From Chlorops oryzae (taxonomy: Eukaryota > Arthropoda > Insecta > Diptera > Chloropidae), in the NCBI GenBank assembly GCA_020466095.1, contig CM035806.1, positions 117,579,921-117,643,920 on the forward strand: a stretch of DNA of 64,000 nucleotides, written 5' to 3'. The position numbers and the translations under genes were made by a program. The notes below the pieces were generated by a model. The model was not told the origin of the DNA, did no database searches, and saw only the letters and a program-made list of their open reading frames with translations. The number at the start of each line of letters is the position of its first letter. Positions within the stretch are counted from its first letter, which is position 1. Positions 1-64,000 of the stretch are shown one piece after another.

Positions 1-31
1 GCCCTTCCCTCAGAACATTTAGTTTGCAGAT

Positions 32-1302
32 CCAAACTTTAATCACACCGACAGAATCGATATATTAATTGGAGCCGAATTTATCATCAGTAAATGCGAC
101 CAGAACAAATCAAATTTAACAACAGTTTGCCGATACTACAAAATACTGCATTAGGATGGGTTGTTACTGGAAAAATAGATGAAGAGCCTAACAAATCCGC
201 CACGTGTGGAGTTTTTGTGGATAATGACACTGCGATCTCTCAAATTTTGGAGCGATTCTGGAGAATCGATGATGCGGATGAGCCACAACGACAAATGACA
301 GTCTCAGAAAAGGAATGCGAGAACCACTTTGACCAGACTATAGCCCGGAACCATGACGGCAAATACATTGTGCAACTACCACGGTTAGAGAATGCATCGG
401 CTTTGGGCAAATCCCATCAAGTTGCCCTTCAGCGTTTTTTTGCACTAGAAAACCGTCTTAGGAAGGACACAAACATAAGAGAAATGTATACTGATTTCAT
501 GATCGAGTACGAAAAACTAGGACACATGAAGGAAGTGGACGTTCAGAACGTTCCGGCACCAAGGTACTTTATACCGCATCATTGCATCCTGAAGCCCGAA
601 AGCACCACAACGAAATTACGTGTTGTTTTCGATGCTTCAGCAAAAACATCAAATGGACTGGCACTTAATGATGTGTTACAAGCGGGTCCTACGGTTCAAA
701 GCGAACTCTTTTCAATATTACTAAGATTCCGCATGCACCGTTTTGTGTTCACATCAGACATCGAGAAGATGTATCGGCAGATCCTGGTACAAGATGCTGA
801 CCAAAATCTTCAATTAATTATATGGAGAAAAGACCCATCAGAAGAAATCAAATATTACCGGCTGACTACAGTGACATATGGCACAACTTCGGCCCCATAC
901 TTGGCAACCAAATGTCTTCAACACTTACCCAACAAGAACATGGAGAGATATCCACTAGGAGCCACGATACTACATGATGATTTCTATGTCGACGACTGTC
1001 TCAGTGGAGCTGATAAACTTAACACAGTAATGGAAGCAAAAACTCAACTGACTGCAATACTTCGAGAAGCCGGATTCAACTTAAGAAAATGGTGTGCGAA
1101 TCATCCACAACTCTTAGCTGGAGTAGCTCCGAAGGATCAAGAGATAAGTCTCGATTTCAATTCAGAAGCAATTCCGGCACAAAAGGCCCTGGGAGTAATA
1201 TGGCTCCCAAAAACTGACCAGTTCTGTGGCAGAGCATACATACAAACAACAACAAGGCGTGCTCTGACCTTGGAAAATTATTTGACCCTCTCGGAATGTT
1301 AG
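32..1302 (+). pseudogene. BEL/Pao protease end and reverse transcriptase (frameshifted)
   Basis: At 32-92 one frame encodes the end of the aspartic protease region (motif DRIDILIGAEF). A frameshift near 92 moves coding to the frame of 94-1302. That 402-residue frame carries the BEL linker and the reverse transcriptase: YFIPHHCILKPES and KLRVVFDASA near residues 155-182, TSDIEKMYRQI around 220, and the catalytic YVDD box in DDFYVDDCLSG around residue 300. The frame is lost again at about 1290, where the next frame takes over with overlap. Family assignment rests on the Pao-type RT and is firm. This is a remnant, not a working enzyme. Confidence 0.85.
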
Positions 1303-2070
1303 GACCGGTACTCGTTAAGGCAAAAGTTTTCACACTGCAATTGTGGCAACTAAAACTAGCTTGGGATGACGAGCTACCAGAAAACCTGCAGCATGAGTGG
1401 AGGCAGTTTCAAAAAGGCATAATTACATTGAAAGACGTGAAAACTTCTCGGAATATTTTCAACCACAACCTAGTTCAGCCGGACCATATTCAATTGCACA
1501 CGTTTGTGGACTCATCCGAACAGGCATACGGCGCTGCAATTTACATCCGGGCATGCACTAAAGATGGCAAGATCATAGTCAATCTGCTTTGCGCCAAGTC
1601 GCGAGTTGCTCCAATAAAGAAACAAACCTTGCCACGCCTGGAATTGTGTGCAGCTGTCTTAGGGGTTGAATTAACGCAAAGGGTAAGGCGCGATCTAAAA
1701 ATGCCAGATATAGCAACCTTTCTCTGGTCCGATTCAGAAATAGTGTTGTCATGGATCAATTCACAATCATCAGCATACTACACCTTCGTTGCAAACCGCG
1801 TCAGCAAAATACAACGACTATCCTGCGCAAAGCAGGGCGAAACGTCCCTTCTAAGGAAAATTCGGACGATATGCTATCACGGGGACTGGCTCCAGAAAAA
1901 CTGTCCTCCTGCAACATATGGTTTTATGGAGCATTATTTCTTCACGGAAACGAATCGAAATGGCCACAGACATCATAAAAGGATCTGCACCCTGTATCGA
2001 ATATTGAAATGAAACAAAGGCAAACAGTAGCCCTGGTCACGGAACAAAACGTGTTAACTGACATCATACA
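1296..2070 (+). pseudogene. BEL/Pao RNase H region (frameshifted)
   Basis: This continues the reverse transcriptase in another frame: thumb and connection sequence, then an RNase H-like domain (HTFVDSSEQAYGAAIYIR, later RLELCAAVLGVEL, and LWSDSEIVLSWI with conserved acidic residues). From about 1860 the conserved tail (DMLSRGLAPEKL, then a WFYG-type segment) lies in a different frame, at 1861-1978. Residues around 2010-2070 (QTVALVTEQNVLTDII) look like the start of the spacer before integrase. At least two frameshifts show it is inactive. Confidence 0.8.
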
Positions 2071-2240
2071 CCAAATAAATCACGATATTACGATATTTTC
2101 GATTAAATGTTGTGGGACTCCAAAATAACTTAGCACACTGACAAACCCTTGATTTGATTGCCTGCCTATATTTTGATATGATAAGCAATCAGTTCAGTTC
2201 AGTTCAGTTCACTTTTAAGAGTGATCGAGATCGGTTGGCT

Positions 2241-3323
2241 ATGGCATCCCGCTGTGTTGCATGTCGTACTGAGAACGTTGATATTTCGTGTTTTAATTGT
2301 AAATCTTATTATCATTCAACCTGTGCTAATTTAACTGATAGCAATGCACTAAACATCTTAAAAAATAATCCTTATGTGGTTTTTGTTTGCAATAACTGCA
2401 AAACCTGCTCGGTGGACTTAGTTGCAAATTTTTCTTCTTTGAAAAGTGAAATCATTGAATTGAAGTCTACTCTAATAAGTTGGATGCATGAGCATCTCTC
2501 GCTAATTTCGGGTAACACTTCGTCTAAAACTAGTCACTCTCGGCTTACTAAAACCTCTGATGAGAGTGCGTTACGAAATTCTCCACGGTCTTCGGATTCT
2601 TCTTTGAGAAATCGCGCTCTGATTGTAAACAATGCTATAGTTACTCGCTCTAAGACTAAAGTAACAGCTTCTGGAATTTCTACATCAAAATGTAATGCTA
2701 GTGAGCAAGGAAAATATACACCAGTAAATAAACAACAACTGCCTTCAATTGCTAATATGAGAAATCCCGCTATTCCTAATCGTGCCTCTACCAACAATTC
2801 TTCTCTTAATCAACCTCCAACGTCTCTTTTTATCACTGATTCTACCAATTCGCTAATCCCAAATGATGATTGTACTCTGCCGCAGTCAGCAGCACATAAT
2901 ACTGGTTCTAAGCATGCTCTCACTTTGTTATCAAATAATAATCAAAGCTCTGATTGGGTTGTTGTTGGTGGAAGAAATCGCAATAGAAAAAACACTATTA
3001 TTGAATCAAACAATAGCAACGAACTTAATGTTGTAATACGCAAGAAGTGGTTGCACCTATCGTCGTTTCAACCTTCTGTTTCTGAAGAAAACATAATAGA
3101 TTATGTTGCTAAGCATACAAGTATCGATAAAGCTCAACTTTCTTGTTTCAAGTTAATTAGAAAAGACTGTAATATTGAATCTCTAAGAAGAATTAATTTT
3201 AAACTTGGTGTATCGGCTGCATTTTATGATAAAATAATGGATAGGAAATTGTGGCCTGCTGAAGTAAGAGTGCGTCCGTTTCGGTTTTTTACAAAGGAAG
3301 GGAGTCAGGCTCCGGATGCTTAA
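2241..3323 (+). CDS. LINE ORF1 protein with PHD-like zinc finger
   Basis: About 360 residues from the ATG at 2241, chosen because the zinc finger starts immediately after it; the frame is open further upstream to 2154. Residues 5-60 form a Cys/His-rich finger (CVAC, CFNC, YYHSTC, CNNC), the pattern of PHD-like fingers found in ORF1 of CR1-type LINEs. The middle is Ser/Asn/Thr-rich and probably disordered. The C-terminal third (WLHLSSFQPSVSEENI to LWPAEVRVRPF) is the conserved ORF1 end. It presumably binds LINE RNA or chromatin. The frame is intact although ORF2 is not. Confidence 0.8.
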   Translation: MASRCVACRTENVDISCFNCKSYYHSTCANLTDSNALNILKNNPYVVFVCNNCKTCSVDLVANFSSLKSEIIELKSTLISWMHEHLSLISGNTSSKTSHSRLTKTSDESALRNSPRSSDSSLRNRALIVNNAIVTRSKTKVTASGISTSKCNASEQGKYTPVNKQQLPSIANMRNPAIPNRASTNNSSLNQPPTSLFITDSTNSLIPNDDCTLPQSAAHNTGSKHALTLLSNNNQSSDWVVVGGRNRNRKNTIIESNNSNELNVVIRKKWLHLSSFQPSVSEENIIDYVAKHTSIDKAQLSCFKLIRKDCNIESLRRINFKLGVSAAFYDKIMDRKLWPAEVRVRPFRFFTKEGSQAPDA

Positions 3324-3743
3324 AAGTCAATAATGATTCTCCGTCAGAATCTTTAAAGATTTAATTTCAAAATATTGGTGGAATGAGAACGAAGTCTAAC
3401 GAAATTTTTTCTGCTACTTTGCACGCTGAATTTGATGTTATTGTTATAACTGAGACGTGGTTAAACAGTAATTTCTTTGATGAGGAATTTTTTGATCCCA
3501 ATGCATATAGTTTATTTCGTAAAGATCGTGATGAAATTAAAACGGGCTGTTGCCGTGGTGGTGGAGTTCTTATCGCGGTTAAACGAACCTGTGCTGCGAA
3601 ACCACTGATTTTGCAAAATTCTGACTCAATTCTTGATCAACTTTGTATCTCGATTCAAGGTAACAGTAATTTAACTTTTATCTGCGTTTCCTACGTGCCT
3701 CCGAACAGTTCTTTTGAATTGTATAAAGCGCACACTGATAATA

Positions 3744-5031
3744 TTAGGTGTAGTAAAAAGAAATCCATTATTTTTGCATTAAATTGAGGGCTTTATTTAA
3801 GATAGTTAGAATGACCCGATTTAGGTCAAATATGCGCCGTTTTGTTCGATAACTTGTTGCCATTTTAAAGGTAATTTCATTATGCCTCTCTCATAGAAGC
3901 CCTCGTTCCTATTAGCAAAAAATTGAGACAGTCGAAATTCAGAAGCCTCTCTTGAAGCGAATGTTTCACCAGCAAAATTGTTCGCCATGGACAGGAACAG
4001 ATGGTAATCACTTGGTGCCAGGTCCGGACTATAAGGTGGATGCAGAAGAACCTCCCAACCAAACTCCCGGAGCTTCTGGCGAGTCACTATCGATGTGTGT
4101 GGCCTGGCGTTGTCCTGATGGAACACAATTCCTCTCCTATTGGCCAAAGCTGGCCGCTTATGGGCGATTGCTTCCTTCAGACGGTCCAATTGTTGACAGT
4201 AGAGTTCCGAGTTAAGAGTTTTGCCGTATGGGAGCAGCTCATAGTAGATAATTCCCTGCCAATCCCACCAAACACACAGCAAAACCTTCCTGGCCGTCAA
4301 TCCTGGCTTGGCCACCGTTTCCGCCGGTTCACCGTGTTTCGACCACGACCGTTTTCGCTTGACGTTGTCGTAATTGACCCACTTTTTATCACCAGTCACC
4401 AACCGCTTCCGAAATGGGTCGATTTTGTTGCGGTTCAGCAGCGATTCGCAGATGGAAATTCGGTCTATGAGGTTTTTTTGCGTTAACTCGTGTGGCACCC
4501 ATACATCGAGCTTCTTTGTGTATCCAGCCTTATTCAAATGGTTCCAAACGGTTTTTTGTGCAATCTTTAGCTCTTTTGCAATCGAAACAGTGCTAACATG
4601 ACGGTCGGACTCGATAATTTCCATGATTTTATCGACATTTTCGACAATTGGCCTTCCAGTGCGTGGTGCATCCTTGACATCGAAGTTACCGGAACGGAAT
4701 CGACGAAACCAAAATTCCGCATGATTGGCTGTTACAGTATCAGGTCCATAAACGCTATTCACATTTTCAGCCGCCTGGCTTGCGTTTTCTCCCTTATCGA
4801 AGAAAAACTGTAAAATGTAGCGAATTTTCTCTTTGCTGATGTCCATCTTTGACAAGCTCTCAAACAAAACTGAATCAATCAATCAAAAAAGTGTCAAAAA
4901 AGCTTTTTTAGTAGGAACTGTCATCTTTCTAATGCCCCCTAGCGGAACACGATCGGACTTATACAACGCGAGATGCAGATAAATAACGCCATCTATTGGA
5001 AAAATAATGGATTTCTTTTTACTACACCTAA
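3744..5031 (-). mobile_element. mariner transposon, mellifera-type, structurally complete
   Basis: A 1288-bp element with perfect 32-bp terminal inverted repeats at 3744-3775 and 5000-5031 (ends TTAGGTGTAGTAAAAAG). It is flanked by TA dinucleotides at 3742-3743 and 5032-5033, the target duplication of Tc1/mariner elements. The element is inserted in the endonuclease part of the LINE. Length, repeats and the full transposase frame make this a complete copy with no visible damage. Confidence 0.96.
3821..4882 (-). CDS. mariner transposase (DD34D)
   Basis: The frame is 353 residues from the outermost Met; a start at 4846 (MDISKEKIRY) gives about 341, close to the usual mariner length, and is preferred. 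The N-terminal half has two helix-turn-helix units (YILQFFFDKGENASQAAE and STVSIAKELKIAQKTVWNHL) with a GRP linker and WVPHEL. The catalytic triad is visible as D in VTGDKKWV, D in HQDNARPH and D in SPDLAPSDYHLF, with the HPPYSPDLAPSD signature. Similarity is greatest to the mellifera subfamily as I remember it. The frame is uninterrupted, so the enzyme could be active. Confidence 0.95.
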   Translation of the reverse strand: MIDSVLFESLSKMDISKEKIRYILQFFFDKGENASQAAENVNSVYGPDTVTANHAEFWFRRFRSGNFDVKDAPRTGRPIVENVDKIMEIIESDRHVSTVSIAKELKIAQKTVWNHLNKAGYTKKLDVWVPHELTQKNLIDRISICESLLNRNKIDPFRKRLVTGDKKWVNYDNVKRKRSWSKHGEPAETVAKPGLTARKVLLCVWWDWQGIIYYELLPYGKTLNSELYCQQLDRLKEAIAHKRPALANRRGIVFHQDNARPHTSIVTRQKLREFGWEVLLHPPYSPDLAPSDYHLFLSMANNFAGETFASREASEFRLSQFFANRNEGFYERGIMKLPLKWQQVIEQNGAYLT

Positions 5032-7610
5032 TATCTGCTTTATTGCTACGCATCATGTAAAGGACGATCATTTCTGTGTGCTCGGTGATTTCAATCTCTC
5101 TAACTTGGAATGGAGATATCTTACTAATTCCTCCTCTCTCACTCCACTAAATGTTAGATCTGATATTGAATCATATGTTATTGATAGTTTCTCTAATATG
5201 GACTTGCTGCAGATAAACTCTTGCTTTAATAAGTTGAATCGGCTTCTGGACTTGGTGTTCATTAGCAAAAATGTTGGCTGTACTTTGACTGAACCTGCTG
5301 TTCCTATTTCTTTTGCTGATATGCATCATAACACCCTATGTATTGCTTTAAGCTTTTATGATTTCTTACCAAGAACTAAGCCCTCGGGTAACCATTTTGT
5401 GTATACATTTAATGACTGTAATTTTAATCTTTTGAATTTAGCTATAAGTGATATTAATTGGACGATGGAATTAGAATCGCTTAATGTTGATGTTGGCTTT
5501 AAATATTTTAAACACACTCTTAATGAATTTTTCCATCGTTACATTCCGCAACGCCTAAAAAGGAGATATGCTATTCCATGGGCAACTATGGGTCTTATGA
5601 AGCTTAAAAATCTTAGAAACAAGTTCTATAAAAAATACCTTTTGTCAAAAAATATCTTCCATTTCAATCTTTACAGGAATTATATGAGGGAGTTTAACTT
5701 CCTTAATAAATTTATTTTTAAACAATATATTGCTGGCTTTGAGACTAATATCAAAACGAACCCAAAAGATTTCTGGCGATTTATTAATTCGAAAAGAAAG
5801 AGTAGTAATTTTCCGGCATTCATGTTCTTAAATAAAAAATCCTCTAATTCTATTCAAAACTCGGTCAATCTTTTTGCAGAGTTTTTTCAATCCAATTTCG
5901 ACCCAATTTTGAGTCAAATGAGTTTGGACTTATAGCAAGGATATATTTCTAATACAAATATTAATTTTGGTGGCTTGTACCTATCTGAAAATGATATTGA
6001 AAATGGAATTGCTCGATAAAAAAATTCCTTGAAACCTGACTTGGATGGATTTTCCTGCTTTTTGTTTAAGAAGTGCCTCAGTTCGCTTATTAAGCCTTTG
6101 CAGATTATTTTTAATAAATCATTGTTATCTGGGTTATTTATCTCCGATTGGAAAATTGGATTTATCACTCCGATTTTTAAATCAGGTAATAAATCTGATA
6201 TATCTAACTATAGGCCCATATCAAAACTCTCGACTGTAAGTAAATTGTTCGAAAGTATTGTCAAAGAAAAAATATTTTTCGCAGTAAAAAGTCATGTAAC
6301 TTCAGTCCAGCATGGGTTTGTGCCTGGTCGTTCGACAGTTACAAATCTTACAATCTTTTCGGAGTATTGTATAGCGGCGTTCATGAAAAAAGCACAAGTT
6401 GATGTTATCTATACAGACTTTTCCAAAGCATTTGACAAAGTATCCCATGCGCTTCTTATTTATAAATTAGAATTGTTGGGATTTCACTCGAATATGCTCA
6501 TGTGGCTAAAGTCCTATTTGTGTAACAGAGTCTCATATGTTAAAATTGATAATGAGCTGTCTTGTCCTGTTCGAGCAACTTCCGGAGTGCCTCAAGGGAG
6601 TGTATTGGGACCACTTTTATTCATTTTATTCATTAATGATATCCCAAATGTAATTAAGTTTTCAAATGCTCTACTTTTCGCTGATGATCTTAAAATTTAT
6701 CAGATTATCGACAATAATTTCGATGCTTTGAACTTCCAAAGTGATTTTGCTTCTTTGAGTGAAGGGTGTGCTAAAAACCATTTATTTCTAAATATTTCGA
6801 AATGTTCTGTTATAACTTTTTCTAAATCTGAGAATACTATTGCTTTTCCGTATACCTTATCTAACTCACTACTTAATAGAAAAGAAATAGTGAAGGACCT
6901 TGGTGTACTCTTTGATGCTAAATTCTCTTTCGTGCAACATATTAATTACATAGTCCCGAAAGCTTATTCCATGCTTGCCTTTATTCGGCGTAATAGCTCT
7001 GACTTTCGTGATCCCTATACGGTTAAGTCTTTGTATGTGGCCTTAGTTAGATCATGATTAGAATATGCATCTTTTATATGGAACCCATGTTATTCTTCTT
7101 CTAATTTACGTATCGAACGAATTCAAAAAAAATTCATTAAGTTTGCACTGCGCTCATTCCACTTTGAATATCAGACTGTTTCTTATGAAGCACGTTGTAT
7201 GCTAATTAGTTTAAAATCACTTGAAAGTAGGAGATCGATTCATGGTTTATCGTTCATTGCTGATATTATCAGTGGGAGAATTGATTGTCCAATGATATTA
7301 GCTGATATAAATTTCAATGTGCCAGTTAGAAATCTTCGCTCTAACAGCTATTTTTACCTAGAGGTACGCTTAACCAATTATGCCATAAACTCTACTGTGT
7401 ATAGAACACTAAGAATTTTTAATTCCATCTCCAATTCACCATGTATTGATTTTGATGTTCCTAGAGATTGGCTAAAGTCTATTTTTAACAACTGCTTTTC
7501 ATTTTAGTTTTAATGTATTGTAATGTATGTTTGAATTGTATTTATCTGAATTTAAAATTAATGATGGTTATTTAAGTGAAATTAGTCTGTAACAACAATG
7601 GTTCATAGAT

Positions 7611-7640
7611 ATAAATAAATAAATAAATAAATAAATAAAA
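7611..7640 (+). repeat. AAAT microsatellite, LINE 3' tail
   Basis: Seven or so AAAT units directly follow the LINE 3' UTR. Short tandem repeats of this kind end many CR1/Jockey-like LINEs in flies. A similar array in the opposite orientation lies at about 60225-60255. Confidence 0.85.
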
Positions 7641-8700
7641 GTCTAAAGGACTGAAGAATATTAGCCATACATGTAATTGCAGACTCAATTGAAACATACC
7701 GTTGCTTTAATTGCTTCATCAAATCGACAGTAAATTTGATACAATTTCTTCGTACATTAGTTTCCACCTCCGAACTTAAAATTCCTTGCTGTTTTAAATT
7801 TTTGACCTGCTCTTCGAAGTTATAACCTAGATACAAATCGTTTCGTGTATCAGCTTCGAACTCTGAAATGATTATATCAATATCTTATTCTGATGGTAAA
7901 ACTAGCTTTTTTAAGGAATTTAGGGTAAGTTGCATATCTTTTAAAAGTTTTGTTGCGTCCGATGAATTGCCTTCGAGGTTTTTGTTCAGAGCTTGCATGT
8001 CGACCAAAATTGGTTTTAAAAATAATACGTATAAAAAATTTACAGGATCTTTATAAAGTTTGTACAGTGTTTTTGCCATAAAACACTTTTCGAAATTCTG
8101 TGCCACTCCAAAGTGTGTCTTTAACTCAAGCCACTGATCCAAAATTCGAGAAAGAGCAACTTCAAGTGACATCCACCTAGTACTTGAGACGCTTGTAATT
8201 TTTAGAGGATCCTCAAAATACATATATCAAATTAATTAAAACTGCATTGCAATGAGAAAATAAACATGCCTTTCTACCATTTATTGCTTCGAATAATTTT
8301 TTATATGAATTTTGTCTAACGAAACTCTTTCCAAACCAATTATAGGTTTCATGTACGAGAAATTCCAAATCTGGTGGAAGAGTGGCTTTCCAAGAGTGCA
8401 TTACTGCCAGTTGCAAAGAATTCCAGACACATCTTACTAAAATCAGATGTAGAATAATGGCTTTTAAGAGAGTGAAAACGCTTTTTTTGCTACCGTTCAT
8501 TACACTGGCATTGTCCGTGCCAATACCGATAATTTTTTTCGGGTCCAAGTGCAAGCTCTGAAGGCCGTTTAGCAATGATTTAGTTATACCTTCAGAATCG
8601 CTTGACTCCAATTGGATTAGACTAAGGAAAGTAGTTTCGATTTTTTGTGAACTGGAGCTATAATATATTATAACAACACCTACAAAAAAATTGTTGTTGA
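7641..8700 (-). pseudogene. hAT-type transposase remnant (ZMYM/DUF4371-like)
   Basis: On the minus strand, 8640-8250 encodes a piece typical of ZMYM-like hAT transposases (LNGLQSLHLDPKKIIGIGTDNASVMNG, then LRCVWNSLQLA-type sequence). From 8223 to 7641 it continues with STRWMSLEVALSRILDQWLELKTHF and a helical C-terminal part. The two pieces are offset in frame around 8215-8260, either a small intron or decay. A TAA stop at 7885-7887 interrupts the second piece. The N-terminal part with the first catalytic Asp is missing, and the C-terminal end is cut by the LINE tail. Confidence 0.75.
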
Positions 8701-9165
8701 ATAAACTAATACGTTTATAATAGTGGTATTCAAGCAGGTGGGCATCTTGGGCATTTAGGCATCTTGGGCATTTGGGCAAATTGGTTTGTATGGAAAATCG
8801 TTTCCGCAGCTGGGCAACTATTGCACATCGATTTTGATGTGCAACATTGACCGATTTTGTGTGCAAATGAGTGCTATGGCGACCTTACAGTGTCAAATGA
8901 GTATGAATGTATGAAGAAATACAAAAACCATGATTAATAAAGTTCAATAAGTGAAAAACAATTGAAATTGAATGAATGCCATGCATCATTTAATAATACG
9001 ACTATCGTTTTTACAAATAAAAATTTTTTTTCCCAAAAATTTTTGCATCTTAATTTTTTGATATCAATTATATCTGCGTAATATAAATGTGGAAGACCAA
9101 AAATGTTTGAATGTCCGTATGGAGCTTAAAAGCAAACAGCTGAGTGCTGGATTGGATTTGTGAAC
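8701..9165. other. noncoding spacer with short GGGCAT-type repeats
   Basis: At about 8736-8790 the motif GGGCATTT/GGGCATCTT recurs three or four times; it may be an end of the hAT or of the following Harbinger element. The rest is AT-rich and shows no open reading frame I can support. A likely Harbinger promoter lies just before the ATG at 9166. Confidence 0.4.
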
Positions 9166-10179
9166 ATGGAAAGCGTAAGTTCTTAAATTTCATAAAATAA
9201 TTCTTTTATGTAAATATATAACCATTTTACTAATTTTAATTGTTATAGACTACAAAAAGATCCAAAAAGACCGAGCGGAGCTACCAAAGATGGAGCTCAA
9301 AACAAGTGCAAAACACACTTCAAGCAATTTGTGAGAAAATCAAGGGAAACCCTGAGAGCTTTGAGGTTAGTTTTGTTGAAAATATTTATAATTCTCTGTA
9401 ATGAAAAGATATTCTTGTTTCAGAAACCTACGGCACAAAAATTTTATGAAGTGGTTGCTCTAAATGCATCTATGCAGCACATTAGTTGGATGAATTTGAA
9501 ACACAAATTGCGTCACTTGAAGAACTCGTACGTAAAAGCCACGCAGTGGAAATCAAATACAGGTGCTGGTCTGCTGGAAGCGAGCGATGTTAAGAGTGTG
9601 GCAGACTACGTTGAGAAAATATGCCCGTTTTACCAACAATTGGATGAAATTTTTGGTACACGTAAAAACGTGAATGTACCAATAGTTGTCTGCAGTAGCG
9701 ATACAGTAAACACACTACTGAATAGAAATGACATAGCTGAAGATTTCAGTGAAAGTGATTACTGCTTGGAAGTGTTACTAAGTGATGACGAGCTCATTAC
9801 CGGCGACGATACAGAAAACTGTTCAGAAACCGGCAGTGACCCACTTTCGCAAGATGCGCAGATGCTTCCACCAACTCAGAGCGGCATTGCATTTTCAATT
9901 CCAAAATCTGCTAAGCAAAAGAAAACTGTGCCGAACAATCCAATGGGAGCGTTTTTGGATATTCAAAATCACAGACTGGAATTCGAAAAGACTAAATTTG
10001 AATGGCAGAAAGAAAGAGAAAAGCACGAAATGGATGCAAAAAACTTCGAACTGCAACAGCGACTTGAAATTAGGAAAATGGAGCTAGAAGTCCAGGAAAG
10101 GAAAGCTTTGAAACAAATTGAGGCTGATAAAGAATTAAAGAAGTTCGAATTGGAATTGAAATATAAATATAGTCAGTGA
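9166..10179 (+). CDS. Harbinger accessory protein, Myb/SANT-like DNA-binding
   Basis: I read three exons: 9166-9174 (ATG GAA AGC), 9249-9365 and 9424-10179, with GT-AG introns 9175-9248 and 9366-9423; the phases match, giving about 293 residues. Residues 15-110 look like a trihelix/SANT-like domain (RWSSKQVQNTLQAICEKIKG, then WMNLKHKLRHLKNSYVKA). An acidic middle follows (SDDELITGDDTE). The last 80 residues are a charged Lys/Glu-rich coiled coil (FEWQKEREKHEMDAKNF). All exons are open, so this gene looks intact. It probably aids binding or nuclear import of the facing transposase. Confidence 0.75.
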
Positions 10180-10442
10180 TTATGCTTATGTGATTTTTTT
10201 TAGAAAACGGACTCCAATTTTTGGTTTTTTTTTTTTAACAGCGTAGAACGACTGAATTTTATATTTTTATATAATTTCTAAGCAATGAAATGTACCTACT
10301 TATTAACAACTTTTTGTTAACAACGAAAATGACTGAACTTTTGATATAGTTACTTGAAAGAACAAGATTTGTTGCCTTTAATGGAAACCCTTTTTAATTA
10401 AAAAAAGTACAATATATAGTTCAGCTTTTTTATTTTAATAGT
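10180..10442. other. AT-rich spacer between convergent Harbinger genes
   Basis: Contains poly-T and poly-A runs and possible polyadenylation signals for both genes. I see no gene here. Confidence 0.5.
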
Positions 10443-12247
10443 TTAAGAAAGTGTTGGCATATTCAAAAAGTTCATTATTCGTCGCCGTTTTTCTTCTCCC
10501 TGAACGGTGGAACCACCATGGTCTTGAATTTCGGTTACCTCCTCCGGAAAATTTGAATCTTCCATTGAACATGCATTATCTTCGCCTTCCATTAGTATAA
10601 TATTGTGTAAAATTGCACACGCCATTTATCCAAAACAAGCTTTTGGCAGTAGTCGTTTTTAATGGCAATTTAAGTTCTTTAAGACTGCCAAAAACCTTTC
10701 CTTTAAAAACATAAAGCAATGTTCAATGCCACTCTGTAAGGCTGAAATTTTTATTGAACTGTTTGCGACTCTCGGAGGCACCATCAGAACCAGCGCGACG
10801 AAAAGGAGTCAAAACAATTGGTGTCAATTTGTACGCAGAATCTCCATAAATCCACTGTTCCCCACTAAAGTATTCCTCCGATTTTAGTGCCAAATCGGAG
10901 TTATTGAATATGCGTGCATCATGCACACTCCCAGGATAACTTGCATGACTGTGGCGGATGCCGAAACTTATGATATCGGCTTGCACTTTAATTGAATACA
11001 CATGCCTCCGCGAAAAGAATGCTTCCGGATCTTGCATTGGCTTTTCTGTTAGTTTCACTTCCGAACCGTTGTTGTGGTTATTAAGGGGATGTATCAGTCT
11101 GGCTCCTCCAGACTAATACATAGACCTAAATATCCTCTTTAAATAAACACGGACACAGGCAATTCAGTTCAGTCCTTTTTATTATTTTACTTATTACTTT
11201 AATTTACAATGTTTCAATCCTACTCTATCTCCTATTTGACTCGAAAGGACTTCCCTAATTCCCTGTCTAACACTTAAGTCTACGCTCCGTTGTCGTGGCC
11301 CTTGGGTGAGTACGTGCACCGGAGTTGAGACTTTGAATACTAAATCAAGAGTCCCCTTGTCGATGTTGATTCTTCCCTTTTATAAGGAGAAAGTGCTTAG
11401 GCTGCACTTTCTCGCCAAATCTGGAACACTTCCGCAATGATGAACTGCTGTTGTGCAATCGCCTATTGCCCAATTTCGCTTTTCTCCATAACTCCATTAG
11501 CTGGTGCTGACGTGTCGTCGTTCTCATTATCGCTGACCTACTTCTGTGTCCCAGTTCTAATTCTGGCGATATTGCGTCATCGTCTCCAGTCGTTGCATTT
11601 CTTCGGTTCGCTTTGTCTGTTCTTTGCTGATCTTGCAAAACGGTTGACTCTTTCGTGCTGGGTAGTACAGTGAGTACTCGTATGTTGTACTCACAACACC
11701 GTCGACATAGCCAATACAAAAAGGCATCTCGTGTGCAGTTGACTCAACCAAATGTTTTCGTTCAGTTGACGATGGCCAAAATATGTATTTATCTTTGAGT
11801 CTTATGAAAGCATGGATTACTCTCTGGGTAAATATCTACAAATGAGTATGATTAAATATAAAATGAAAATAAATGTACATGTTAATATATCTGTATTGTT
11901 CCACCATCACCTATTCCAAAAAAACTGGCGATTTTAGCGATAGACGCCCCTTCACCACTCGACCCAAGTCTATATAATACAACTGCCAACTGCGTCTCTA
12001 CAGGATATTGCTTTCCCGTTTTGACGCCATTAAAAACGTAATCATCCTGGATCAGCTCCACAATTTTTTTAAACATTTTCCAACTAATGCGAGTAAATTG
12101 TTTGAACCTTTCCTCATCAAGATTGGGCAAAACATTGCAAAGAAAATGATTGGATTTGGGAACTGAATTCCGTAAAAAAGGCATGCAGTAACGGTATCGA
12201 TCTGCTGCACATAATACCATTCCCAAATCCTCCAAAATTTCATCCAT
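10443..12247 (-). pseudogene. Harbinger DDE transposase (DDE_Tnp_4 type), broken
   Basis: The N-terminal exon (12247-11882) encodes a helix-turn-helix region (FKQFTRISWKMFKKIVELI, later QLAVVLYRLGSSGEGASIAKIASFFG). The next part (about 11822-11703) gives MPFCIGYVDG with the first catalytic Asp. A solo LTR (11070-11698) interrupts right after it. Coding resumes at 11065 with KPMQDPEAFFSRRHVYSIKVQ, PGSVHDARIFNNSDL and WIYGDSAYKLTPIVLTPF, the second Asp. Frameshifts between 10723 and 10620 break the third acidic region. The C-terminus (ACAILHNIIL) ends at 10443. The family is clear; the copy is dead. Confidence 0.85.
11070..11698 (-). mobile_element. solo LTR of a retrotransposon, 629 bp
   Basis: The block starts TGTTGTG and ends CACAACA and is flanked by CCGT on both sides (11066-11069 and 11699-11702), a 4-bp target duplication. 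On the minus strand a TATAAAAGG-type promoter lies at about 11384-11375, so I place the LTR on that strand. No internal region is present. It is a product of LTR-LTR recombination inside the Harbinger transposase. The TGTTGTGAG start resembles the 765-bp LTR of the Gypsy element at 13033, but the bodies differ. Confidence 0.85.
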
Positions 12248-12531
12248 TTTCTTTTCATCTTTACCCTTTCAGAACCGAGTAAATTTTTCTGTATAACTAT
12301 CTCAAAAGTAAAGTAATTAAAAAAAACCTTTTTTTACGAGTTCAGAAAAATTTTTGGGATTTTTTGGTTTAAACTTTAAAGGGTTTTTCAAAAAAGGACC
12401 TATCACAATTGTGTAACTTGGCGGCTAACGTGTCAATTGAAGCGGAACCGCGAATAACGTTGTTAGCAACGAATTTTAACCCAATTTTTGGACTTTTGCT
12501 TTTTATAATTCTCTGGCCATTTACGGTAATA
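12248..12531. other. noncoding, probable Harbinger end
   Basis: AT-rich sequence upstream of the Harbinger transposase on the minus strand, followed by a GC-richer stretch at 12418-12480. No gene seen; it probably holds the right end of the Harbinger and some flanking DNA. Confidence 0.4.
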
Positions 12532-13032
12532 CACTCACTAGAAAAAGTCTCCGCTCACTGACATGCTTTTTTTTCTCGTTAAAAAAAAGTATGAAAAAAA
12601 TGATTTTTTTCAGCAGTTTCTAATGAAATGTTTAGCCAGTTATAACAGCAATTGAAATGAATATTTTCGTAGAATTCGTTTGCGTAGACGTGGAGATTGT
12701 GGTGATTTTCTAGGAAAACACAGCTGCAACAAGGAGAAAAAGTCTCCGCTCATTTTTTAATATGACAAGTTTTTTTGAACTTTCAAGCAGTGAGGACATA
12801 CTTTGAGTCAGCAAATTGGAAGCTGAACTAGTTTTTAACTATTTATTACTAATTTAATTAAGTTCTGCTGTGGTTTTTTAAAAATTAGTTGAAATAAGTA
12901 CCAAACGCAGAGAAATAAGCGTATCTGAGCGAAAAATCATCCTTAAACTAAGGGAAGATGGCAATAGCTTTCGGCAAATAGGAAAAATAGTTGGCAGAGC
13001 GGAATCTTCTATTCGATACGTCGTGAAGAGCT
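12532..13032 (+). mobile_element. Tc1-like transposon, left part
   Basis: After a TA at 12530-12531 the sequence starts CACTCACTAG. The motif GAAAAAGTCTCCGCTCA occurs at 12541-12557 and again at 12736-12752, in the same direction, the IR/DR arrangement of Tc1 elements in which each inverted repeat holds two transposase-binding sites. The transposase coding region begins near 12890. The element is cut at 13032 by the large Gypsy element and continues at 30431. Confidence 0.75.
12890..13032 (+). pseudogene. Tc1-like transposase, N-terminal part (first half)
   Basis: The frame encodes a helix-turn-helix domain: REISVSERKIILKLREDG, then NSFRQIGKIVGRAESSIRYV. It is the N-terminal paired-like DNA-binding domain of Tc1 transposases. 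The reading is cut by the Gypsy insertion at the AGCT target (13029-13032) and continues in frame past 30430. No start codon is fixed. Confidence 0.75.
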
Positions 13033-13797
13033 TGTTGTGAGTCTCTCCCAAACTCACATGTGGTCACCTTAAACCGAAAGCAAAAGGCAGTGACCTGCAT
13101 TTATGAATTTCACTTCAAGGTGATTCCAAGCTACTCAAAAACACTGTCCAGCGTAAATTGCTGACAAATGCAAACATGCAGTTCGGCCGCTTGCAACAAC
13201 AACAACACCGGCACAGTATATGCCCGAATGACAAACATCAGCGCTGGCGCAGCGAATGCACAATTGCAATCCGATCGCTGGCAATAACAACAACAACACA
13301 CGTCAAGAGTTTTTATGTAAAAGCAACAACAACTACAAAAGAAGAACTAAGAACATCGGAATAGCTGTATGTAGTAACAATATGGCATGTTGGTGCAATT
13401 GCGGGGGAAGGTCGCGGTTAAGCTTATGCAATATGTTCGAGAAGAATCGACGACGATCGCGGACGATGGGAATATTCGATATTGCAAGATCAGCAATATT
13501 GATCTATATAAACGGAGCTTCGATGACTGGAACGGGACTTCTGCGAGCGTACTCACCAAAGGGCCACGACGGAGAAGTTAATAGTCAAGCAATAGGGATA
13601 TTTGTATTTGAAAGTATAGGATTCATTTTTTTAAATAAAGGATTAAAACCTAATTTTTGGTGTCTTTTATTTGATAAAGGAAATACGGGGACTATTATAC
13701 GCTCGACATTGTCTGAGCGCTTGGTACCCTACGTTGTAAGTTAGTGACATTGGTGCGCTCGACACAGTTTGAGCGCTGTGCACACTATACTACAACA
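13033..13797 (+). repeat. 5' LTR of the Gypsy-PTP element
   Basis: Starts TGTTGTGAGTCTCTCCC and ends ACTATACTACAACA. It matches the 3' LTR along all 765 bp apart from four visible base differences. A long open frame (13256-13744) lies inside but is simply shared LTR sequence, not a gene I can support. Confidence 0.95.
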
Positions 13798-13801
13798 TTT
13801 A

Positions 13802-13819
13802 TGGCGCAGCCGGTATTCG
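13802..13819 (+). promoter_or_regulatory. tRNA primer-binding site
   Basis: TGGCGCAGCCGGTAT begins four bases after the 5' LTR. TGG at this place is the complement of the CCA end of a tRNA. The sequence resembles the serine-tRNA-type sites of the 17.6/297 group of Gypsy elements, from memory; the exact tRNA is not proven. Confidence 0.7.
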
Positions 13820-13912
13820 ACTGACTTTCAGTTGGATCGAAATCAGTTCTCTAAAAGTTTTTTTTTAAATTATTGATCGTTGTGCGGTTTAATTTATGAC
13901 GCTATTCAGCTA

Positions 13913-14169
13913 AATTGGGGCTGTGACAGTCTTAAACAGTAATTAGTTATTACCAAACTTGCAGGAAAGCTCGTCAAATTGAACTGCATTAGCGACTATA
14001 ATTTTTAAGCAAAGTTTATATCGACAAGGTTTGCTTGCCAATATAACTGAGCAAAAAGCTTGAAAGAATATTAAAATTTTATACCAAAAGTGTATATACA
14101 TGATCGGCTACGAAATATCGCCTTGAATTGGGGCTGTGACAGTCTTAAACAGTAATTAGTTATTACCAA
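13913..14169 (+). repeat. 44-bp direct repeat in the Gypsy 5' leader
   Basis: A 44-bp sequence starting AATTGGGGCTGTGACAG is found at 13913-13956 and again, apparently identical, at 14126-14169. Both copies lie between primer site and gag. They could be packaging or insulator-type sites, or a small duplication. Confidence 0.85.
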
Positions 14170-14351
14170 GACAAGCCGAATAAAAATTCGTAAGCAAGAT
14201 TGTATGGTAAAACGCTTGTAGAATATTTTTATTTTTGAAGAATACCAATACTTTCAAAATAAATATCCCTATAAAAAGTGAAAATAAGTATTTTTAAATA
14301 AATTATCAACGGTAGCTGTGCAACGAAGAATAAAGTATAGATTAACAAGCA

Positions 14352-14366
14352 TGATACAGGTGAGTA
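14352..14366 (+). promoter_or_regulatory. putative splice donor before gag
   Basis: ATGATACAG is followed by GTGAGTACA at 14360, a near-consensus 5' splice site 50 bases before the gag ATG. It could start a spliced subgenomic RNA for the 3' phosphatase region, as spliced env RNAs do in errantivirus-like Gypsy elements. No matching acceptor upstream of the PTP could be fixed. Confidence 0.4.
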
Positions 14367-14413
14367 CAAAAAACAATAATTTTTCATCTTGAGTCCTATT
14401 TTGCAAAGTACAC

Positions 14414-16231
14414 ATGGAAAAAGAAATAGATATACTTAAGGATAGATTGAAGGTATTCGAGGACGATTCAGACACCATTTTACGCGAAGCAAGGGAGTTA
14501 GTTCACCAAGCAAATTTAAGCAAGGAAATTTTAAACTTAATTAAGGACCAAACCGTACTAGGGCAATTTTCGAAAATTAGCGAAGCAGCCTTTTTGATCA
14601 ACAAAGTTAAAGATACAGTAAGTGCATCGGAACAATCCACGAGCAAAAAAATTGAAGAACTAGAACTGACCATAAAAGCCCTGAAAAACAGTTGCAAATC
14701 GTTTAAAGATCAAATAGAAAATCAAAATAGTTTAATAGAAGAAGCAGAAAAAGAAAATCAGAATTTAAGAGAGACTTTAAATAAAGAAGTCGGTCCTACG
14801 GTTGCGGACACCATTCAACACAGCAAGAAAAAACTTAAAGAAAGTGATGAAGAAACTGCATTTTTAAAACAGGAATTAAGAAAATTAAAAAACACATTGA
14901 AAACAGTCTGTGTCCCCTCTCCGGTTTCAACTCCAAATCCTGCACGGAAAACTAGACTGGCAAACCAAAACGTTCAAATTGCCTTTACACCCACGGCACA
15001 GACTTCAAACCAATTTGTATTTCCACCCCCTCCAAAGACAACAACAACGACTCAACATATAATTCCAACGATCCAAACAAATAACACAACAATCGAAAGT
15101 ATTGAAAATTTGAGCGCTGCTCAGCCAACAACAAACATGACCACCAATATGCAGGTAGACGAATTGATGGGAAAAGTAAATAACCTCGTTCCATATTTTT
15201 CAGGCACTAACAATGCCGATTTATATCTAGAAGTTGATAGATTTGTTAATGGAATTGGATTATTGAAAAGCGTAGTAGGGAACAGCAATATAAACGACAT
15301 ACTTGGTTGCATAAAGAACAGACTAGCAGGCAAAGCTTACGAAATTGTCTCAAAGAGAATAATAAACAATCTGGATGAGTTAAATGACGTCATAAAATCA
15401 GAATTTTTGAAAAAACGAAGCTTAGAAACAATCAGATATGAAATTGCTTCCGCAAAGCAGCAGAGTACTGAAAAGGTTTCGGAGTTTGGTAGGAAGATAG
15501 AATCTTTATTGCGTGAAGCCGAAGAGCTTATTAGGGAATCGTGGAACCGTACTGAAGCAGTAGCATTGCTACACGACTACCAGAAATTAGGAAAAAATAA
15601 ATTTATTTTTGGTATTCAGGACCCCTTTTTACGAAACAGACTCGAGGGCGCAGAACATGAATCACTATTTACTCTTATAAAATTAGCGCAGACGACGGAA
15701 GAGCGACATGAGGAAAATAGTTAAATTGCATATTCTGATCATTTCATAAATAAACAAACCCCAGTAGTCATACATCAAGCTCGGTGTTCATTTTGTAACG
15801 TAGAAGGCCATACTTGGGATGTTTGCGTGCAAAGAAAGAATACGCCCTATTGCGGTAGTTGTGCTCAATATGGGCACACCACTAATGCGCAATGTAACGT
15901 AAAGAATACTCCCATACAAAATTGTGGTTTTTGCGGAAAAACGGGACACTCCGAAAAGAATTGCTATGCGAAAATTAAAAATTTATTCTGTAACGTCTGT
16001 CAGTTAAAGGGTCACGAAACAAATCCGTACTGCAGGCAGGGGCACAAAAACAAACAAGCTAATCAGCACAATTCACAAACGGGAAATAGCGATCGCAATA
16101 CTAATAACAATCGAAGCGCCCCAACAATGATTAAAACCATTCAATGTTTTAAATGCTCGCAACCGGGTCATATTGCAAGAAATTGTCCGAATAATCAGGG
16201 AAACCCCTCGCGGCCCGGTCTCGGCCATTAG
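14414..16231 (+). pseudogene. Gag polyprotein of the Gypsy-PTP element, one in-frame stop
   Basis: From the ATG at 14414 the first 436 residues hold a long coiled coil (residues 1-165, Lys/Glu/Leu-rich), a Thr/Pro-rich linker, and a capsid-like helical domain (VDELMGKVNNLVPYFSG through SLFTLIKLAQTTEERHEEN). A TAA at 15722-15724 stops the frame, but the same frame then continues with five CCHC zinc knuckles: CSFCNVEGHTWDVC, CGSCAQYGHTTNAQC, CGFCGKTGHSEKNC, CNVCQLKGHETNPYC and CFKCSQPGHIARNC. Five knuckles is many for a Gypsy Gag. The stop is either a recent mutation or a read-through site. Gag would form the particle and bind RNA. Confidence 0.85.
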
Positions 16232-16275
16232 ACCGGAATGCCAGCAGCAAACAAGAGTCTCTGAGGCCAATTCAA

Positions 16276-16491
16276 ATGAGAAATTCAGAAAAACCAATAT
16301 ATAAAGACGAATTAAATGAGCTAGATATAAATAAAATTTTTTTAGATGATGTTGACAAAAAAACGATCAGTATAAATTTAAATTGTAATAAATTAGAGAA
16401 AAAAAGAATAATGAGTTCAAGAATCTTAAGTAAAAAAGAACTCTCTCTCATTAAAGAAAAATCAAAAGCAAAAGCGAAGAGTGCATTTTAA
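16276..16491 (+). CDS. short Lys-rich frame between gag and protease
   Basis: A 71-residue frame, shifted against gag and overlapping the start of the protease frame by 11 bases. It is acidic then Lys-rich (KELSLIKEKSKAKAK) and has no domain I recognise. It may be the lost link of one continuous gag-pol frame, broken by small indels. Confidence 0.4.
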   Translation: MRNSEKPIYKDELNELDINKIFLDDVDKKTISINLNCNKLEKKRIMSSRILSKKELSLIKEKSKAKAKSAF

Positions 16492-17428
16492 CGAGAATGT
16501 GAGTTTTCATTTTTACGAGAGTTCAATGCCAATTGTAAATGCAGAATCAGAAAAAACGGTTGAAGATAAAAAGAGTAAAAACGAAGATAGAAGTCAATTT
16601 CGAAAATTATTTTTATCTTTTGTGTTACCTTTTTTAGCAGCCATAAGCGAAAAATTTTCTATTTTGCGCAATCAAACTTGGGAATGGCTAAAAGAACGAA
16701 AGAAGCACCCCTGTAGGAACCTGATTCGAAATAATCCCAAATCCTTTAATACACAATGTTCAGGCTTAGTGTCAGACGACGCGTTTATAGTATTTCCTAA
16801 TCGACAAGCTATAAACGATGAGGTAACTCTGTTAGTGGACACTGGAGCTGACACTAGTTTAATTAAATGGGAAGCGTTAAAAAATGTAAATAACATTTAT
16901 GAATCGGAAGTCAAGAGTTTAGTGGGAGCCTTCGGAGGCACCGTTAGGAGTAAAGGAATTATAGACATTGGTCATACAAATAATAAAGAGTTGAATTTTA
17001 AGTTTCACGTTTTACCAAAGGGTAGTAAAATTCCGGGAGATGGACTATTAGGCAGAGATGGGCTCTGGAATAAATCAGTAATAGATACCATAGATAAAGA
17101 AACTAAATTTTTCAAAAATGGCAAAGAAATTGCTTCACTTCCACTTGTTAGTTCCACTTATAGCAGTCGGGTTTGTACTATTAAACCAGTCACGATCCGT
17201 GCTAGGACAGCAAGGGCAGTAGAAATATGCGCAGAGAAATTTTCCGGAGAAATCGTTATACAAAAAAGGGAAATTATGCCTAACGTTTTCGTAGGAGGTA
17301 CAATTACGGAAATTTTAAAGGGAAAGGGCTATGTGCCAATGTTGAACGCAAATCACACGGATGTTCGAATAGAATCCAGTGAATTAGAATATGACTGTGG
17401 CACAGAATTTGGACGTTCCAAACATTAA
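16481..17428 (+). CDS. aspartic protease region of the Gypsy-PTP element
   Basis: 315 residues. The catalytic motif LLVDTGADTSLIKW lies at about residues 117-130, with the flap region after it and GDGLLGRDGLW at about 185-196, typical of retropepsins. A hydrophobic stretch (FRKLFLSFVLPFLAAI) lies at residues 40-56 and could touch membranes. The frame ends at 17428 and overlaps the reverse-transcriptase frame from 17391, a +1 offset. That could be a programmed shift or one missing base. The protease would process the Gag-Pol precursor. Confidence 0.8.
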   Translation: MHFNENVSFHFYESSMPIVNAESEKTVEDKKSKNEDRSQFRKLFLSFVLPFLAAISEKFSILRNQTWEWLKERKKHPCRNLIRNNPKSFNTQCSGLVSDDAFIVFPNRQAINDEVTLLVDTGADTSLIKWEALKNVNNIYESEVKSLVGAFGGTVRSKGIIDIGHTNNKELNFKFHVLPKGSKIPGDGLLGRDGLWNKSVIDTIDKETKFFKNGKEIASLPLVSSTYSSRVCTIKPVTIRARTARAVEICAEKFSGEIVIQKREIMPNVFVGGTITEILKGKGYVPMLNANHTDVRIESSELEYDCGTEFGRSKH

Positions 17429-18530
17429 TCAATTACAAGAAGGGTGTAATGAGAATAATCGTTTTAACCTTTTGATGAACGCAGTAAATTTAGATAAAAA
17501 TCTTAATAAAGATGAATTGCATTCCATAAAAGAAATATTTAGAGATTATACCGATATATTCCTTTTGCAAGGAGATAATCTGTCATACACTACGGTATTA
17601 AGTCATGAAATTCCTACCGAACCGGGAAAAGCCCCAATTAATAGTAGACAGTACAGGTTGCCGGAACATCATAAAGCAGAAATAAATTCGCAGGTTAACA
17701 AAATGTTGACAGACAACATAATTAAGCCAAGTAAATCGCCTTGGAATTCGCCCATAATTTTAGTTCCAAAAAGGACAGGAAAAGATGGCGAGAAAAAATG
17801 GAGATTAGTAGTTGATTTTCGAAAATTGAACGAAATTACACTTAAACAAGTTTTCCCTATTCCAAGAATAGATGAAATTCTTGACCAATTGGGATGTAGC
17901 CGTTATTTTTCCACTTTGGATTTAGCTAGCGGATATCATCAAGTACTGGTCGATGAACAGGATAGACAGAAAACGGCCTTCAGCACTGGCATGGGCCATT
18001 TCGAATTCATAAGAATGCCTTTCGGTCTAACGGGGGCACCAGCCACATTCCAAAGAATTATGAATAGTATTTTGACGGGTCTTCAGGGAATTGATTGCTT
18101 TGTGTACCTTGACGACATTGTTATCTACGCCAGGAATTTAGAAGAACACGATATTCGTTTAAGAAATGTTTTTGACGTCTTAAGGGAAAACAATCTGAAA
18201 CTTCAAACAGAAAAATGCCAATTCCTGAAGAAAGAAGTAGTTTACTTAGGGCACAAATGTTCAGAATCAGGTGTTTTACCTGATCCAGCAAAAGTAGAAT
18301 CCGTTAAAAATATTAAACCACCCAAAAATATTAAAGAACTGCAGTCATTTCTCGGCTTAATCAATTATTATAGAAAGTTTATACCCGAGGCAGCCAAAAT
18401 ATCCTTACCATTAACAAAATTATTAAGAAAAGAAGAGAAATTTATTTGGAATAAGCATTGCCAAGACGCAATGGAGAAATTGAAAGAAGCAGTGACAAGC
18501 CCCCCTATACTACAATATCCTGATTTTTAA
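17391..18530 (+). CDS. reverse transcriptase of the Gypsy-PTP element
   Basis: About 379 residues. The Ty3/Gypsy RT signature is complete: SPWNSPIILVPKR, KWRLVVDFRKLNEIT, FSTLDLASGYHQV, TAFSTGMGHFEFIRMPFGL, APATFQRIMN and the catalytic FVYLDDIVIYA. The thumb and connection follow (LGHKCSESGVLPDPAKVE, LGLINYYRKFIP). A TAA at 18528-18530 sits just before the RNase H motif LTTDASNEALGAV, which continues in the same frame. That single stop would separate RT from RNase H and integrase unless read through. Confidence 0.92.
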   Translation: MTVAQNLDVPNINQLQEGCNENNRFNLLMNAVNLDKNLNKDELHSIKEIFRDYTDIFLLQGDNLSYTTVLSHEIPTEPGKAPINSRQYRLPEHHKAEINSQVNKMLTDNIIKPSKSPWNSPIILVPKRTGKDGEKKWRLVVDFRKLNEITLKQVFPIPRIDEILDQLGCSRYFSTLDLASGYHQVLVDEQDRQKTAFSTGMGHFEFIRMPFGLTGAPATFQRIMNSILTGLQGIDCFVYLDDIVIYARNLEEHDIRLRNVFDVLRENNLKLQTEKCQFLKKEVVYLGHKCSESGVLPDPAKVESVKNIKPPKNIKELQSFLGLINYYRKFIPEAAKISLPLTKLLRKEEKFIWNKHCQDAMEKLKEAVTSPPILQYPDF

Positions 18531-20132
18531 AAGTTATTTATTCTTACAACAGACGCCAGCAACGAAGCATTAGGTGCAGTATTGTCGCAAGGTGAGCCAG
18601 GACAGGATCTGCCAATATACTATGCGAGTAGGGCACTTAGTGCAACCGAAAAACGATATTCCACGATAGAAAAAGAATTTTTGGCAATAGTTTGGGCAGT
18701 TAAAAATTTTAGAACATACCTATTAGGCAAACATTTCAAAATTTATACCGACCATAAACCACTTAAAGGCATAGCGAATTTAAAATACCAAGATACCAGA
18801 TTGGGCCGTTTCCGATTGAAACTTTTAGAATACGATTTTGAAATCCTTTACAAACCCGGAAAAAATAACCTTAATGCAGATGCACTAAGTAGACTCCCAA
18901 ATTCAGAAACACCAATAGCAGTAGTAACCAGATCAATTTCAAAAACAAAACCAGAAGAATTCGATACGTCAACAACTGTAAGCCCGAGTGAGAATTATAA
19001 CGAAGATACGGCAGTTGTGCTAACGGATCCAACAGAAATACAAAAAATTATAAAAATTTTCCATGACAGTCCAATAGGAGGCCATAAAGGGTTTTTGAAA
19101 ACATACTTTCGTGTCAGAAAACAATTTAAATGGGAAGGCATGCAGAAGCACATAAAAGATTACATAGACTCATGCCAACTTTGCCAAAAGAATAAAAGTT
19201 CCCGCGTAGAAAAATTGCCTATGACTATAACCAATACTCCCCACAGACCGTTTGATAAAGTATTCATGGATATAGTTGGTCCGCTTCCGCTCTCATCAAG
19301 AGGGAATAAATACATACTTACATTTTTAGACGATTTTTCTAAATATTTCATTTGCGTGGCCATACCAGATGCCGAAGCATCAACTGTGGCAAGAGCCTTT
19401 TTTAATGAAATAATTGCCAAATTTAATATCCCTAAGGTATTAATAACAGACAATGGTACAAATTTCACTTCAGTTTTATTTCAAGAAGTTTGCAAAATTC
19501 TTGGCATTAAAAAATCGCAAACTTCGCCATACCACCCGCAAGCCAATGGTGCTCTTGAAAGAAGTCACCGGCCCCTTGCGGAAGTCCTTCGAAATTTTGT
19601 CAATGAGGATGGCACGAATTGGGATGAATGGTTGCACCACGCTATGCACGTGCATAACAACACAATACATTCATCCACAAAACAAACACCCAGTAGAACA
19701 CTTTTCGGTTTCGATTTCGAAATTTCAATAAAATTAAAGCATAAACCTGGTCCTTTGTATAATCCCGACGATTATAGCAAAATTTTGAAGTACCAAATTC
19801 AAAGAAGCTATGAAATTGTTAGACAAAATCAAAAATCTGCAAAAGAAAAGTCAAAGATATATTATGACAAAAATTCAAAAGAAAGAAAGTTCAAAATAGG
19901 AGATAAAGTTTGGCTAAAAAATCAAAACAGACAAAATACATTTTCACCCATTTGGGAGGGACCATTTGAAATAATTTCCATACCTTCTCCGGCAAATGTA
20001 CGATTACTTATTAAGGGAAAAAAGAAAACCTACCACAAAAATTTGATAAAATTAAACCATAGTAAAAAGGAGAAAACGTATATCGTAGAACATGTAACAA
20101 CACCAAGGGAAAAGTGTAATCATGAGAGATTA
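18531..20132 (+). CDS. RNase H and integrase of the Gypsy-PTP element
   Basis: After the stop at 18528 the same frame stays open to 20768. RNase H: FILTTDASNEALGAVLS, YSTIEKEFLAIVWAV, YTDHKPL and NADALSRL. Integrase: an HHCC finger (HDSPIGGHKG to CQLCQKNK), the catalytic Asp in VFMDIVGPLPL, Asp in LITDNGTNF and Glu in NGALERSHR, then a C-terminal module (FKIGDKVWL, WEGPFEI). An IN C-terminus of this kind normally ends pol. Here the frame goes straight on into the tyrosine phosphatase domain. Confidence 0.92.
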
Positions 20133-23100
20133 ATTTCAAACGATGAAAAGGTTGCGGAAGAATATTTCACTCTCCCAGAACTAGTGGACCAAGCAAACAT
20201 AAAAAATTTCCTAAAAAACAAACCAAAAAACAGATATTCCAATGTCCCCTGTCTTGATCACAGTAGGGTGAAACTATCTAACAGACATAAGCATGACTAC
20301 ATTCACGCCAATTATGTTGATGGGTTTTTTAGAAAAAAAGAATACATTGCAACACAGGGTCCACTTAAAAATACCCTAAACGATTTTTGGCAAATGATTT
20401 GGGAACAAAACTGTGTTAATATAACCATGCTAACGAAAGTCCTTGAACATGAGCAGGAAAAATGTTACCAATATTGGGGAAAGAGAAGAAATGACATAAT
20501 TAAAACAGAAAACTTCAATGTTAAAACTTTAGACAGAATTGTGAACAGAAATAGTGTTAAATCCCAAATAGAATTGAAAAATCTGAAAACAAAACAATCA
20601 AGAATCATCAATCATTGGCAATATACAAGTTGGCCCGATAACGGCACACCAAATACATATGCTCTACTAAACTTCTGGTTACAGATAAAAGCACAGCAAA
20701 AAATCTCTGAAAAGAAAAATAAATATTCAACAAGTAAGAAAGCTAAAGTCGGTCAAGCCCGACTTTGAAATACCCAGCGTCCCGACATTATGAGCGCACT
20801 ATGTTTTGCTTCTCTATTTGTGGGCGTGGCAGTGGGAGGGCAACATAAATTATTTCCCTACACCTTTCATTCGCCTTGGTGAACCTATGTTGCGAATTTG
20901 AAGCTTCTACGCCTTTTACTTCGGAAGTTACGAAAAATCTTCATTTGTGGGCGTGGCAGTGGGCGGGCCATATAAAATTTTTTCCTACACCTTTCATTCG
21001 CCTTGGTGAACCTATGTTGCGAATTTAAAGCTTCGACGCCTTTTACTTCGGAAGTTACGAAAAATCTTGATTTGTGGGCGTGGCAGTGGGAGGGCAACAT
21101 AAATTATTTCCCTTCACCTTCCATTCGCCTTGGTGAACCTATGTTGCGAATTTGAAGCTTCTACGCCTTTTACTTCGGAAGTTACGAAAAATCTTCATTT
21201 GTGGGCGTGGCAGTGGGCGGGCCGCATAAAATTTTTTCCTACACCTTTCATTCGCCTTGGTGAACCTATGTTGCGAATTTCAAGCTTCTACGCCTTTTAC
21301 TTCGGAAGTTACGAAAAATCTTTGTTTGTGGGCGTGGCAGTGGGCGGGCCACAAAAAATTTTTTCCTACACCTTTCATTCGCCTTGGTGAACCTATGGTG
21401 CGAATTCGAAGCTTCTACGCCTTTTACTTCGGAAGTTACGAAAAATCTTCATTTGTGGGCGTGGCAGTGGGCGGGCCATAAAACAAATTTTCGTACACCT
21501 TTCATTCGCCTTGGTGAACCTATGTTGTGAATTTGAAGCTTCTATGACTTTTACTTCGGAAGTTACGAAAATTCTCTATTTGTGGGCGTGGCAGTGGGCG
21601 GGCTACATAAATTTTTTTCCTACACCTTTCATTTGCCTTGATCAACCTATGCTGCGAATTTGAAGCTTCTACGCCTTTTACTTCACAAGTTACGATAAGC
21701 CCTTATTTTTGGGCTTATTTGTGGGCGTGGCTCGAGGAGGGCGGCGTCCATTTTTTGCCAGTATATGTCCCTTTTCGTAGTTTACCAGCACACCAAATAT
21801 CAATGGAATGTGTTGAGTGGTTCGCAAGTTACAAGCATTTTATTGAAAACACAATAAATTCATTTGTGGGCGTGGCAGTGGGCGGATGTCTCCCATTTTT
21901 ACTTAGGATCATACTCGTACCCCGATATACATGTGTGCCAAATTTCGACTTCATTGGTTCAGCCGTTTCGGAGGAGATCCGACCACGGACGGACGGACAG
22001 ACGGACAGACGGTCAGACGGACGGACGGACAGACGGACATGTCTAAATCAATTCAGTTTTTGATCCTGATCATTTCTATATAAATTTTTCTATATCTCCG
22101 GAGCTTAATTCTCCCTGTTACAAGATTTGCACAAAACTAATATACCCCGCTTACGCTGGGTATAAAAATGGTCATACATTGTAGCGCAGGCATCGGCCGA
22201 ACCGGCACACTGATTGCGCTGGACATAGCCATTGACACTTTAAGAGCAGGTCTGAAATACAACTGTAGCGGAACGAACAGATCTTCAATAATTTTCAAAT
22301 AAAGACAAAAACAGACCACGTTGTAAATTGTACTTCCGGTTACACTTTTATTAGGTTTGCGGTTTATTACAGATTGTAGCAGTTACAACGGCGGTTGGTG
22401 AGCGACTCACCTCAAAAACAAAAGAATGACTCGAATTTTAACGAACTCACAATTAATTCATTCGGCTATTTACATACATATGTGAGCAAAGCAACAAAAG
22501 AGAATTTAAGAAAAGAGTTACAGAGATCAATTGCATATAACAAAAGTTGCGAATGACACAGGCAGTGGTTTCCCAAACATACCGGCCCCCTGAACTATTG
22601 TTCAGCACAGGGGAGCACGGCGATTCTCGTTACAGGGCGTTTGTATGTACCGCGACTGGTTCTGACTGTGACCACACGCACTAGGTTGTCAGCTCCTGAG
22701 GCTATTTCTTCGACTCGTCCCATTAACCATTTTGACGGGGGTAAATGAGGTTCCTTCAATATGACTATTTGGCCCACTTGTAAGTTCGGTTGAGCATGAT
22801 GCCATTTAGAACGTTGTTGAAGAGAAGTAAGGTACTCGGCTTGCCAACGTTTCCAAAATCCTTGAACCTTGGCTTGAAGTAACCGCCACCGATGAAGAAG
22901 ATTCGGTTTCTGCTCAAGTAGTGATGGCTCAGGTATACTTGTATAAGGACCACCAATTAAAAGATGCGCTGGCGTCACGGGATCGAGTTGATTATCACTT
23001 TTGAGCATAGTGGGCGGAATTCAAGACCGCTTCAATTTGCGTTAGAAACGGTTGCATATCTCTTCATATGTTAGCACATTACTTCCCATAACGCGTCGAA

Positions 23101-26100
23101 GATGGATATTAACGGAGCGTACCCCAGATTCCCACAATCCTCCAAAATGTGGCGCTGAGGGGGTATGAAATGCCAATTTATACCATCTTGTGTGAGCATA
23201 GATGCGATTTCCGAATTATGAGACGTTGAGATAGCCTGAATTTTTGCAAGTCATCTAGAGAACGTGTTTGCGCCGCAGAAAGGTTGTGCCATTATCAGAA
23301 TAAAGGTCGCTCGGTTTTCCTCGGCGTGAGGAAAGTGAGGAAGTCGTCCCGTGCTCGTGAGTGCCCCTAAGTCTCGAGAAAATGCAGTCATTTGCATATG
23401 ACGAAATATTGCATCTCTGCTTTGCTTAAATTCGGACGCTGACAATGTTATGAAATAAACGTTGTCTCCAAGGGGATGATCAAATGTTTTATTGTAAATT
23501 TTTATAAAGCGAAAACAGTATGCCACAATTCGCACAAGTCGGTCCCAAGAAGAAATTTTGTTCACCAGTAGTTCAATGACGTCATCTGAGGCATTCACGC
23601 AGAGCGTTTGGTCACGTTCGACGCGCGTTTCAACAATCACCTCCGGATTAGTAGTTACATAAGGGTTGACTGCTGCGATTGGCCATTGTTCCTTGGGAAA
23701 TTGAAGCCATGGAGGACCGTTCCACCAGAGCCGAAATTCAAGAAGTTTAGATGGAAGAAGTCCTCGTGAGGCACAATCAGCCGGATTGTCCCCCGATCTG
23801 ACATGATGCCAACACTCGTTCGGGCAGACATCCAAAATTTCGGCGGTGCGGTTGCACACGAACGTTTTCCATTTCCTTGGTGGGGATGATAGCCAATGTA
23901 GTACGATCTGTGAATCCGACCAACAATACAGCCCAGCGACAGGGATAGAGAGCGATGATTTTACTAACGTTACAAGTCTCGATAACAATACCGCCGCGTT
24001 GAGCTCCAACCTTGGAATACTTAAAGGTTTAAGTGGAGCGACACGAGTTTTTGCTGTCACGACCCTTATTTCGAACGTGTCACCCACTTTGACTCGACTG
24101 TACACGACTGCAGCACATGCAATGCTGGATGCGTCGGCAAAGGCATGCAGCTCGATAGCCTCGAACGGTGTAGAAATGTATCTCGGAATACGAAGGTGCG
24201 ATAAAGTAGTCAAATTCTGTATGTATAGCGCCCAGCGCTCGCAAATGCTCTCAGACAGCTCATCGTCCCAGCCTGTCACTTGTAACCACGTCTCTTGAAA
24301 TAAAGTTTTAAACAAGATGACTACTGGAGCAATGATGCCAATCGGATCGTACACTTTACTCATTTCGGATAGAATTATTCGCTTGGTCGGTCGTTGATGA
24401 ATGTTGACATCATTCACCTTTAACGAAAGTTCATCAGTACCCGGATTCCAAGTTAAGCCCAAAATGCTCACTACACAATGTTTTGATAATAGCTCGATAG
24501 GTTCCAAAGCACAATGTTCACTGGGCAAAGTGTCGAGTAACGGCCAGCAATTTGACGACCACTTCCGAAGTTTGAAGTTTGCCTCCTCCAACAACTTAAT
24601 GATTTCATCTTTCAGCATAATCAGTTCTTCTACTGAATCGCATCCTGTTAGAATGTCGTCTACATAGGCATCACGGCGAAGAACACCCGCAGCAAGTGGA
24701 TAACGCGATTGGTACTCGTCTGACAGTTGTTGAAGTACCCGTACAGCTAAAAAAGGCGAACACGCTAACCCATAAGTGACTGTTAGCAATCGAAAATGCT
24801 GAATTGGCTTTGTTTCATCAGTACGCCACACGATACGCTGGAAATTAGTATGCTCCTTATTCACTTTTATGCCTCGAAACATTTTCGCAATATCAGCTGA
24901 GAACACATAGCGGTGTTGTCGAAAACGAATCGATACTCCAAATATATCGCGTTGTATCGGTAGACCGATGTGTAATCGATCGTTTAAAGACACTCCGGTT
25001 GCATCCCTAGCAGAGCCATCAAAGACTACCCTACACTTGGTCGTCGAACTGCTCGGCTTCAGGACTGCGTGATGTGGTAGATAGAAGACCTTGTTCGTGG
25101 CAATGTCAAGTTTATGATCGGGAATCAGCTCCATGTGATTTAATGATTCGTAGTCGCTCATGAACTCGGTGTATTGCTGCTTTAAATTCCCATCTTCCCG
25201 CAACCGTCTCTCGAGATGCCGTAGCCGCCTTAACGCTTGAGGTAATGTAGAATGAATAGGCGGGGAGGGCTTTTTGAATGGGTATTTCACAATATACGTA
25301 CCGTCTTGATGGCGTGTATGAGTTTGAATGAAGTGCAGCTCCGTTGGGTCTTGTTCGTTAAATTTTGCCTCTGTTTGAATTGTATCCATCTCCATCAGCG
25401 CCCGAACCATGGTATCGATATCTGCCAATGCGTGATTCGAAAACTCAATTGATGCGTTGCCATTTGGAACTCCACACGACCCTGCGATAACCCAGCCAAA
25501 AATTGTATTGAGCGCTACAGGTAAATCTGCTCCAAATTGATGACATTCTCCCGTATAAATGCTCCACAATTGATCACTCCCAATGAGGACATCAATTTGT
25601 CCTGGCACACCGAACGTTGGATCTGCTAGGTCCAACTTAAGAATTTCTGCCCAGCATGGCGATGAGCACTCAACTGAATGAATAGGAATATTCGACGTGA
25701 TTTTCTGCATGATGAGTAGATGTACTGATCGTTGGCTTTGCGAGACTCTTGAGTGAAGATTAATGTGGACTTGTCCACGCGAAATGCCAGCAGTAGTTCC
25801 TGCCAGCCCAGCAATAGTAACGCGAGCATGCGATCTATTCGCACCAATACGCTGAATGAATGCTTCCGTGACTAGCGACGTCGTAGATCCGGTATCCAAT
25901 AACACTCGACAATCAACAAAACTGCCGAATTTGTCTTTAACTTTAACTCGAAGTGTTGGTAGCAATGTTTGTGTACCAACCGAATAGGAAATTTGATTTG
26001 AATGATTTACGATAGCGGGTGGTGCAATAGTTAGCTCACGTACTGTACCAGCATCCGACTGCGCAATGCTCTGTGTTGTCGGTTTATTTGTTGTACGTGT

Positions 26101-27897
26101 TTTATGTAAAAGCGTATGATGCCTTTTACTACAATGACGACAACGAAATTTCGATGTACATTTGTCAACATGGTGACTCGAATTCAAGCAATTAAAGCAC
26201 AAATTATTCTCCTTTACCAGCACACACTTTGCGTCGAAATCTAACACTTTAAATTTCTCACAGTTAGAGAGCGCATGTTGCTCATTGCAATGCTTGCAGT
26301 GTTTGTTTGTCTGCTTTGTAGCCTCTTCGTTTTTAGATTCAGTAGTAGCTATATTTGTAACTGCCGCATTGCGTGAGGAGGATGCGCGGGGTGATTGATA
26401 GCTCTCTAACGCGTCACAACGGAGAGAGAGAAATTTCAAGAAACTCTCAAACGATGGCTCAGCCTGAGTGTCGTGCTTCTCTGCCCACGCTTGTTTTGTG
26501 TCGTTATCCACTTTTTTCAGCAGAATATGTACCAGCCACGGATCACGTGATTCGCATTTGAGTGCCTTTAATCCGCGAATCGCCTCATCTGCACCGTCGG
26601 CTATTTTACGTAGAGTCACGACATTAGAAGATGTGAGCGATGGTAACGAAAAATATGATTGAACGAATGAACGAATGATCAACTGTTTGCGATCGTACCG
26701 TTGGTTGAGGCGGTTCCATGCTTCTGGATAGTTGTCTTCCGTTAATGCGAGATGTTTGATGAGCCCCAGTGCCTCGCCTATTTGGTAGGATTTCAGGTAG
26801 TGGAATTTTTGCGTATTGCTCAAGCCTGGTTTACTTCCGATGGCTGTCATGTAGAGATCATGAAATGAGGGCCACTCTTGATAATTGCCAGAAAAGGGTG
26901 GGATTTTTAACTTCTCAAACGGCACTTCGGCATGAATTGTAGTGCTCGACACAGCTCGAAGGAAGTCCGCCTGCTGCGTAGCAAGCTGATTTAACGTTTC
27001 GGAAGTATTGAGAGCTTCAGGAGAGGCTGAGGTGGGTGAAGCGGATTTAAGGGCCTTTGAGAGCAAATTATGCGTTTCGTAATATTGGGTCTCACACACT
27101 GCTTCGACCTCCGAGGGGTCCACGAATCCTTCTGTATTGATATAGCCGTATAACCGTTTTGTCACATCCACAAATTCAGTATAGATATCCTCCAATTTCT
27201 CCAGGCGTTTGCTAATTGTCTCCGAAGATAGCTCACCTTCCAAGTTCCTTGCCGAGGTTAAAGCTCTCTCGAATGCGTTGGCCGACCATTTGAGTTTTGT
27301 ATTTAATTTGTCCATATCGCGATAGTAATGTTTTAACGAGCAAAAGTATACTAACGTGACGTTAAAGATCTCCGCGTTCCTAATTCGAATTTAAATACAC
27401 AACCCGACCAGTTCAATTCGGGATCCGGCTCGAAGGACCAAAAATTCTTTATGTAGCGGAACGAACAGATCTTCAATAATTTTCAAATAAAGACAAAAAC
27501 ATACCACGTTGTAAATTGTACTTCCGGTTACACTTTTATTAAGTTTGCGGTTTATTACAGATTGTAGCAGTTACAACGGCGGTTGGTGAGCGACTCACCT
27601 CAAAAACAAAAGAATGACTCGAATTTTAACGAACTCACAATTAATTCATTCGGCTATTTACATACATATGTGAGCAAAGCAACAAAAGAGAATTTAAGAA
27701 AAGAGTTACAGAGATCAATTGCATATAACAAAAGTTGCGAATGACACAGGCAGTGGTTCCCAAACAACAACATTCAAAAAATAATAAATAAAATTCGCCA
27801 AAAGCGAGCGCATGCCGTCAATTGCATCCAACACTACAACTTTTTAGTAAAAGCATTGTCCATTCATTACCTGCCAACCGATAAAAATCAAGAATAA
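20133..27897 (+). CDS. protein tyrosine phosphatase domain fused to pol (split by two insertions)
   Basis: Coding pieces: 20133-20729, 22165-22263 and 27772-27897, about 270 residues, the usual size of one classical PTP domain. Visible motifs: KPKNRYSNV (KNRY pTyr loop, near 20226-20240), DYIHANYVDGF, YIATQGPL, FWQMIWE, HWQYTSWPDNGTP (WPD loop with the general acid, 20631-20639), and the catalytic P-loop HCSAGIGRTG (22177-22206) with its Cys and Arg. The last piece carries IRQKRAHAV and ends at TAA 27895-27897. It is in frame with integrase, no stop between. The Helentron entered between two A bases; the BEL left an ACAAC duplication. Both junctions keep the phosphatase frame. Origin could be a host or viral-type PTP gene. 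Confidence 0.9.
20730..22164 (-). mobile_element. DINE-1/Helentron-like non-autonomous element (copy 1)
   Basis: Read on the minus strand it begins TATACCCAGCGTAAGCGGGG, contains a GTCY/GACR microsatellite (about 21990-22040), seven tandem units of about 127 bp (20815-21700), a sub-terminal inverted TACCCAGCGT, a hairpin (GTCGG...CCGAC at about 20747-20766) and ends CTTACTTGT. This layout matches DINE-1/Helentron elements of flies. Insertion is between two A (TT on the other strand) with no duplication, as expected for Helentrons. It splits the PTP domain just before the catalytic loop. Confidence 0.8.
20815..21715. repeat. about 127-bp tandem repeats inside the Helentron
   Basis: The phrase GTGGGCGTGGCAGTGGG recurs about every 127 bp (near 20820, 20946, 21073, 21200, 21327, 21454, 21581), each followed by a conserved CTTTCATTCGCCTTGGTGAA. 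The units are very alike. The same unit occurs in the copies at 43.4-43.9 kb and 51.4-51.8 kb. Confidence 0.9.
22264..22579 (-). repeat. 3' LTR of the BEL element
   Basis: 316 bp, near-identical to 27452-27766. On the coding (minus) strand it follows a purine-rich tract at about 22580-22595. Confidence 0.92.
22595..23250 (-). pseudogene. BEL/Pao integrase core end and C-terminal domain
   Basis: From about 23225 the minus strand encodes the end of the integrase core (WHFIPPSAPHFGGLWESGVRS, with the catalytic Glu), then a stop and frameshift near 23045-23010. A 137-residue frame from 23008 follows, with the BEL C-terminal domain (TPAHLLIGGPYTSIPEP, RWRLLQAKVQGFWKRWQAEYL, LVRVVTVRTSRGTYKRPV), of DUF5641 type. 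The first part of the integrase is missing; see the frame at 23251. Confidence 0.85.
23251..27315 (-). CDS. BEL/Pao Gag-Pol polyprotein (gag, protease, RT, RNase H)
   Basis: An uninterrupted frame of 1354 residues from the ATG at 27315. Gag: residues 1-330 (FEKLKIPPFSGNYQEWPSF). Zinc-binding cluster at about 335-395 (CKHCNEQHALSNC, CFNCLNSSHHVDKC, CRHCSKRHH). Retropepsin: CRVLLDTGSTTSLV near 465. RT: VFYLPHHAVLKP, CRVVFDGSARD, FSADIAKMFRGI and the YVDD in RRDAYVDDILTG. RNase H: ELHAFADASSIACAAVVY, YCWSDSQIVLHWL, GDNPADCASRGLLP. The end runs over an internal deletion: integrase YSDNGT follows in another frame near 23300-23270. Only the integrase N-terminus seems lost. Confidence 0.92.
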   Translation of the reverse strand: MDKLNTKLKWSANAFERALTSARNLEGELSSETISKRLEKLEDIYTEFVDVTKRLYGYINTEGFVDPSEVEAVCETQYYETHNLLSKALKSASPTSASPEALNTSETLNQLATQQADFLRAVSSTTIHAEVPFEKLKIPPFSGNYQEWPSFHDLYMTAIGSKPGLSNTQKFHYLKSYQIGEALGLIKHLALTEDNYPEAWNRLNQRYDRKQLIIRSFVQSYFSLPSLTSSNVVTLRKIADGADEAIRGLKALKCESRDPWLVHILLKKVDNDTKQAWAEKHDTQAEPSFESFLKFLSLRCDALESYQSPRASSSRNAAVTNIATTESKNEEATKQTNKHCKHCNEQHALSNCEKFKVLDFDAKCVLVKENNLCFNCLNSSHHVDKCTSKFRCRHCSKRHHTLLHKTRTTNKPTTQSIAQSDAGTVRELTIAPPAIVNHSNQISYSVGTQTLLPTLRVKVKDKFGSFVDCRVLLDTGSTTSLVTEAFIQRIGANRSHARVTIAGLAGTTAGISRGQVHINLHSRVSQSQRSVHLLIMQKITSNIPIHSVECSSPCWAEILKLDLADPTFGVPGQIDVLIGSDQLWSIYTGECHQFGADLPVALNTIFGWVIAGSCGVPNGNASIEFSNHALADIDTMVRALMEMDTIQTEAKFNEQDPTELHFIQTHTRHQDGTYIVKYPFKKPSPPIHSTLPQALRRLRHLERRLREDGNLKQQYTEFMSDYESLNHMELIPDHKLDIATNKVFYLPHHAVLKPSSSTTKCRVVFDGSARDATGVSLNDRLHIGLPIQRDIFGVSIRFRQHRYVFSADIAKMFRGIKVNKEHTNFQRIVWRTDETKPIQHFRLLTVTYGLACSPFLAVRVLQQLSDEYQSRYPLAAGVLRRDAYVDDILTGCDSVEELIMLKDEIIKLLEEANFKLRKWSSNCWPLLDTLPSEHCALEPIELLSKHCVVSILGLTWNPGTDELSLKVNDVNIHQRPTKRIILSEMSKVYDPIGIIAPVVILFKTLFQETWLQVTGWDDELSESICERWALYIQNLTTLSHLRIPRYISTPFEAIELHAFADASSIACAAVVYSRVKVGDTFEIRVVTAKTRVAPLKPLSIPRLELNAAVLLSRLVTLVKSSLSIPVAGLYCWSDSQIVLHWLSSPPRKWKTFVCNRTAEILDVCPNECWHHVRSGDNPADCASRGLLPSKLLEFRLWWNGPPWLQFPKEQWPIAAVNPYVTTNPEVIVETRVERDQTLCVNASDDVIELLVNKISSWDRLVRIVAYCFRFIKIYNKTFDHPLGDNVYFITLSASEFKQSRDAIFRHMQMTAFSRDLGALTSTGRLPHFPHAEENRATFILIMAQPFCGANTFSR
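27452..27766 (-). repeat. 5' LTR of the BEL element
   Basis: 315 bp. On the minus strand it starts TGTTTGGGAACC and ends CGCTACA; the sequence after it (TGGTCCTTCGAGCCGG, about 27445-27430) is the likely primer-binding site. Confidence 0.92.
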
Positions 27898-29650
27898 AAC
27901 GATGAAGTAAAAGTAACGAAAAGCTAGAAAATGATAAATTTTCCCTTTTCACAAACTGAACAGTTTTTAAAATATTAAACATACGAGTTTTAAAGTTTGG
28001 TAAAGAGCACCATGCCTTTGAAAGCATCCAGGAGGGACTCAGGTTACATAATCTGTATTTTAATTCTTTTTTAGGTTAACCAAGAAGTCGGAACAAAAAA
28101 CAAAGCGATACCGAGCCGGTAGAGTAAGCAAAGCAAATTACAGTGGTGAGTATAAACAACCATATACAGATATTTACAAAATGTTTGTATATACTCAGAA
28201 TACGTTCAATTCAAGACAATACCTTGCAAATATAGGTATTTTTGCAGTTAGATAAAATCATTTACTACTTATTTGAAAAAGAAGAGAAGAAAAAAAGAAA
28301 TCGTAAAAATTAAAAATTCGGAAGAAGATGAAATGAATTCATATAAAAAATATATACTTATACAAAAAAAAAAATTTAATGAAACAAAAAATTATAACCT
28401 ATATGAACAAAAAAACCCACTCATTTAAACCTAAAATCAGTTTTATCACTATTAATCAAAACATCATTCAATAAAAAATCGAACCATGTTAAAAATTTTA
28501 AAATAAAAAGAATGGAAGAAAAATCTTTATATACTTATATATTCGAATAAAAATTATATACATATATATTCAAATGAAAAAGAAAAAAGTATATAAATAT
28601 ACAAGTATTTTAAGCCCATTCACCAAAAATAAGGGAATGTTAAAACACAAAATTATTAAGAAAAAGAAAAGCAAAATATATATGTAAAATGGAAAACAGA
28701 ATAAGATAAAGAAAAAAAAAAAAATAAAAAATATATATATATATATAAAATAAAAAAATAAAAAAATTCGAGAAAAGGTAAATTACAAATTTTTATCAAT
28801 TTTTAATTACGGTGACGGGTACATCATAAGAAAACAATATATGTATTGTTAACTATGAAAACAAAAGGTAGAAAAAAAAAAAAATTATATTCACAGACAA
28901 AAACCTAAAAGTATAGGTACCTAACAAAACTTTTGTTTTTGAAACTCTTATAAACAAAGTACAATTTAAAAAAAATAATGAAAAAAAAGAATTTGAAATT
29001 GAACGACAAAAAGTGAATTTAAGAAAAAATAAACAATAAATAAAGTATACATGATTGTTAAACAAGCTGCAAGAAAATGAATTCAAAACATTATATAGAA
29101 AATAAGAAAATATACTATGAAATAAATTTTATATATTAGATTTAAGCCCAAAGAATGGTCTGGATACGCACTATCGAAACAGCGGGAGTATCGTTTAAAC
29201 AACAGCAGTGGTATACATCGAACACGCATCAACATAAATTTAACGATTCATCATTTGCCTAAAAACAACGTCTTCGCCAGCATTAGGCAAACATCTAAAT
29301 TTCTTATCAACCATCGCCGTAAACGTTTCAACATTGTCACCTTTGAATCATGAACCAACCCAGCAAGAGTAACGATGCAAACTGTATACATCATATGTTA
29401 ACATTTTCGTTCATCTAAATCATCAGCAACTAATACGCGACTTCTTTAAGAAGGGGAGGGACGTATATGTGGTCACAACATCAGCAGCTCGTTTCAGCAC
29501 AAGAACGTTAGAGTAAACATCGCAGCAAACACTCTCATCTTCCAAGAACGGGATACGTCAACTGAATGTTAATTTAAAACCGCAGCAGCCGCAATGTCAA
29601 AAGCGCATCCAATTCTGAGGTTTTCGATCATCGCTATGGAGCGATTTTCT
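27898..29650 (+). other. long AT-rich 3' region of the Gypsy-PTP element
   Basis: About 1.75 kb after the PTP stop. 28150-29150 is extremely A-rich on the plus strand with no coding potential I trust. A TTTTTTAG at 28068-28075 and a GTGAGT at 28147 look like splice sites bounding a short exon. From 29150 base composition becomes normal. A second polypurine run (AAGAAGGGGAGGGA, 29449-29462) precedes the real polypurine tract by about 200 bp. No env-like frame is present. Confidence 0.6.
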
Positions 29651-29665
29651 TCAAAGGGGGAGGGA
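29651..29665 (+). promoter_or_regulatory. polypurine tract
   Basis: AAAGGGGGAGGGA lies immediately before the 3' LTR, the normal primer site for plus-strand DNA synthesis. Confidence 0.85.
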
Positions 29666-30430
29666 TGTTGTGAGTCTCTCCCAAACTCACATGTGGTCAC
29701 CTTAAACCGAAAGCAAAAAGCAGTGACCTGCATTTATGAATTTCACTTCAAGGTGATTCCAAGCTACTCAAAAACACTGTCCAGCGTAAATTGCTGACAA
29801 ATGCAAACATGCAGTTCGGCCGCTTGCAACAACAACAACACCGGCACAGTATATGCCCGAATGACAAACATCAGCGCTGGCGCAGCGAATGCACAATTGC
29901 AATCCGATCGCTGGCAATAACAACAACAACACACGTCAAGAGTTTTTATGTAAAAGCAACAACAACTACAAAAGAAGAACTAAGAACATCGGAATAGCTG
30001 TATGTAGTAACAATATGGCATGTTGGTGCAATTGCGGGGGAAGGTCGCGGTTAAGCTTATGCAATATGTTCGAGAAGAATCGACGACGATCGCGGACCAT
30101 GGGAATATTCGATATTGCAAGATCAGCAATATTGATCTATATAAACGGAGCTTCGATGACTGGAACGGGACTTCTGCGAGCGTACTCACCAAAGGGCCAC
30201 GACGGAGAAGTTAATAGTCAAGCAATAGGGATATTTGTATTTGAAAGTATAGGATTCATTTTATTAAATAAAGGATTAAAACCTAATTTTTGGTGTCTTT
30301 TATTTGATAAAGGAAATACGGGGACTATTATACGCTCGCCATTGTCTGAGCGCTTGGTACCCTACGTTGTAAGTTAGTGACATTGGTGCGCTCGACACAG
30401 TTTGAGCGCTGTGCACACTATACTACAACA
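29666..30430 (+). repeat. 3' LTR of the Gypsy-PTP element
   Basis: 765 bp, matching the 5' LTR with four visible base differences (near 13103/29719, 13462/30095, 13631/30264 and 13707/30340). Followed by AGCT and the rest of the Tc1 transposase. Confidence 0.95.
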
Positions 30431-30538
30431 AGCTTTCAAACTACGGGAATTGTGACCTCAAAGCCACGTTCTGGTCGGCCAAAAATATTGTCCGAACGCG
30501 AATCGCGAGGAGTCATTAAACTGGTGAAAAACAACATG
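30431..30538 (+). pseudogene. Tc1-like transposase, second half of N-terminal domain
   Basis: Past the target duplication the Tc1 frame resumes: FQTTGIVTSKPRSGRPKILSE, then ESRGVIKLVKNN. SKPRSGRP is the typical GRPR-type linker between the two helix-turn-helix units. It stops at about 30538, where the 3.2-kb palindrome begins; the catalytic part does not reappear in the window. Confidence 0.8.
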
Positions 30539-33500
30539 TCTGTGAACTTAGCATTACCACTTGTAAAGTTTAGATTAAAAACTAGCTATTAATTTGTAGC
30601 TAATTTGTTGTAAATTTGTTGTAGAAAAAAAAATTTGTAGCTCTTTTGTTTTAGAAAATAACCCCTGGTAATGCTAACTTCATAGTGAAGTTAGCATTAC
30701 CACCCTCAAATTTCTAAATTTTTGGATTCAAAATTAGTTAATAATTTGTAGCTAATTTGTTGTAAATTTGTTGTAGAAAAAGAAAATTTGTAACTCTTTT
30801 ATTTTAGAAAATAACCCCTGGTAATGCTAACTTCATAGTGAAGTTAGCATTACCACCCTCAAAATTCTAAATTTTTGGATTCAAAATTAGTTAATATTTT
30901 GTAGCTAATTTGTTGTAAATTTGTTGTAGAAAAAGAAAATTTGTAAGTCTTTTATTTTAGAAAATATCCCCTGGTAATGCTAACTTCATAGTGAAGGAAT
31001 CAGAAACAGTCAAATTGATAATTAATCCACCCTTAATGTATGCATGGAAAATTATTTTGAATGTTTCCGACACTGCAAGTCATGCATTTTTCATATGCAT
31101 ACTTTTAGGCCAAAATTCTGGAAATTCGCAATCACTGACAATAGCGGTATTCACTATCCAGTGCATTTGTTAAGGCAGGTGTAGGGATGCTCGTTGTTGG
31201 AAAATCATCGATATTGCAAATATTGTGAGCCTTACAAGGATTGCTGATTCTAAACAGAAATATAACTTCGATGTTGCCAAAAATGTATGCTATTGCTCAT
31301 TTACTCCGAGAATTTTATAACTGCAAAAATTATGCCAGAACAACGATGTTTTAACGTGGAACATCGATAATAGTCGAATATCGATCATAATCAAGCACCT
31401 TTTTGAGCGGGACATGCACTTTTTTGCGCCAAAATAACGTCTTCGACGATGGGTGCACGATTTGAACAAATCGTCGACAACTCTAGATGAATAAAATTTG
31501 CTGTTTTTTTCGGAGCTAATATATGAAATTTCTTTTTCGTCACCAAAAGCGCTGTATGCGACTTCCCCGCTCAATGCCGCCTATACACTTTTTGCCAAAC
31601 GCAAGACAACGCTGCCAAAAATCGGATTACGGATTGAGTAGAGATCCTTGTCTACGAAAGATAGCTGGAATCATTGGTCCATAAAGGGGACTTTTTTGCT
31701 TCCTTGCAGGTTGTTGAGAGGGGGGCGGGAGGGGCGCAAACAGGGCAGTTTCCCCGGGCCCGCCGTGAAGGGGCCCTCAACTGTCAAAAGAAAATTTTCC
31801 GAAAATTTCCGAAACCGACTGACTGATTACATTATAACTACTCCAAGTGACTCTCGGAAAACGTATACAACATATGGGGCATTCCATTTAATCGTGGACA
31901 CTTTCGGATGTGACATGCAGTGTTCCCTCTAAGCTGCGCGACTGCGCAATTGCGCACGATTGTTTACTAAGTTTTTGAAAGTTGCGCAGCCTTACTTGTA
32001 TTCTGAGCACAAATTTCAAAATGGCAAAAAGTCAAAAATTCTCAAATATTAGTAAAGGCTGTAGTACATGAGATGAAAAAAGCCACATTCATATGTAGCT
32101 CTGACATCATTTTGACGTCAGAAAGTTTTTATGGCTACATATAGTGTATTCAAAAACTTCCTGACGTCAAAATGATGTCAGAGCTACATATGAATGTGGC
32201 TTTTTTCATCTCATGTACTACAGCCTTTACTAATATTTGAGAATTTTTGACTTTTTGCCATTTTGAAATTTGTGCGCAGAATACAAGTAAGGCTGCGCAA
32301 CTTTCAAAAACTTAGTAAACAATCGTGCGCAATTGCGCAGTCGCGCAGCTTAGAGGGAACACTGCATGTCACTTCCGAAAGTGTCCACGGTTAAATGGAA
32401 TGCCCCATATGTTGTATACGTTTTCCGAGAGTCACTTGGAGTAGGTATAATGTAATCAGTCAGTCGGTTTCGGAAATTTTCGGAAAATTTTCTTTTGACA
32501 GTTGAGGGCCCCTTCACGGCGGGCCCGGGGAAACTGCCCTGTTTGCGCCCCTCCCGCCCCCTCTCAACAACCTGCAAGGAAGCAAAAAAGTCCCCTTTAT
32601 GGACCAATGATTCCAGCTATCTTTCGTAGACAAGGATCTCTACTCAATCCGTAATCCGATTTTTGGCGGCGTTGTCTTGCGTTTGGCAAAAAGTGTATAG
32701 GCGGCATTGAGCGGGGAAGTCGCATACAGCGCTTTTGGTGACGAAAAAGAAATTTCATATATTAGCTCCGAAAAAACAGCAAATTTTATTCATCTAGAGT
32801 TGTCGACGATTTGTTCAAATCGTGCACCCATCGTCGAAGACGTTATTTTGGCGCAAAAAAGTGCATGTCCCGCTCAAAAAGGTGCTTGATTATGATCGAT
32901 ATTCGACTATTATCGATGTTCCACGTTAAAACATCGTTGTTCTGGCATAATTTTTGCAGTTATAAAATTCTCGGAGTAAATGAGCAATAGCATACATTTT
33001 TGGCAACATCGAAGTTATATTTCTGTTTAGAATCAGCAATCCTTGTAAGGCTCACAATATTTGCAATATCGATGATTTTCCAACAACGAGCATCCCTACA
33101 CCTGCCTTAACAAATGCACTGGATAGTGAATACCGCTATTGTCAGTGATTGCGAGTTTCCAGAATTTTGGCCTAAAAGTATGCATATGAAAAATGCATGA
33201 CTTGCAGTGTCGGAAACATTCAAAATAATTTTCCATGCATACATTAAGGGTGGATTAATTATCAATTTGACTGTTTCTGATTCCTTCACTATGAAGTTAG
33301 CATTACCAGGGGATATTTTCTAAAATAAAAGAGTTACAAATTTTCTTTTTCTACAACAAATTTACAACAAATTAGCTACAAAATATTAACTAATTTTGAA
33401 TCCAAAAATTTAGAATTTTGAGGGTGGTAATGCTAACTTCACTATGAAGTTAGCATTACCAGGGGTTATTTTCTAAAATAAAAGAGTTACAAATTTTCTT

Positions 33501-33744
33501 TTTCTACAACAAATTTACAACAAATTAGCTACAAATTATTAACTAATTTTGAATCCAAAAATTTAGAAATTTGAGGGTGGTAATGCTAACTTCACTATGA
33601 AGTTAGCATTACCAGGGGTTATTTTCTAAAACAAAAGAGCTACAAATTTTTTTTTCTACAACAAATTTACAACAAATTAGCTACAAATTAATAGCTAGTT
33701 TTTAATCTAAACTTTACAAGTGGTAATGCTAAGTTAACAGACAT
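30539..33744. mobile_element. 3.2-kb palindromic (foldback-type) element
   Basis: The left half (30539-32130) is the reverse complement of the right half (32152-33744) almost base for base, around a loop of about 20 bp near 32131-32151. The ends read TGTCTGTgAACTTAGCATTACC and its near-complement. Each arm opens with about three tandem units of roughly 152 bp (30664-30985 and 33290-33610). Such tandemly built inverted repeats recall Foldback elements. Open frames inside the arms are mirror images and are not supported as genes. Confidence 0.85.
30664..30990. repeat. about 152-bp tandem units with internal hairpins, left arm
   Basis: GGTAATGCTAACTTCATAG and its complement abut at 30669-30705 and 30819-30855, so each unit starts with a near-perfect hairpin of about 36 bp; a third partial copy starts at 30973. 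The mirror copy is at 33290-33620. Confidence 0.85.
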
Positions 33745-34148
33745 CAATTTTTTATGTATTTTCTGATATCTTTTGTCATGTTCTTCCAAAAATAAATTTT
33801 TTTCAACTTAGAGATTGTGCGCGATGTCCCACTGTGGCCACCAGTGATTGGATCATCGTGATAAGTTTTTAGTATATCTTGAATTGTATCTTTATCCCTC
33901 TCATCTAATAGAGTCACTCGAGGCAGTAGCGCTACCTTTGTGTTTTTCAAATATTTACTGCCCGTTTTTTTAAATTCACTTACACTGGTGTGTTCAAATA
34001 TATTTTCGCTCGGTGACATTTATAAAATCTTTAATTCATGTTTACCGGCTTCTAATTCAAGCCTTGTGAAAAATTTACCTAAGTTAATTCTCTCATTAGT
34101 ATACATTAGGATGATGACTTTTAGTGTCTTTTTCTCCAAAAAAATTTC
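33745..34148 (-). pseudogene. Gypsy integrase zinc-finger piece (second Gypsy element)
   Basis: On the minus strand, linker sequence (about 34145-34020) is followed from 34019 by an HHCC integrase finger (TYHDDPITGGHSGTSRTISKL, YFWKNMTKDIRKYI). The core domain is missing, cut at the palindrome. It fits the same minus-strand Gypsy element whose gag, protease and RT lie at 40.3-46.7 kb. Confidence 0.7.
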
Positions 34149-36127
34149 CTGTATTATAGTACGATGAACTTTTATTAAAGATGCCATAAAACACTAATTT
34201 TCAGGTTATTTGATAAAAAAAATGTCACGCATCAAGTCATTTGAAAAATTAAATTTTTGATTTTTTTCCAAATTTTTGAAGTTAATGTAAGCAGAGTCGC
34301 TCCTAGAGGGGTCAAATGTAGGACCAACTCCCATTATTCTTTTTTTTCCAAATAATTTCTCCAAACAAACCTTCCCCCTATCTCCACTCTTTAAGGGGGC
34401 TCCCATACAAAAGTAATTTTTTTATGAGTTTTTCCCCCACTGTCCTAACTAGCCCCAGAGTGCCCCTAGAGGAGTCAAATGTTTGACCGACCCCAAATAT
34501 TTTCTTCAAACATACCCACGCTCTATCTCCTATCCCTAGGGGGTCCCCATACAAAAATAGGCTTAAATTAAAGAAAAATGCCTCACGAACTTCAATCTAT
34601 AATATAGATGCCGTAGAAACAAGAACGAGCATGTTCAGTATACATATTCGAAAAATTTACAAAATTACCTTTTAAACGAGCCTAATATGAAGAATATTGG
34701 ATTCGTTTTTGGTATGTTTTAAAAATATGTTATAATTTTTACCTTTTTATAAAACTGAATTTTGGGTTCCATCTTCTAACTGGCCAAATAATGACCCTAG
34801 TAGAAAAAAATAAATGTTCGAGTCAAATGCCGCAAACCTCAATCTATGACGAGTTTTTTTAAACTATAACCATTAAAATCGTGAAAACAGTGAATAATGC
34901 GTTTCAAAAAATATTTGTTTTCAATTAATTTTATGAATAGAAACCACTAACCGATTTTAATGGTTATAGTCTCAAAAAACTCGTCATAGATTGAGGTTTG
35001 CGGCATTTGACTCGAACATTTATTTTTTTCTACTAGGGTCATTATTTGGCCAGTTAGAAGATGGAACCCAAAATTCAGTTTTATAAAAAGGTAAAAATTA
35101 TAACATATTTTTAAAACATACCAAAAACGAATCCAATATTCTTCATATTAGGCTCGTTTAAAAGGTAATTTTGTAAATTTTTCGAATATGTATACTGAAC
35201 ATGCTCGTTCTTGTTTCTACGGCATCTATATTATAGATTGAAGTTCGTGAGGCATTTTTCTTTAATTTAAGCCTATTTTTTGTGGCTCTGGGATAGCGTA
35301 GGGGATGCGTGCTATGCTCTTGATCCCAGAGTCCGAGGTTCGATTCCCGGCACAGGCGAAACGGAGTGTAATGTTCCAAGCCTAGCACTGGTTTTTCAAA
35401 AATCGCATGTTAGGGGCACACTACATAGAAAGACATACACACGCACAAACACAAGAAAAAACTAATTGTGGTATCACAATGGGCCGATAAACGGCCTAAG
35501 TGGCATCCACTTCAACCAACCAACCAACCAAGCCTATTTTTGTATGGGGACCCCCCTAAGGAGGGGAGATAGAGGGTGGCTATGTTTGAAGAAATTATTT
35601 GGGGTAAAAAAGTATAATGAGTCTGTCATATATATCATCCCCCTAGGAGGGGTTTGACTGTAGTGACAGCCATTTTGTATGAAATTGTGATAAAATTAAG
35701 ATAATTTTGTATGTGTGACCCCCTAAGGAGGGGAGATAGGGAGTCAGTATGTTCGGAAAAAATGTTAGGGGGACAAAGTTGATGGGGGATGGTCAAACAT
35801 TTGACTCCACTAGGGGCACTCTGGGGCTAGTTAGGACAGTGGGGGGAAAACTCATAAAAAAATTACTTTTGTATGGGAGCCCCCTTTAAGAGTGGTGATA
35901 GGGGGAAGGTTTGTTTGGAGAAATTATTGGGAATAAAAAAATAATGGGAGTTGGTCCTACATTTGACCCCTCTAGGAGCGACTCTGCTTACGTTAACTTA
36001 AAAAATTTGGAAAAAAATCAAAAATTTAATTTTTCAAATGACTTGATGCGTGACATTTTTTTTATCAAATAACCTTAAAATTAGTGTTTTATGGCATCTT
36101 TAATAAAAGTTCATCGTACTATGATAC
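34149..36127. mobile_element. 2-kb palindromic element with a SINE in one arm
   Basis: Arms 34149-34890 and about 34930-36127 are inverted copies (for example the segment at 34206-34400 mirrors 35870-36070). The ends read CTGTATTATAGTACGATGAA and its near-complement. The right arm is longer because it holds a SINE (35281-35529) and a local duplication of a GGGGAGATAG-type block (35560-35770). No supported gene. It separates the integrase piece at 33.7-34.1 kb from the rest of the second Gypsy. Confidence 0.8.
35281..35529 (+). mobile_element. tRNA-derived SINE
   Basis: The 5' part has Pol III promoter boxes: an A-box-like TAGCGTAGGGG near 35295 and a B box GGTTCGATTCC at about 35338. A tRNA-unrelated body follows and the 3' end is a CAAC/CCAA repeat. 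A 12-bp target duplication AAGCCTATTTTT flanks it (35269-35280 and 35530-35541). Matching against the other palindrome arm confirms that it is an insertion. Confidence 0.9.
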
Positions 36128-36658
36128 AGAAAAAGAGTTTCAAAAAAAGCCATCACCCTACTATACATGTCATCAAGTTTAAAACGTGTTAAAATGATAT
36201 TTCCCTTGTTGAATAAGCATTCATTGTTTAGGATTCTAAGGCAAGCGATACACTATAGCATGATTACACGAAATCGCTGGCTGGTTGTATGGAACGCGCA
36301 ATTATTGCACGATTACGCGTTGCACGTAGTGTATACAGTATCCCGTTTTTGAAAATATTCAGATTGCGAGCAATTTTGCATGCAACTATTGCATGGAATT
36401 ATTGCACGCAGTGTATACGCTTTTGATGGATTTTGCTCATTGCGTGTTGCCCGTTGCGCATTTCCAACTCGTTGGAATTGAGCAATCGTTCGCATGCAAT
36501 GAAAAACGTTTGAAACAAAAAACGAGCACTGTCAGTTCAGAATGATAGCAAACTAGATTGCGCACTTCGCGTTTAAAAAGTGTTTCGGGATCTCGTGTTT
36601 CGAAAATATCGGAAATGATACGATTCTTTCCAAATAAGATGTTGCGCCTATTGCGGAA
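36128..36658. other. noncoding, repeats of a GTGTATAC motif
   Basis: No supported gene. GCACGTAGTGTATACAGT, GCACGCAGTGTATACGC and related short words recur here and again at 36990-37025 in inverted form, which may mark the ends of an unnamed inverted-repeat element. Confidence 0.35.
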
Positions 36659-36907
36659 ATGAGAAAAGCACGTCTCCGATGGTATAGACATTTATTGCGG
36701 GCCCACAAAGCAGCCATTGCAAAAAAGGATGGTTACTCGAGGTACCATACATGGCCAAAGGGGCGCCTAAAAAAGATATGGTTGTATGCACTCAGATAGG
36801 ATTTAGAAGCAGTTGGCCTATTTGAACCGGATGCTCCAAAAAGCAAGAAATGGAGAACGATACCGGGAAGAGTAGACCCTGGCCTCAGCCGGAATAGAAA
36901 ATGCTAA
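36659..36907 (+). pseudogene. LINE ORF2 C-terminal fragment (RTE/craniofacial-like)
   Basis: An 83-codon stretch reads MRKARLRWYRHLLRA, then GRLKKIWLYAL, stop, DLEAVGLFEPDAPKSKKWRT and RVDPG. The RLRWYGH...GRPKKRW...DL...A..R..W pattern is the conserved tail of a widespread LINE ORF2. One in-frame TAG interrupts it. Only this tail is present. Confidence 0.65.
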
Positions 36908-37381
36908 AAAGAAGAAAAAGCTGTATATTTATAGTGACCATTTAATTTATTTTTGACCGGGAGATGTACTTTTTTCCGTGGAAATAATTGCAGTGCAGCA
37001 AGTGTGTATACAGTACACGCAACGATTGCAAGCAATATGCGCGTAACTTGCATGAAATCCGCTCCCCGCCCAATTTCACAGTAGGGGGCTATTGAAGGGT
37101 GATACTGCCGGTTCTACAATGTTATCCTTTACTAACTTTTGGACATGCTTCTCGACTTCTTCTTTATGAGTGTATGGTATTCGGTAGTTTTTGATGTACA
37201 CTGGAGTGGGATCTGTGAGTTCCAATTTTTGTTTGTAAAAATTATTTGCAGTTATGGGTTCTGATTCTAATCCAAATATACCACTGTAGCTTGAGCAAAG
37301 TTCTGTTAATGAATCATTATGTTCTATTGGAAAGTTTTTGGAAAGTAATCTTAGTACTTAAGATTCCATAGTTTGGTTATT

Positions 37382-38020
37382 TTAGGGTGATTTTTGATGT
37401 AATTCATAGTCTGATAATTTTTCGAATTTAACTTGCGGGTTGTTTATTGTTATGTCTTCGCTTGTTATATTTAAAATTCTTACTAATGGACGATGCGAGC
37501 TTGTAACGGTGTTACCTATTATTACTCCTGACACTATTTCTTGATTTGGTATGAATATTTCTGATTCGATTGTGTTTATTGAAATTTTTCTTATTACTTC
37601 TGATCTAGCTGGGACGATTATGGATTTTTCTTTATAACCTTTGAAAATTGGTACATAAATTTGTTTGTAATTAACGGGACGTATTGTAAGATAATTTTTT
37701 TCGTTGAAAAATTCCAGCACACAATTGAATGCTTTCAAAAAGTCTAGGCCCAATATACTGTCATATGGTACTGGCAAATCTTCACTAACAATTTGATATT
37801 TGTGTGGGACAAGTATGTTATCAATTTGGAATTCTAGAAAAATTGATCCTTCGCATTTTAATACGCCTTGGCCTATTTGGCTTATTTCAGAAATATCGTC
37901 TGTATTTAATTGAAAACGTTGAATGTATGTGTTGTGTTTTAATAAAGAAATTTCAGCTCCAGTGTCTACTAAAAATGTTAATAACTTTCTGCTATTTGGT
38001 AAATTTACTTTAATAAAAAC
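37382..38020 (-). pseudogene. Gypsy aspartic protease, duplicate copy
   Basis: Minus strand. The retropepsin active site VDTGAEISLLK is encoded at about 37970-37938, in the part before the frame at 37777-37382, which carries PYDSILGLDFLKAFN. A frame change near 37800-37990 and the truncated neighbours show that this is not functional. Near-identical to 41645-42285. Confidence 0.75.
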
Positions 38021-38058
38021 GCTAAAATTTCAATTTAAGTGGTATACTTTTGTTTGTT

Positions 38059-38672
38059 TTATATTTGAGCACTTAGGGGGGTCGACTGGTTTTCCGAACC
38101 AGGCTGTGTAGTTGTTAGTCGTACGTGACCTGTTTGGGTATTATTGTAAGTTCCACGATTATTGTTGAAAGTGCCACGGTTGTTTACGCGGTTATTGTGA
38201 TAATTGTTTCTCGGATAATTGTGGCCGTTTCGGTTGGTATTAGAGTTGCCACGGCCACCATGACCACGATAGTGACCACGATAGCCGCCGCCTCTCCAAT
38301 TTCTATAGTAATTATTACCGGGTGTTCTTTTGTAGTGAAGTATGGAATTTTGTTGCCCTGTTGTTTCTGTGCAACAATTGACAAATTTGTATACTGCCTC
38401 ATTCATGGTTTTGAATGATCCAGCCTCCATTACCATTTTTACTCTTTGGTTATTACAGTTTTTGGTTATAGCTTTCACTGCTTTCTGGGTTGAGTACTTG
38501 TTTGCTAATTCTACCTGGAGACCGTCATTAATGTAAGCGTTCTCCAGTCCCTTTGTAAGATCTTCAATTTCCTTGGAATAAGTGTTTGCCGTTTTGCCCT
38601 GCTGTTTTATGTTCATAATTTTTGCTGTCAGTACTTCAACTGACTCGCATTTGACAGACATTTTTAATTTGT
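38059..38672 (-). pseudogene. Gypsy gag C-terminal part, duplicate copy
   Basis: Frame with a helical capsid end (IEDLTKGLENAYINDGLQVEL, KAVKAITKNC) and an Arg/Gly/Asn-rich RNA-binding tail (RNWRGGGYRGHYRGHGGRG) in place of zinc knuckles. Its N-terminus is missing because the Helentron starts at 38673. It belongs to the duplicated block. Confidence 0.8.
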
Positions 38673-39158
38673 TATACCCAGCGTAAGCGGGATATATTAG
38701 TTTTGTGCGAATCTTGTAACAGGGAGAACTAAGCTCCGGAGATATAGACATATATATATAGAAATGATCAGGATCAAAAACTGAATCGATTTAGACATGT
38801 CCGTCTGTCCGTCCGTCCGTCCGTCCGTCTGTCCGTCTGTCCGTCCGTCCGTCCGTCCGTGGTCGGATCTCCTCCGAAACGGCTAGACCAATCCAGTTGA
38901 AATTTGGCACACAGGTATATCGGGATCCGAGTATGATCCTTAGTAAAAATGGGAGACATCCGCCTACTGCCACGCCCACAAATGAATATAATGTGTTTTC
39001 AGTAAAATGCCTGTAACTAGCGAACCACTCAACACATTTCATTGATATTTGGTGTACTGGTAAACTTCAAAAAGGGACATATCCTGGAAAAAAATTTACG
39101 CCGCCCTCCGTGAGCCACGCCCACAAATAAGCCCACAAATAAGGTCTTATCGTAACTC
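38673..39158 (+). mobile_element. DINE-1/Helentron-like element, truncated copy 2
   Basis: Begins TATACCCAGCGTAAGCGGG after a T, includes the long CCGT/CTGT microsatellite (38800-38860), and is cut at 39158, where the RING-coding sequence starts. It is the duplicate of the start of the copy at 42936. Confidence 0.85.
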
Positions 39159-39317
39159 CCTGCTGGTAATTTCTCCGCGGCAAATAGGACAACGGCCAGA
39201 TGCTATTATTTGCGGGGAGCAGCGCTCGTGCAGTAGGTGACTGCAGTTTGATAGACGTACCAAACTGCCCCTTTTCATGCCAATGTGGCATATTACGCAA
39301 AGGTCTTGAGCTTCCAT
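39147..39317 (-). CDS. RING-H2 finger peptide
   Basis: From the ATG at 39317 (MEAQDLCVICH) a 56-residue frame holds a complete RING-H2 pattern: C-x2-C, 13 residues, C-x-H-x2-H-x2-C (NCSHLLHERC), ten residues, C-x2-C (CPIC). RING domains usually act as E3 ubiquitin ligases. The frame ends a few codons into the Helentron, so the natural C-terminus was probably elsewhere. The frame is also open upstream to 39542. It may be a fragment of a host gene or cargo of a transposon; I cannot tell. Confidence 0.65.
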   Translation of the reverse strand: MEAQDLCVICHIGMKRGSLVRLSNCSHLLHERCSPQIIASGRCPICRGEITSRELR

Positions 39318-39439
39318 TCTTAGGAAACAAATTTCAAAATTTTCGTTAAACGAAGTAGCCATGAGAAAATGGATATGAGCATGGCAGTCTTGCATGGAAA
39401 TTTTGAAAAACCAATTGAGAATTTCCAACTTTTTTCCAG

Positions 39440-40285
39440 AAAATTTTAAAATCACATGCCTACTACATGAAGTACATTTGAAGTTTTCTGAAGTACAATT
39501 AAAATAATTTCTGAAGTACGTTTGAAACTTTCTGAAGTACAATCGAAATAATTTCTGAAGTACATTTTAATTTTTCTGAAATACAAATGTAATTTCTGAA
39601 GTACATTTTGAAAAATATGAAATGAATTTGAAAACTTCTGAAATAAAACTGATTACTCTGAAGTCTATTTGTAATATTCTGAATTCATTTTAATGCGTTC
39701 TGAATTCTATTTGAAGATTTCTGAAATCAATTTGGTTATTCTAAAGTACATTTATTATATTCTGAAATCTATTTGCTCTTTTCTTAAATCGAATTGATTA
39801 TTCTTAAGTACCAATAAGGAATTCTTAAATCAATTTGGTTATTCTAAAGTACATTTATTATATTCTGTAACCTATTTGCTCTTTTCTGAAATCGAAATGG
39901 TTTTTCTGCAGTACAAATGAAAATTTCTAAAATCTATGTGGTTATTCTAAAGTACATTTATTATATTCTTAAACCTATTTGTTCTTTTCTGAAATCGAAT
40001 TAGTTATTCTGAAGTACAATTCTATAATTCTTAAATCAATTTGATTATTCTAAAGTACTTTTATTGTATTCTAAAATCTATTTGCTCTTTTCTGAAATCG
40101 AATTGATTATTCTAAAGTACTAATAAGAAATTCTCAAATCAATTTGTTCTATTCTTAAACCTATTTTCTGTTTTCTGAAATTCAACTAAAAATTCTAAAG
40201 TACAAATGAAAAAATCTGAACTTATTTTTAATATTCTGAAATCAATTTGAAATTGTCTGAAGTACACCTGAAAAAGGTGTCGTCG
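39440..40285. repeat. minisatellite, about 20-23 bp units
   Basis: Some 35-40 degenerate units of the form TTCTGAAGTACATTTG or TTCTGAAATCAATTTG run through the block. It replaces the end of the RNase H coding region of the second Gypsy element, which stops abruptly at about 40285. Confidence 0.85.
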
Positions 40286-41600
40286 CATCCTTGTTAGCTT
40301 AGTGGATGGATTTTACATTGAGAAAAGATAGGAAAGGGGTCTGTGATCTGATCGTACCAGGAACTTTGTGCCGTATAAGTAAGGACGAAAATGCCCAATT
40401 GCTCAGTGTATCGCTGCTAATTCTTGTTCGATTGTGGATTTATTACTTTCACCTTTTGTGAAAGCTTTTGAAGCGTATGCGATTGGCATTTGTAAGGCAT
40501 TATGCTCTTGGCTGAGCATTGCTCCACAAGCGTGTTTGCTTGCGTCCGTCGTTACACAAAATTGTTTGGAAAAGTCTGGATATTGCAAAATAGTAGGTGA
40601 CAAAAGCTTATTTTTGAGATAATTAAATGCTTTTGTGCACTCTGTGTTCCATTCAAATGGAACATTTTTCCGGGTCAGCTTTGTTATGTGGCGAGAATGT
40701 TCTGCAAAATTTTTAATAAATTTTCTGAAGTAGTTACAGAGAGCTACAAATCTTTTTGCTTCATCGGCAGTTTTAGGAATTGGATAGTCTTGAATGATTT
40801 GATATTTGCTATCGTCTGGAAGAATGCCGTGGTCCGTGCATTTGTGACCAAGAAAGGTTACTTCTCGCATAAAGAAAGTGCATTTGTTAGGATTAAGTTT
40901 GAGGTTGTGTTTTCTGCACAGAGAAAATACATCGTTTAAATTTTTAATCATATGCTTTTTGGAGCAACCCAGAGCAACTAGGTCATCCATATAAAGAAAA
41001 GCTTGGGCTGGTGCTAAGCCAGCAATTGCGGACGTCATCATTCTTTGGAAAGAATTGGGAGCTATCTTCAGTTCATATGGGAGTCGTTTAAAGCGATATG
41101 AACCACTATTTGTGGAAAATGAAGTTACATCTCTTTAACTTTCTTCGAGTGTTATTTGATGGAATCCTGACATAAGGTCAAGGCACGAAAAATACTTAGC
41201 TCTACCTAGCTGGTCAAGGATATCATCTATCCTGGGTAAGGGAAATCTATCTGCAACCAGTTTTTTGTTTATTTGGCGATAGTCGATAACGAGACGCCAT
41301 CGTTTTTCATTTGAATTCGGGATTGATTTTTTCGGCACTAACAGTAGGGGGCTATCGAAGGGTGATACTGCCGGTTCTACAATGTTATCCTTTACTAACT
41401 TTTGGACATGCTTCTCGACTTCTTCTTTATGAGTGTATGGTATTCGGTAGTTTTTGATGTACACTGGAGTGGGATCTGTGAGTTCCAATTTTTGTTTGTA
41501 AAAATTATTTGCAGTTATGGGTTCTGATTCTAATCCAAATATACCACTGTAGCTTGAGCAAAGTTCTGTTAATGAATCATTATGTTCTATTGGAAAGTTT
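40286..41600 (-). pseudogene. second Gypsy element: reverse transcriptase and RNase H start
   Basis: Minus strand. RT starts near 41490 (ELTDPTPVYIKNYRIPY) with SPFDSPLLLVPKK, KRWRLVIDYRQIN and FSCLDLMSGFHQI. An in-frame TAA at 41135-41137 is followed in the same frame by APNSFQRMMTSAI and the catalytic LYMDDLVALG. RNase H begins with CVTTDASKHACGAML and runs out at the minisatellite (YLYGTKFLVRSDHRPL near 40370). At least two stops and the lost integrase link make it defective. Confidence 0.88.
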
Positions 41601-41644
41601 TTGGAAAGTAATCTTAGTACTTAAGATTCCATAGTTTGGTTATT

Positions 41645-42285
41645 TTAGGGTGATTTTTGATGTAATTCATAGTCTGATAATTTTTCGAATTTAACTTGCG
41701 GGTTGTTTATTGTTATGTCTTCGCTTGTTATATTTAAAATTCTTACTAATGGACGATGCGAGCTTGTAACGGTGTTACCTATTATTACTCCTGACACTAT
41801 TTCTTGATTTGGTATGAATATTTCTGATTCGATTGTGTTTATTGAAATTTTTCTTATTACTTCTGATCTAGCTGGGACGATTATGGAATTTTCTTTATAA
41901 CCTTTGAAAATTGGTACATAAATTTGTTTGTAATTAACGGGACGTATTGTAAGATAATTTTTTTCGTTGAAAAATTCCAGCACACAATTGAATGCTTTCA
42001 AAAAGTCTAGGCCCAATATACTGTCATATGGTACTGGCAAATCTTCACTAACAATTTGATATTTGTGTGGGACAAGTATGTTATCAATTTGGAATTCTGG
42101 AAAAATTGATCCTTCGCATTTTAATACGCCTTGGCCTATTTGGCTTATTTCAGAAATATCGTCTGTATTTAATTGAAAACGTTGAATGTATGTGTTGTGT
42201 TTTAATAAAGAAATTTCAGCTCCAGTGTCTACTAAAAATGTTAATAACTTTCTGCTATTTGGTAAATTTACTTTAATAAAAACGC
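41645..42285 (-). pseudogene. second Gypsy element: aspartic protease
   Basis: Minus strand. VDTGAEISLLK at about 42233-42201 is the active site; the frame from 42040 has MPVPYDSILGLDFLKAFN and a C-terminal segment. Two frames are used, so a small indel is likely near 42050-42200. It sits between gag and RT as expected. Confidence 0.8.
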
Positions 42286-42321
42286 TAAAATTTCAATTTA
42301 AGTGGTATACTTTTGTTTGTT

Positions 42322-42935
42322 TTATATTTGAGCACTTAGGGGGGTCGACTGGTTTTCCGAACCAGGCTGTGTAGTTGTTAGTCGTACGTGACCTGTTTGG
42401 GTATTATTGTAAGTTCCACGATTATTGTTGAAAGTGCCACGGTTGTTTACGCGGTTATTGTGATAATTGTTTCTCGGATAATTGTGGCCGTTTCGGTTGG
42501 TATTAGAGTTGCCACGGCCACCATGACCACGATAGTGACCACGATAGCCGCCGCCTCTCCAATTTCTATAGTAATTATTACCGGGTGTTCTTTTGTAGTG
42601 AAGTATGGAATTTTGTTGCCCTGTTGTTTCTGTGCAACAATTGACAAATTTGGATACTGCCTCATTCATGGTTTTGAATGATCCAGCCTCCATTACCATT
42701 TTTACTCTTTGGTTATTACAGTTTTTGGTTATAGCTTTCACTGCTTTCTGGGTTGAGTACTTGTTTGCTAATTCTACCTGGAGACCGTCATTAATGTAAG
42801 CGTTCTCCAGTGCCTTTGTAAGATCTTCAATTTCCTTGGAATAAGTGTTTGCCGTTTTGCCCTGCTGTTTTATGTTCATAATTTTTGCTGTCAGTACTTC
42901 AACTGACTCGCATTTGACAGACATTTTTAATTTGT
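42322..42935 (-). pseudogene. second Gypsy element: gag C-terminal part
   Basis: Continues the gag cut by the Helentron: KMSVKCESVEVLTAKIMNIKQ, a helical capsid end, then the RG/N-rich tail (RNWRGGGYRGHYRGHGGRG). This kind of zinc-knuckle-free, RGG-like Gag tail occurs in several Gypsy lineages. Frame intact over this part. Confidence 0.85.
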
Positions 42936-43975
42936 TATACCCAGCGTAAGCGGGGTATATTAGTTTTGTGCGAATCTTGTAACAGGGAGAACTAAGCTCC
43001 GGAGATATAGACATATATATATAGAAATGATCAGGATCAAAAACTGAATCGATTTAGACATGTCCGTCTGTCCGTCCGTCCGTCTGTCCGTCCGTCCGTG
43101 GTCGGATCTCCTCCGAAACGGCTAGACCAATCCAGTTGAAATTTGGCACACAGGTATATCGGGATCCGAGTATGATCCTAAGTAAAAATGGGAGACATCC
43201 GCCTACTGCCACGCCCACAAATGAATATAATGTGTTTTCAGTAAAATGCCTGTAACTAGCGAACCACTCAACACATTTCATTGATATTTGGTGTACTGGT
43301 AAACTACAAAAAAGGAAATATCCTAGAAAAAAATTGACGCCGCCCTCCGTGAGCCACGCCCACAAATAAGCCCACAAATAAGGTCTTATCGTAACTTGTG
43401 AAGTAAAAGGCGTAGAAGCTTCAAATTCGCAACATAGATTGACCAAGGCGAATGAAAGGTGTCGGAAAAAAATTTATATGGCCCGCCCACTGCCACGCCC
43501 ACAAATGGAGATTTTTCGTATCTTGTGAAGTAAAAGGCGTAGAAGCTTTAAATTCGCTACATAGGTTGACCAAGGCAAATGAAAGGTCTAGGCAAAAAAT
43601 TTATCTGGCCCGCCCCCTGCCACGCCCACAAATGAAGATTTTTCGTAACGTGTGAAGTAAAAGGCGTAGAAGCTTTAAATTCGCAACATAGGTTGACCAA
43701 GGCAAATGAAAGGTGTAGGAACAAAAATTTTATGCAGCCCGCCCACTGCCACGCCCACAAATGGAGAATTTTCGTAACTTGCGAAGTAAAAGGCGTAGAA
43801 GCTTCAAATTTGCAACATAGGTTCACCAAGGCGAATGAAAGGTGTAGGGAAATAATTTATGTGGCCCTCCCACTGCCACGCCCACAAATAGAGAAGCAAA
43901 ACATAGTGCGCTCATAATGTCGGGACGCTGGGTATTTCAAAGTCGGGCTTGACCGACTTTAGCTTTCTTACTTGT
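42936..43975 (+). mobile_element. DINE-1/Helentron-like element, copy 3, in gag
   Basis: Starts TATACCCAGCGTAAGCGGGG, has a short CCGT microsatellite (43060-43100), about four 127-bp units (43400-43890), the sub-terminal GACGCTGGGTAT, a hairpin near 43942-43962 and the end CTTACTTGT. It is inserted between two T bases in the gag frame; the gag codons on the two sides join in phase without any duplication. Confidence 0.85.
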
Positions 43976-44618
43976 TTATTATTTCAATTATTGAGCTCTC
44001 AGTTGAGATTAAGTTTCGAACTGTACCTTTTAGTCTAGACTTGATCAAAGTCACCGCGACTGTTTCGTGGTTTTCTTTTATAAGACTCACTAACTCTAAT
44101 GCGTCTACAAATCGCTGCAGATTTTCTGCGCTGCCGTCAAACTCTGGAAAGAGCTTTGCGGCATTACTTAGAAATTCAGTCACCGTGAGTGGCATTTTGT
44201 CAAAATACTCCACGTCAAGGGAAAGGGATTCGGTTGAGTTTGGGATATCGTAATTTTTTAATTGTTCATATTTAATTTCTATGTATTGAGAGGTAGAAGT
44301 TGAAATTTCCTGCTCTATTTCAAATTTGTCCAATATTCTTATTAATTATTCTCTTAAGTCCTGAAATAATTGCAGTGCTATTAATCTGTGCTCTTTAGTA
44401 AACTTCGTGTTATATGCATTAATAGTTGCACGAACGAAGTTTATGTTTTCTTGCAAGATATTTAAATGTTTTACAATTGTTTCACACTTTATTTGTCGTT
44501 GCTTATTTAGATTCTTATATGACTTAAGAAAGGTTTCTTTATGTTTAGTCAAGCTTTGAAAAATATTTTCCCATGACTTTAGTGCAAAGCCTGTTTTTCC
44601 ATTAAGGGGGGAGTACAC
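43976..44618 (-). pseudogene. second Gypsy element: gag N-terminal parts
   Basis: Two minus-strand frames. 44618-44346 is a Lys-rich helical segment (KSWENIFQSLTKHKETFLKSY, HLNILQENINFVRAT). 44333-43976 starts MDKFEIEQEIS and holds the capsid start (PLTVTEFLSNAAKLFPEFDGS, LQRFVDALELV). The second is the gag part interrupted by the Helentron. The first is cut by the TTAA-flanked element at 44602. Confidence 0.75.
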
Positions 44619-45335
44619 TTTGATTTTTCAAAAAAATGTATTTTTTTTTTGGCTTAAAATGTTCCTTGGGATGTATACTTTAATTAAGAAAAGACTCCAA
44701 GTCCGCCAGAATATTCCTTACCGCTTTACGAAGCGATTTCCTAAAACATGTACCGGCGCGCTGAGAGAGCATTCACATCTTTAAACGCGTTTATCTCGAA
44801 ACGGGGCTTTTCAAACTGGCGTGGGAAATAACTCTAACCAGTTATTATTAAATTTGGATATCGCCTAGGTTTTCTTGTTTAGAATTAAATTCTGCTTAGA
44901 AATACGTATCCACATTTTCGATTTTGTCAAAATTGGATTTTTAATCCACGATTTTGTAAGCATTTTTAGGGTTAAAAAATGGAATTTTATTCCTAAGGCC
45001 ACAACTTTTGAAAACAATTAATTAAAAAAAAATCGGAATACGTATTTCTAACCCGAATTTCATTACTTATCAGGATTTTGTTCGATTTATGTTCCAGGAT
45101 CACATGGGAAGGAGTATTTTCTCACGCCGTTTTCCGACTTCCGCGCGAGGACGCCCGCGCGACCTGGTGCACCGGCCACGGGGGGACGCCAATCGAGTTC
45201 AAAATAATACAAATTGTAGTTCGAAGGATGAGTAATAAATGGGTTATAACATATTTGCCATCCCTGAGTGTTTTATTGTTAAAAAAAATTAACGAAAATG
45301 CCTTACTTTTTGGACGTTCAAAGTGTACTCCCCCC
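44606..45335. mobile_element. TTAA-flanked inverted-repeat element (MITE-like)
   Basis: TTAA at 44602-44605 and 45336-45339 flank ends GGGGGGAGTACACTTTGA, an inverted repeat of about 18 bp. TTAA targets are typical of piggyBac-like elements, but no transposase is inside. The middle (45090-45190) is oddly GC-rich. It interrupts the gag region of the second Gypsy. Confidence 0.75.
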
Positions 45336-45383
45336 TTAATAAAAGTTAAAATTTTTTTTTTTTTTGAAAAGTTTTGAAATATA

Positions 45384-46496
45384 CAGGGTGTCCCGTCAGG
45401 TAGTACATTCCTTTACAGGGGTGGTAGGGGAGTCCAAGATGAACAAAAAATCGTATGTGAGGTGGGGGTCCCAAATGCACCCCTGAGGAGTTATAGGGCC
45501 TAAAAGTTTTCTGGCACTAAGTCCAGAAAAACAATTCTCCCACGCTAGTGGCTTACTGTAGAAAAAAAGTTGTAATGCGGTTTGAAAGCCAATTGTACAG
45601 GCTTTTGGGCAAAATTGAATTGATGGTCAAAACTGCAGTTATTGTGTGAAAAATAAACGCTCAAATCAAAAATTCTGAAAAAATTTTCAATTATTTTACT
45701 TTGGGAGCCATTTTGGTATGGAAAAGGTACAATTAACACATGCTTTTTTAATTTTTTTTTAAATCTTCCATCAATTTACTTCAAATCTGTGGTACATTTG
45801 TTAAACCTTATTAGCGGTTTAACCTCAGGAAAAATAGGATTTAAAAACGAACTTGAACTTTTTTTCAAATCAATTTAAATAATCTCAGCAAAAAAATACC
45901 AATTTTTCCAGTTAAAGTTCGTATAATTTTAAACCAAAATTTGTCTTAAATAAGAAATTGCTGGCTGGCCATTGTAAGCCAAAGATTGCTCTTTTAAGAA
46001 TTTCATCACATAAAAAAAAATGAAGTTCGTTTTTAAATCCCATTTTTTCGATGGTTAAACCGCTAATAAGGTATAACAAATGTACCACAGATTTGAAGTA
46101 AATTGATCGAAGATTTTAAAAAAAAATTAAAAAAGCATGTGTTAATTGGACCTTTTCCATACCAAAATGGCTCCCAAAGTAAAATAATTGAAAATTTTTT
46201 CAGAATTTTTGACTTTGAGCGTTTATTTTTCACACAATAACTGCAATTTTGACCATCAATTAAATTTTGCACAAAAGCCTGTACAATTGACTTTCAAACC
46301 GCATAACATTTTTTTTTTCTACAGTAAGCCACTAGCGTGGGAGAATTGTTTTTCTGGACTTGGTGCCAAAAAACTTTAAGGCCCTATAACTCCTCAGGGT
46401 TGCATTTGGGACCCCCACCTCACATACGATTTTTTGTTCCTCTTGGACTCCCCTACCACCCCTGTAAAGGAATGTACTACCTAACGGGACACTCTG
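45384..46496. mobile_element. 1.1-kb palindromic element, CAGGGTGTCCCG ends
   Basis: The two halves are imperfect inverted copies around about 45940 (for example TTACTTCAAATCTGTGGTAC mirrors 46080-46105). Ends are CAGGGTGTCCCG and CGGGACACTCTG, flanked by TATA on both sides (45380-45383, 46497-46500), suggesting a TA or TATA target. No supported gene. Many insect inverted-repeat elements carry such ends. Confidence 0.85.
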
Positions 46497-46522
46497 TATA
46501 CAATCGTTTTATTTCAACTCAA

Positions 46523-46744
46523 CTAAATTTGTTCCGTTGAAGCAGTCCTTGTCAAGTATTTTTTCTTTAATGTATTTTTATGGGTGGAATAAATGTGCGA
46601 TGAAAATTTAAGAATTGCCAGAATGGTCAATATTAAAAGCATAATTTCAATGTAAATAAGATCAACCGAGTTTCTTCCTTCAACTTCGATTTCGTTTATA
46701 ATGTTCGCTGGAGAATCGGATACCTTTGATTGAGTTTTTCCCAT
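46523..46744 (-). CDS. small myristoylation-motif membrane protein, probably of the second Gypsy
   Basis: 73 residues from 46744. It starts MGKTQSK, an N-myristoylation-type start, and has one strong membrane segment at residues 32-48 (IEIMLLILTILAILKF) followed by a basic tail. Small leader proteins of this kind precede gag in some Gypsy elements, as I recall; the position upstream of gag on the same strand fits. Function unknown. Intact frame. Confidence 0.55.
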   Translation of the reverse strand: MGKTQSKVSDSPANIINEIEVEGRNSVDLIYIEIMLLILTILAILKFSSHIYSTHKNTLKKKYLTRTASTEQI

Positions 46745-47550
46745 TGTAAGAAATTTTATTTTCGATTTGATAGATTGATTTAAAAGGTATACTTCTTTGA
46801 AAGAAAATCTTCATTTGTAAAATTTAGATTGTAAAATCTTGAGATTCGAATTTATTACATAGTTTTCATTTTATTGTGCAATATACTCTCTGGATTTTTA
46901 ATTTTTTTTTGATTATTTGCAAGTTATCTGGTAATGTTTTAGATAAAATAAAATTTAAAATTTGTTTTATATAAGATGGAATTCATGTTAAACTTAAATT
47001 CAAAAATAAAGATTCATTCAATATTGAATTTACTTAGGTATTCTTAAGAAATAAAAAAAATTTTTTTGCAAGACTTTGTTTTAATATGTATATATTTTTT
47101 TTTAAATCTTTTTTTTTCCGTTTTGAAATTGATAAAAATTTTTAACAAAAAATATTTTGCCATTTTGGGCATTACTATTTGCTTTTAAAAAAAAATTTTC
47201 ACATTTGTACTTATTTGGTTTTTGGTGCGATCTGCGAAATCGCAATGGTCGCTAAAAAAATTTTTGTTGGGGTGCTTATTCAGCATCCGTCTGCTGCTTC
47301 GGTCCTCTCTGAGCCAAGTCTTCTTCAATTGCCAATATTTCCTTCTGCTGCTTCGGTCCTCTCAGAGCCAAGTCTTCTTCAATAGGCTATTTGACAAGTT
47401 TTTGAAATTTATTTTATAATGTTTAGTTTTGCCTCTAGAGTCCATTAAAAGTGAAATTTTTTTTCTCATGTGTATATTTTAATTTAAAAATCCAAATAAA
47501 AATTAACTTTTTAAATACGCCGCGAAAACGACAACTCGCATGATACGACG
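46745..47550. other. AT-rich region with a 56-bp tandem duplication
   Basis: Probably the 5' leader or LTR of the second Gypsy, but ends could not be fixed. CTGCTGCTTCGGTCCTCTC recurs at about 47289 and 47345, a duplication of about 56 bp. No supported gene. Confidence 0.45.
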
Positions 47551-47669
47551 GCTACTAATGGCTATTGACGTCATATGCTTGTAAACAGTTTGTTGCGTCG
47601 TAATGTGTTAAACAGCGTGATAAAATTTCACTTTGTGATTTCATAAATAAGACGAAGGATATATTTAAA

Positions 47670-49424
47670 ATGAGTTACAAATGGTGCGCAGTACCACAGT
47701 GCAAAAGTACAAGCATAGCTACTCCCGGAAAACTTTTTGTGTGCGTTCCGAGGAATGTAAAACTCAGAACAAAGTGGTTACAACTCGCTCGGAGAAATCC
47801 TCAGGAGATAGGACCTAATTCGGGTATATACTTTTGTGAGGATCATTTCCATGTAAGTAAATATACTTTTTCAAAACATTCGCAGTGTTAGAAAGTCAAA
47901 ATAAGGTTGCCTCTTTACTATTTTACTATAAAAACTTAAGAAGTCATTTATTTGATTACTGCAGATAAGGCCAAAAGATAAGGCCAAAAGAGTGAAAGAG
48001 AGACTTCCTCGTGGTGCGTTCGTGAAACGATAATCATTTGACATCATTAATGAACATGAAAATATTCCGCCTGCAATAAACGAAGAAATTCTTGAAGAAA
48101 ATTCAAATAATTTTCCAACAGCGGGTATGTAAAATTTGAAATTGACTATAAATCTTAATTTTGATGCTCAACTTGTCTTTTCAGATAAATTGGAAAAACG
48201 TGACATAAGCACAGCAACGGATGTTACATTAACTACTGAAAAGTCCATTCAAACTCAAATGAAGAAAGCTCACTTCAGAAGCATGGCGGTACAAACTATT
48301 GTGCAGACAAAGGAGAGTTCTGTTTCGCCTTTTAAAATTCGAACAAGGTCAAGCGCCACCTCTCCATTAAAGTTTGATCCAAGTGTGTGTCATAAAAATC
48401 CATTTAAAATTCCAAATGTTAAGGACAGCATTTATTTCTGTAAAAGTGAAAAACCGGATTCGGATATATCCACTGAAACTCCTATAGAACAAAATTCTTC
48501 CTCTTTTTCATGTAACTCTACATCCAAAGTTTCTGACTCGGGAACAAATATATCAGATGAAAATGACCACATCCAAAAAATTCAGTGCTTAAAAATGACG
48601 CTTCGCCTTATTGCTCAAAAACCCATGTTGTATGTTGGAATCTCCCCAGAATCATACTTTCTAATCCAAATAATTCAGAAGCATACCAATATACCACAGG
48701 AGCATATTTTATTGTGTTAAAAAAAAATTAGGCTAAACACCACCTTTTCAGAGCTTGCAGACAACTTTGGACTGTCACTGTCATATTGTAGCAAAATATT
48801 CCCTTGATCTCCAGTGTGTTGCGTCCATTCCTGGTAAAACTAGACAAACTTTCTCTAAAAAAGACCATGCCTATTGCATTTCGGCACAAATATTTCAATG
48901 TCAGCTGCATAATAGATTGCTTAGAAATTGATATTCAGAAGCCATCCGAATCCATGTTTCAGGCACTTTCGTGGTCTAGCTATAAAAAAGGAAACACTAT
49001 TAAATAGTTAATTTCCTGCACGCCAAATGGTTTAGTAAACTATATTTCTCCTGGATTTGGAGGAAGAGCAAGCGATTTAGTTGTAATGAGTAATTGCGAT
49101 TTCTTATCGACTTTAGAACCTGGCGCCGTTATCTTAGCTGATAGAGGTTTCAAACACGTCGAACAACTACTTAATGTGAAGGGAATGAAGTTATTAAGGC
49201 CCCCGAGTGTTGCAACAGGAGTAAAGCTAAAAAAAGAAGAAGTAAGGCAGACAAAAATTATTGCCAGTTTGAGGATTCACATAGAAAGAGTAATAAGGCG
49301 AATCAGAGAGTTTTACATGCTAAAACAACATAGCGTAGTAACAAAAAACTTTTTACGAGTGCTTAATGACGTGGTAGTAATAGCATGTGCTTTGATTAAC
49401 TTGCAGGACTCTCTTATAAAATAG
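47670..49424 (+). pseudogene. ISL2EU transposase: THAP finger plus DDE nuclease, broken
   Basis: Exon 1 (47670-47852) encodes a THAP C2CH finger (CAVPQC, later KWLQLARRN and YFCEDHFH), with GTAAGT donor. Exon 2 starts at 47965 (RPKDKAKRVKERLPRGAFVKR) and has a TAA at 48031-48033; a second intron is likely at 48125-48184. Exon 3 carries a Ser-rich linker and the helix-turn-helix before a frameshift near 48718. The DDE_Tnp_4-type nuclease follows: IIDCLEIDIQKPS, a TAG at 49005-49007, SPGFGGRASD, ILADRGFKHVEQLL and IHIERVIRRIREF. The three acidic residues are visible. The copy is inactive. Confidence 0.88.
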
Positions 49425-49744
49425 AAATTCTTTCAAGATATGCGTTATAGCTAAACACCGAACACGCAATGAAAATTATTTACAACTTTTAAGCTCTATG
49501 AAATATAATATTTGAAGGTTTTTTTAGCAATGCAGAATTTATTTTATTTTTTATTTTTTATTTTAAGTTTCCAGACTTTAAAGCATTGTTCTATGTAAAC
49601 ACGCAGATAATGGAATTAAATGAAAATCAGATGTACTAATGAATAAAAAGTTTTTGTATATAAATGTAGGTATGTAAATATAAGGCACGAATGTAAATAT
49701 AAGGCCACCAAAGGTACAGAAAAATGCTCGCCAAATATTGTATA

Positions 49745-52046
49745 TTAAACTTTAGTACTCCGCAATAAAAGGGGATAAATATTTTTTTCCCAAAACAAGG
49801 ACACATTTTGTAGTAACCTGTGCACAAATTCTTCATCATACTCGATAACGTTTATTTCAATTTGCTTTGATTCTTCGAAGTCCGGGTTCGCTACACAAAA
49901 ATATGCTTTTTTCATGTTTGCTAAATGCATTTGAACCATCACTTGTGCAAGACATCTTTTCGTAATTTTTCCATTCTTTAAAAATTGCGCTTTCGTCTTT
50001 TCACTCGTTGGTCATTTTATCTCAACCACAGCGTCAGGACAAATGCCATCTGGAGAAGCTGCAATCATTGGATATTTGGACGAAATCAAAAGTCCACAAG
50101 GCTTAATCTTTTTATTCAATTTCCTCTGTAAAATTTTGATAGCAGATTGTTCTAGTTCTCGTCCCCTCTTCATGGCGGGGGTATCTGACGTCCGTGCTCC
50201 CATCGTTGTAGCTACGAGCATTTCGTCTGGAGTTCGGCAGCGACTGGTCTCATATGCTTTTGATGCTGTAACACGGCCATACCGCAATTCGTACCATAAG
50301 GAGCTTTTGTATTGATGTCTTGTCTCAGTTTGTATAAGGGCTGTGCTATATTCATCCATATTCCTTTAAAAATGCCACAAACTTGCTCACATCGTATTTG
50401 ATTTCATCACTGCACACAATGATGAAGATCTGAAGCGAAAATTAACTAACACCAATGTTTTGTGGCACAATATCCGTGCGGTATCTTAAAAGCTCACAGT
50501 TTGAAACCTTTCTTGTTGTTGCTTCCTGGATATATTCCTCAAAAACAGAATGATTGGGAGAACAATCTGCAGTGCGGCTTTTGACTATTTGCTTCGCTGT
50601 CACAAATTTCATGTTTGATCCAACTCGTGAGAGCGTAGACTTCTTCCAGTAACATTCCACTTCAGTGCAAGACGGTTCCTCGCTTCTCCGGTGAGTCCAC
50701 ATTAAGAATGCCATTGCATGTTTACAACCACCAGCAGAAGCTGCACAATCTAAACACTCACAGGACACCACCTAACCCTTATTTTCATCGACACCCATAC
50801 ATCGTGATCCTGTATGGACTAGCCAACACTTTATGTTCGGGGCTCATTTTGCATTTAACATAAGTGTACAAATTCCGGATTCTCTTTGGAGTTGGACATA
50901 ACCAATAGCATCATCTCCATAGGATTCCCTTCCAGTCCTGTAAAAGTAATTTTTGTACCCAGCGTAAGCGGGGTATATTAGTTTTGTGCGAATCTTGTAA
51001 CAGGAAGAACTAAGCTCCGGAGATATAGACATATATAAATAGAAATGATCAGGATCAAAAACTGAATTGATTTAGACATTTCCGTCTGTCCGTCCGTCCG
51101 TCTGTCCGTCTGTCCGTCCGTCCGTCTGTCCGTCCGTGGTCGGATCTCCTCCAAAACGGCAGGACCAATCAAGTCGAAATTTGGCACACAGGTATATCGG
51201 GATCCGAGTATGATCCTAAGTAAAAATGGGAGACATCCGCCCACTGCCACGCTCACAAATGAATATAATGTGTTTTCAGTAAAATGCTTGCAACTTGCGA
51301 ACCACTCAACACATTCCATTGATATTTGGTGTACTGGTAAACTACAAAAAGGGACATATCCTGGAAAAAAATGGACGCCGCCCTCCGTGAGCCACGCCCA
51401 CAAATAAGGGCTTATCGTAACTTGTGAAGTAAAAGGCGTAGAAGCTTCAAATTCGCAACATAGGTTGACCAAGCCAAATTAAAGGTGTAGGAACAAACAT
51501 TTATGTAGCCCGCCCACTGCCACGCCCACAAATGGACAATTTTCGTAACTTCCGAAGTAAAAGGCGTAGAAGCTTCAAATTCGCAACATAGGTTCACCAA
51601 GGCGAATGAAAGGTGTAGGAAAAAATTTTATGTGGCTCGCCCACTGCCACGCCCACATATGAAGATTTTTCGTAACTTCCGAAGTAAAAGGCGTAGAAGC
51701 TTCAAATTCGCAACATAGGTTCATCAAGGCGAATGAAAGGTGTAGGAAAAAATTTTATGTGGCTCGCCCACTGCCACGCCCACAAATAGAGAAGCAAAAA
51801 ATAGTGCGCTCATAATGTCGGGACGCTGGGTATTTCAAAGTCGGGCTTGACCGACTTTAGCTTTCTTACTTGTTATTTCTTATTTTGTGACAAAAGTAAA
51901 CTAAAACGAAGCACTTACGTTGCTGTTTTAAAGTTCCGGAGCTCTGCACCATAAAAATCGGGATTATTGCAAAAGAAGTGGCCAATCATTAAGGCATCTA
52001 TCTTTGGAAGGTTTCTGCTATCTGCTTTTTCAAAATTCGTATCCAT
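49745..52046 (-). pseudogene. ISL2EU second protein: SWIM finger and YqaJ nuclease, broken
   Basis: Exon 1 (52046-51919) begins MDTNFEKADSRNLPKIDALM and ends at a GTAAGT donor. The intron (51918-50938) contains a Helentron. Exon 2 starts TGRESYGDDAIGYVQL at 50937; frameshifts and a stop follow near 50845-50770. A SWIM-type finger is at 50770-50690 (CECLDC...GGCKHAMAFLMW). YqaJ nuclease sequence is at 50359-50012 (WYELRYGRVTASKAYE, TPAMKRGRELEQSAI, PMIAASPDGICPDAVVEIK) and its end at 49942-49745. This exonuclease-like partner is known from ISL2EU, role in transposition unclear. Degenerate here. Confidence 0.85.
50954..51873 (+). mobile_element. DINE-1/Helentron-like element, copy 4, in an intron
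   Basis: Begins TGTACCCAGCGTAAGCGGGG, has the CCGT/CTGT microsatellite at 51080-51140, about three 127-bp units (51420-51800), the hairpin near 51840 and the end CTTACTTGT. It lies in the YqaJ intron a few bases from the splice acceptor. Confidence 0.85.
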
Positions 52047-52341
52047 TTTACCACTTTTAATTTAGAAAATATTTTTGCAATATGTTGAAACTTTTTAATC
52101 AAGTCCTAAGCAACAGCTTAGTTTGATTTAGTGATAGTTTGTTTACATGTATGTGACGTCATCCGACCGTGAGCCAATCAAAAGCGTTTTTGGTCAGATG
52201 GTGAAATTTTAAAAACAATGTTTCTTTTTAGCGGATTTAAAATTAAATAAAATGTTGTTTTTGTTGTCTAATATATGAATTCGGCTTTCGGGCTCTCATT
52301 TAAGCCGTCAGATAACAAAAGATTATTTTATTTTTATATTG

Positions 52342-52662
52342 TCAAATACCGTATTGCCAATATTTCTTTCCAGAGGGCCTTTTGAGTTTGGTTATCGCTG
52401 ATTTTTTTTTTGCTCGTTCAACAAAAATGCTCTCTTGTTTGTTTCTCCTACCGCCGCGTCTTTTTGGTGGGTGAACTTTCGGTATGTTTGTTAATTTTTC
52501 TTCGTTCCATTGTTGCTGCTTGATTAAAATTTGCTGTTTCTTTTGCCTCTGCTGGTACTCTTTGATGGAAATTGGCCTTGGTCTAGCCTTCGGATTCTCC
52601 TCTAGTGCCTTATTATTAAGGGCGCTCTGTGTGCACAACGTCGGTGATAAGAAAAGCTTCAT
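52342..52662 (-). CDS. basic Gln/Lys-rich peptide, unknown
   Basis: 106 residues, very basic and Gln-rich (QQRQKKQQILIKQQQW), with PPKRRGGRRNKQ near residue 70. I do not recognise it. It lies between the ISL2EU right end and a decayed BEL element on the same strand, so it may be a leftover of either. It has no known domain. Confidence 0.35.
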   Translation of the reverse strand: MKLFLSPTLCTQSALNNKALEENPKARPRPISIKEYQQRQKKQQILIKQQQWNEEKLTNIPKVHPPKRRGGRRNKQESIFVERAKKKSAITKLKRPSGKKYWQYGI

Positions 52663-52847
52663 ATTTCAAGACGGCGATTCGTGGGAAACGCTGAGTCGTC
52701 TATTCCTTATTTATACAATTCGAAGCGACTCAGAATTAAAGATAGAAGTTAGATATTAAGCCACTTGGACGACTTGTGCGTCTTTCGAGCATTGCACCCT
52801 ACGACAGGCTAAATCGCAACAAGGTTGTAGCCTTTAATATAAGCATG

Positions 52848-53246
52848 TTACAATCTCTTCTCCGTCCGACGGCCAACGGATATAGTCACCGGACCGAAAT
52901 AATCTAGGCCTGTGTTTTGAAATGGCCTCGTATATGGATCTAATCGATCTTTGGGCAATGGACCCATAAGCGGCGCTCGTGGAACGATTTTCTTGAGTTT
53001 GCATACCAGACACTTCGACACGACTTTCTGCAGCGCTTGTCGGATTTTTGGGACCCAGTACTTTTTCATAACTTCACTTATTGTTGCTTCGTGGTTCACG
53101 TGATTCAGCTGGCAGTGGTAAAACTGTAAAACAAGACCTGTTAATTTGTGGTCGTTTGGCAATATGATAGGCCGCTTGGAGCAATGAGGCAAGAAGCTGG
53201 CTGCTTCAATTCGACCATTAACACGCAGCAAGCCGTTTTCAGCCAT
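52848..53246 (-). pseudogene. BEL/Pao integrase zinc-finger region
   Basis: 132-residue frame. VLQFYHCQLNHVNHEATISEV and CLVCKLKK give the HHCC finger, followed by the start of the core (NTGLDYFGPVTISVGRR) with its first Asp. It then breaks off at 52848. Consistent with the 3' end of a truncated pol. Confidence 0.8.
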
Positions 53247-53517
53247 GTATATTTGTTAGGCAATGGATTTCGGAGGAAAAGGCTTCCGATTGAGCTATCA
53301 ATGTTTGTCGGATTTCTGCTCTATTGAGCTCCGATACCGTGAGGCCGTATTGTGTCGAGGCGTAATTTCGTTTCTGGCTGTGATTTACGAAACGGAGTGC
53401 CCAGGCCATGACTCTTCTTTATCTAGAAAAGGACGAGAAGCGATTAAAATTGATAATCTGATTGCTTTAAACTATCAGGCATGATTTCTGGCGAATTTCC
53501 TCTTCATCTGCTCCTGT

Positions 53518-55000
53518 TTACGGATGGCAATCTGTTGGCCATTCACTCGCATCACTTTCCAAGAAGGCTGGTCCTCGCACCCATCTTGAGTTCGGTAACA
53601 AGTCTATGTTTTTTGAGAACCTATTGGCTTCATCGGCTACATTCTCAGTCGTTGGAAGCCACTTCCAGTTTTCGACTTCCGTAGACGCCAAAATTTCGGC
53701 CACTCGGTGTGCTACGTATGGTTTGTATCGGCGATGCTTGCTATCGATCCACTTCAAAGCAGTCTTCGAGTCGCTCCACATGAAGCATTTATTCGGCGTG
53801 AAAGCATGACTTTCTAAAATGCTCTATTTGAATCGCGTGCCGAGTACGGCGGCTTCCAGCTCCAGGCGAGGAACTGAGATTAATTTCATAGGAGCGCATT
53901 TCGTTCTCGAAGCTATGAAGCTTACGTTTATGCTCCCGTTGACAGTTACATATCTCCAGTAAGCTACTGCAGCAAACATATTTTCGCTGCCATCCACGAA
54001 GACATGGAATTCAATGTCCTTTGGCATGCTATCCGGAAAATAACACCTCGCATTGCAAAAGTCAGAAATTTTATTCATCTGCGTTTTCCAGTGCATCCAG
54101 AGATCGGCTAGTTCATCAGGTATCTCTTCGTCCCATCGGCAATCTCGACGCCAGACTTCTCGCATGATGAGCTTTCCTCCAATGGTGAACATGCTCAGAA
54201 ATCCGGAGGGGTCAAACGAGGACATTACTACGCTCAACAATTCTCTTTTTGTAAGTTTTTTTTTTTCACCTGATGTTACCGCTGAACTGACTTTGTTAAA
54301 TTTTATATGGAACTTCAGCGTGTCGGAACGACTATCCCAGTGTATGCCTAACACCTTTTCGAAAGTATCGTTTGCTAGCATTTCTTTAAATGCGTCACAC
54401 CCATCTAAGGCTGTACGAACTTTGGTCGAATTAGATATAAAGCCTCTCAATTCAAACCCGCCATCTTTGTTGATGCTCCGCACTTCCTTGGAAACGCCTA
54501 TCGCTTCTTCTGCGTTATCGAAGCTTTCCACAAAGTCGTCGATATAGTGGTGCTTGATGATAGCTTCGATCGCCCTAGGGCTGTTTTGTGCATGCTCGTA
54601 AGCGTTCAACTTGAGCACATGTCGCGCGGAACATGGCGAACAGGCGGCACCGAATGTCATAACTCTCATCTCGTAATCGTCTGGCTCTCTATATTGTACG
54701 CAATTCCTCCATAGGAAGCGTTGGCTAGCTCTGTCTTCTTGTCGTTTGAGTATTTGGTGGTACATTTCTCTTATGTCCGCACAGACTGCTATTTTGAAAC
54801 GGCAAAATTTGAATAGAAATTTTGGCAAGATCTCTATGTCTTGTGGTCCTTTAAGCAAGTGACAGTTAAGAGAAGTTCCGTTAACGCGGGCAGCAGCGTC
54901 GAAGACAAGGCGTACTTTTTTGGCTTTATTCGGGTTCACTACTCCGAAGTGTGGTAGATACCATTTCCTATCGCCTAGGCATGCGAGAGCTTTTGAGCGT
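53518..55000 (-). pseudogene. BEL/Pao reverse transcriptase and RNase H
   Basis: From about 54960 (WYLPHFGVVNPNKAKKVRLVF) to 53824, then 53781-53518. RT: KKVRLVFDAAARVNG, CADIREMYHQILKRQ and HHYIDDFVESF at the active site (YIDD). RNase H: IEFHVFVDGSENMFAAVAY, PRLELEAAVLG, then WSDSKTALKWI in a new frame, ending in NVADEANRFSK. Two or more frame breaks, near 53820 and 54945. Family clear. Confidence 0.88.
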
Positions 55001-55819
55001 AGCCCTTTTTGACATAGCTTGCTATTACGTCTTTGTATGAGTTCGAGAATTCTTCGTCACGCATCAATTTTCGCTCGATGCCAACCAAGCGGTTCAGGGC
55101 CATGTCATAGCTATCGGGAAGCACTATCTGATCCGAACACCATAATAGTCCCGTTTCGAAACGCTCGCCGACTCTCGTTGTTATCTCCTCGAGAATATTT
55201 TTTGCTCTTACGTCGTCATGATTTTCTAAGGCTGGAGCGTTGCGCACCCCCATACTCTCGATGTTAAAATAGCGATCTACGAGCTGATGAAGGTTGTTGT
55301 TATTTTCCACTCTGGCGAAAAGGCATGATGAAACGCTAGTGGATAATGATCGACATGGACCATACCGACCCAACTGAGTTTCGTATTACAGGCTATAGGA
55401 CCAGACGCTAAGGGCTTTCCGGCGGTCGTAGGTAGTCCACGGTAGGCGTGGTCTAATCCTATACCAAGGTGAGGCGTTACATTAGAGTATGGCTTGATGG
55501 GAGCATTAAACGATTTAAAGGCGGATCGTATGTCGCGGTCTGAAAGGCTTTGAACCGGCAGGTTTAAATTAGAGACTGCGTAAACGTCACGCAGCATGTG
55601 GCATTTGTTTTTACTGAGACCTTTGATTCTTATGTTAAATACTGTTGAATCTTCTTGTGCCGAATGTCCTCCGATCCATTGAACGTTCAACGTATTCGTT
55701 CTTCCGCGCACACCAAGCTTCTCCGCGACCTTCCTATCAAGCTTCGTCACTGAGGATCTTTCATCGAACAGGGCATACACGTCCAGACGGCAGTTCTCTC
55801 CATACAAAGTCACGGGCAA
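55001..55819 (-). pseudogene. BEL/Pao protease and linker
   Basis: 55819-55277: DUF1758-type protease (VYALFDERSSVTKLD at the active site, where the usual GSS-type loop is ERSS), then PHLGIGLDHAYRG in place of the usual LIG core. Overlapping frame 55373-54975 holds the linker (LVDRYFNIESMG, LERR-like KLMRDEEFSNSYKDVI). Two frames mean a break near 55300. Confidence 0.75.
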
Positions 55820-55937
55820 AATACGAAATAGAAGTTTTTATAGTGCGGCGATAGGCAACTCAGAACTCCACGGCACAGACATGTGAAACAGGCTCGAAGC
55901 TTTTTTATTTGTGTCCAGCGCTCGTTCACAAAAAGAT

Positions 55938-57478
55938 TTAGAAAGATTCGTTTGTACTCAGAAGCACTCGTCGCTTCGAATCTTTGTTGTCGATGTCTTG
56001 AATTGTGCAGAAGAGATTTGCAGTTTCACTCAGAAAATCGCTTAAGTGTGCGATCGTTGGGTACGGTTGGATATTCACGGCGATTCTGGCCCATTCCAGA
56101 TGGTTGCTCATCGGTAGTTTAGAAACGAGTTCCTCGAGCAATGTCGGGTTGGCGATGTGGTGTTGACCGTTTATTGACTGTAAAAAGGTACACAAATTTC
56201 CAACCTTTGTCGAAAAGGGAATCAATTTAACTAAGTTTTGTTCGGACATATGCGTAATCTCTCTTACTTGGCGCAGCTGACTCTGAATAAGTTGTTCAGG
56301 CCTACCGAATCGGAAGCGCAGTTGGTCCATCACGGCGATTATATTATCGGAGTGAATCATAAGGGATTTTACCGACTCCTTTGCGTCACCTTTTAAGCTT
56401 TTTAACAGTCGCTGATGATTCTCTAGGTTTGTATAGGCGTATGCGACTGTCGATTGAGTGAAGGCAGTGAAAACAGATGGCCAGTCTTCCGGTTCCCCGC
56501 TGAATTCGGGCAAACGGGTAGAAACGTACGATGGCAAAATAGTGGAACCGCTTGGCGGCAATGTGTATATGTTTGAACTGCTTGGCGGCAATATGCATGC
56601 GTTCGAACTACTTGGCGGCAATATGTATGTGTTGGAGCTGCTTGGCGGTAATATGCAAGCGTTTGAACTAGAGATGCGCACGGGCCTCAATTTTGAGGCC
56701 CGCAAACGCCCGAGCCCGAACCAAATTTTATAGGCCCGGCCCGGCCCGGCACGGCATATTTTCAAAAAAGCCCGGCCCGGCCCGAAAAAGCACGAAAGTC
56801 AAAAGTTGATGTTTTAAAAAAAGTTTTTTTTAAAAATCAATATAAAAATAATAAAAATATATTGAAGTTTTAGTTTTATTTGGTCTCAAACAAAATGAAT
56901 TGAGTTCTTTTCAATTAAATATTTTTACTTTTATTTCACCCCGAATATGAGATTATAGTAATGAATGCTATGCATTTTGGTCCAAAAACAGGCAAACAAT
57001 TTCTTGAATCGGTTTTAGCAACAACTCAGTTATTGATACTAGATACTCGAATTTCAATATGTTGTATGTTATACAATATGTTAGAAGCTGTTTACACTAC
57101 GAACTTTTTCATTTTCAATTTCATAATTTTAGCTTTTTCGGGTTTTTTCGTGCTTTATCGTACTTTTTCGTGTTTCGGGTTTTATCACGGTTAACCGTTG
57201 AGCCCGAACACGCACGAGGCACGCACATTTTTCATTTTTATGCCCGAGCCCATGGGTACACGCAGGGGCCCGATGGGCCCCGAAAAAGAGCACGGCCCAT
57301 GCGCATCTCTAGTTTGAACTACTTGGCGGCAATAAACATGCGTTCCCTGTATACGTTGGCAACGCGATGCGTCCCTGCGTTGGCTGCGGCAGACTAAAAT
57401 TAATGGCAGAACTTAAAGCGGCTAACGGCAGACAGGAATTGGCGGGAATAACGACTGCGGCTGCATCGGTGTTAAGCA
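55938..57478 (-). pseudogene. BEL/Pao gag with a ten-residue repeat, split by a MITE
   Basis: 57478-57312 is open and runs in frame, across the MITE at 56669-57311, into 56668-55938. Near the MITE lie about five copies of a ten-residue repeat ILPPSSSN + two residues (30-bp units). Then the BEL gag core: LPEFSGEPEDWPSVFTAF, LKSLKGDAKESVKSL, QLRQVREITHMSEQNLVKL, LEELVSKLPMSNHLEW. The zinc-knuckle end is degraded after 55938 (CFTCLC only). Confidence 0.82.
56669..57311. mobile_element. hAT-type MITE, 643 bp
   Basis: Ends TAGAGATGCGCACGGGCC with an inverted match of 17 of 18 bases, and an 8-bp target duplication GTTTGAAC (56661-56668 and 57312-57319). TAGAG ends and 8-bp duplications indicate hAT. 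Both ends carry GGCCCG arrays; the middle is AT-rich. No transposase inside. Confidence 0.93.
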
Positions 57479-58635
57479 AGCATTAGACGTAGCAAATATT
57501 TGATTGAAATTGAAGAAAATATTTGCTTTCCCGTGTAATAATGAAATATTTTCCGAAAAAATTTGGAGAAAAATATTTTCTGTTGGGTTTTCTAGCAAAA
57601 CAATTAGTAAATATTTGCTTCGTGTAATGAATGTATTTTATATTTGCTTCACCCCCAAGCAAATATTTTCTTCTGTTTTTTATTTGACGACACAAAAAAT
57701 GGGTGTTCGCAAACAAGGCAAATATTTCTCTGATTTTTTCAAAAATTCACTGCCGAAAGTTAAATTTCTGAAAATTCAAGTCATGACGTTTTTATAGTAA
57801 TTTTTTTTAGTTAATTTGAGGCAATGGCGAGCGAAAATTTGTTCCAAGTTTTAGAGGAGAAGTAACATACCAAAGGAGTCTCGATTTAACCATGACCACC
57901 ATTCGCGAAATTCGCAAAAATTTTGATTTTCACTAGTTTGAATTGAGTATTTCGCAGCTAGACAAAATGTCCTCTAACGGTTAAAACTTGACCATGCCCA
58001 CCATCCGCGAAAATTTTGTGCTTCATAATAATCTCGAATTTTAGAAGCTAAATCGAAGTACAGATAAGGTATAAATATATATCCAAGCTAAAACAACGAA
58101 AACGGCAGGAATTTTTGTTAAGGTAATGTTTTAACATATTTTAGACTGAGGAAAAGGTATGTGTGCAATCGGCTAAGCCGATGTAAACTTCTTTACACCA
58201 ACAACAATTCGTCTTCTTCAGATTCATTAATTTTTGCAGTTGATGAATTAAAATATTCGAGCAAATGAATTTCAAATTCAAATGACAGATACGAAAAAAA
58301 AAAATATAAGTAAAAATTATTTGCCACAGAATCTGTTTTCTAAAAAATATTTCATTCGTGTAATAGTATAGCAAATGTATTTGCTACAACACGAGAAAAT
58401 ATTATTTTCTATAGGTCTGACAAATAATTTTTTAAGCAAATATTTGCTATAGTGTAATACCATGGAAAATATATTTTCTCCAAATAAAAATTTCGGAAAA
58501 TAATTTTTTGGAAAATAGAGACAATATTTGCTACGTCTAATGCTTGCTTTAGTGTAACGGTTTTCTGGCACAAAAAAATTTCGGAAAATAATTTTTTTGA
58601 AAATAGAGACAATATTTGCTACGTCTAATGCTTGC
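57476..58635. mobile_element. TTAA-flanked inverted-repeat element
   Basis: Flanked by TTAA (57472-57475 and 58636-58639). The outer sequence GCAAGCATTAGACGTAGCAA at the left has its complement at the right end; TACGTCTAATGCTTGCTT also occurs at 58531-58548, so the right end is duplicated. Motifs of the form AAATATTTGC/GAAAATATTTTC recur along both arms. Helitron-like DNA (57830-58200) sits in the middle. It lies between the BEL gag and the next transposase. Confidence 0.7.
57830..58200 (+). repeat. Helitron-like fragment related to 62.6-63.9 kb
   Basis: Contains two degenerate copies of the unit that forms the 101-bp array (ACCATGACCACCATTCGCGA, near 57890) and the segment CAATCGGCTAAGCCGATG (near 58168) which also follows that array at 63846. 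Confidence 0.75.
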
Positions 58636-58639
58636 TTAA

Positions 58640-59905
58640 TGCACATGCACATGCCCTGGATAGTGAATACCGCTATAGATTTGGACTTTGGACTTGCACA
58701 TGCAATAAATTTGAAAAATTCATTAGTTTTTCCTGTGGGATTTTATTTAGGAAAGTGCAAGCCCAGCAGCGTGGACGACTTTCTTTTTTCATTTGTAGAG
58801 GAACTTAAGATATTACTAGCTTCTGTATTAAAGTTTAAAGATAAAGTTTTCAATATAACAATACGTGCATTTATTTGTGATGCTCCTGCACGAGCATTTT
58901 TGTGTGGCTTAAGGGGCACAATTCTTTACATGGATGTAGCAAGTGCAAACAGGTTGCAAAGAAAGTTTCAAATGTAACCTTTGCAACAACTGTTTCGGTT
59001 GAAAGGACGGATAAAGATTTTTTTTAGGGAAGGGATCCATTACAACATTTAGAAACTTTCAGGATAAGAAAAACCCTACTGGAGGAGTTGGGAGTAAAAA
59101 TGGTTAGTCAGTTTCCCTTAGACCCCATGCATTTTCTTGATTTAGGAGTAACGATAAAAATGTTGTCTTGCATATTAAAAAACAAAACGAAATTTCCCAT
59201 AAATGCAAAAAGCAAAACTGAAATTTCTAAGCGGTTACTTGCGTTTTCGCAATTTATGCCAGTAGAATTTGCTCGAAAGCCTAGAAGCCTGGTATAGTAG
59301 TATACATTGTGCTTATAGATTGCTTTCGTCAAAAAAAAGTTATCGTGTTAATTTAGAAATAGCCGAAAAAATATTGAAAGATTTTGTTGAATTTTTTCCA
59401 AACAATTACTTCCCAAAAACCATAACATATAATGTTCACAATGTCCTCCACCTTACTCAAACTGTAAATGAAATTGGTTTTATCTATGACTTCACGGCCT
59501 ACAAATTTGAAAATTTTTTAAAACAAATAAAAAGGAAAGTAAAAAAGCCAACCCATATTTTAGAAAAACTTAATAAGCATTCTATGCAGCAATCTTTTTT
59601 TTACGATAAGAAACAGTATGGGTTCAAATTTGGCAGAAATGGAAAAATTGTTTCATTTGAGAATTATCATTTTAAATTGACTGCGTCACCCAAACAATTA
59701 CTGCCGTTTACTTCAATCAGTGTACATAAAAATTACTGGGTTTAAAGAACAGGGTCAAAATCACTTTGTTATAGGGAAACGGTATTTAAATGAAACAGAT
59801 TTGTTCGATGAACCATTGCAGTCGATGCCAGACTTAGGAATAGTTCTCGTTTCCCATGAAATGTCAGAAATAGAAGAATTTTTTCCAGTGAGCGAAATTT
59901 ATTAG
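58640..59905 (+). pseudogene. transposase-like protein (EnSpm/CACTA-like), frameshifted
   Basis: Pieces: 58650-58977 (PSSVDDFLFSFVEELKILL, IRAFICDAPARAFLCGL), 59088-59297 (FPLDPMHFLDLGVTIKMLSC, PVEFARKPRSL), 59269-59745 (LEAWYSSIHCAYRLLSS, NYFPKTITYNVHNVLHL, NEIGFIYDFTAYKFENF) and 59720-59905. The DPMH...LG, ARKPRSL and N-x2-HL-x8-G-x6-FE words are those of insect transposase-like proteins related to EnSpm-type (DUF4218-like) families. Several frame breaks (58977-59088, 59285, 59740). I am sure of the general class only. Confidence 0.6.
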
Positions 59906-59999
59906 AAACTTGTATGTTTACCCTTTCAAAATTCTTTGGTCATGATTCCAATAGCGCATAATTTAAATTAAATGTAATTTAAGATTTTTAATCTTTTTA

Positions 60000-60209
60000 A
60001 TGGCCGCAAAACAATTTCGACGAAAATACTCCACAACAATTAAGCACTGTGAAGCTGAAGAGATCGAGGAGTCAGACAAGGAAAATCAGCCCAACAATAA
60101 TTCTTCAAGGCTGTTCAGTCAAATCACCACAACTCCGGACATCAATGTATTAGAAAGCATTGTTAAAGGTAAGGTTTCAAATATACACATTTGTCAACAG
60201 AAATTATAA
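60000..60209 (+). CDS. short acidic peptide, unknown
   Basis: 69 residues: a basic start (KQFRRKYSTTIKH), an acidic middle (EAEEIEESDKEN) and a Ser/Asn-rich end. A GTAAGG at 60168 could be a splice donor. It may be a first exon of a transposon-related gene following the transposase-like sequence. No recognised domain. Confidence 0.35.
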   Translation: MAAKQFRRKYSTTIKHCEAEEIEESDKENQPNNNSSRLFSQITTTPDINVLESIVKGKVSNIHICQQKL

Positions 60210-60221
60210 ATTAATATTTTC

Positions 60222-60300
60222 AATTTTATTTTATTTATTTATTTATTTATTTGAGTCTATGAATATACACAGAGAAAACAGTACATAATAAATACCTAAA
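60222..60300 (-). repeat. TTTA array, LINE 3' tail remnant
   Basis: A TTTA microsatellite (60225-60255) followed by AGTCTATGAATATAC, the inverse of how the LINE at 7595-7640 ends (TTCATAGAT then AAAT units). Probably the 3' stub of a related LINE on the minus strand. Confidence 0.55.
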
Positions 60301-60349
60301 ATAGAACAAAATTAATAAGATATCTCTATGGTTTTTTTTTTTTCATGAA

Positions 60350-60600
60350 GAAAGTCTCATTATTGTAATAAGGAAAACCTTTTTGAATAAGTCAAGAAGA
60401 AAACTTGTTGCTTTTATTATTAATTCTTATTGATTTTTTCAAAAAGGTTTTCTTCTTAATTTTATTAGGCTATCTTATTGATTTTTTTCAAAAAGGTTAA
60501 CTTCTTGATTTCATTAGGTTATCTTATTGATTTTTTCCAAAAGATTTTCTTCCTGATTTGATTAGGCTGTCCTATTGAGCTTTTTTAAATAATACTATTT
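60350..60600. repeat. about 48-bp terminal array, left
   Basis: Four or five units like TTTTCAAAAAGGTTTTCTTC plus TTATTAGGCTATCTTATTGA. The inverse of these units forms an array at 62100-62290, so together they frame the block between. Confidence 0.75.
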
Positions 60601-60663
60601 GATTTTATTTGATAATTTTATTGTTTTTTTTAATTACATATTTACATAGGAATACATATAGAA

Positions 60664-60877
60664 TAAGCATGTCAATCCCGGGATCCCGGGATTTAAAAAA
60701 ATTTTAATAAATCGTTAAATTCGTAGAAAAAATCGGGCAAAATCGTTTAAATCTGTTAAATCGTTTAGTCGAAGTTAAGATATATGGATGTGTTAATCAA
60801 ACTTTTGTTGAATAGCCAAGAAAACCACCGGGATTAATTCCGGGATCCGGGGATATCCCGGGATTTTGACATCCCTA
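60664..60877. mobile_element. small hAT-type MITE, 214 bp
   Basis: Ends TAAGCATGTC and (inverted) TAGGGATGTC, with 8-bp flanks ATATAGAA at 60656-60663 and 60878-60885. CCCGGGATCCCGGG-type sequence sits at both ends. No coding capacity. Confidence 0.85.
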
Positions 60878-60947
60878 ATATAGAATGTTTATAGAATGAT
60901 TATATAGAATGAAAAAGTATTACCAGTATTTTTTTACTCGAATAACT

Positions 60948-61565
60948 TTATCTTTTAACATTTTTGTCTTTATTTCCAACATATTTTTTAACAATGCAAT
61001 GAACTAATGTCTTCTGCTTTTTGGAATCAATAAACTTATTTCTTCCATTGAATGTAAGCACTTGCTGTCCCTTAACAGTACTGTTTAGAAGGTTTATAAG
61101 CCTATTGCCACTTATGGCATTTTCTGCTGACATCAGTGTACCGCATGGGGTGTCCGTAGACTGTGAAATTCACAGTGTGAATTACTAAGTCTGTCAGAAT
61201 TTTTTTCCAACCTCTCCAATATGCGACTATTTGCAGATAATGTTTCTCTTTCGCATATAAATGGTAAATTCTGAAACAATACTTAAGCGACAATATATAT
61301 TTTTCATAAAAATTATTTCGAACGTACAATAGTTATTTCTCCTCCATTCCCTTAGGCCTGCTTTGATCTTTATTAGCTCCCCAGTATATTTTTGGTCCAA
61401 TTTATTAAATAAATGCTCAATGTCTTCAATTTCCCTTTTCTTTAATATTGTTGTTGATGTAACTCCAAAAGAGAAAAGAATGTGACACGTTTCATCGCAC
61501 AGGTCCCATGATTTAAAAATATGCAAAAGGTCAACATCTTCAGTTAAACTTTTTTGGTCCGCCAT
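60948..61565 (-). CDS. SAM-like domain protein, probable two-exon transposon-associated gene
   Basis: Exon 1 starts MADQKSLTEDVDLLHIFKSW at 61565 and has a helical, SAM-like pattern (LCDETCHILFSFGVTSTTIL, EDIEHLFNKL, KAGLREWRR). A GTACG donor at about 61321 and TTTCAG acceptor near 61264 would remove some 58 bp. Downstream is a frame change near 61140, then MSAENAISGNRLINLLNSTVKGQQVL and a basic end at 60948. Proteins with such a domain accompany insect EnSpm-like transposons in my memory; not certain. Confidence 0.5.
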
Positions 61566-61843
61566 TATTTGTATGGAACTGAATAATATACCGATTTATA
61601 TTACGTTTGCCGCACAACACTTATGCATTTGCTCATATATTAAGTCAGATGCACTTTTTTCATTAAATTCTTTTATTTTATTTAAATTTTATTGCATTCA
61701 ATTAACACTCTTCACTTCCCAAGTGCTCACTTTCAACTAAAAGTTTATTTGTACTATGCCAAATTCAAAGAATAAGAAGAACAGTTATAAGCAGTTGTGC
61801 TGTTATTTATTGATATTTCCTGAAACGTATGTATACACACGGC

Positions 61844-62047
61844 CGTTTTTAGGCTTTTTTGGGCCCCTAGGCTGTGCCTGTGGTGCGGGCCCCCCTAGAG
61901 TAGCAAAAAAAAAAAGTTACTGCTATGAAAACGAATCGTTTCCGCAGTGAAAAACCAAAAGGCAATACCATTTTGTGGTGCAGGCCCCCTTTGTGGTGCG
62001 GGCCCATAGGCTGCAGCCTATGTAGCCTATGCCTCAAAACGGCCCTG
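61844..62047. mobile_element. short inverted-repeat MITE, GGCCGTTTT ends
   Basis: Left end CACGGCCGTTTTTAGGC and the inverse of the right end CAGGGCCGTTTTGAGGC match at 15 of 17 positions. The interior has GTGGTGCGGGCCCC twice. A hAT origin is likely, but I could not fix an 8-bp duplication. Confidence 0.7.
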
Positions 62048-62099
62048 ACACACGGTATATCGTTTTAAACCGGTTTGGGTGTCTATGAAATAACAAGCA

Positions 62100-62300
62100 A
62101 GCTAATATAATCAAGGAGATATCCTTATTAAATAAATTAAGAAGATTGTTTACCCATAATCTTACAGGAAGCTAATGAAATCAATAAGGTATACCTATTT
62201 GAAAAAATCAAGAAGATAGCCTAATGAAATCAAGAAGAAATCCTTTTTGAAAAAATCAAGAAGATAGCCCAATGAAATCAATAAGAAATCCATTTTTAAT
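62100..62300. repeat. about 48-bp terminal array, right (inverted)
   Basis: Units such as GAAATCAAGAAGAAATCC and TTTTTGAAAAAATCAAGAAG, the inverse of those at 60350-60600. Confidence 0.75.
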
Positions 62301-62304
62301 ACAA

Positions 62305-63945
62305 TCTATATATATAAAAATCAAATGGTGTGCGTATGTAATCGATAACCGTCTAAACTATCAGACCGATTTCAAAACCAAAACATGCGTTGGAAAGGTC
62401 TTTTTGGGGAGCAGGTTATAGGCTATTGAAATATTAAAAAGATAAATGTGTGCGTGAAATAATGGCCAAAAAGCCGCGGATTGTTCATTATTCACTCTAA
62501 CTAAGCTGTAAAGAAAATTTGATCACATGGCCATAGCAAAAAAATTTTCATGAAAATTCAAATTCAATTTCGATTTCGGTCAGATGCCAACAGAAACATA
62601 CTGATCTCTTCCCGTTAAATGTCTACCTTCGCCGAAATTCGCGAAAACCGCATAATTTGGCTTTTTCCTATTTTGAATCGTACATTAAGCAACCAAATAT
62701 AGTGCTCTATTAGGGTTAAAAATTGGCCATGTCCACAATTCGCGAAATTTGCGAAATTTTGATTTTTAGTATTTTGAATCATACACTAAGCAGCCAAATA
62801 TAGTGCTCCATTAGGGTTAAAAGTTGACCATGTCTACCATGGCCGAAATTCGCGAAAACCGCATAATTTGGCTTTTTCCTATTTTGAATCGTACATTAAG
62901 CAACCAAATATAGTGCTCTATTAGGGTTAAAAATTGGCCATGTCCACGATTCGCAAAATTTTGCAAAATTTAAATTTCACTATTTTGAATCGTGCATTTA
63001 ACAGCCAAATATATTGTTCTATTAGAGTTAAAATTTGACCATGACCACGATTCGCGAAATTTTGCAAAATTTAAATTTCACTATTTCGAATCGTGCAATT
63101 AGCAGCCAAATATATTGTTCTATTAGAGTTAAAATTTGACCATGACCACGATTCGCGAAATTTTGCAAAATTTAAATTTCACTATTTTGAATCGTGCATT
63201 TAACAGCCAAATATATTGTTCTATTAGAGTTAAAATTTGACCATGACCACGATTCGCGAAATTTTGCAAAATTTAAATTTCACTATTTTGAATCGTGCAT
63301 TTAACAGCCAAATATATTGTTCTATTAGAGTTAAAATTTTACCATGACCACGATTCGCGAAATTTTGCAAAATTTAAATTTCACTATTTTGAATCGTGCA
63401 TTTAACAGCCAAATATATTGTTCTATTAGAGTTAAAATTTGACCATGACCACGATTCGCGAAATTTTGCAAAATTTAAATTTCACAATTTTGAATCGTGC
63501 ATTTAACAGCCAAATATATTGTTCTATTAGAGTTAAAATTTGACCATGACCACGATTCGCGAAATTTTGCAAAATTTAAATTTCACTATTTTGAATCGTG
63601 CATTTAACAGCCAAATATATTGTTCTATTAGAGTTAAAATTTGACCATGACCACGATTCGCGAAATTTTGCAAAATTTAAATTTCACTATTTTGAATCGT
63701 GCATTTAACAGCCAAATATATTGTTCTATTAGAGTTAAAATTTGACCATGACCACGATTCGCGAAATTTGCAAAACTTTAATTTTCGCATTGCAGTACAG
63801 AGTAAGGCCCCTGCTCTGAATGTGCTGAGGAAAAGGTATATGTGCAATCGGCTAAGCCGATGTAAACTTCCTGGGATATATTATCCCAATAAAGTTTTTA
63901 GGTGGGACATATTACGAATTTTTCTTCTGCCCGGGCAACGTCGGG
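62305..63945 (+). mobile_element. Helitron-like element
   Basis: Starts TCTATATATATAAAAATC after an A, the usual 5' end of insect Helitrons. Near the right side GCCCGGGCAACGTCGGGC (63930-63947) forms the kind of hairpin seen before Helitron 3' ends, though the CTRR end is not seen; instead sequence like that at 62369 resumes at about 63948. No Rep/helicase gene, so non-autonomous. Confidence 0.65.
62590..63780 (+). repeat. 101-bp tandem array
   Basis: About eleven or twelve units; GAGTTAAAATTTGACCATGA recurs every 101 bp from 63025 on and the last seven or eight units are almost identical. Left units (62590-62960) are more diverged and include deletions. Confidence 0.92.
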
Positions 63946-63947
63946 CG

Positions 63948-64000
63948 ATTTCAAAACCAAAACATGCGTTGGAAAGGTCTTTTTGGGGAGCAGGTTATAG
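63948..64000 (+). repeat. start of a second Helitron-like repeat unit
   Basis: GATTTCAAAACCAAAACATG and the following bases repeat the sequence at 62369-62421 exactly as far as the window goes. Confidence 0.85.

What the first reader, a model, noticed from the sequence alone, without database searches (positions are those of the whole stretch)
18531..27897. A Gypsy-type retrotransposon whose pol frame is fused to a protein tyrosine phosphatase domain
Seen directly: the integrase frame (DDE residues, C-terminal WEGPFEI) runs with no stop into KPKNRYSNV, YIATQGPL and WPD, and after two insertions into the catalytic HCSAGIGRTG and a natural stop at 27895. The element has near-identical LTRs and target duplications, so it moved with this cargo. 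Established: classical PTPs use the KNRY, WPD and HCx5R motifs; polydnaviruses and baculoviruses carry captured phosphatases. Inference: the element captured a PTP, perhaps to alter host signalling, RNA capping-like steps or particle function. All catalytic motifs intact argues for selection. I know of no described Gypsy family with this domain.
Basis: partly seen in the sequence, partly recalled or inferred. Interest (0 to 1): 0.95.

Follow-up and report, generated by a model that had tools for sequence, protein, structure and literature searches.

The report
Retrovirus-like elements carrying a fused phosphatase
Dozens of retrovirus-like jumping genes in one genome (likely a fly's) encode, joined to the end of their integrase, a protein tyrosine phosphatase whose catalytic cysteine, arginine and aspartate are kept across ten diverged lineages, so these elements likely use the enzyme on the signalling of the cells they live in.

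Summary
The window copy is a Ty3/Gypsy element at 13033-30430 (765-bp LTRs, 4 mismatches, TSD AGCT) whose pol frame runs from integrase through a linker into a classical tyrosine phosphatase (PF00102, E 4e-48), later split by a tandem-repeat insert and a Pao-type element. It is no accident of one copy: the same genome lists 145 further non-host phosphatase rows (capped list). Of 55 fetched, 51 show integrase and phosphatase in one frame, in ten subfamilies (nine of them 48-71% identical to the window's). 31 of 145 lie in stop-free frames of 1,500+ residues; pN/pS is below 1. Catalytic Cys, Arg and WPD-Asp are present in 52 of 52 aligned copies. Three other copies of this subfamily have LTR pairs with 0, 1 and 3 mismatches and their own 4-bp duplications. 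A metagenomic protein (P0166) shows the fusion in a second source; 29 of 30 close outside relatives end pol just after integrase. Some copies also carry a baculovirus-F-type env or a Ulp1-type protease gene. One tree puts the phosphatases beside wasp proteins that I take for bracovirus phosphatases. Function is untested; I favour suppression of tyrosine-phosphate signalling by a phosphatase carried in the particle.

The parts
13033..13797 (+). 5' LTR (765 bp)
   Evidence: 4 mismatches to 3' LTR; TSD AGCT outside
13802..13813 (+). putative primer-binding site TGGCGCAGCCGG, four bases after the LTR
   Evidence: position; tRNA identity not tested
14414..15724 (+). gag frame up to an in-frame TAA
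15725..16231 (+). zinc-knuckle part of gag, same frame after the stop
   Evidence: Pfam zf-CCHC E 4e-07
16430..17428 (+). aspartic protease frame (RVP)
   Evidence: Pfam E 3.8e-05; different frame from RT in this copy
17388..18530 (+). reverse transcriptase frame, ends at in-frame stop 18528-18530
   Evidence: RVT_1 E 2.3e-36
18531..20216 (+). RNase H, integrase (H2C2, DDE core, WEGPFEI) and linker to the phosphatase
   Evidence: Pfam RT_RNaseH 1.4e-34, H2C2 1.2e-19, rve 2.7e-19
20217..20733 (+). N-terminal part of the tyrosine phosphatase (KNRY, YIATQGPL, WPD), same frame as integrase; end approximate
   Evidence: PF00102 E 4.3e-48, profile 1-165; end from match to copy L036
20734..22163 (.). 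inserted non-coding element with a 127-bp tandem repeat (edges good to about 10 bases)
   Evidence: edges from breaks in the match to copy L036
22164..22263 (+). middle part of the phosphatase with P-loop HCSAGIGRTG (22177-22206)
22264..27766 (-). inserted Pao-type LTR element, LTRs 22264-22579 and 27452-27766, TSD ACAAC, pol frame 23251-27390 on minus strand
   Evidence: LTRs 99% identical; Peptidase_A17 (Pao) E 6.5e-46
27767..27897 (+). C-terminal part of the phosphatase, natural stop TAA 27895-27897
   Evidence: 98% DNA match to copy L036
27898..29652 (+). A-rich 3' region without env or Ulp1 match
   Evidence: tblastn with env and Ulp1 of other copies against the element: best E 0.50
29653..29665 (+). 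polypurine tract
29666..30430 (+). 3' LTR

Best explanation
The elements are Ty3/Gypsy retroelements, many with an env gene, whose Pol frame ends in a classical tyrosine phosphatase, which likely travels with Pol in the particle and would strip phosphate from tyrosine-phosphorylated signalling proteins of the host cell. Shown: the fusion in one frame, the fixed junction in the fetched copies, ten subfamilies, the kept catalytic Cys, Arg and Asp, pN/pS below 1, recent insertions, and env downstream in part of the copies. Inferred: that the domain was captured once, then inherited, at least once exchanged between subfamilies and sometimes lost. Also inferred: that Pol is made as a fusion, packaged, and perhaps cut by the element's protease in the variable linker, and that its targets are host immune or cell-contact signalling. 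Untested: enzyme activity, packaging and targets.
For: Fusion and copies. Catalytic residues in 52 of 52. Selection: pooled PTP pN/pS 0.18-0.55 within nine subfamilies. PTP amino-acid distances average 2.7 times those of the integrase part, yet the two correlate (Mantel r 0.68, 1 of 9999 shuffles as high), which fits a host-facing protein. Phosphatase-bearing integrases are one side of a branch against 30 outside relatives (SH-aLRT 97). Element phosphatases plus P0166 form one group (99/95), beside Glyptapanteles, Cotesia, Cydia and metagenomic PTPs (98/95). LTR pairs with 0 of 844, 3 of 839 and 1 of 861 mismatches, each with a 4-bp TSD. Env within 4 kb downstream of 46 of 145 phosphatase rows, none upstream on the same strand, none downstream on the other. 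A bracovirus PTP suppresses phenoloxidase activity when expressed in Drosophila hemocytes (PMC9866809, abstract seen).
Against: No expression, packaging or enzyme data. The Q-loop Gln is replaced in three of ten subfamilies, the window's own among them, so those may be slow enzymes or traps. Related elements without the phosphatase persist (8 of 20 chosen loci), and with them in the tree the split between own-genome and outside integrases has only 60/60 support and phosphatase-bearing rows are not one group. Only 9 of the 31 long-frame rows have a listed env match. Copies were chosen by top profile score, which biases selection measures and residue counts towards intact ones. The neighbourhood with wasp PTPs rests on one tree from which I had dropped long-branched rows; two quicker trees did not resolve it. 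That those wasp proteins are bracovirus genes is my recall, not a call.
Confidence: 0.5

Rival explanations
1. The phosphatase acts inside the producing cell on the element's own proteins or on the assembly pathway, for instance by removing phosphate from Gag or integrase, not on host immune signalling.
For: It is part of the Pol frame next to integrase in the subfamilies seen; the copy behind L038, with LTRs 3 mismatches apart and no env in its 3' region, keeps it.
Against: It diverges about 2.7 times faster than integrase, unusual for a partner of conserved element proteins; in one tree its neighbours are wasp PTPs of a family whose tested bracovirus member acts on host immunity.
Confidence: 0.25
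2. In some subfamilies the domain is mainly a phosphotyrosine-binding trap with weak catalysis.
For: Q-loop Gln lost in the window's subfamily F1 (His), F7 (Thr) and F8 (Leu), 15 of 52 copies; trapping has been suggested for inactive bracovirus PTPs (PMC3573978, passages seen).
Against: The nucleophilic Cys, the Arg and the general acid Asp are kept in all 52 aligned copies; 37 of 52 keep the Gln.
Confidence: 0.15
3. A passenger: a chance capture carried along without function.
For: Phosphatase-less relatives with long open pol frames persist in the same genome.
Against: Kept open, with catalytic residues, through divergence to about 50% identity in ten subfamilies; pN/pS below 1.
Confidence: 0.04
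4. An artefact: a host phosphatase gene into which the element inserted, or an assembly join.
For: At first only the single window copy was known.
Against: 51 of 55 fetched element loci show the integrase motif and the phosphatase in one frame; P0166 shows it in a second data set; the host PTPs found in this genome are 31-39% identical to the window's.
Confidence: 0.01

Closest known systems
Ty3/Gypsy (Metaviridae) elements with env, errantivirus type
   Same: LTRs, gag, PR-RT-RNase H-integrase order, H2C2 and GPY/F-type integrase, 4-bp target duplications; part of the copies have a baculovirus-F-type env with a basic stretch before GLI
   Different: Pol continues in frame into a classical tyrosine phosphatase; some copies have a Ulp1-type protease gene downstream
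Orchid Ty3/Gypsy elements with an AlkB RNA demethylase (PMC9289625; abstract and passages seen)
   Same: A Gypsy lineage that captured and kept a modification-erasing enzyme
   Different: Plant host, additional ORF, RNA demethylase; here likely an insect host, in-frame fusion to Pol, protein phosphatase
Bdelloid rotifer LTR elements with GDSL esterase or DEDDy exonuclease ORF3 (PMC5408684; abstract seen)
   Same: Varied enzyme genes captured in addition to gag and pol
   Different: ORF3, other enzymes; the abstract names no phosphatase
Bracovirus protein tyrosine phosphatase family (PMC3573978 passages, PMC9866809 abstract)
   Same: Single-domain PTPs in an insect viral setting; wasp PTPs that I take for members are neighbours in one tree
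   Different: Wasp-virus genes of about 300 residues with a single PTP domain, not joined to an integrase
Ginger1 transposons with C-terminal Ulp1 or OTU domain after a Gypsy-type integrase (PMC2836005; passages seen)
   Same: A domain that removes a protein modifier follows a Gypsy-type integrase
   Different: DNA transposons; Ulp1 or OTU, no phosphatase; in our elements Ulp1 is a separate ORF

Membership tests
Ty3/Gypsy LTR retroelement | paired LTRs with short target duplication | tested here: met
   window and three further copies, 4-bp TSDs
Ty3/Gypsy LTR retroelement | order PR-RT-RNase H-integrase, H2C2 and GPY/F-type integrase | tested here: met
   alignment
Errantivirus-type insect retrovirus | env gene 3' of pol | tested here: met
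   for part of the copies: Baculo_F E 2.5e-7 in L119, 46 of 145 rows; not met in the window copy
Errantivirus-type insect retrovirus | RT tree places it with the named genus members | not tested
   no named reference set was used
Classical (pTyr-specific) protein tyrosine phosphatase | PF00102 domain over full length with HCx5R, WPD and KNRY motifs | tested here: met
   L036 copy E 5.3e-73, profile 1-231 of 234; residues (KNRY Tyr is Phe in F10; P of WPD is Ala in F9)
Classical (pTyr-specific) protein tyrosine phosphatase | hydrolysis of phosphotyrosine | not testable with these tools
   needs enzyme assay
Bracovirus PTP family | nests among bracovirus PTPs | tested here: inconclusive
   beside, not inside, a group with Glyptapanteles and Cotesia proteins (98/95); few rows, their bracovirus identity recalled; unresolved
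LAR-type receptor PTP as donor | groups with LAR-type domains in the tree | tested here: not met
   although LAR-type chains give the best PDB scores

The most novel reading that the evidence does not exclude
A clade of insect endogenous retroviruses with a swappable arsenal of modification erasers: a tyrosine phosphatase built into Pol and packaged with it, a Ulp1-type SUMO protease gene, and env, in different combinations per lineage. It would be an insect counterpart of complex retroviruses, and its phosphatase shares an immediate ancestor with the immune-suppressing phosphatases of wasp bracoviruses, with mobile elements possibly the vehicle between them.
Probability: 0.4. Interest if true: 0.95.

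Novelty: new variant of a known kind. Interest (0 to 1): 0.9.

Why it matters
Fixation of added enzyme domains in LTR elements is considered rare (PMC9289625, abstract). Here a classical tyrosine phosphatase has become a domain of Pol in a large, recently active and diversified lineage. That makes it directly testable whether retroelements deliver a signalling enzyme with their replication machinery, which host pathway they target, and whether bracovirus virulence phosphatases and retroelement phosphatases share a source.

Tried and rejected
Host gene or assembly artefact: rejected. One-off accident: rejected. RNA-phosphatase (baculovirus type) reading: not favoured, since the domain matches classical PF00102 and the dual-specificity family only below its cut-off. 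LAR-type donor, suggested by best PDB scores, not upheld by the tree. Relatives in viral contigs: two scans, none. Phage records: none. Papers: searches listed no LTR element with a tyrosine phosphatase (listings seen; the papers opened are named where cited); search 35 tried a guess at the species (Teleopsis dalmanni) and settled nothing; one search was for bracovirus PTPs. The protein searches cover limited length ranges; fused Pol of about 1,600 residues lies outside them, so absence there is weak evidence. Fold search of the P0166 model was not accepted. A search for a host PTPN9-like gene did not complete, so the donor was not tested against it; a search with a tick PTP found host and element rows but was not used for the tree.

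Full report
What is in the window. The element is a Ty3/Gypsy retroelement at 13033-30430. Its LTRs (765 bp) differ at 4 positions; AGCT stands on both sides; a primer-binding-site-like stretch follows the 5' LTR and a polypurine tract precedes the 3' LTR. Zinc knuckle, protease, reverse transcriptase, RNase H and integrase are recognised by Pfam; the N-terminal gag part is not. The frame 18531-20768 holds RNase H, integrase and, after a linker, profile positions 1-165 of PF00102 (E 4.3e-48). The P-loop HCSAGIGRTG (22177-22206) and the C-terminal piece to TAA 27895-27897 follow, parted by a 127-bp tandem-repeat insert and by a minus-strand Pao-type LTR element (LTRs 99% identical, TSD ACAAC). 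The copy is also interrupted in gag and in pol; copies with one long open frame exist elsewhere.

Copies in the same genome. The window lies in an unnamed 442-Mb assembly of 1044 contigs. A PF00102 search gave 151 matches after scoring 150 of 596 candidates; 150 rows were listed. I set aside 5 host-like rows (no integrase motif, 31-39% identity), which left 145; of these 129 had no stop inside the domain and 31 lay in stop-free frames of at least 1,500 residues. The window copy, being split, is not among them. Only the fetched ones were checked one by one: 60 loci, of which 5 are the host phosphatases and 55 element loci. In 51 of the 55 the integrase WxGP motif and the phosphatase share one frame in the piece held; of the other four, one (L061) has a changed motif and three have a stop before it. 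By identity to the window's phosphatase I sorted them by eye into ten groups: F1 (96-100%), F2 (68-71%), and F3 to F10 (48-60%); a further group, L101/L110/L116, appeared later. A query of RNase H to phosphatase scored 60 of 7805 candidates, the window among them: 51 of 60 match through residue 720 or beyond of 745, eight stop at residues 573-691 and one at 516.

Junction. In the subfamily representatives aligned, integrase ends in the same KGKEKTFHKNLLK-like stretch, followed by a linker of variable length and then the phosphatase. Of the 30 closest outside integrase relatives, 29 end within about 15 residues of that point and one (P0074) before it; none of the 120 listed relatives has PF00102 among its precomputed domains.

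Second source. P0166, a 362-residue protein from an ENA contig of 1312 bp, begins with the same integrase tail and continues through a linker into a complete phosphatase (PF00102 E 4.7e-75, profile 1-233 of 234). Its AlphaFold2 model has mean pLDDT 75, higher over most of the phosphatase; it was not compared with a structure library.

Selection. 52 of the 55 element loci were aligned; L012, L019 and L065, with little or no frame upstream, were left out. The P-loop Cys and Arg and the WPD Asp and Trp are present in 52 of 52, the P-loop His in 51, the KNRY Tyr in 45 (Phe in the six of F10, Asp in one). The Q-loop Gln is present in 37 and replaced in F1 (His, 8), F7 (Thr, 5) and F8 (Leu, 2). 42 of 262 columns are invariant over ten representatives. 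Pooled pN/pS within nine subfamilies is 0.18-0.55 for the phosphatase and 0.13-0.43 for the integrase part; between representatives dN is 0.23-0.64 and 0.04-0.20, with synonymous sites mostly saturated. The choice of high-scoring copies lowers these ratios somewhat.

Recent movement. Three other F1 copies have LTR pairs with 0 mismatches in 844, 3 in 839 and 1 in 861 aligned bases and TSDs CGTC, TGTT and ATAA. For the other five F1 copies tried no LTR pair was established in the pieces fetched; one (L063) gave a 496-bp repeat match that I could not show to be an LTR pair.

History. Against 30 outside relatives the phosphatase-bearing integrases form one side of a branch (SH-aLRT 97). Integrase and phosphatase distances correlate (Mantel r 0.68; 1 of 9999 shuffles as high). 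F4 and F5 have close integrases (pS 0.51) but distant phosphatases (pS 0.86), so the module was probably exchanged at least once. Of 20 loci chosen from the integrase search for odd frame lengths or for lacking a listed phosphatase match, 8 have pol ending after integrase with no phosphatase match in the 1.5 kb or so downstream; a ninth, L112, keeps the linker but is interrupted there, and L118 holds only phosphatase fragments. With these 8 in the integrase tree, phosphatase-bearing rows need three changes and the split from outside relatives falls to 60/60; one phosphatase-less pair (L099, L100) groups with F1/F2 (84/80), which suggests loss; the other six form their own group, unplaced. For the phosphatase tree I first used 69 rows: elements and P0166 grouped (94), their nearest outside group was unresolved. 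I then dropped second receptor domains, long-branched rows and extra copies per subfamily and built a careful tree of 46 rows: elements and P0166 are one group (99/95), beside a group of Glyptapanteles, Cotesia, Cydia and metagenomic PTPs (98/95), with a SEC14-PTPN9 protein next (89/86); P0166 pairs with F9 (96/78). That the wasp rows are bracovirus genes is my recall. LAR-type chains give the best pairwise scores, so the donor is not settled.

Neighbouring genes. Env of the baculovirus F type (PF12259, E 1.5e-7 to 2.3e-6) lies downstream of the phosphatase in L119 and L005, of phosphatase fragments in L118, and of Ulp1 in L103. 46 of 145 phosphatase rows, and 9 of the 31 with long frames, have a listed env match within 4 kb downstream on the same strand; none has one upstream on the same strand or downstream on the other (both lists are capped). 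A Ulp1-type protease ORF (PF02902, E 6.5e-11 to 9.6e-14, His, Asp and Cys aligned) lies after the phosphatase in L120 (F1) and L007 (F3), and directly after pol, before env, in the phosphatase-less L103. Of 150 listed env rows 46 have a phosphatase within 4 kb upstream, 23 a Ulp1 match, 81 neither; no listed phosphatase row has a listed Ulp1 match within 4 kb, the Ulp1 query having come from L103. Among F1 copies the 3' region differs: no env or Ulp1 in the window copy, Ulp1 in L120, env and a Ulp1 fragment in L119.

Interpretation. Made as the last domain of Pol, the phosphatase would be present wherever reverse transcriptase and integrase are, particles included; its fast but constrained evolution and its possible kinship to bracovirus phosphatases point to host proteins as targets. 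A bracovirus PTP is reported to dampen host immunity (PMC9866809, abstract). That step is inference. Rivals are action on the element's own proteins, or phosphotyrosine trapping in the Gln-less subfamilies.

Novelty. Enzyme capture by LTR elements is known (PMC9289625, PMC5408684; abstracts), and Ulp1 or OTU domains after a Gypsy-type integrase are known in Ginger1 DNA transposons (PMC2836005; passages). I found no report of a tyrosine phosphatase in an LTR element in the searches listed; most subscription papers and all repeat databases were out of reach. The species was not identified.

Noticed in passing
L103 740-1588; L120 1053-1883; L007 2818-3693: Ulp1-type (PF02902) protease ORFs in related elements; own-genome search with the L103 ORF gave 138 matches from 760 candidates, several diverged groups.
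   Followed up: partly
L119 1147-2523, L005 3205-3693 and others: Env of the baculovirus F type downstream of the phosphatase in part of the copies.
   Followed up: partly
window 20734-22163, 38669-44021, 50950-51919: A family of non-coding inserts with a 127-bp tandem repeat and similar flanks occurs several times in the window on both strands; a match to it also sits in the 3' region of another copy (L119).
   Followed up: no
window 30527-33753: Very long inverted repeat, arms 983 nt 99% complementary with further inverted repeats between them, about 100 bases from the 3' LTR.
   Followed up: no
subfamilies F4 (L027) and F5 (L030): Close integrases but distant phosphatases: a sign of module exchange between elements.
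   Followed up: partly
window 3821-4882 minus strand: Mariner/Mos1-type transposase frame between plus-strand frames that look by eye like a non-LTR retrotransposon; Pfam found no family in 5000-5932.
   Followed up: no
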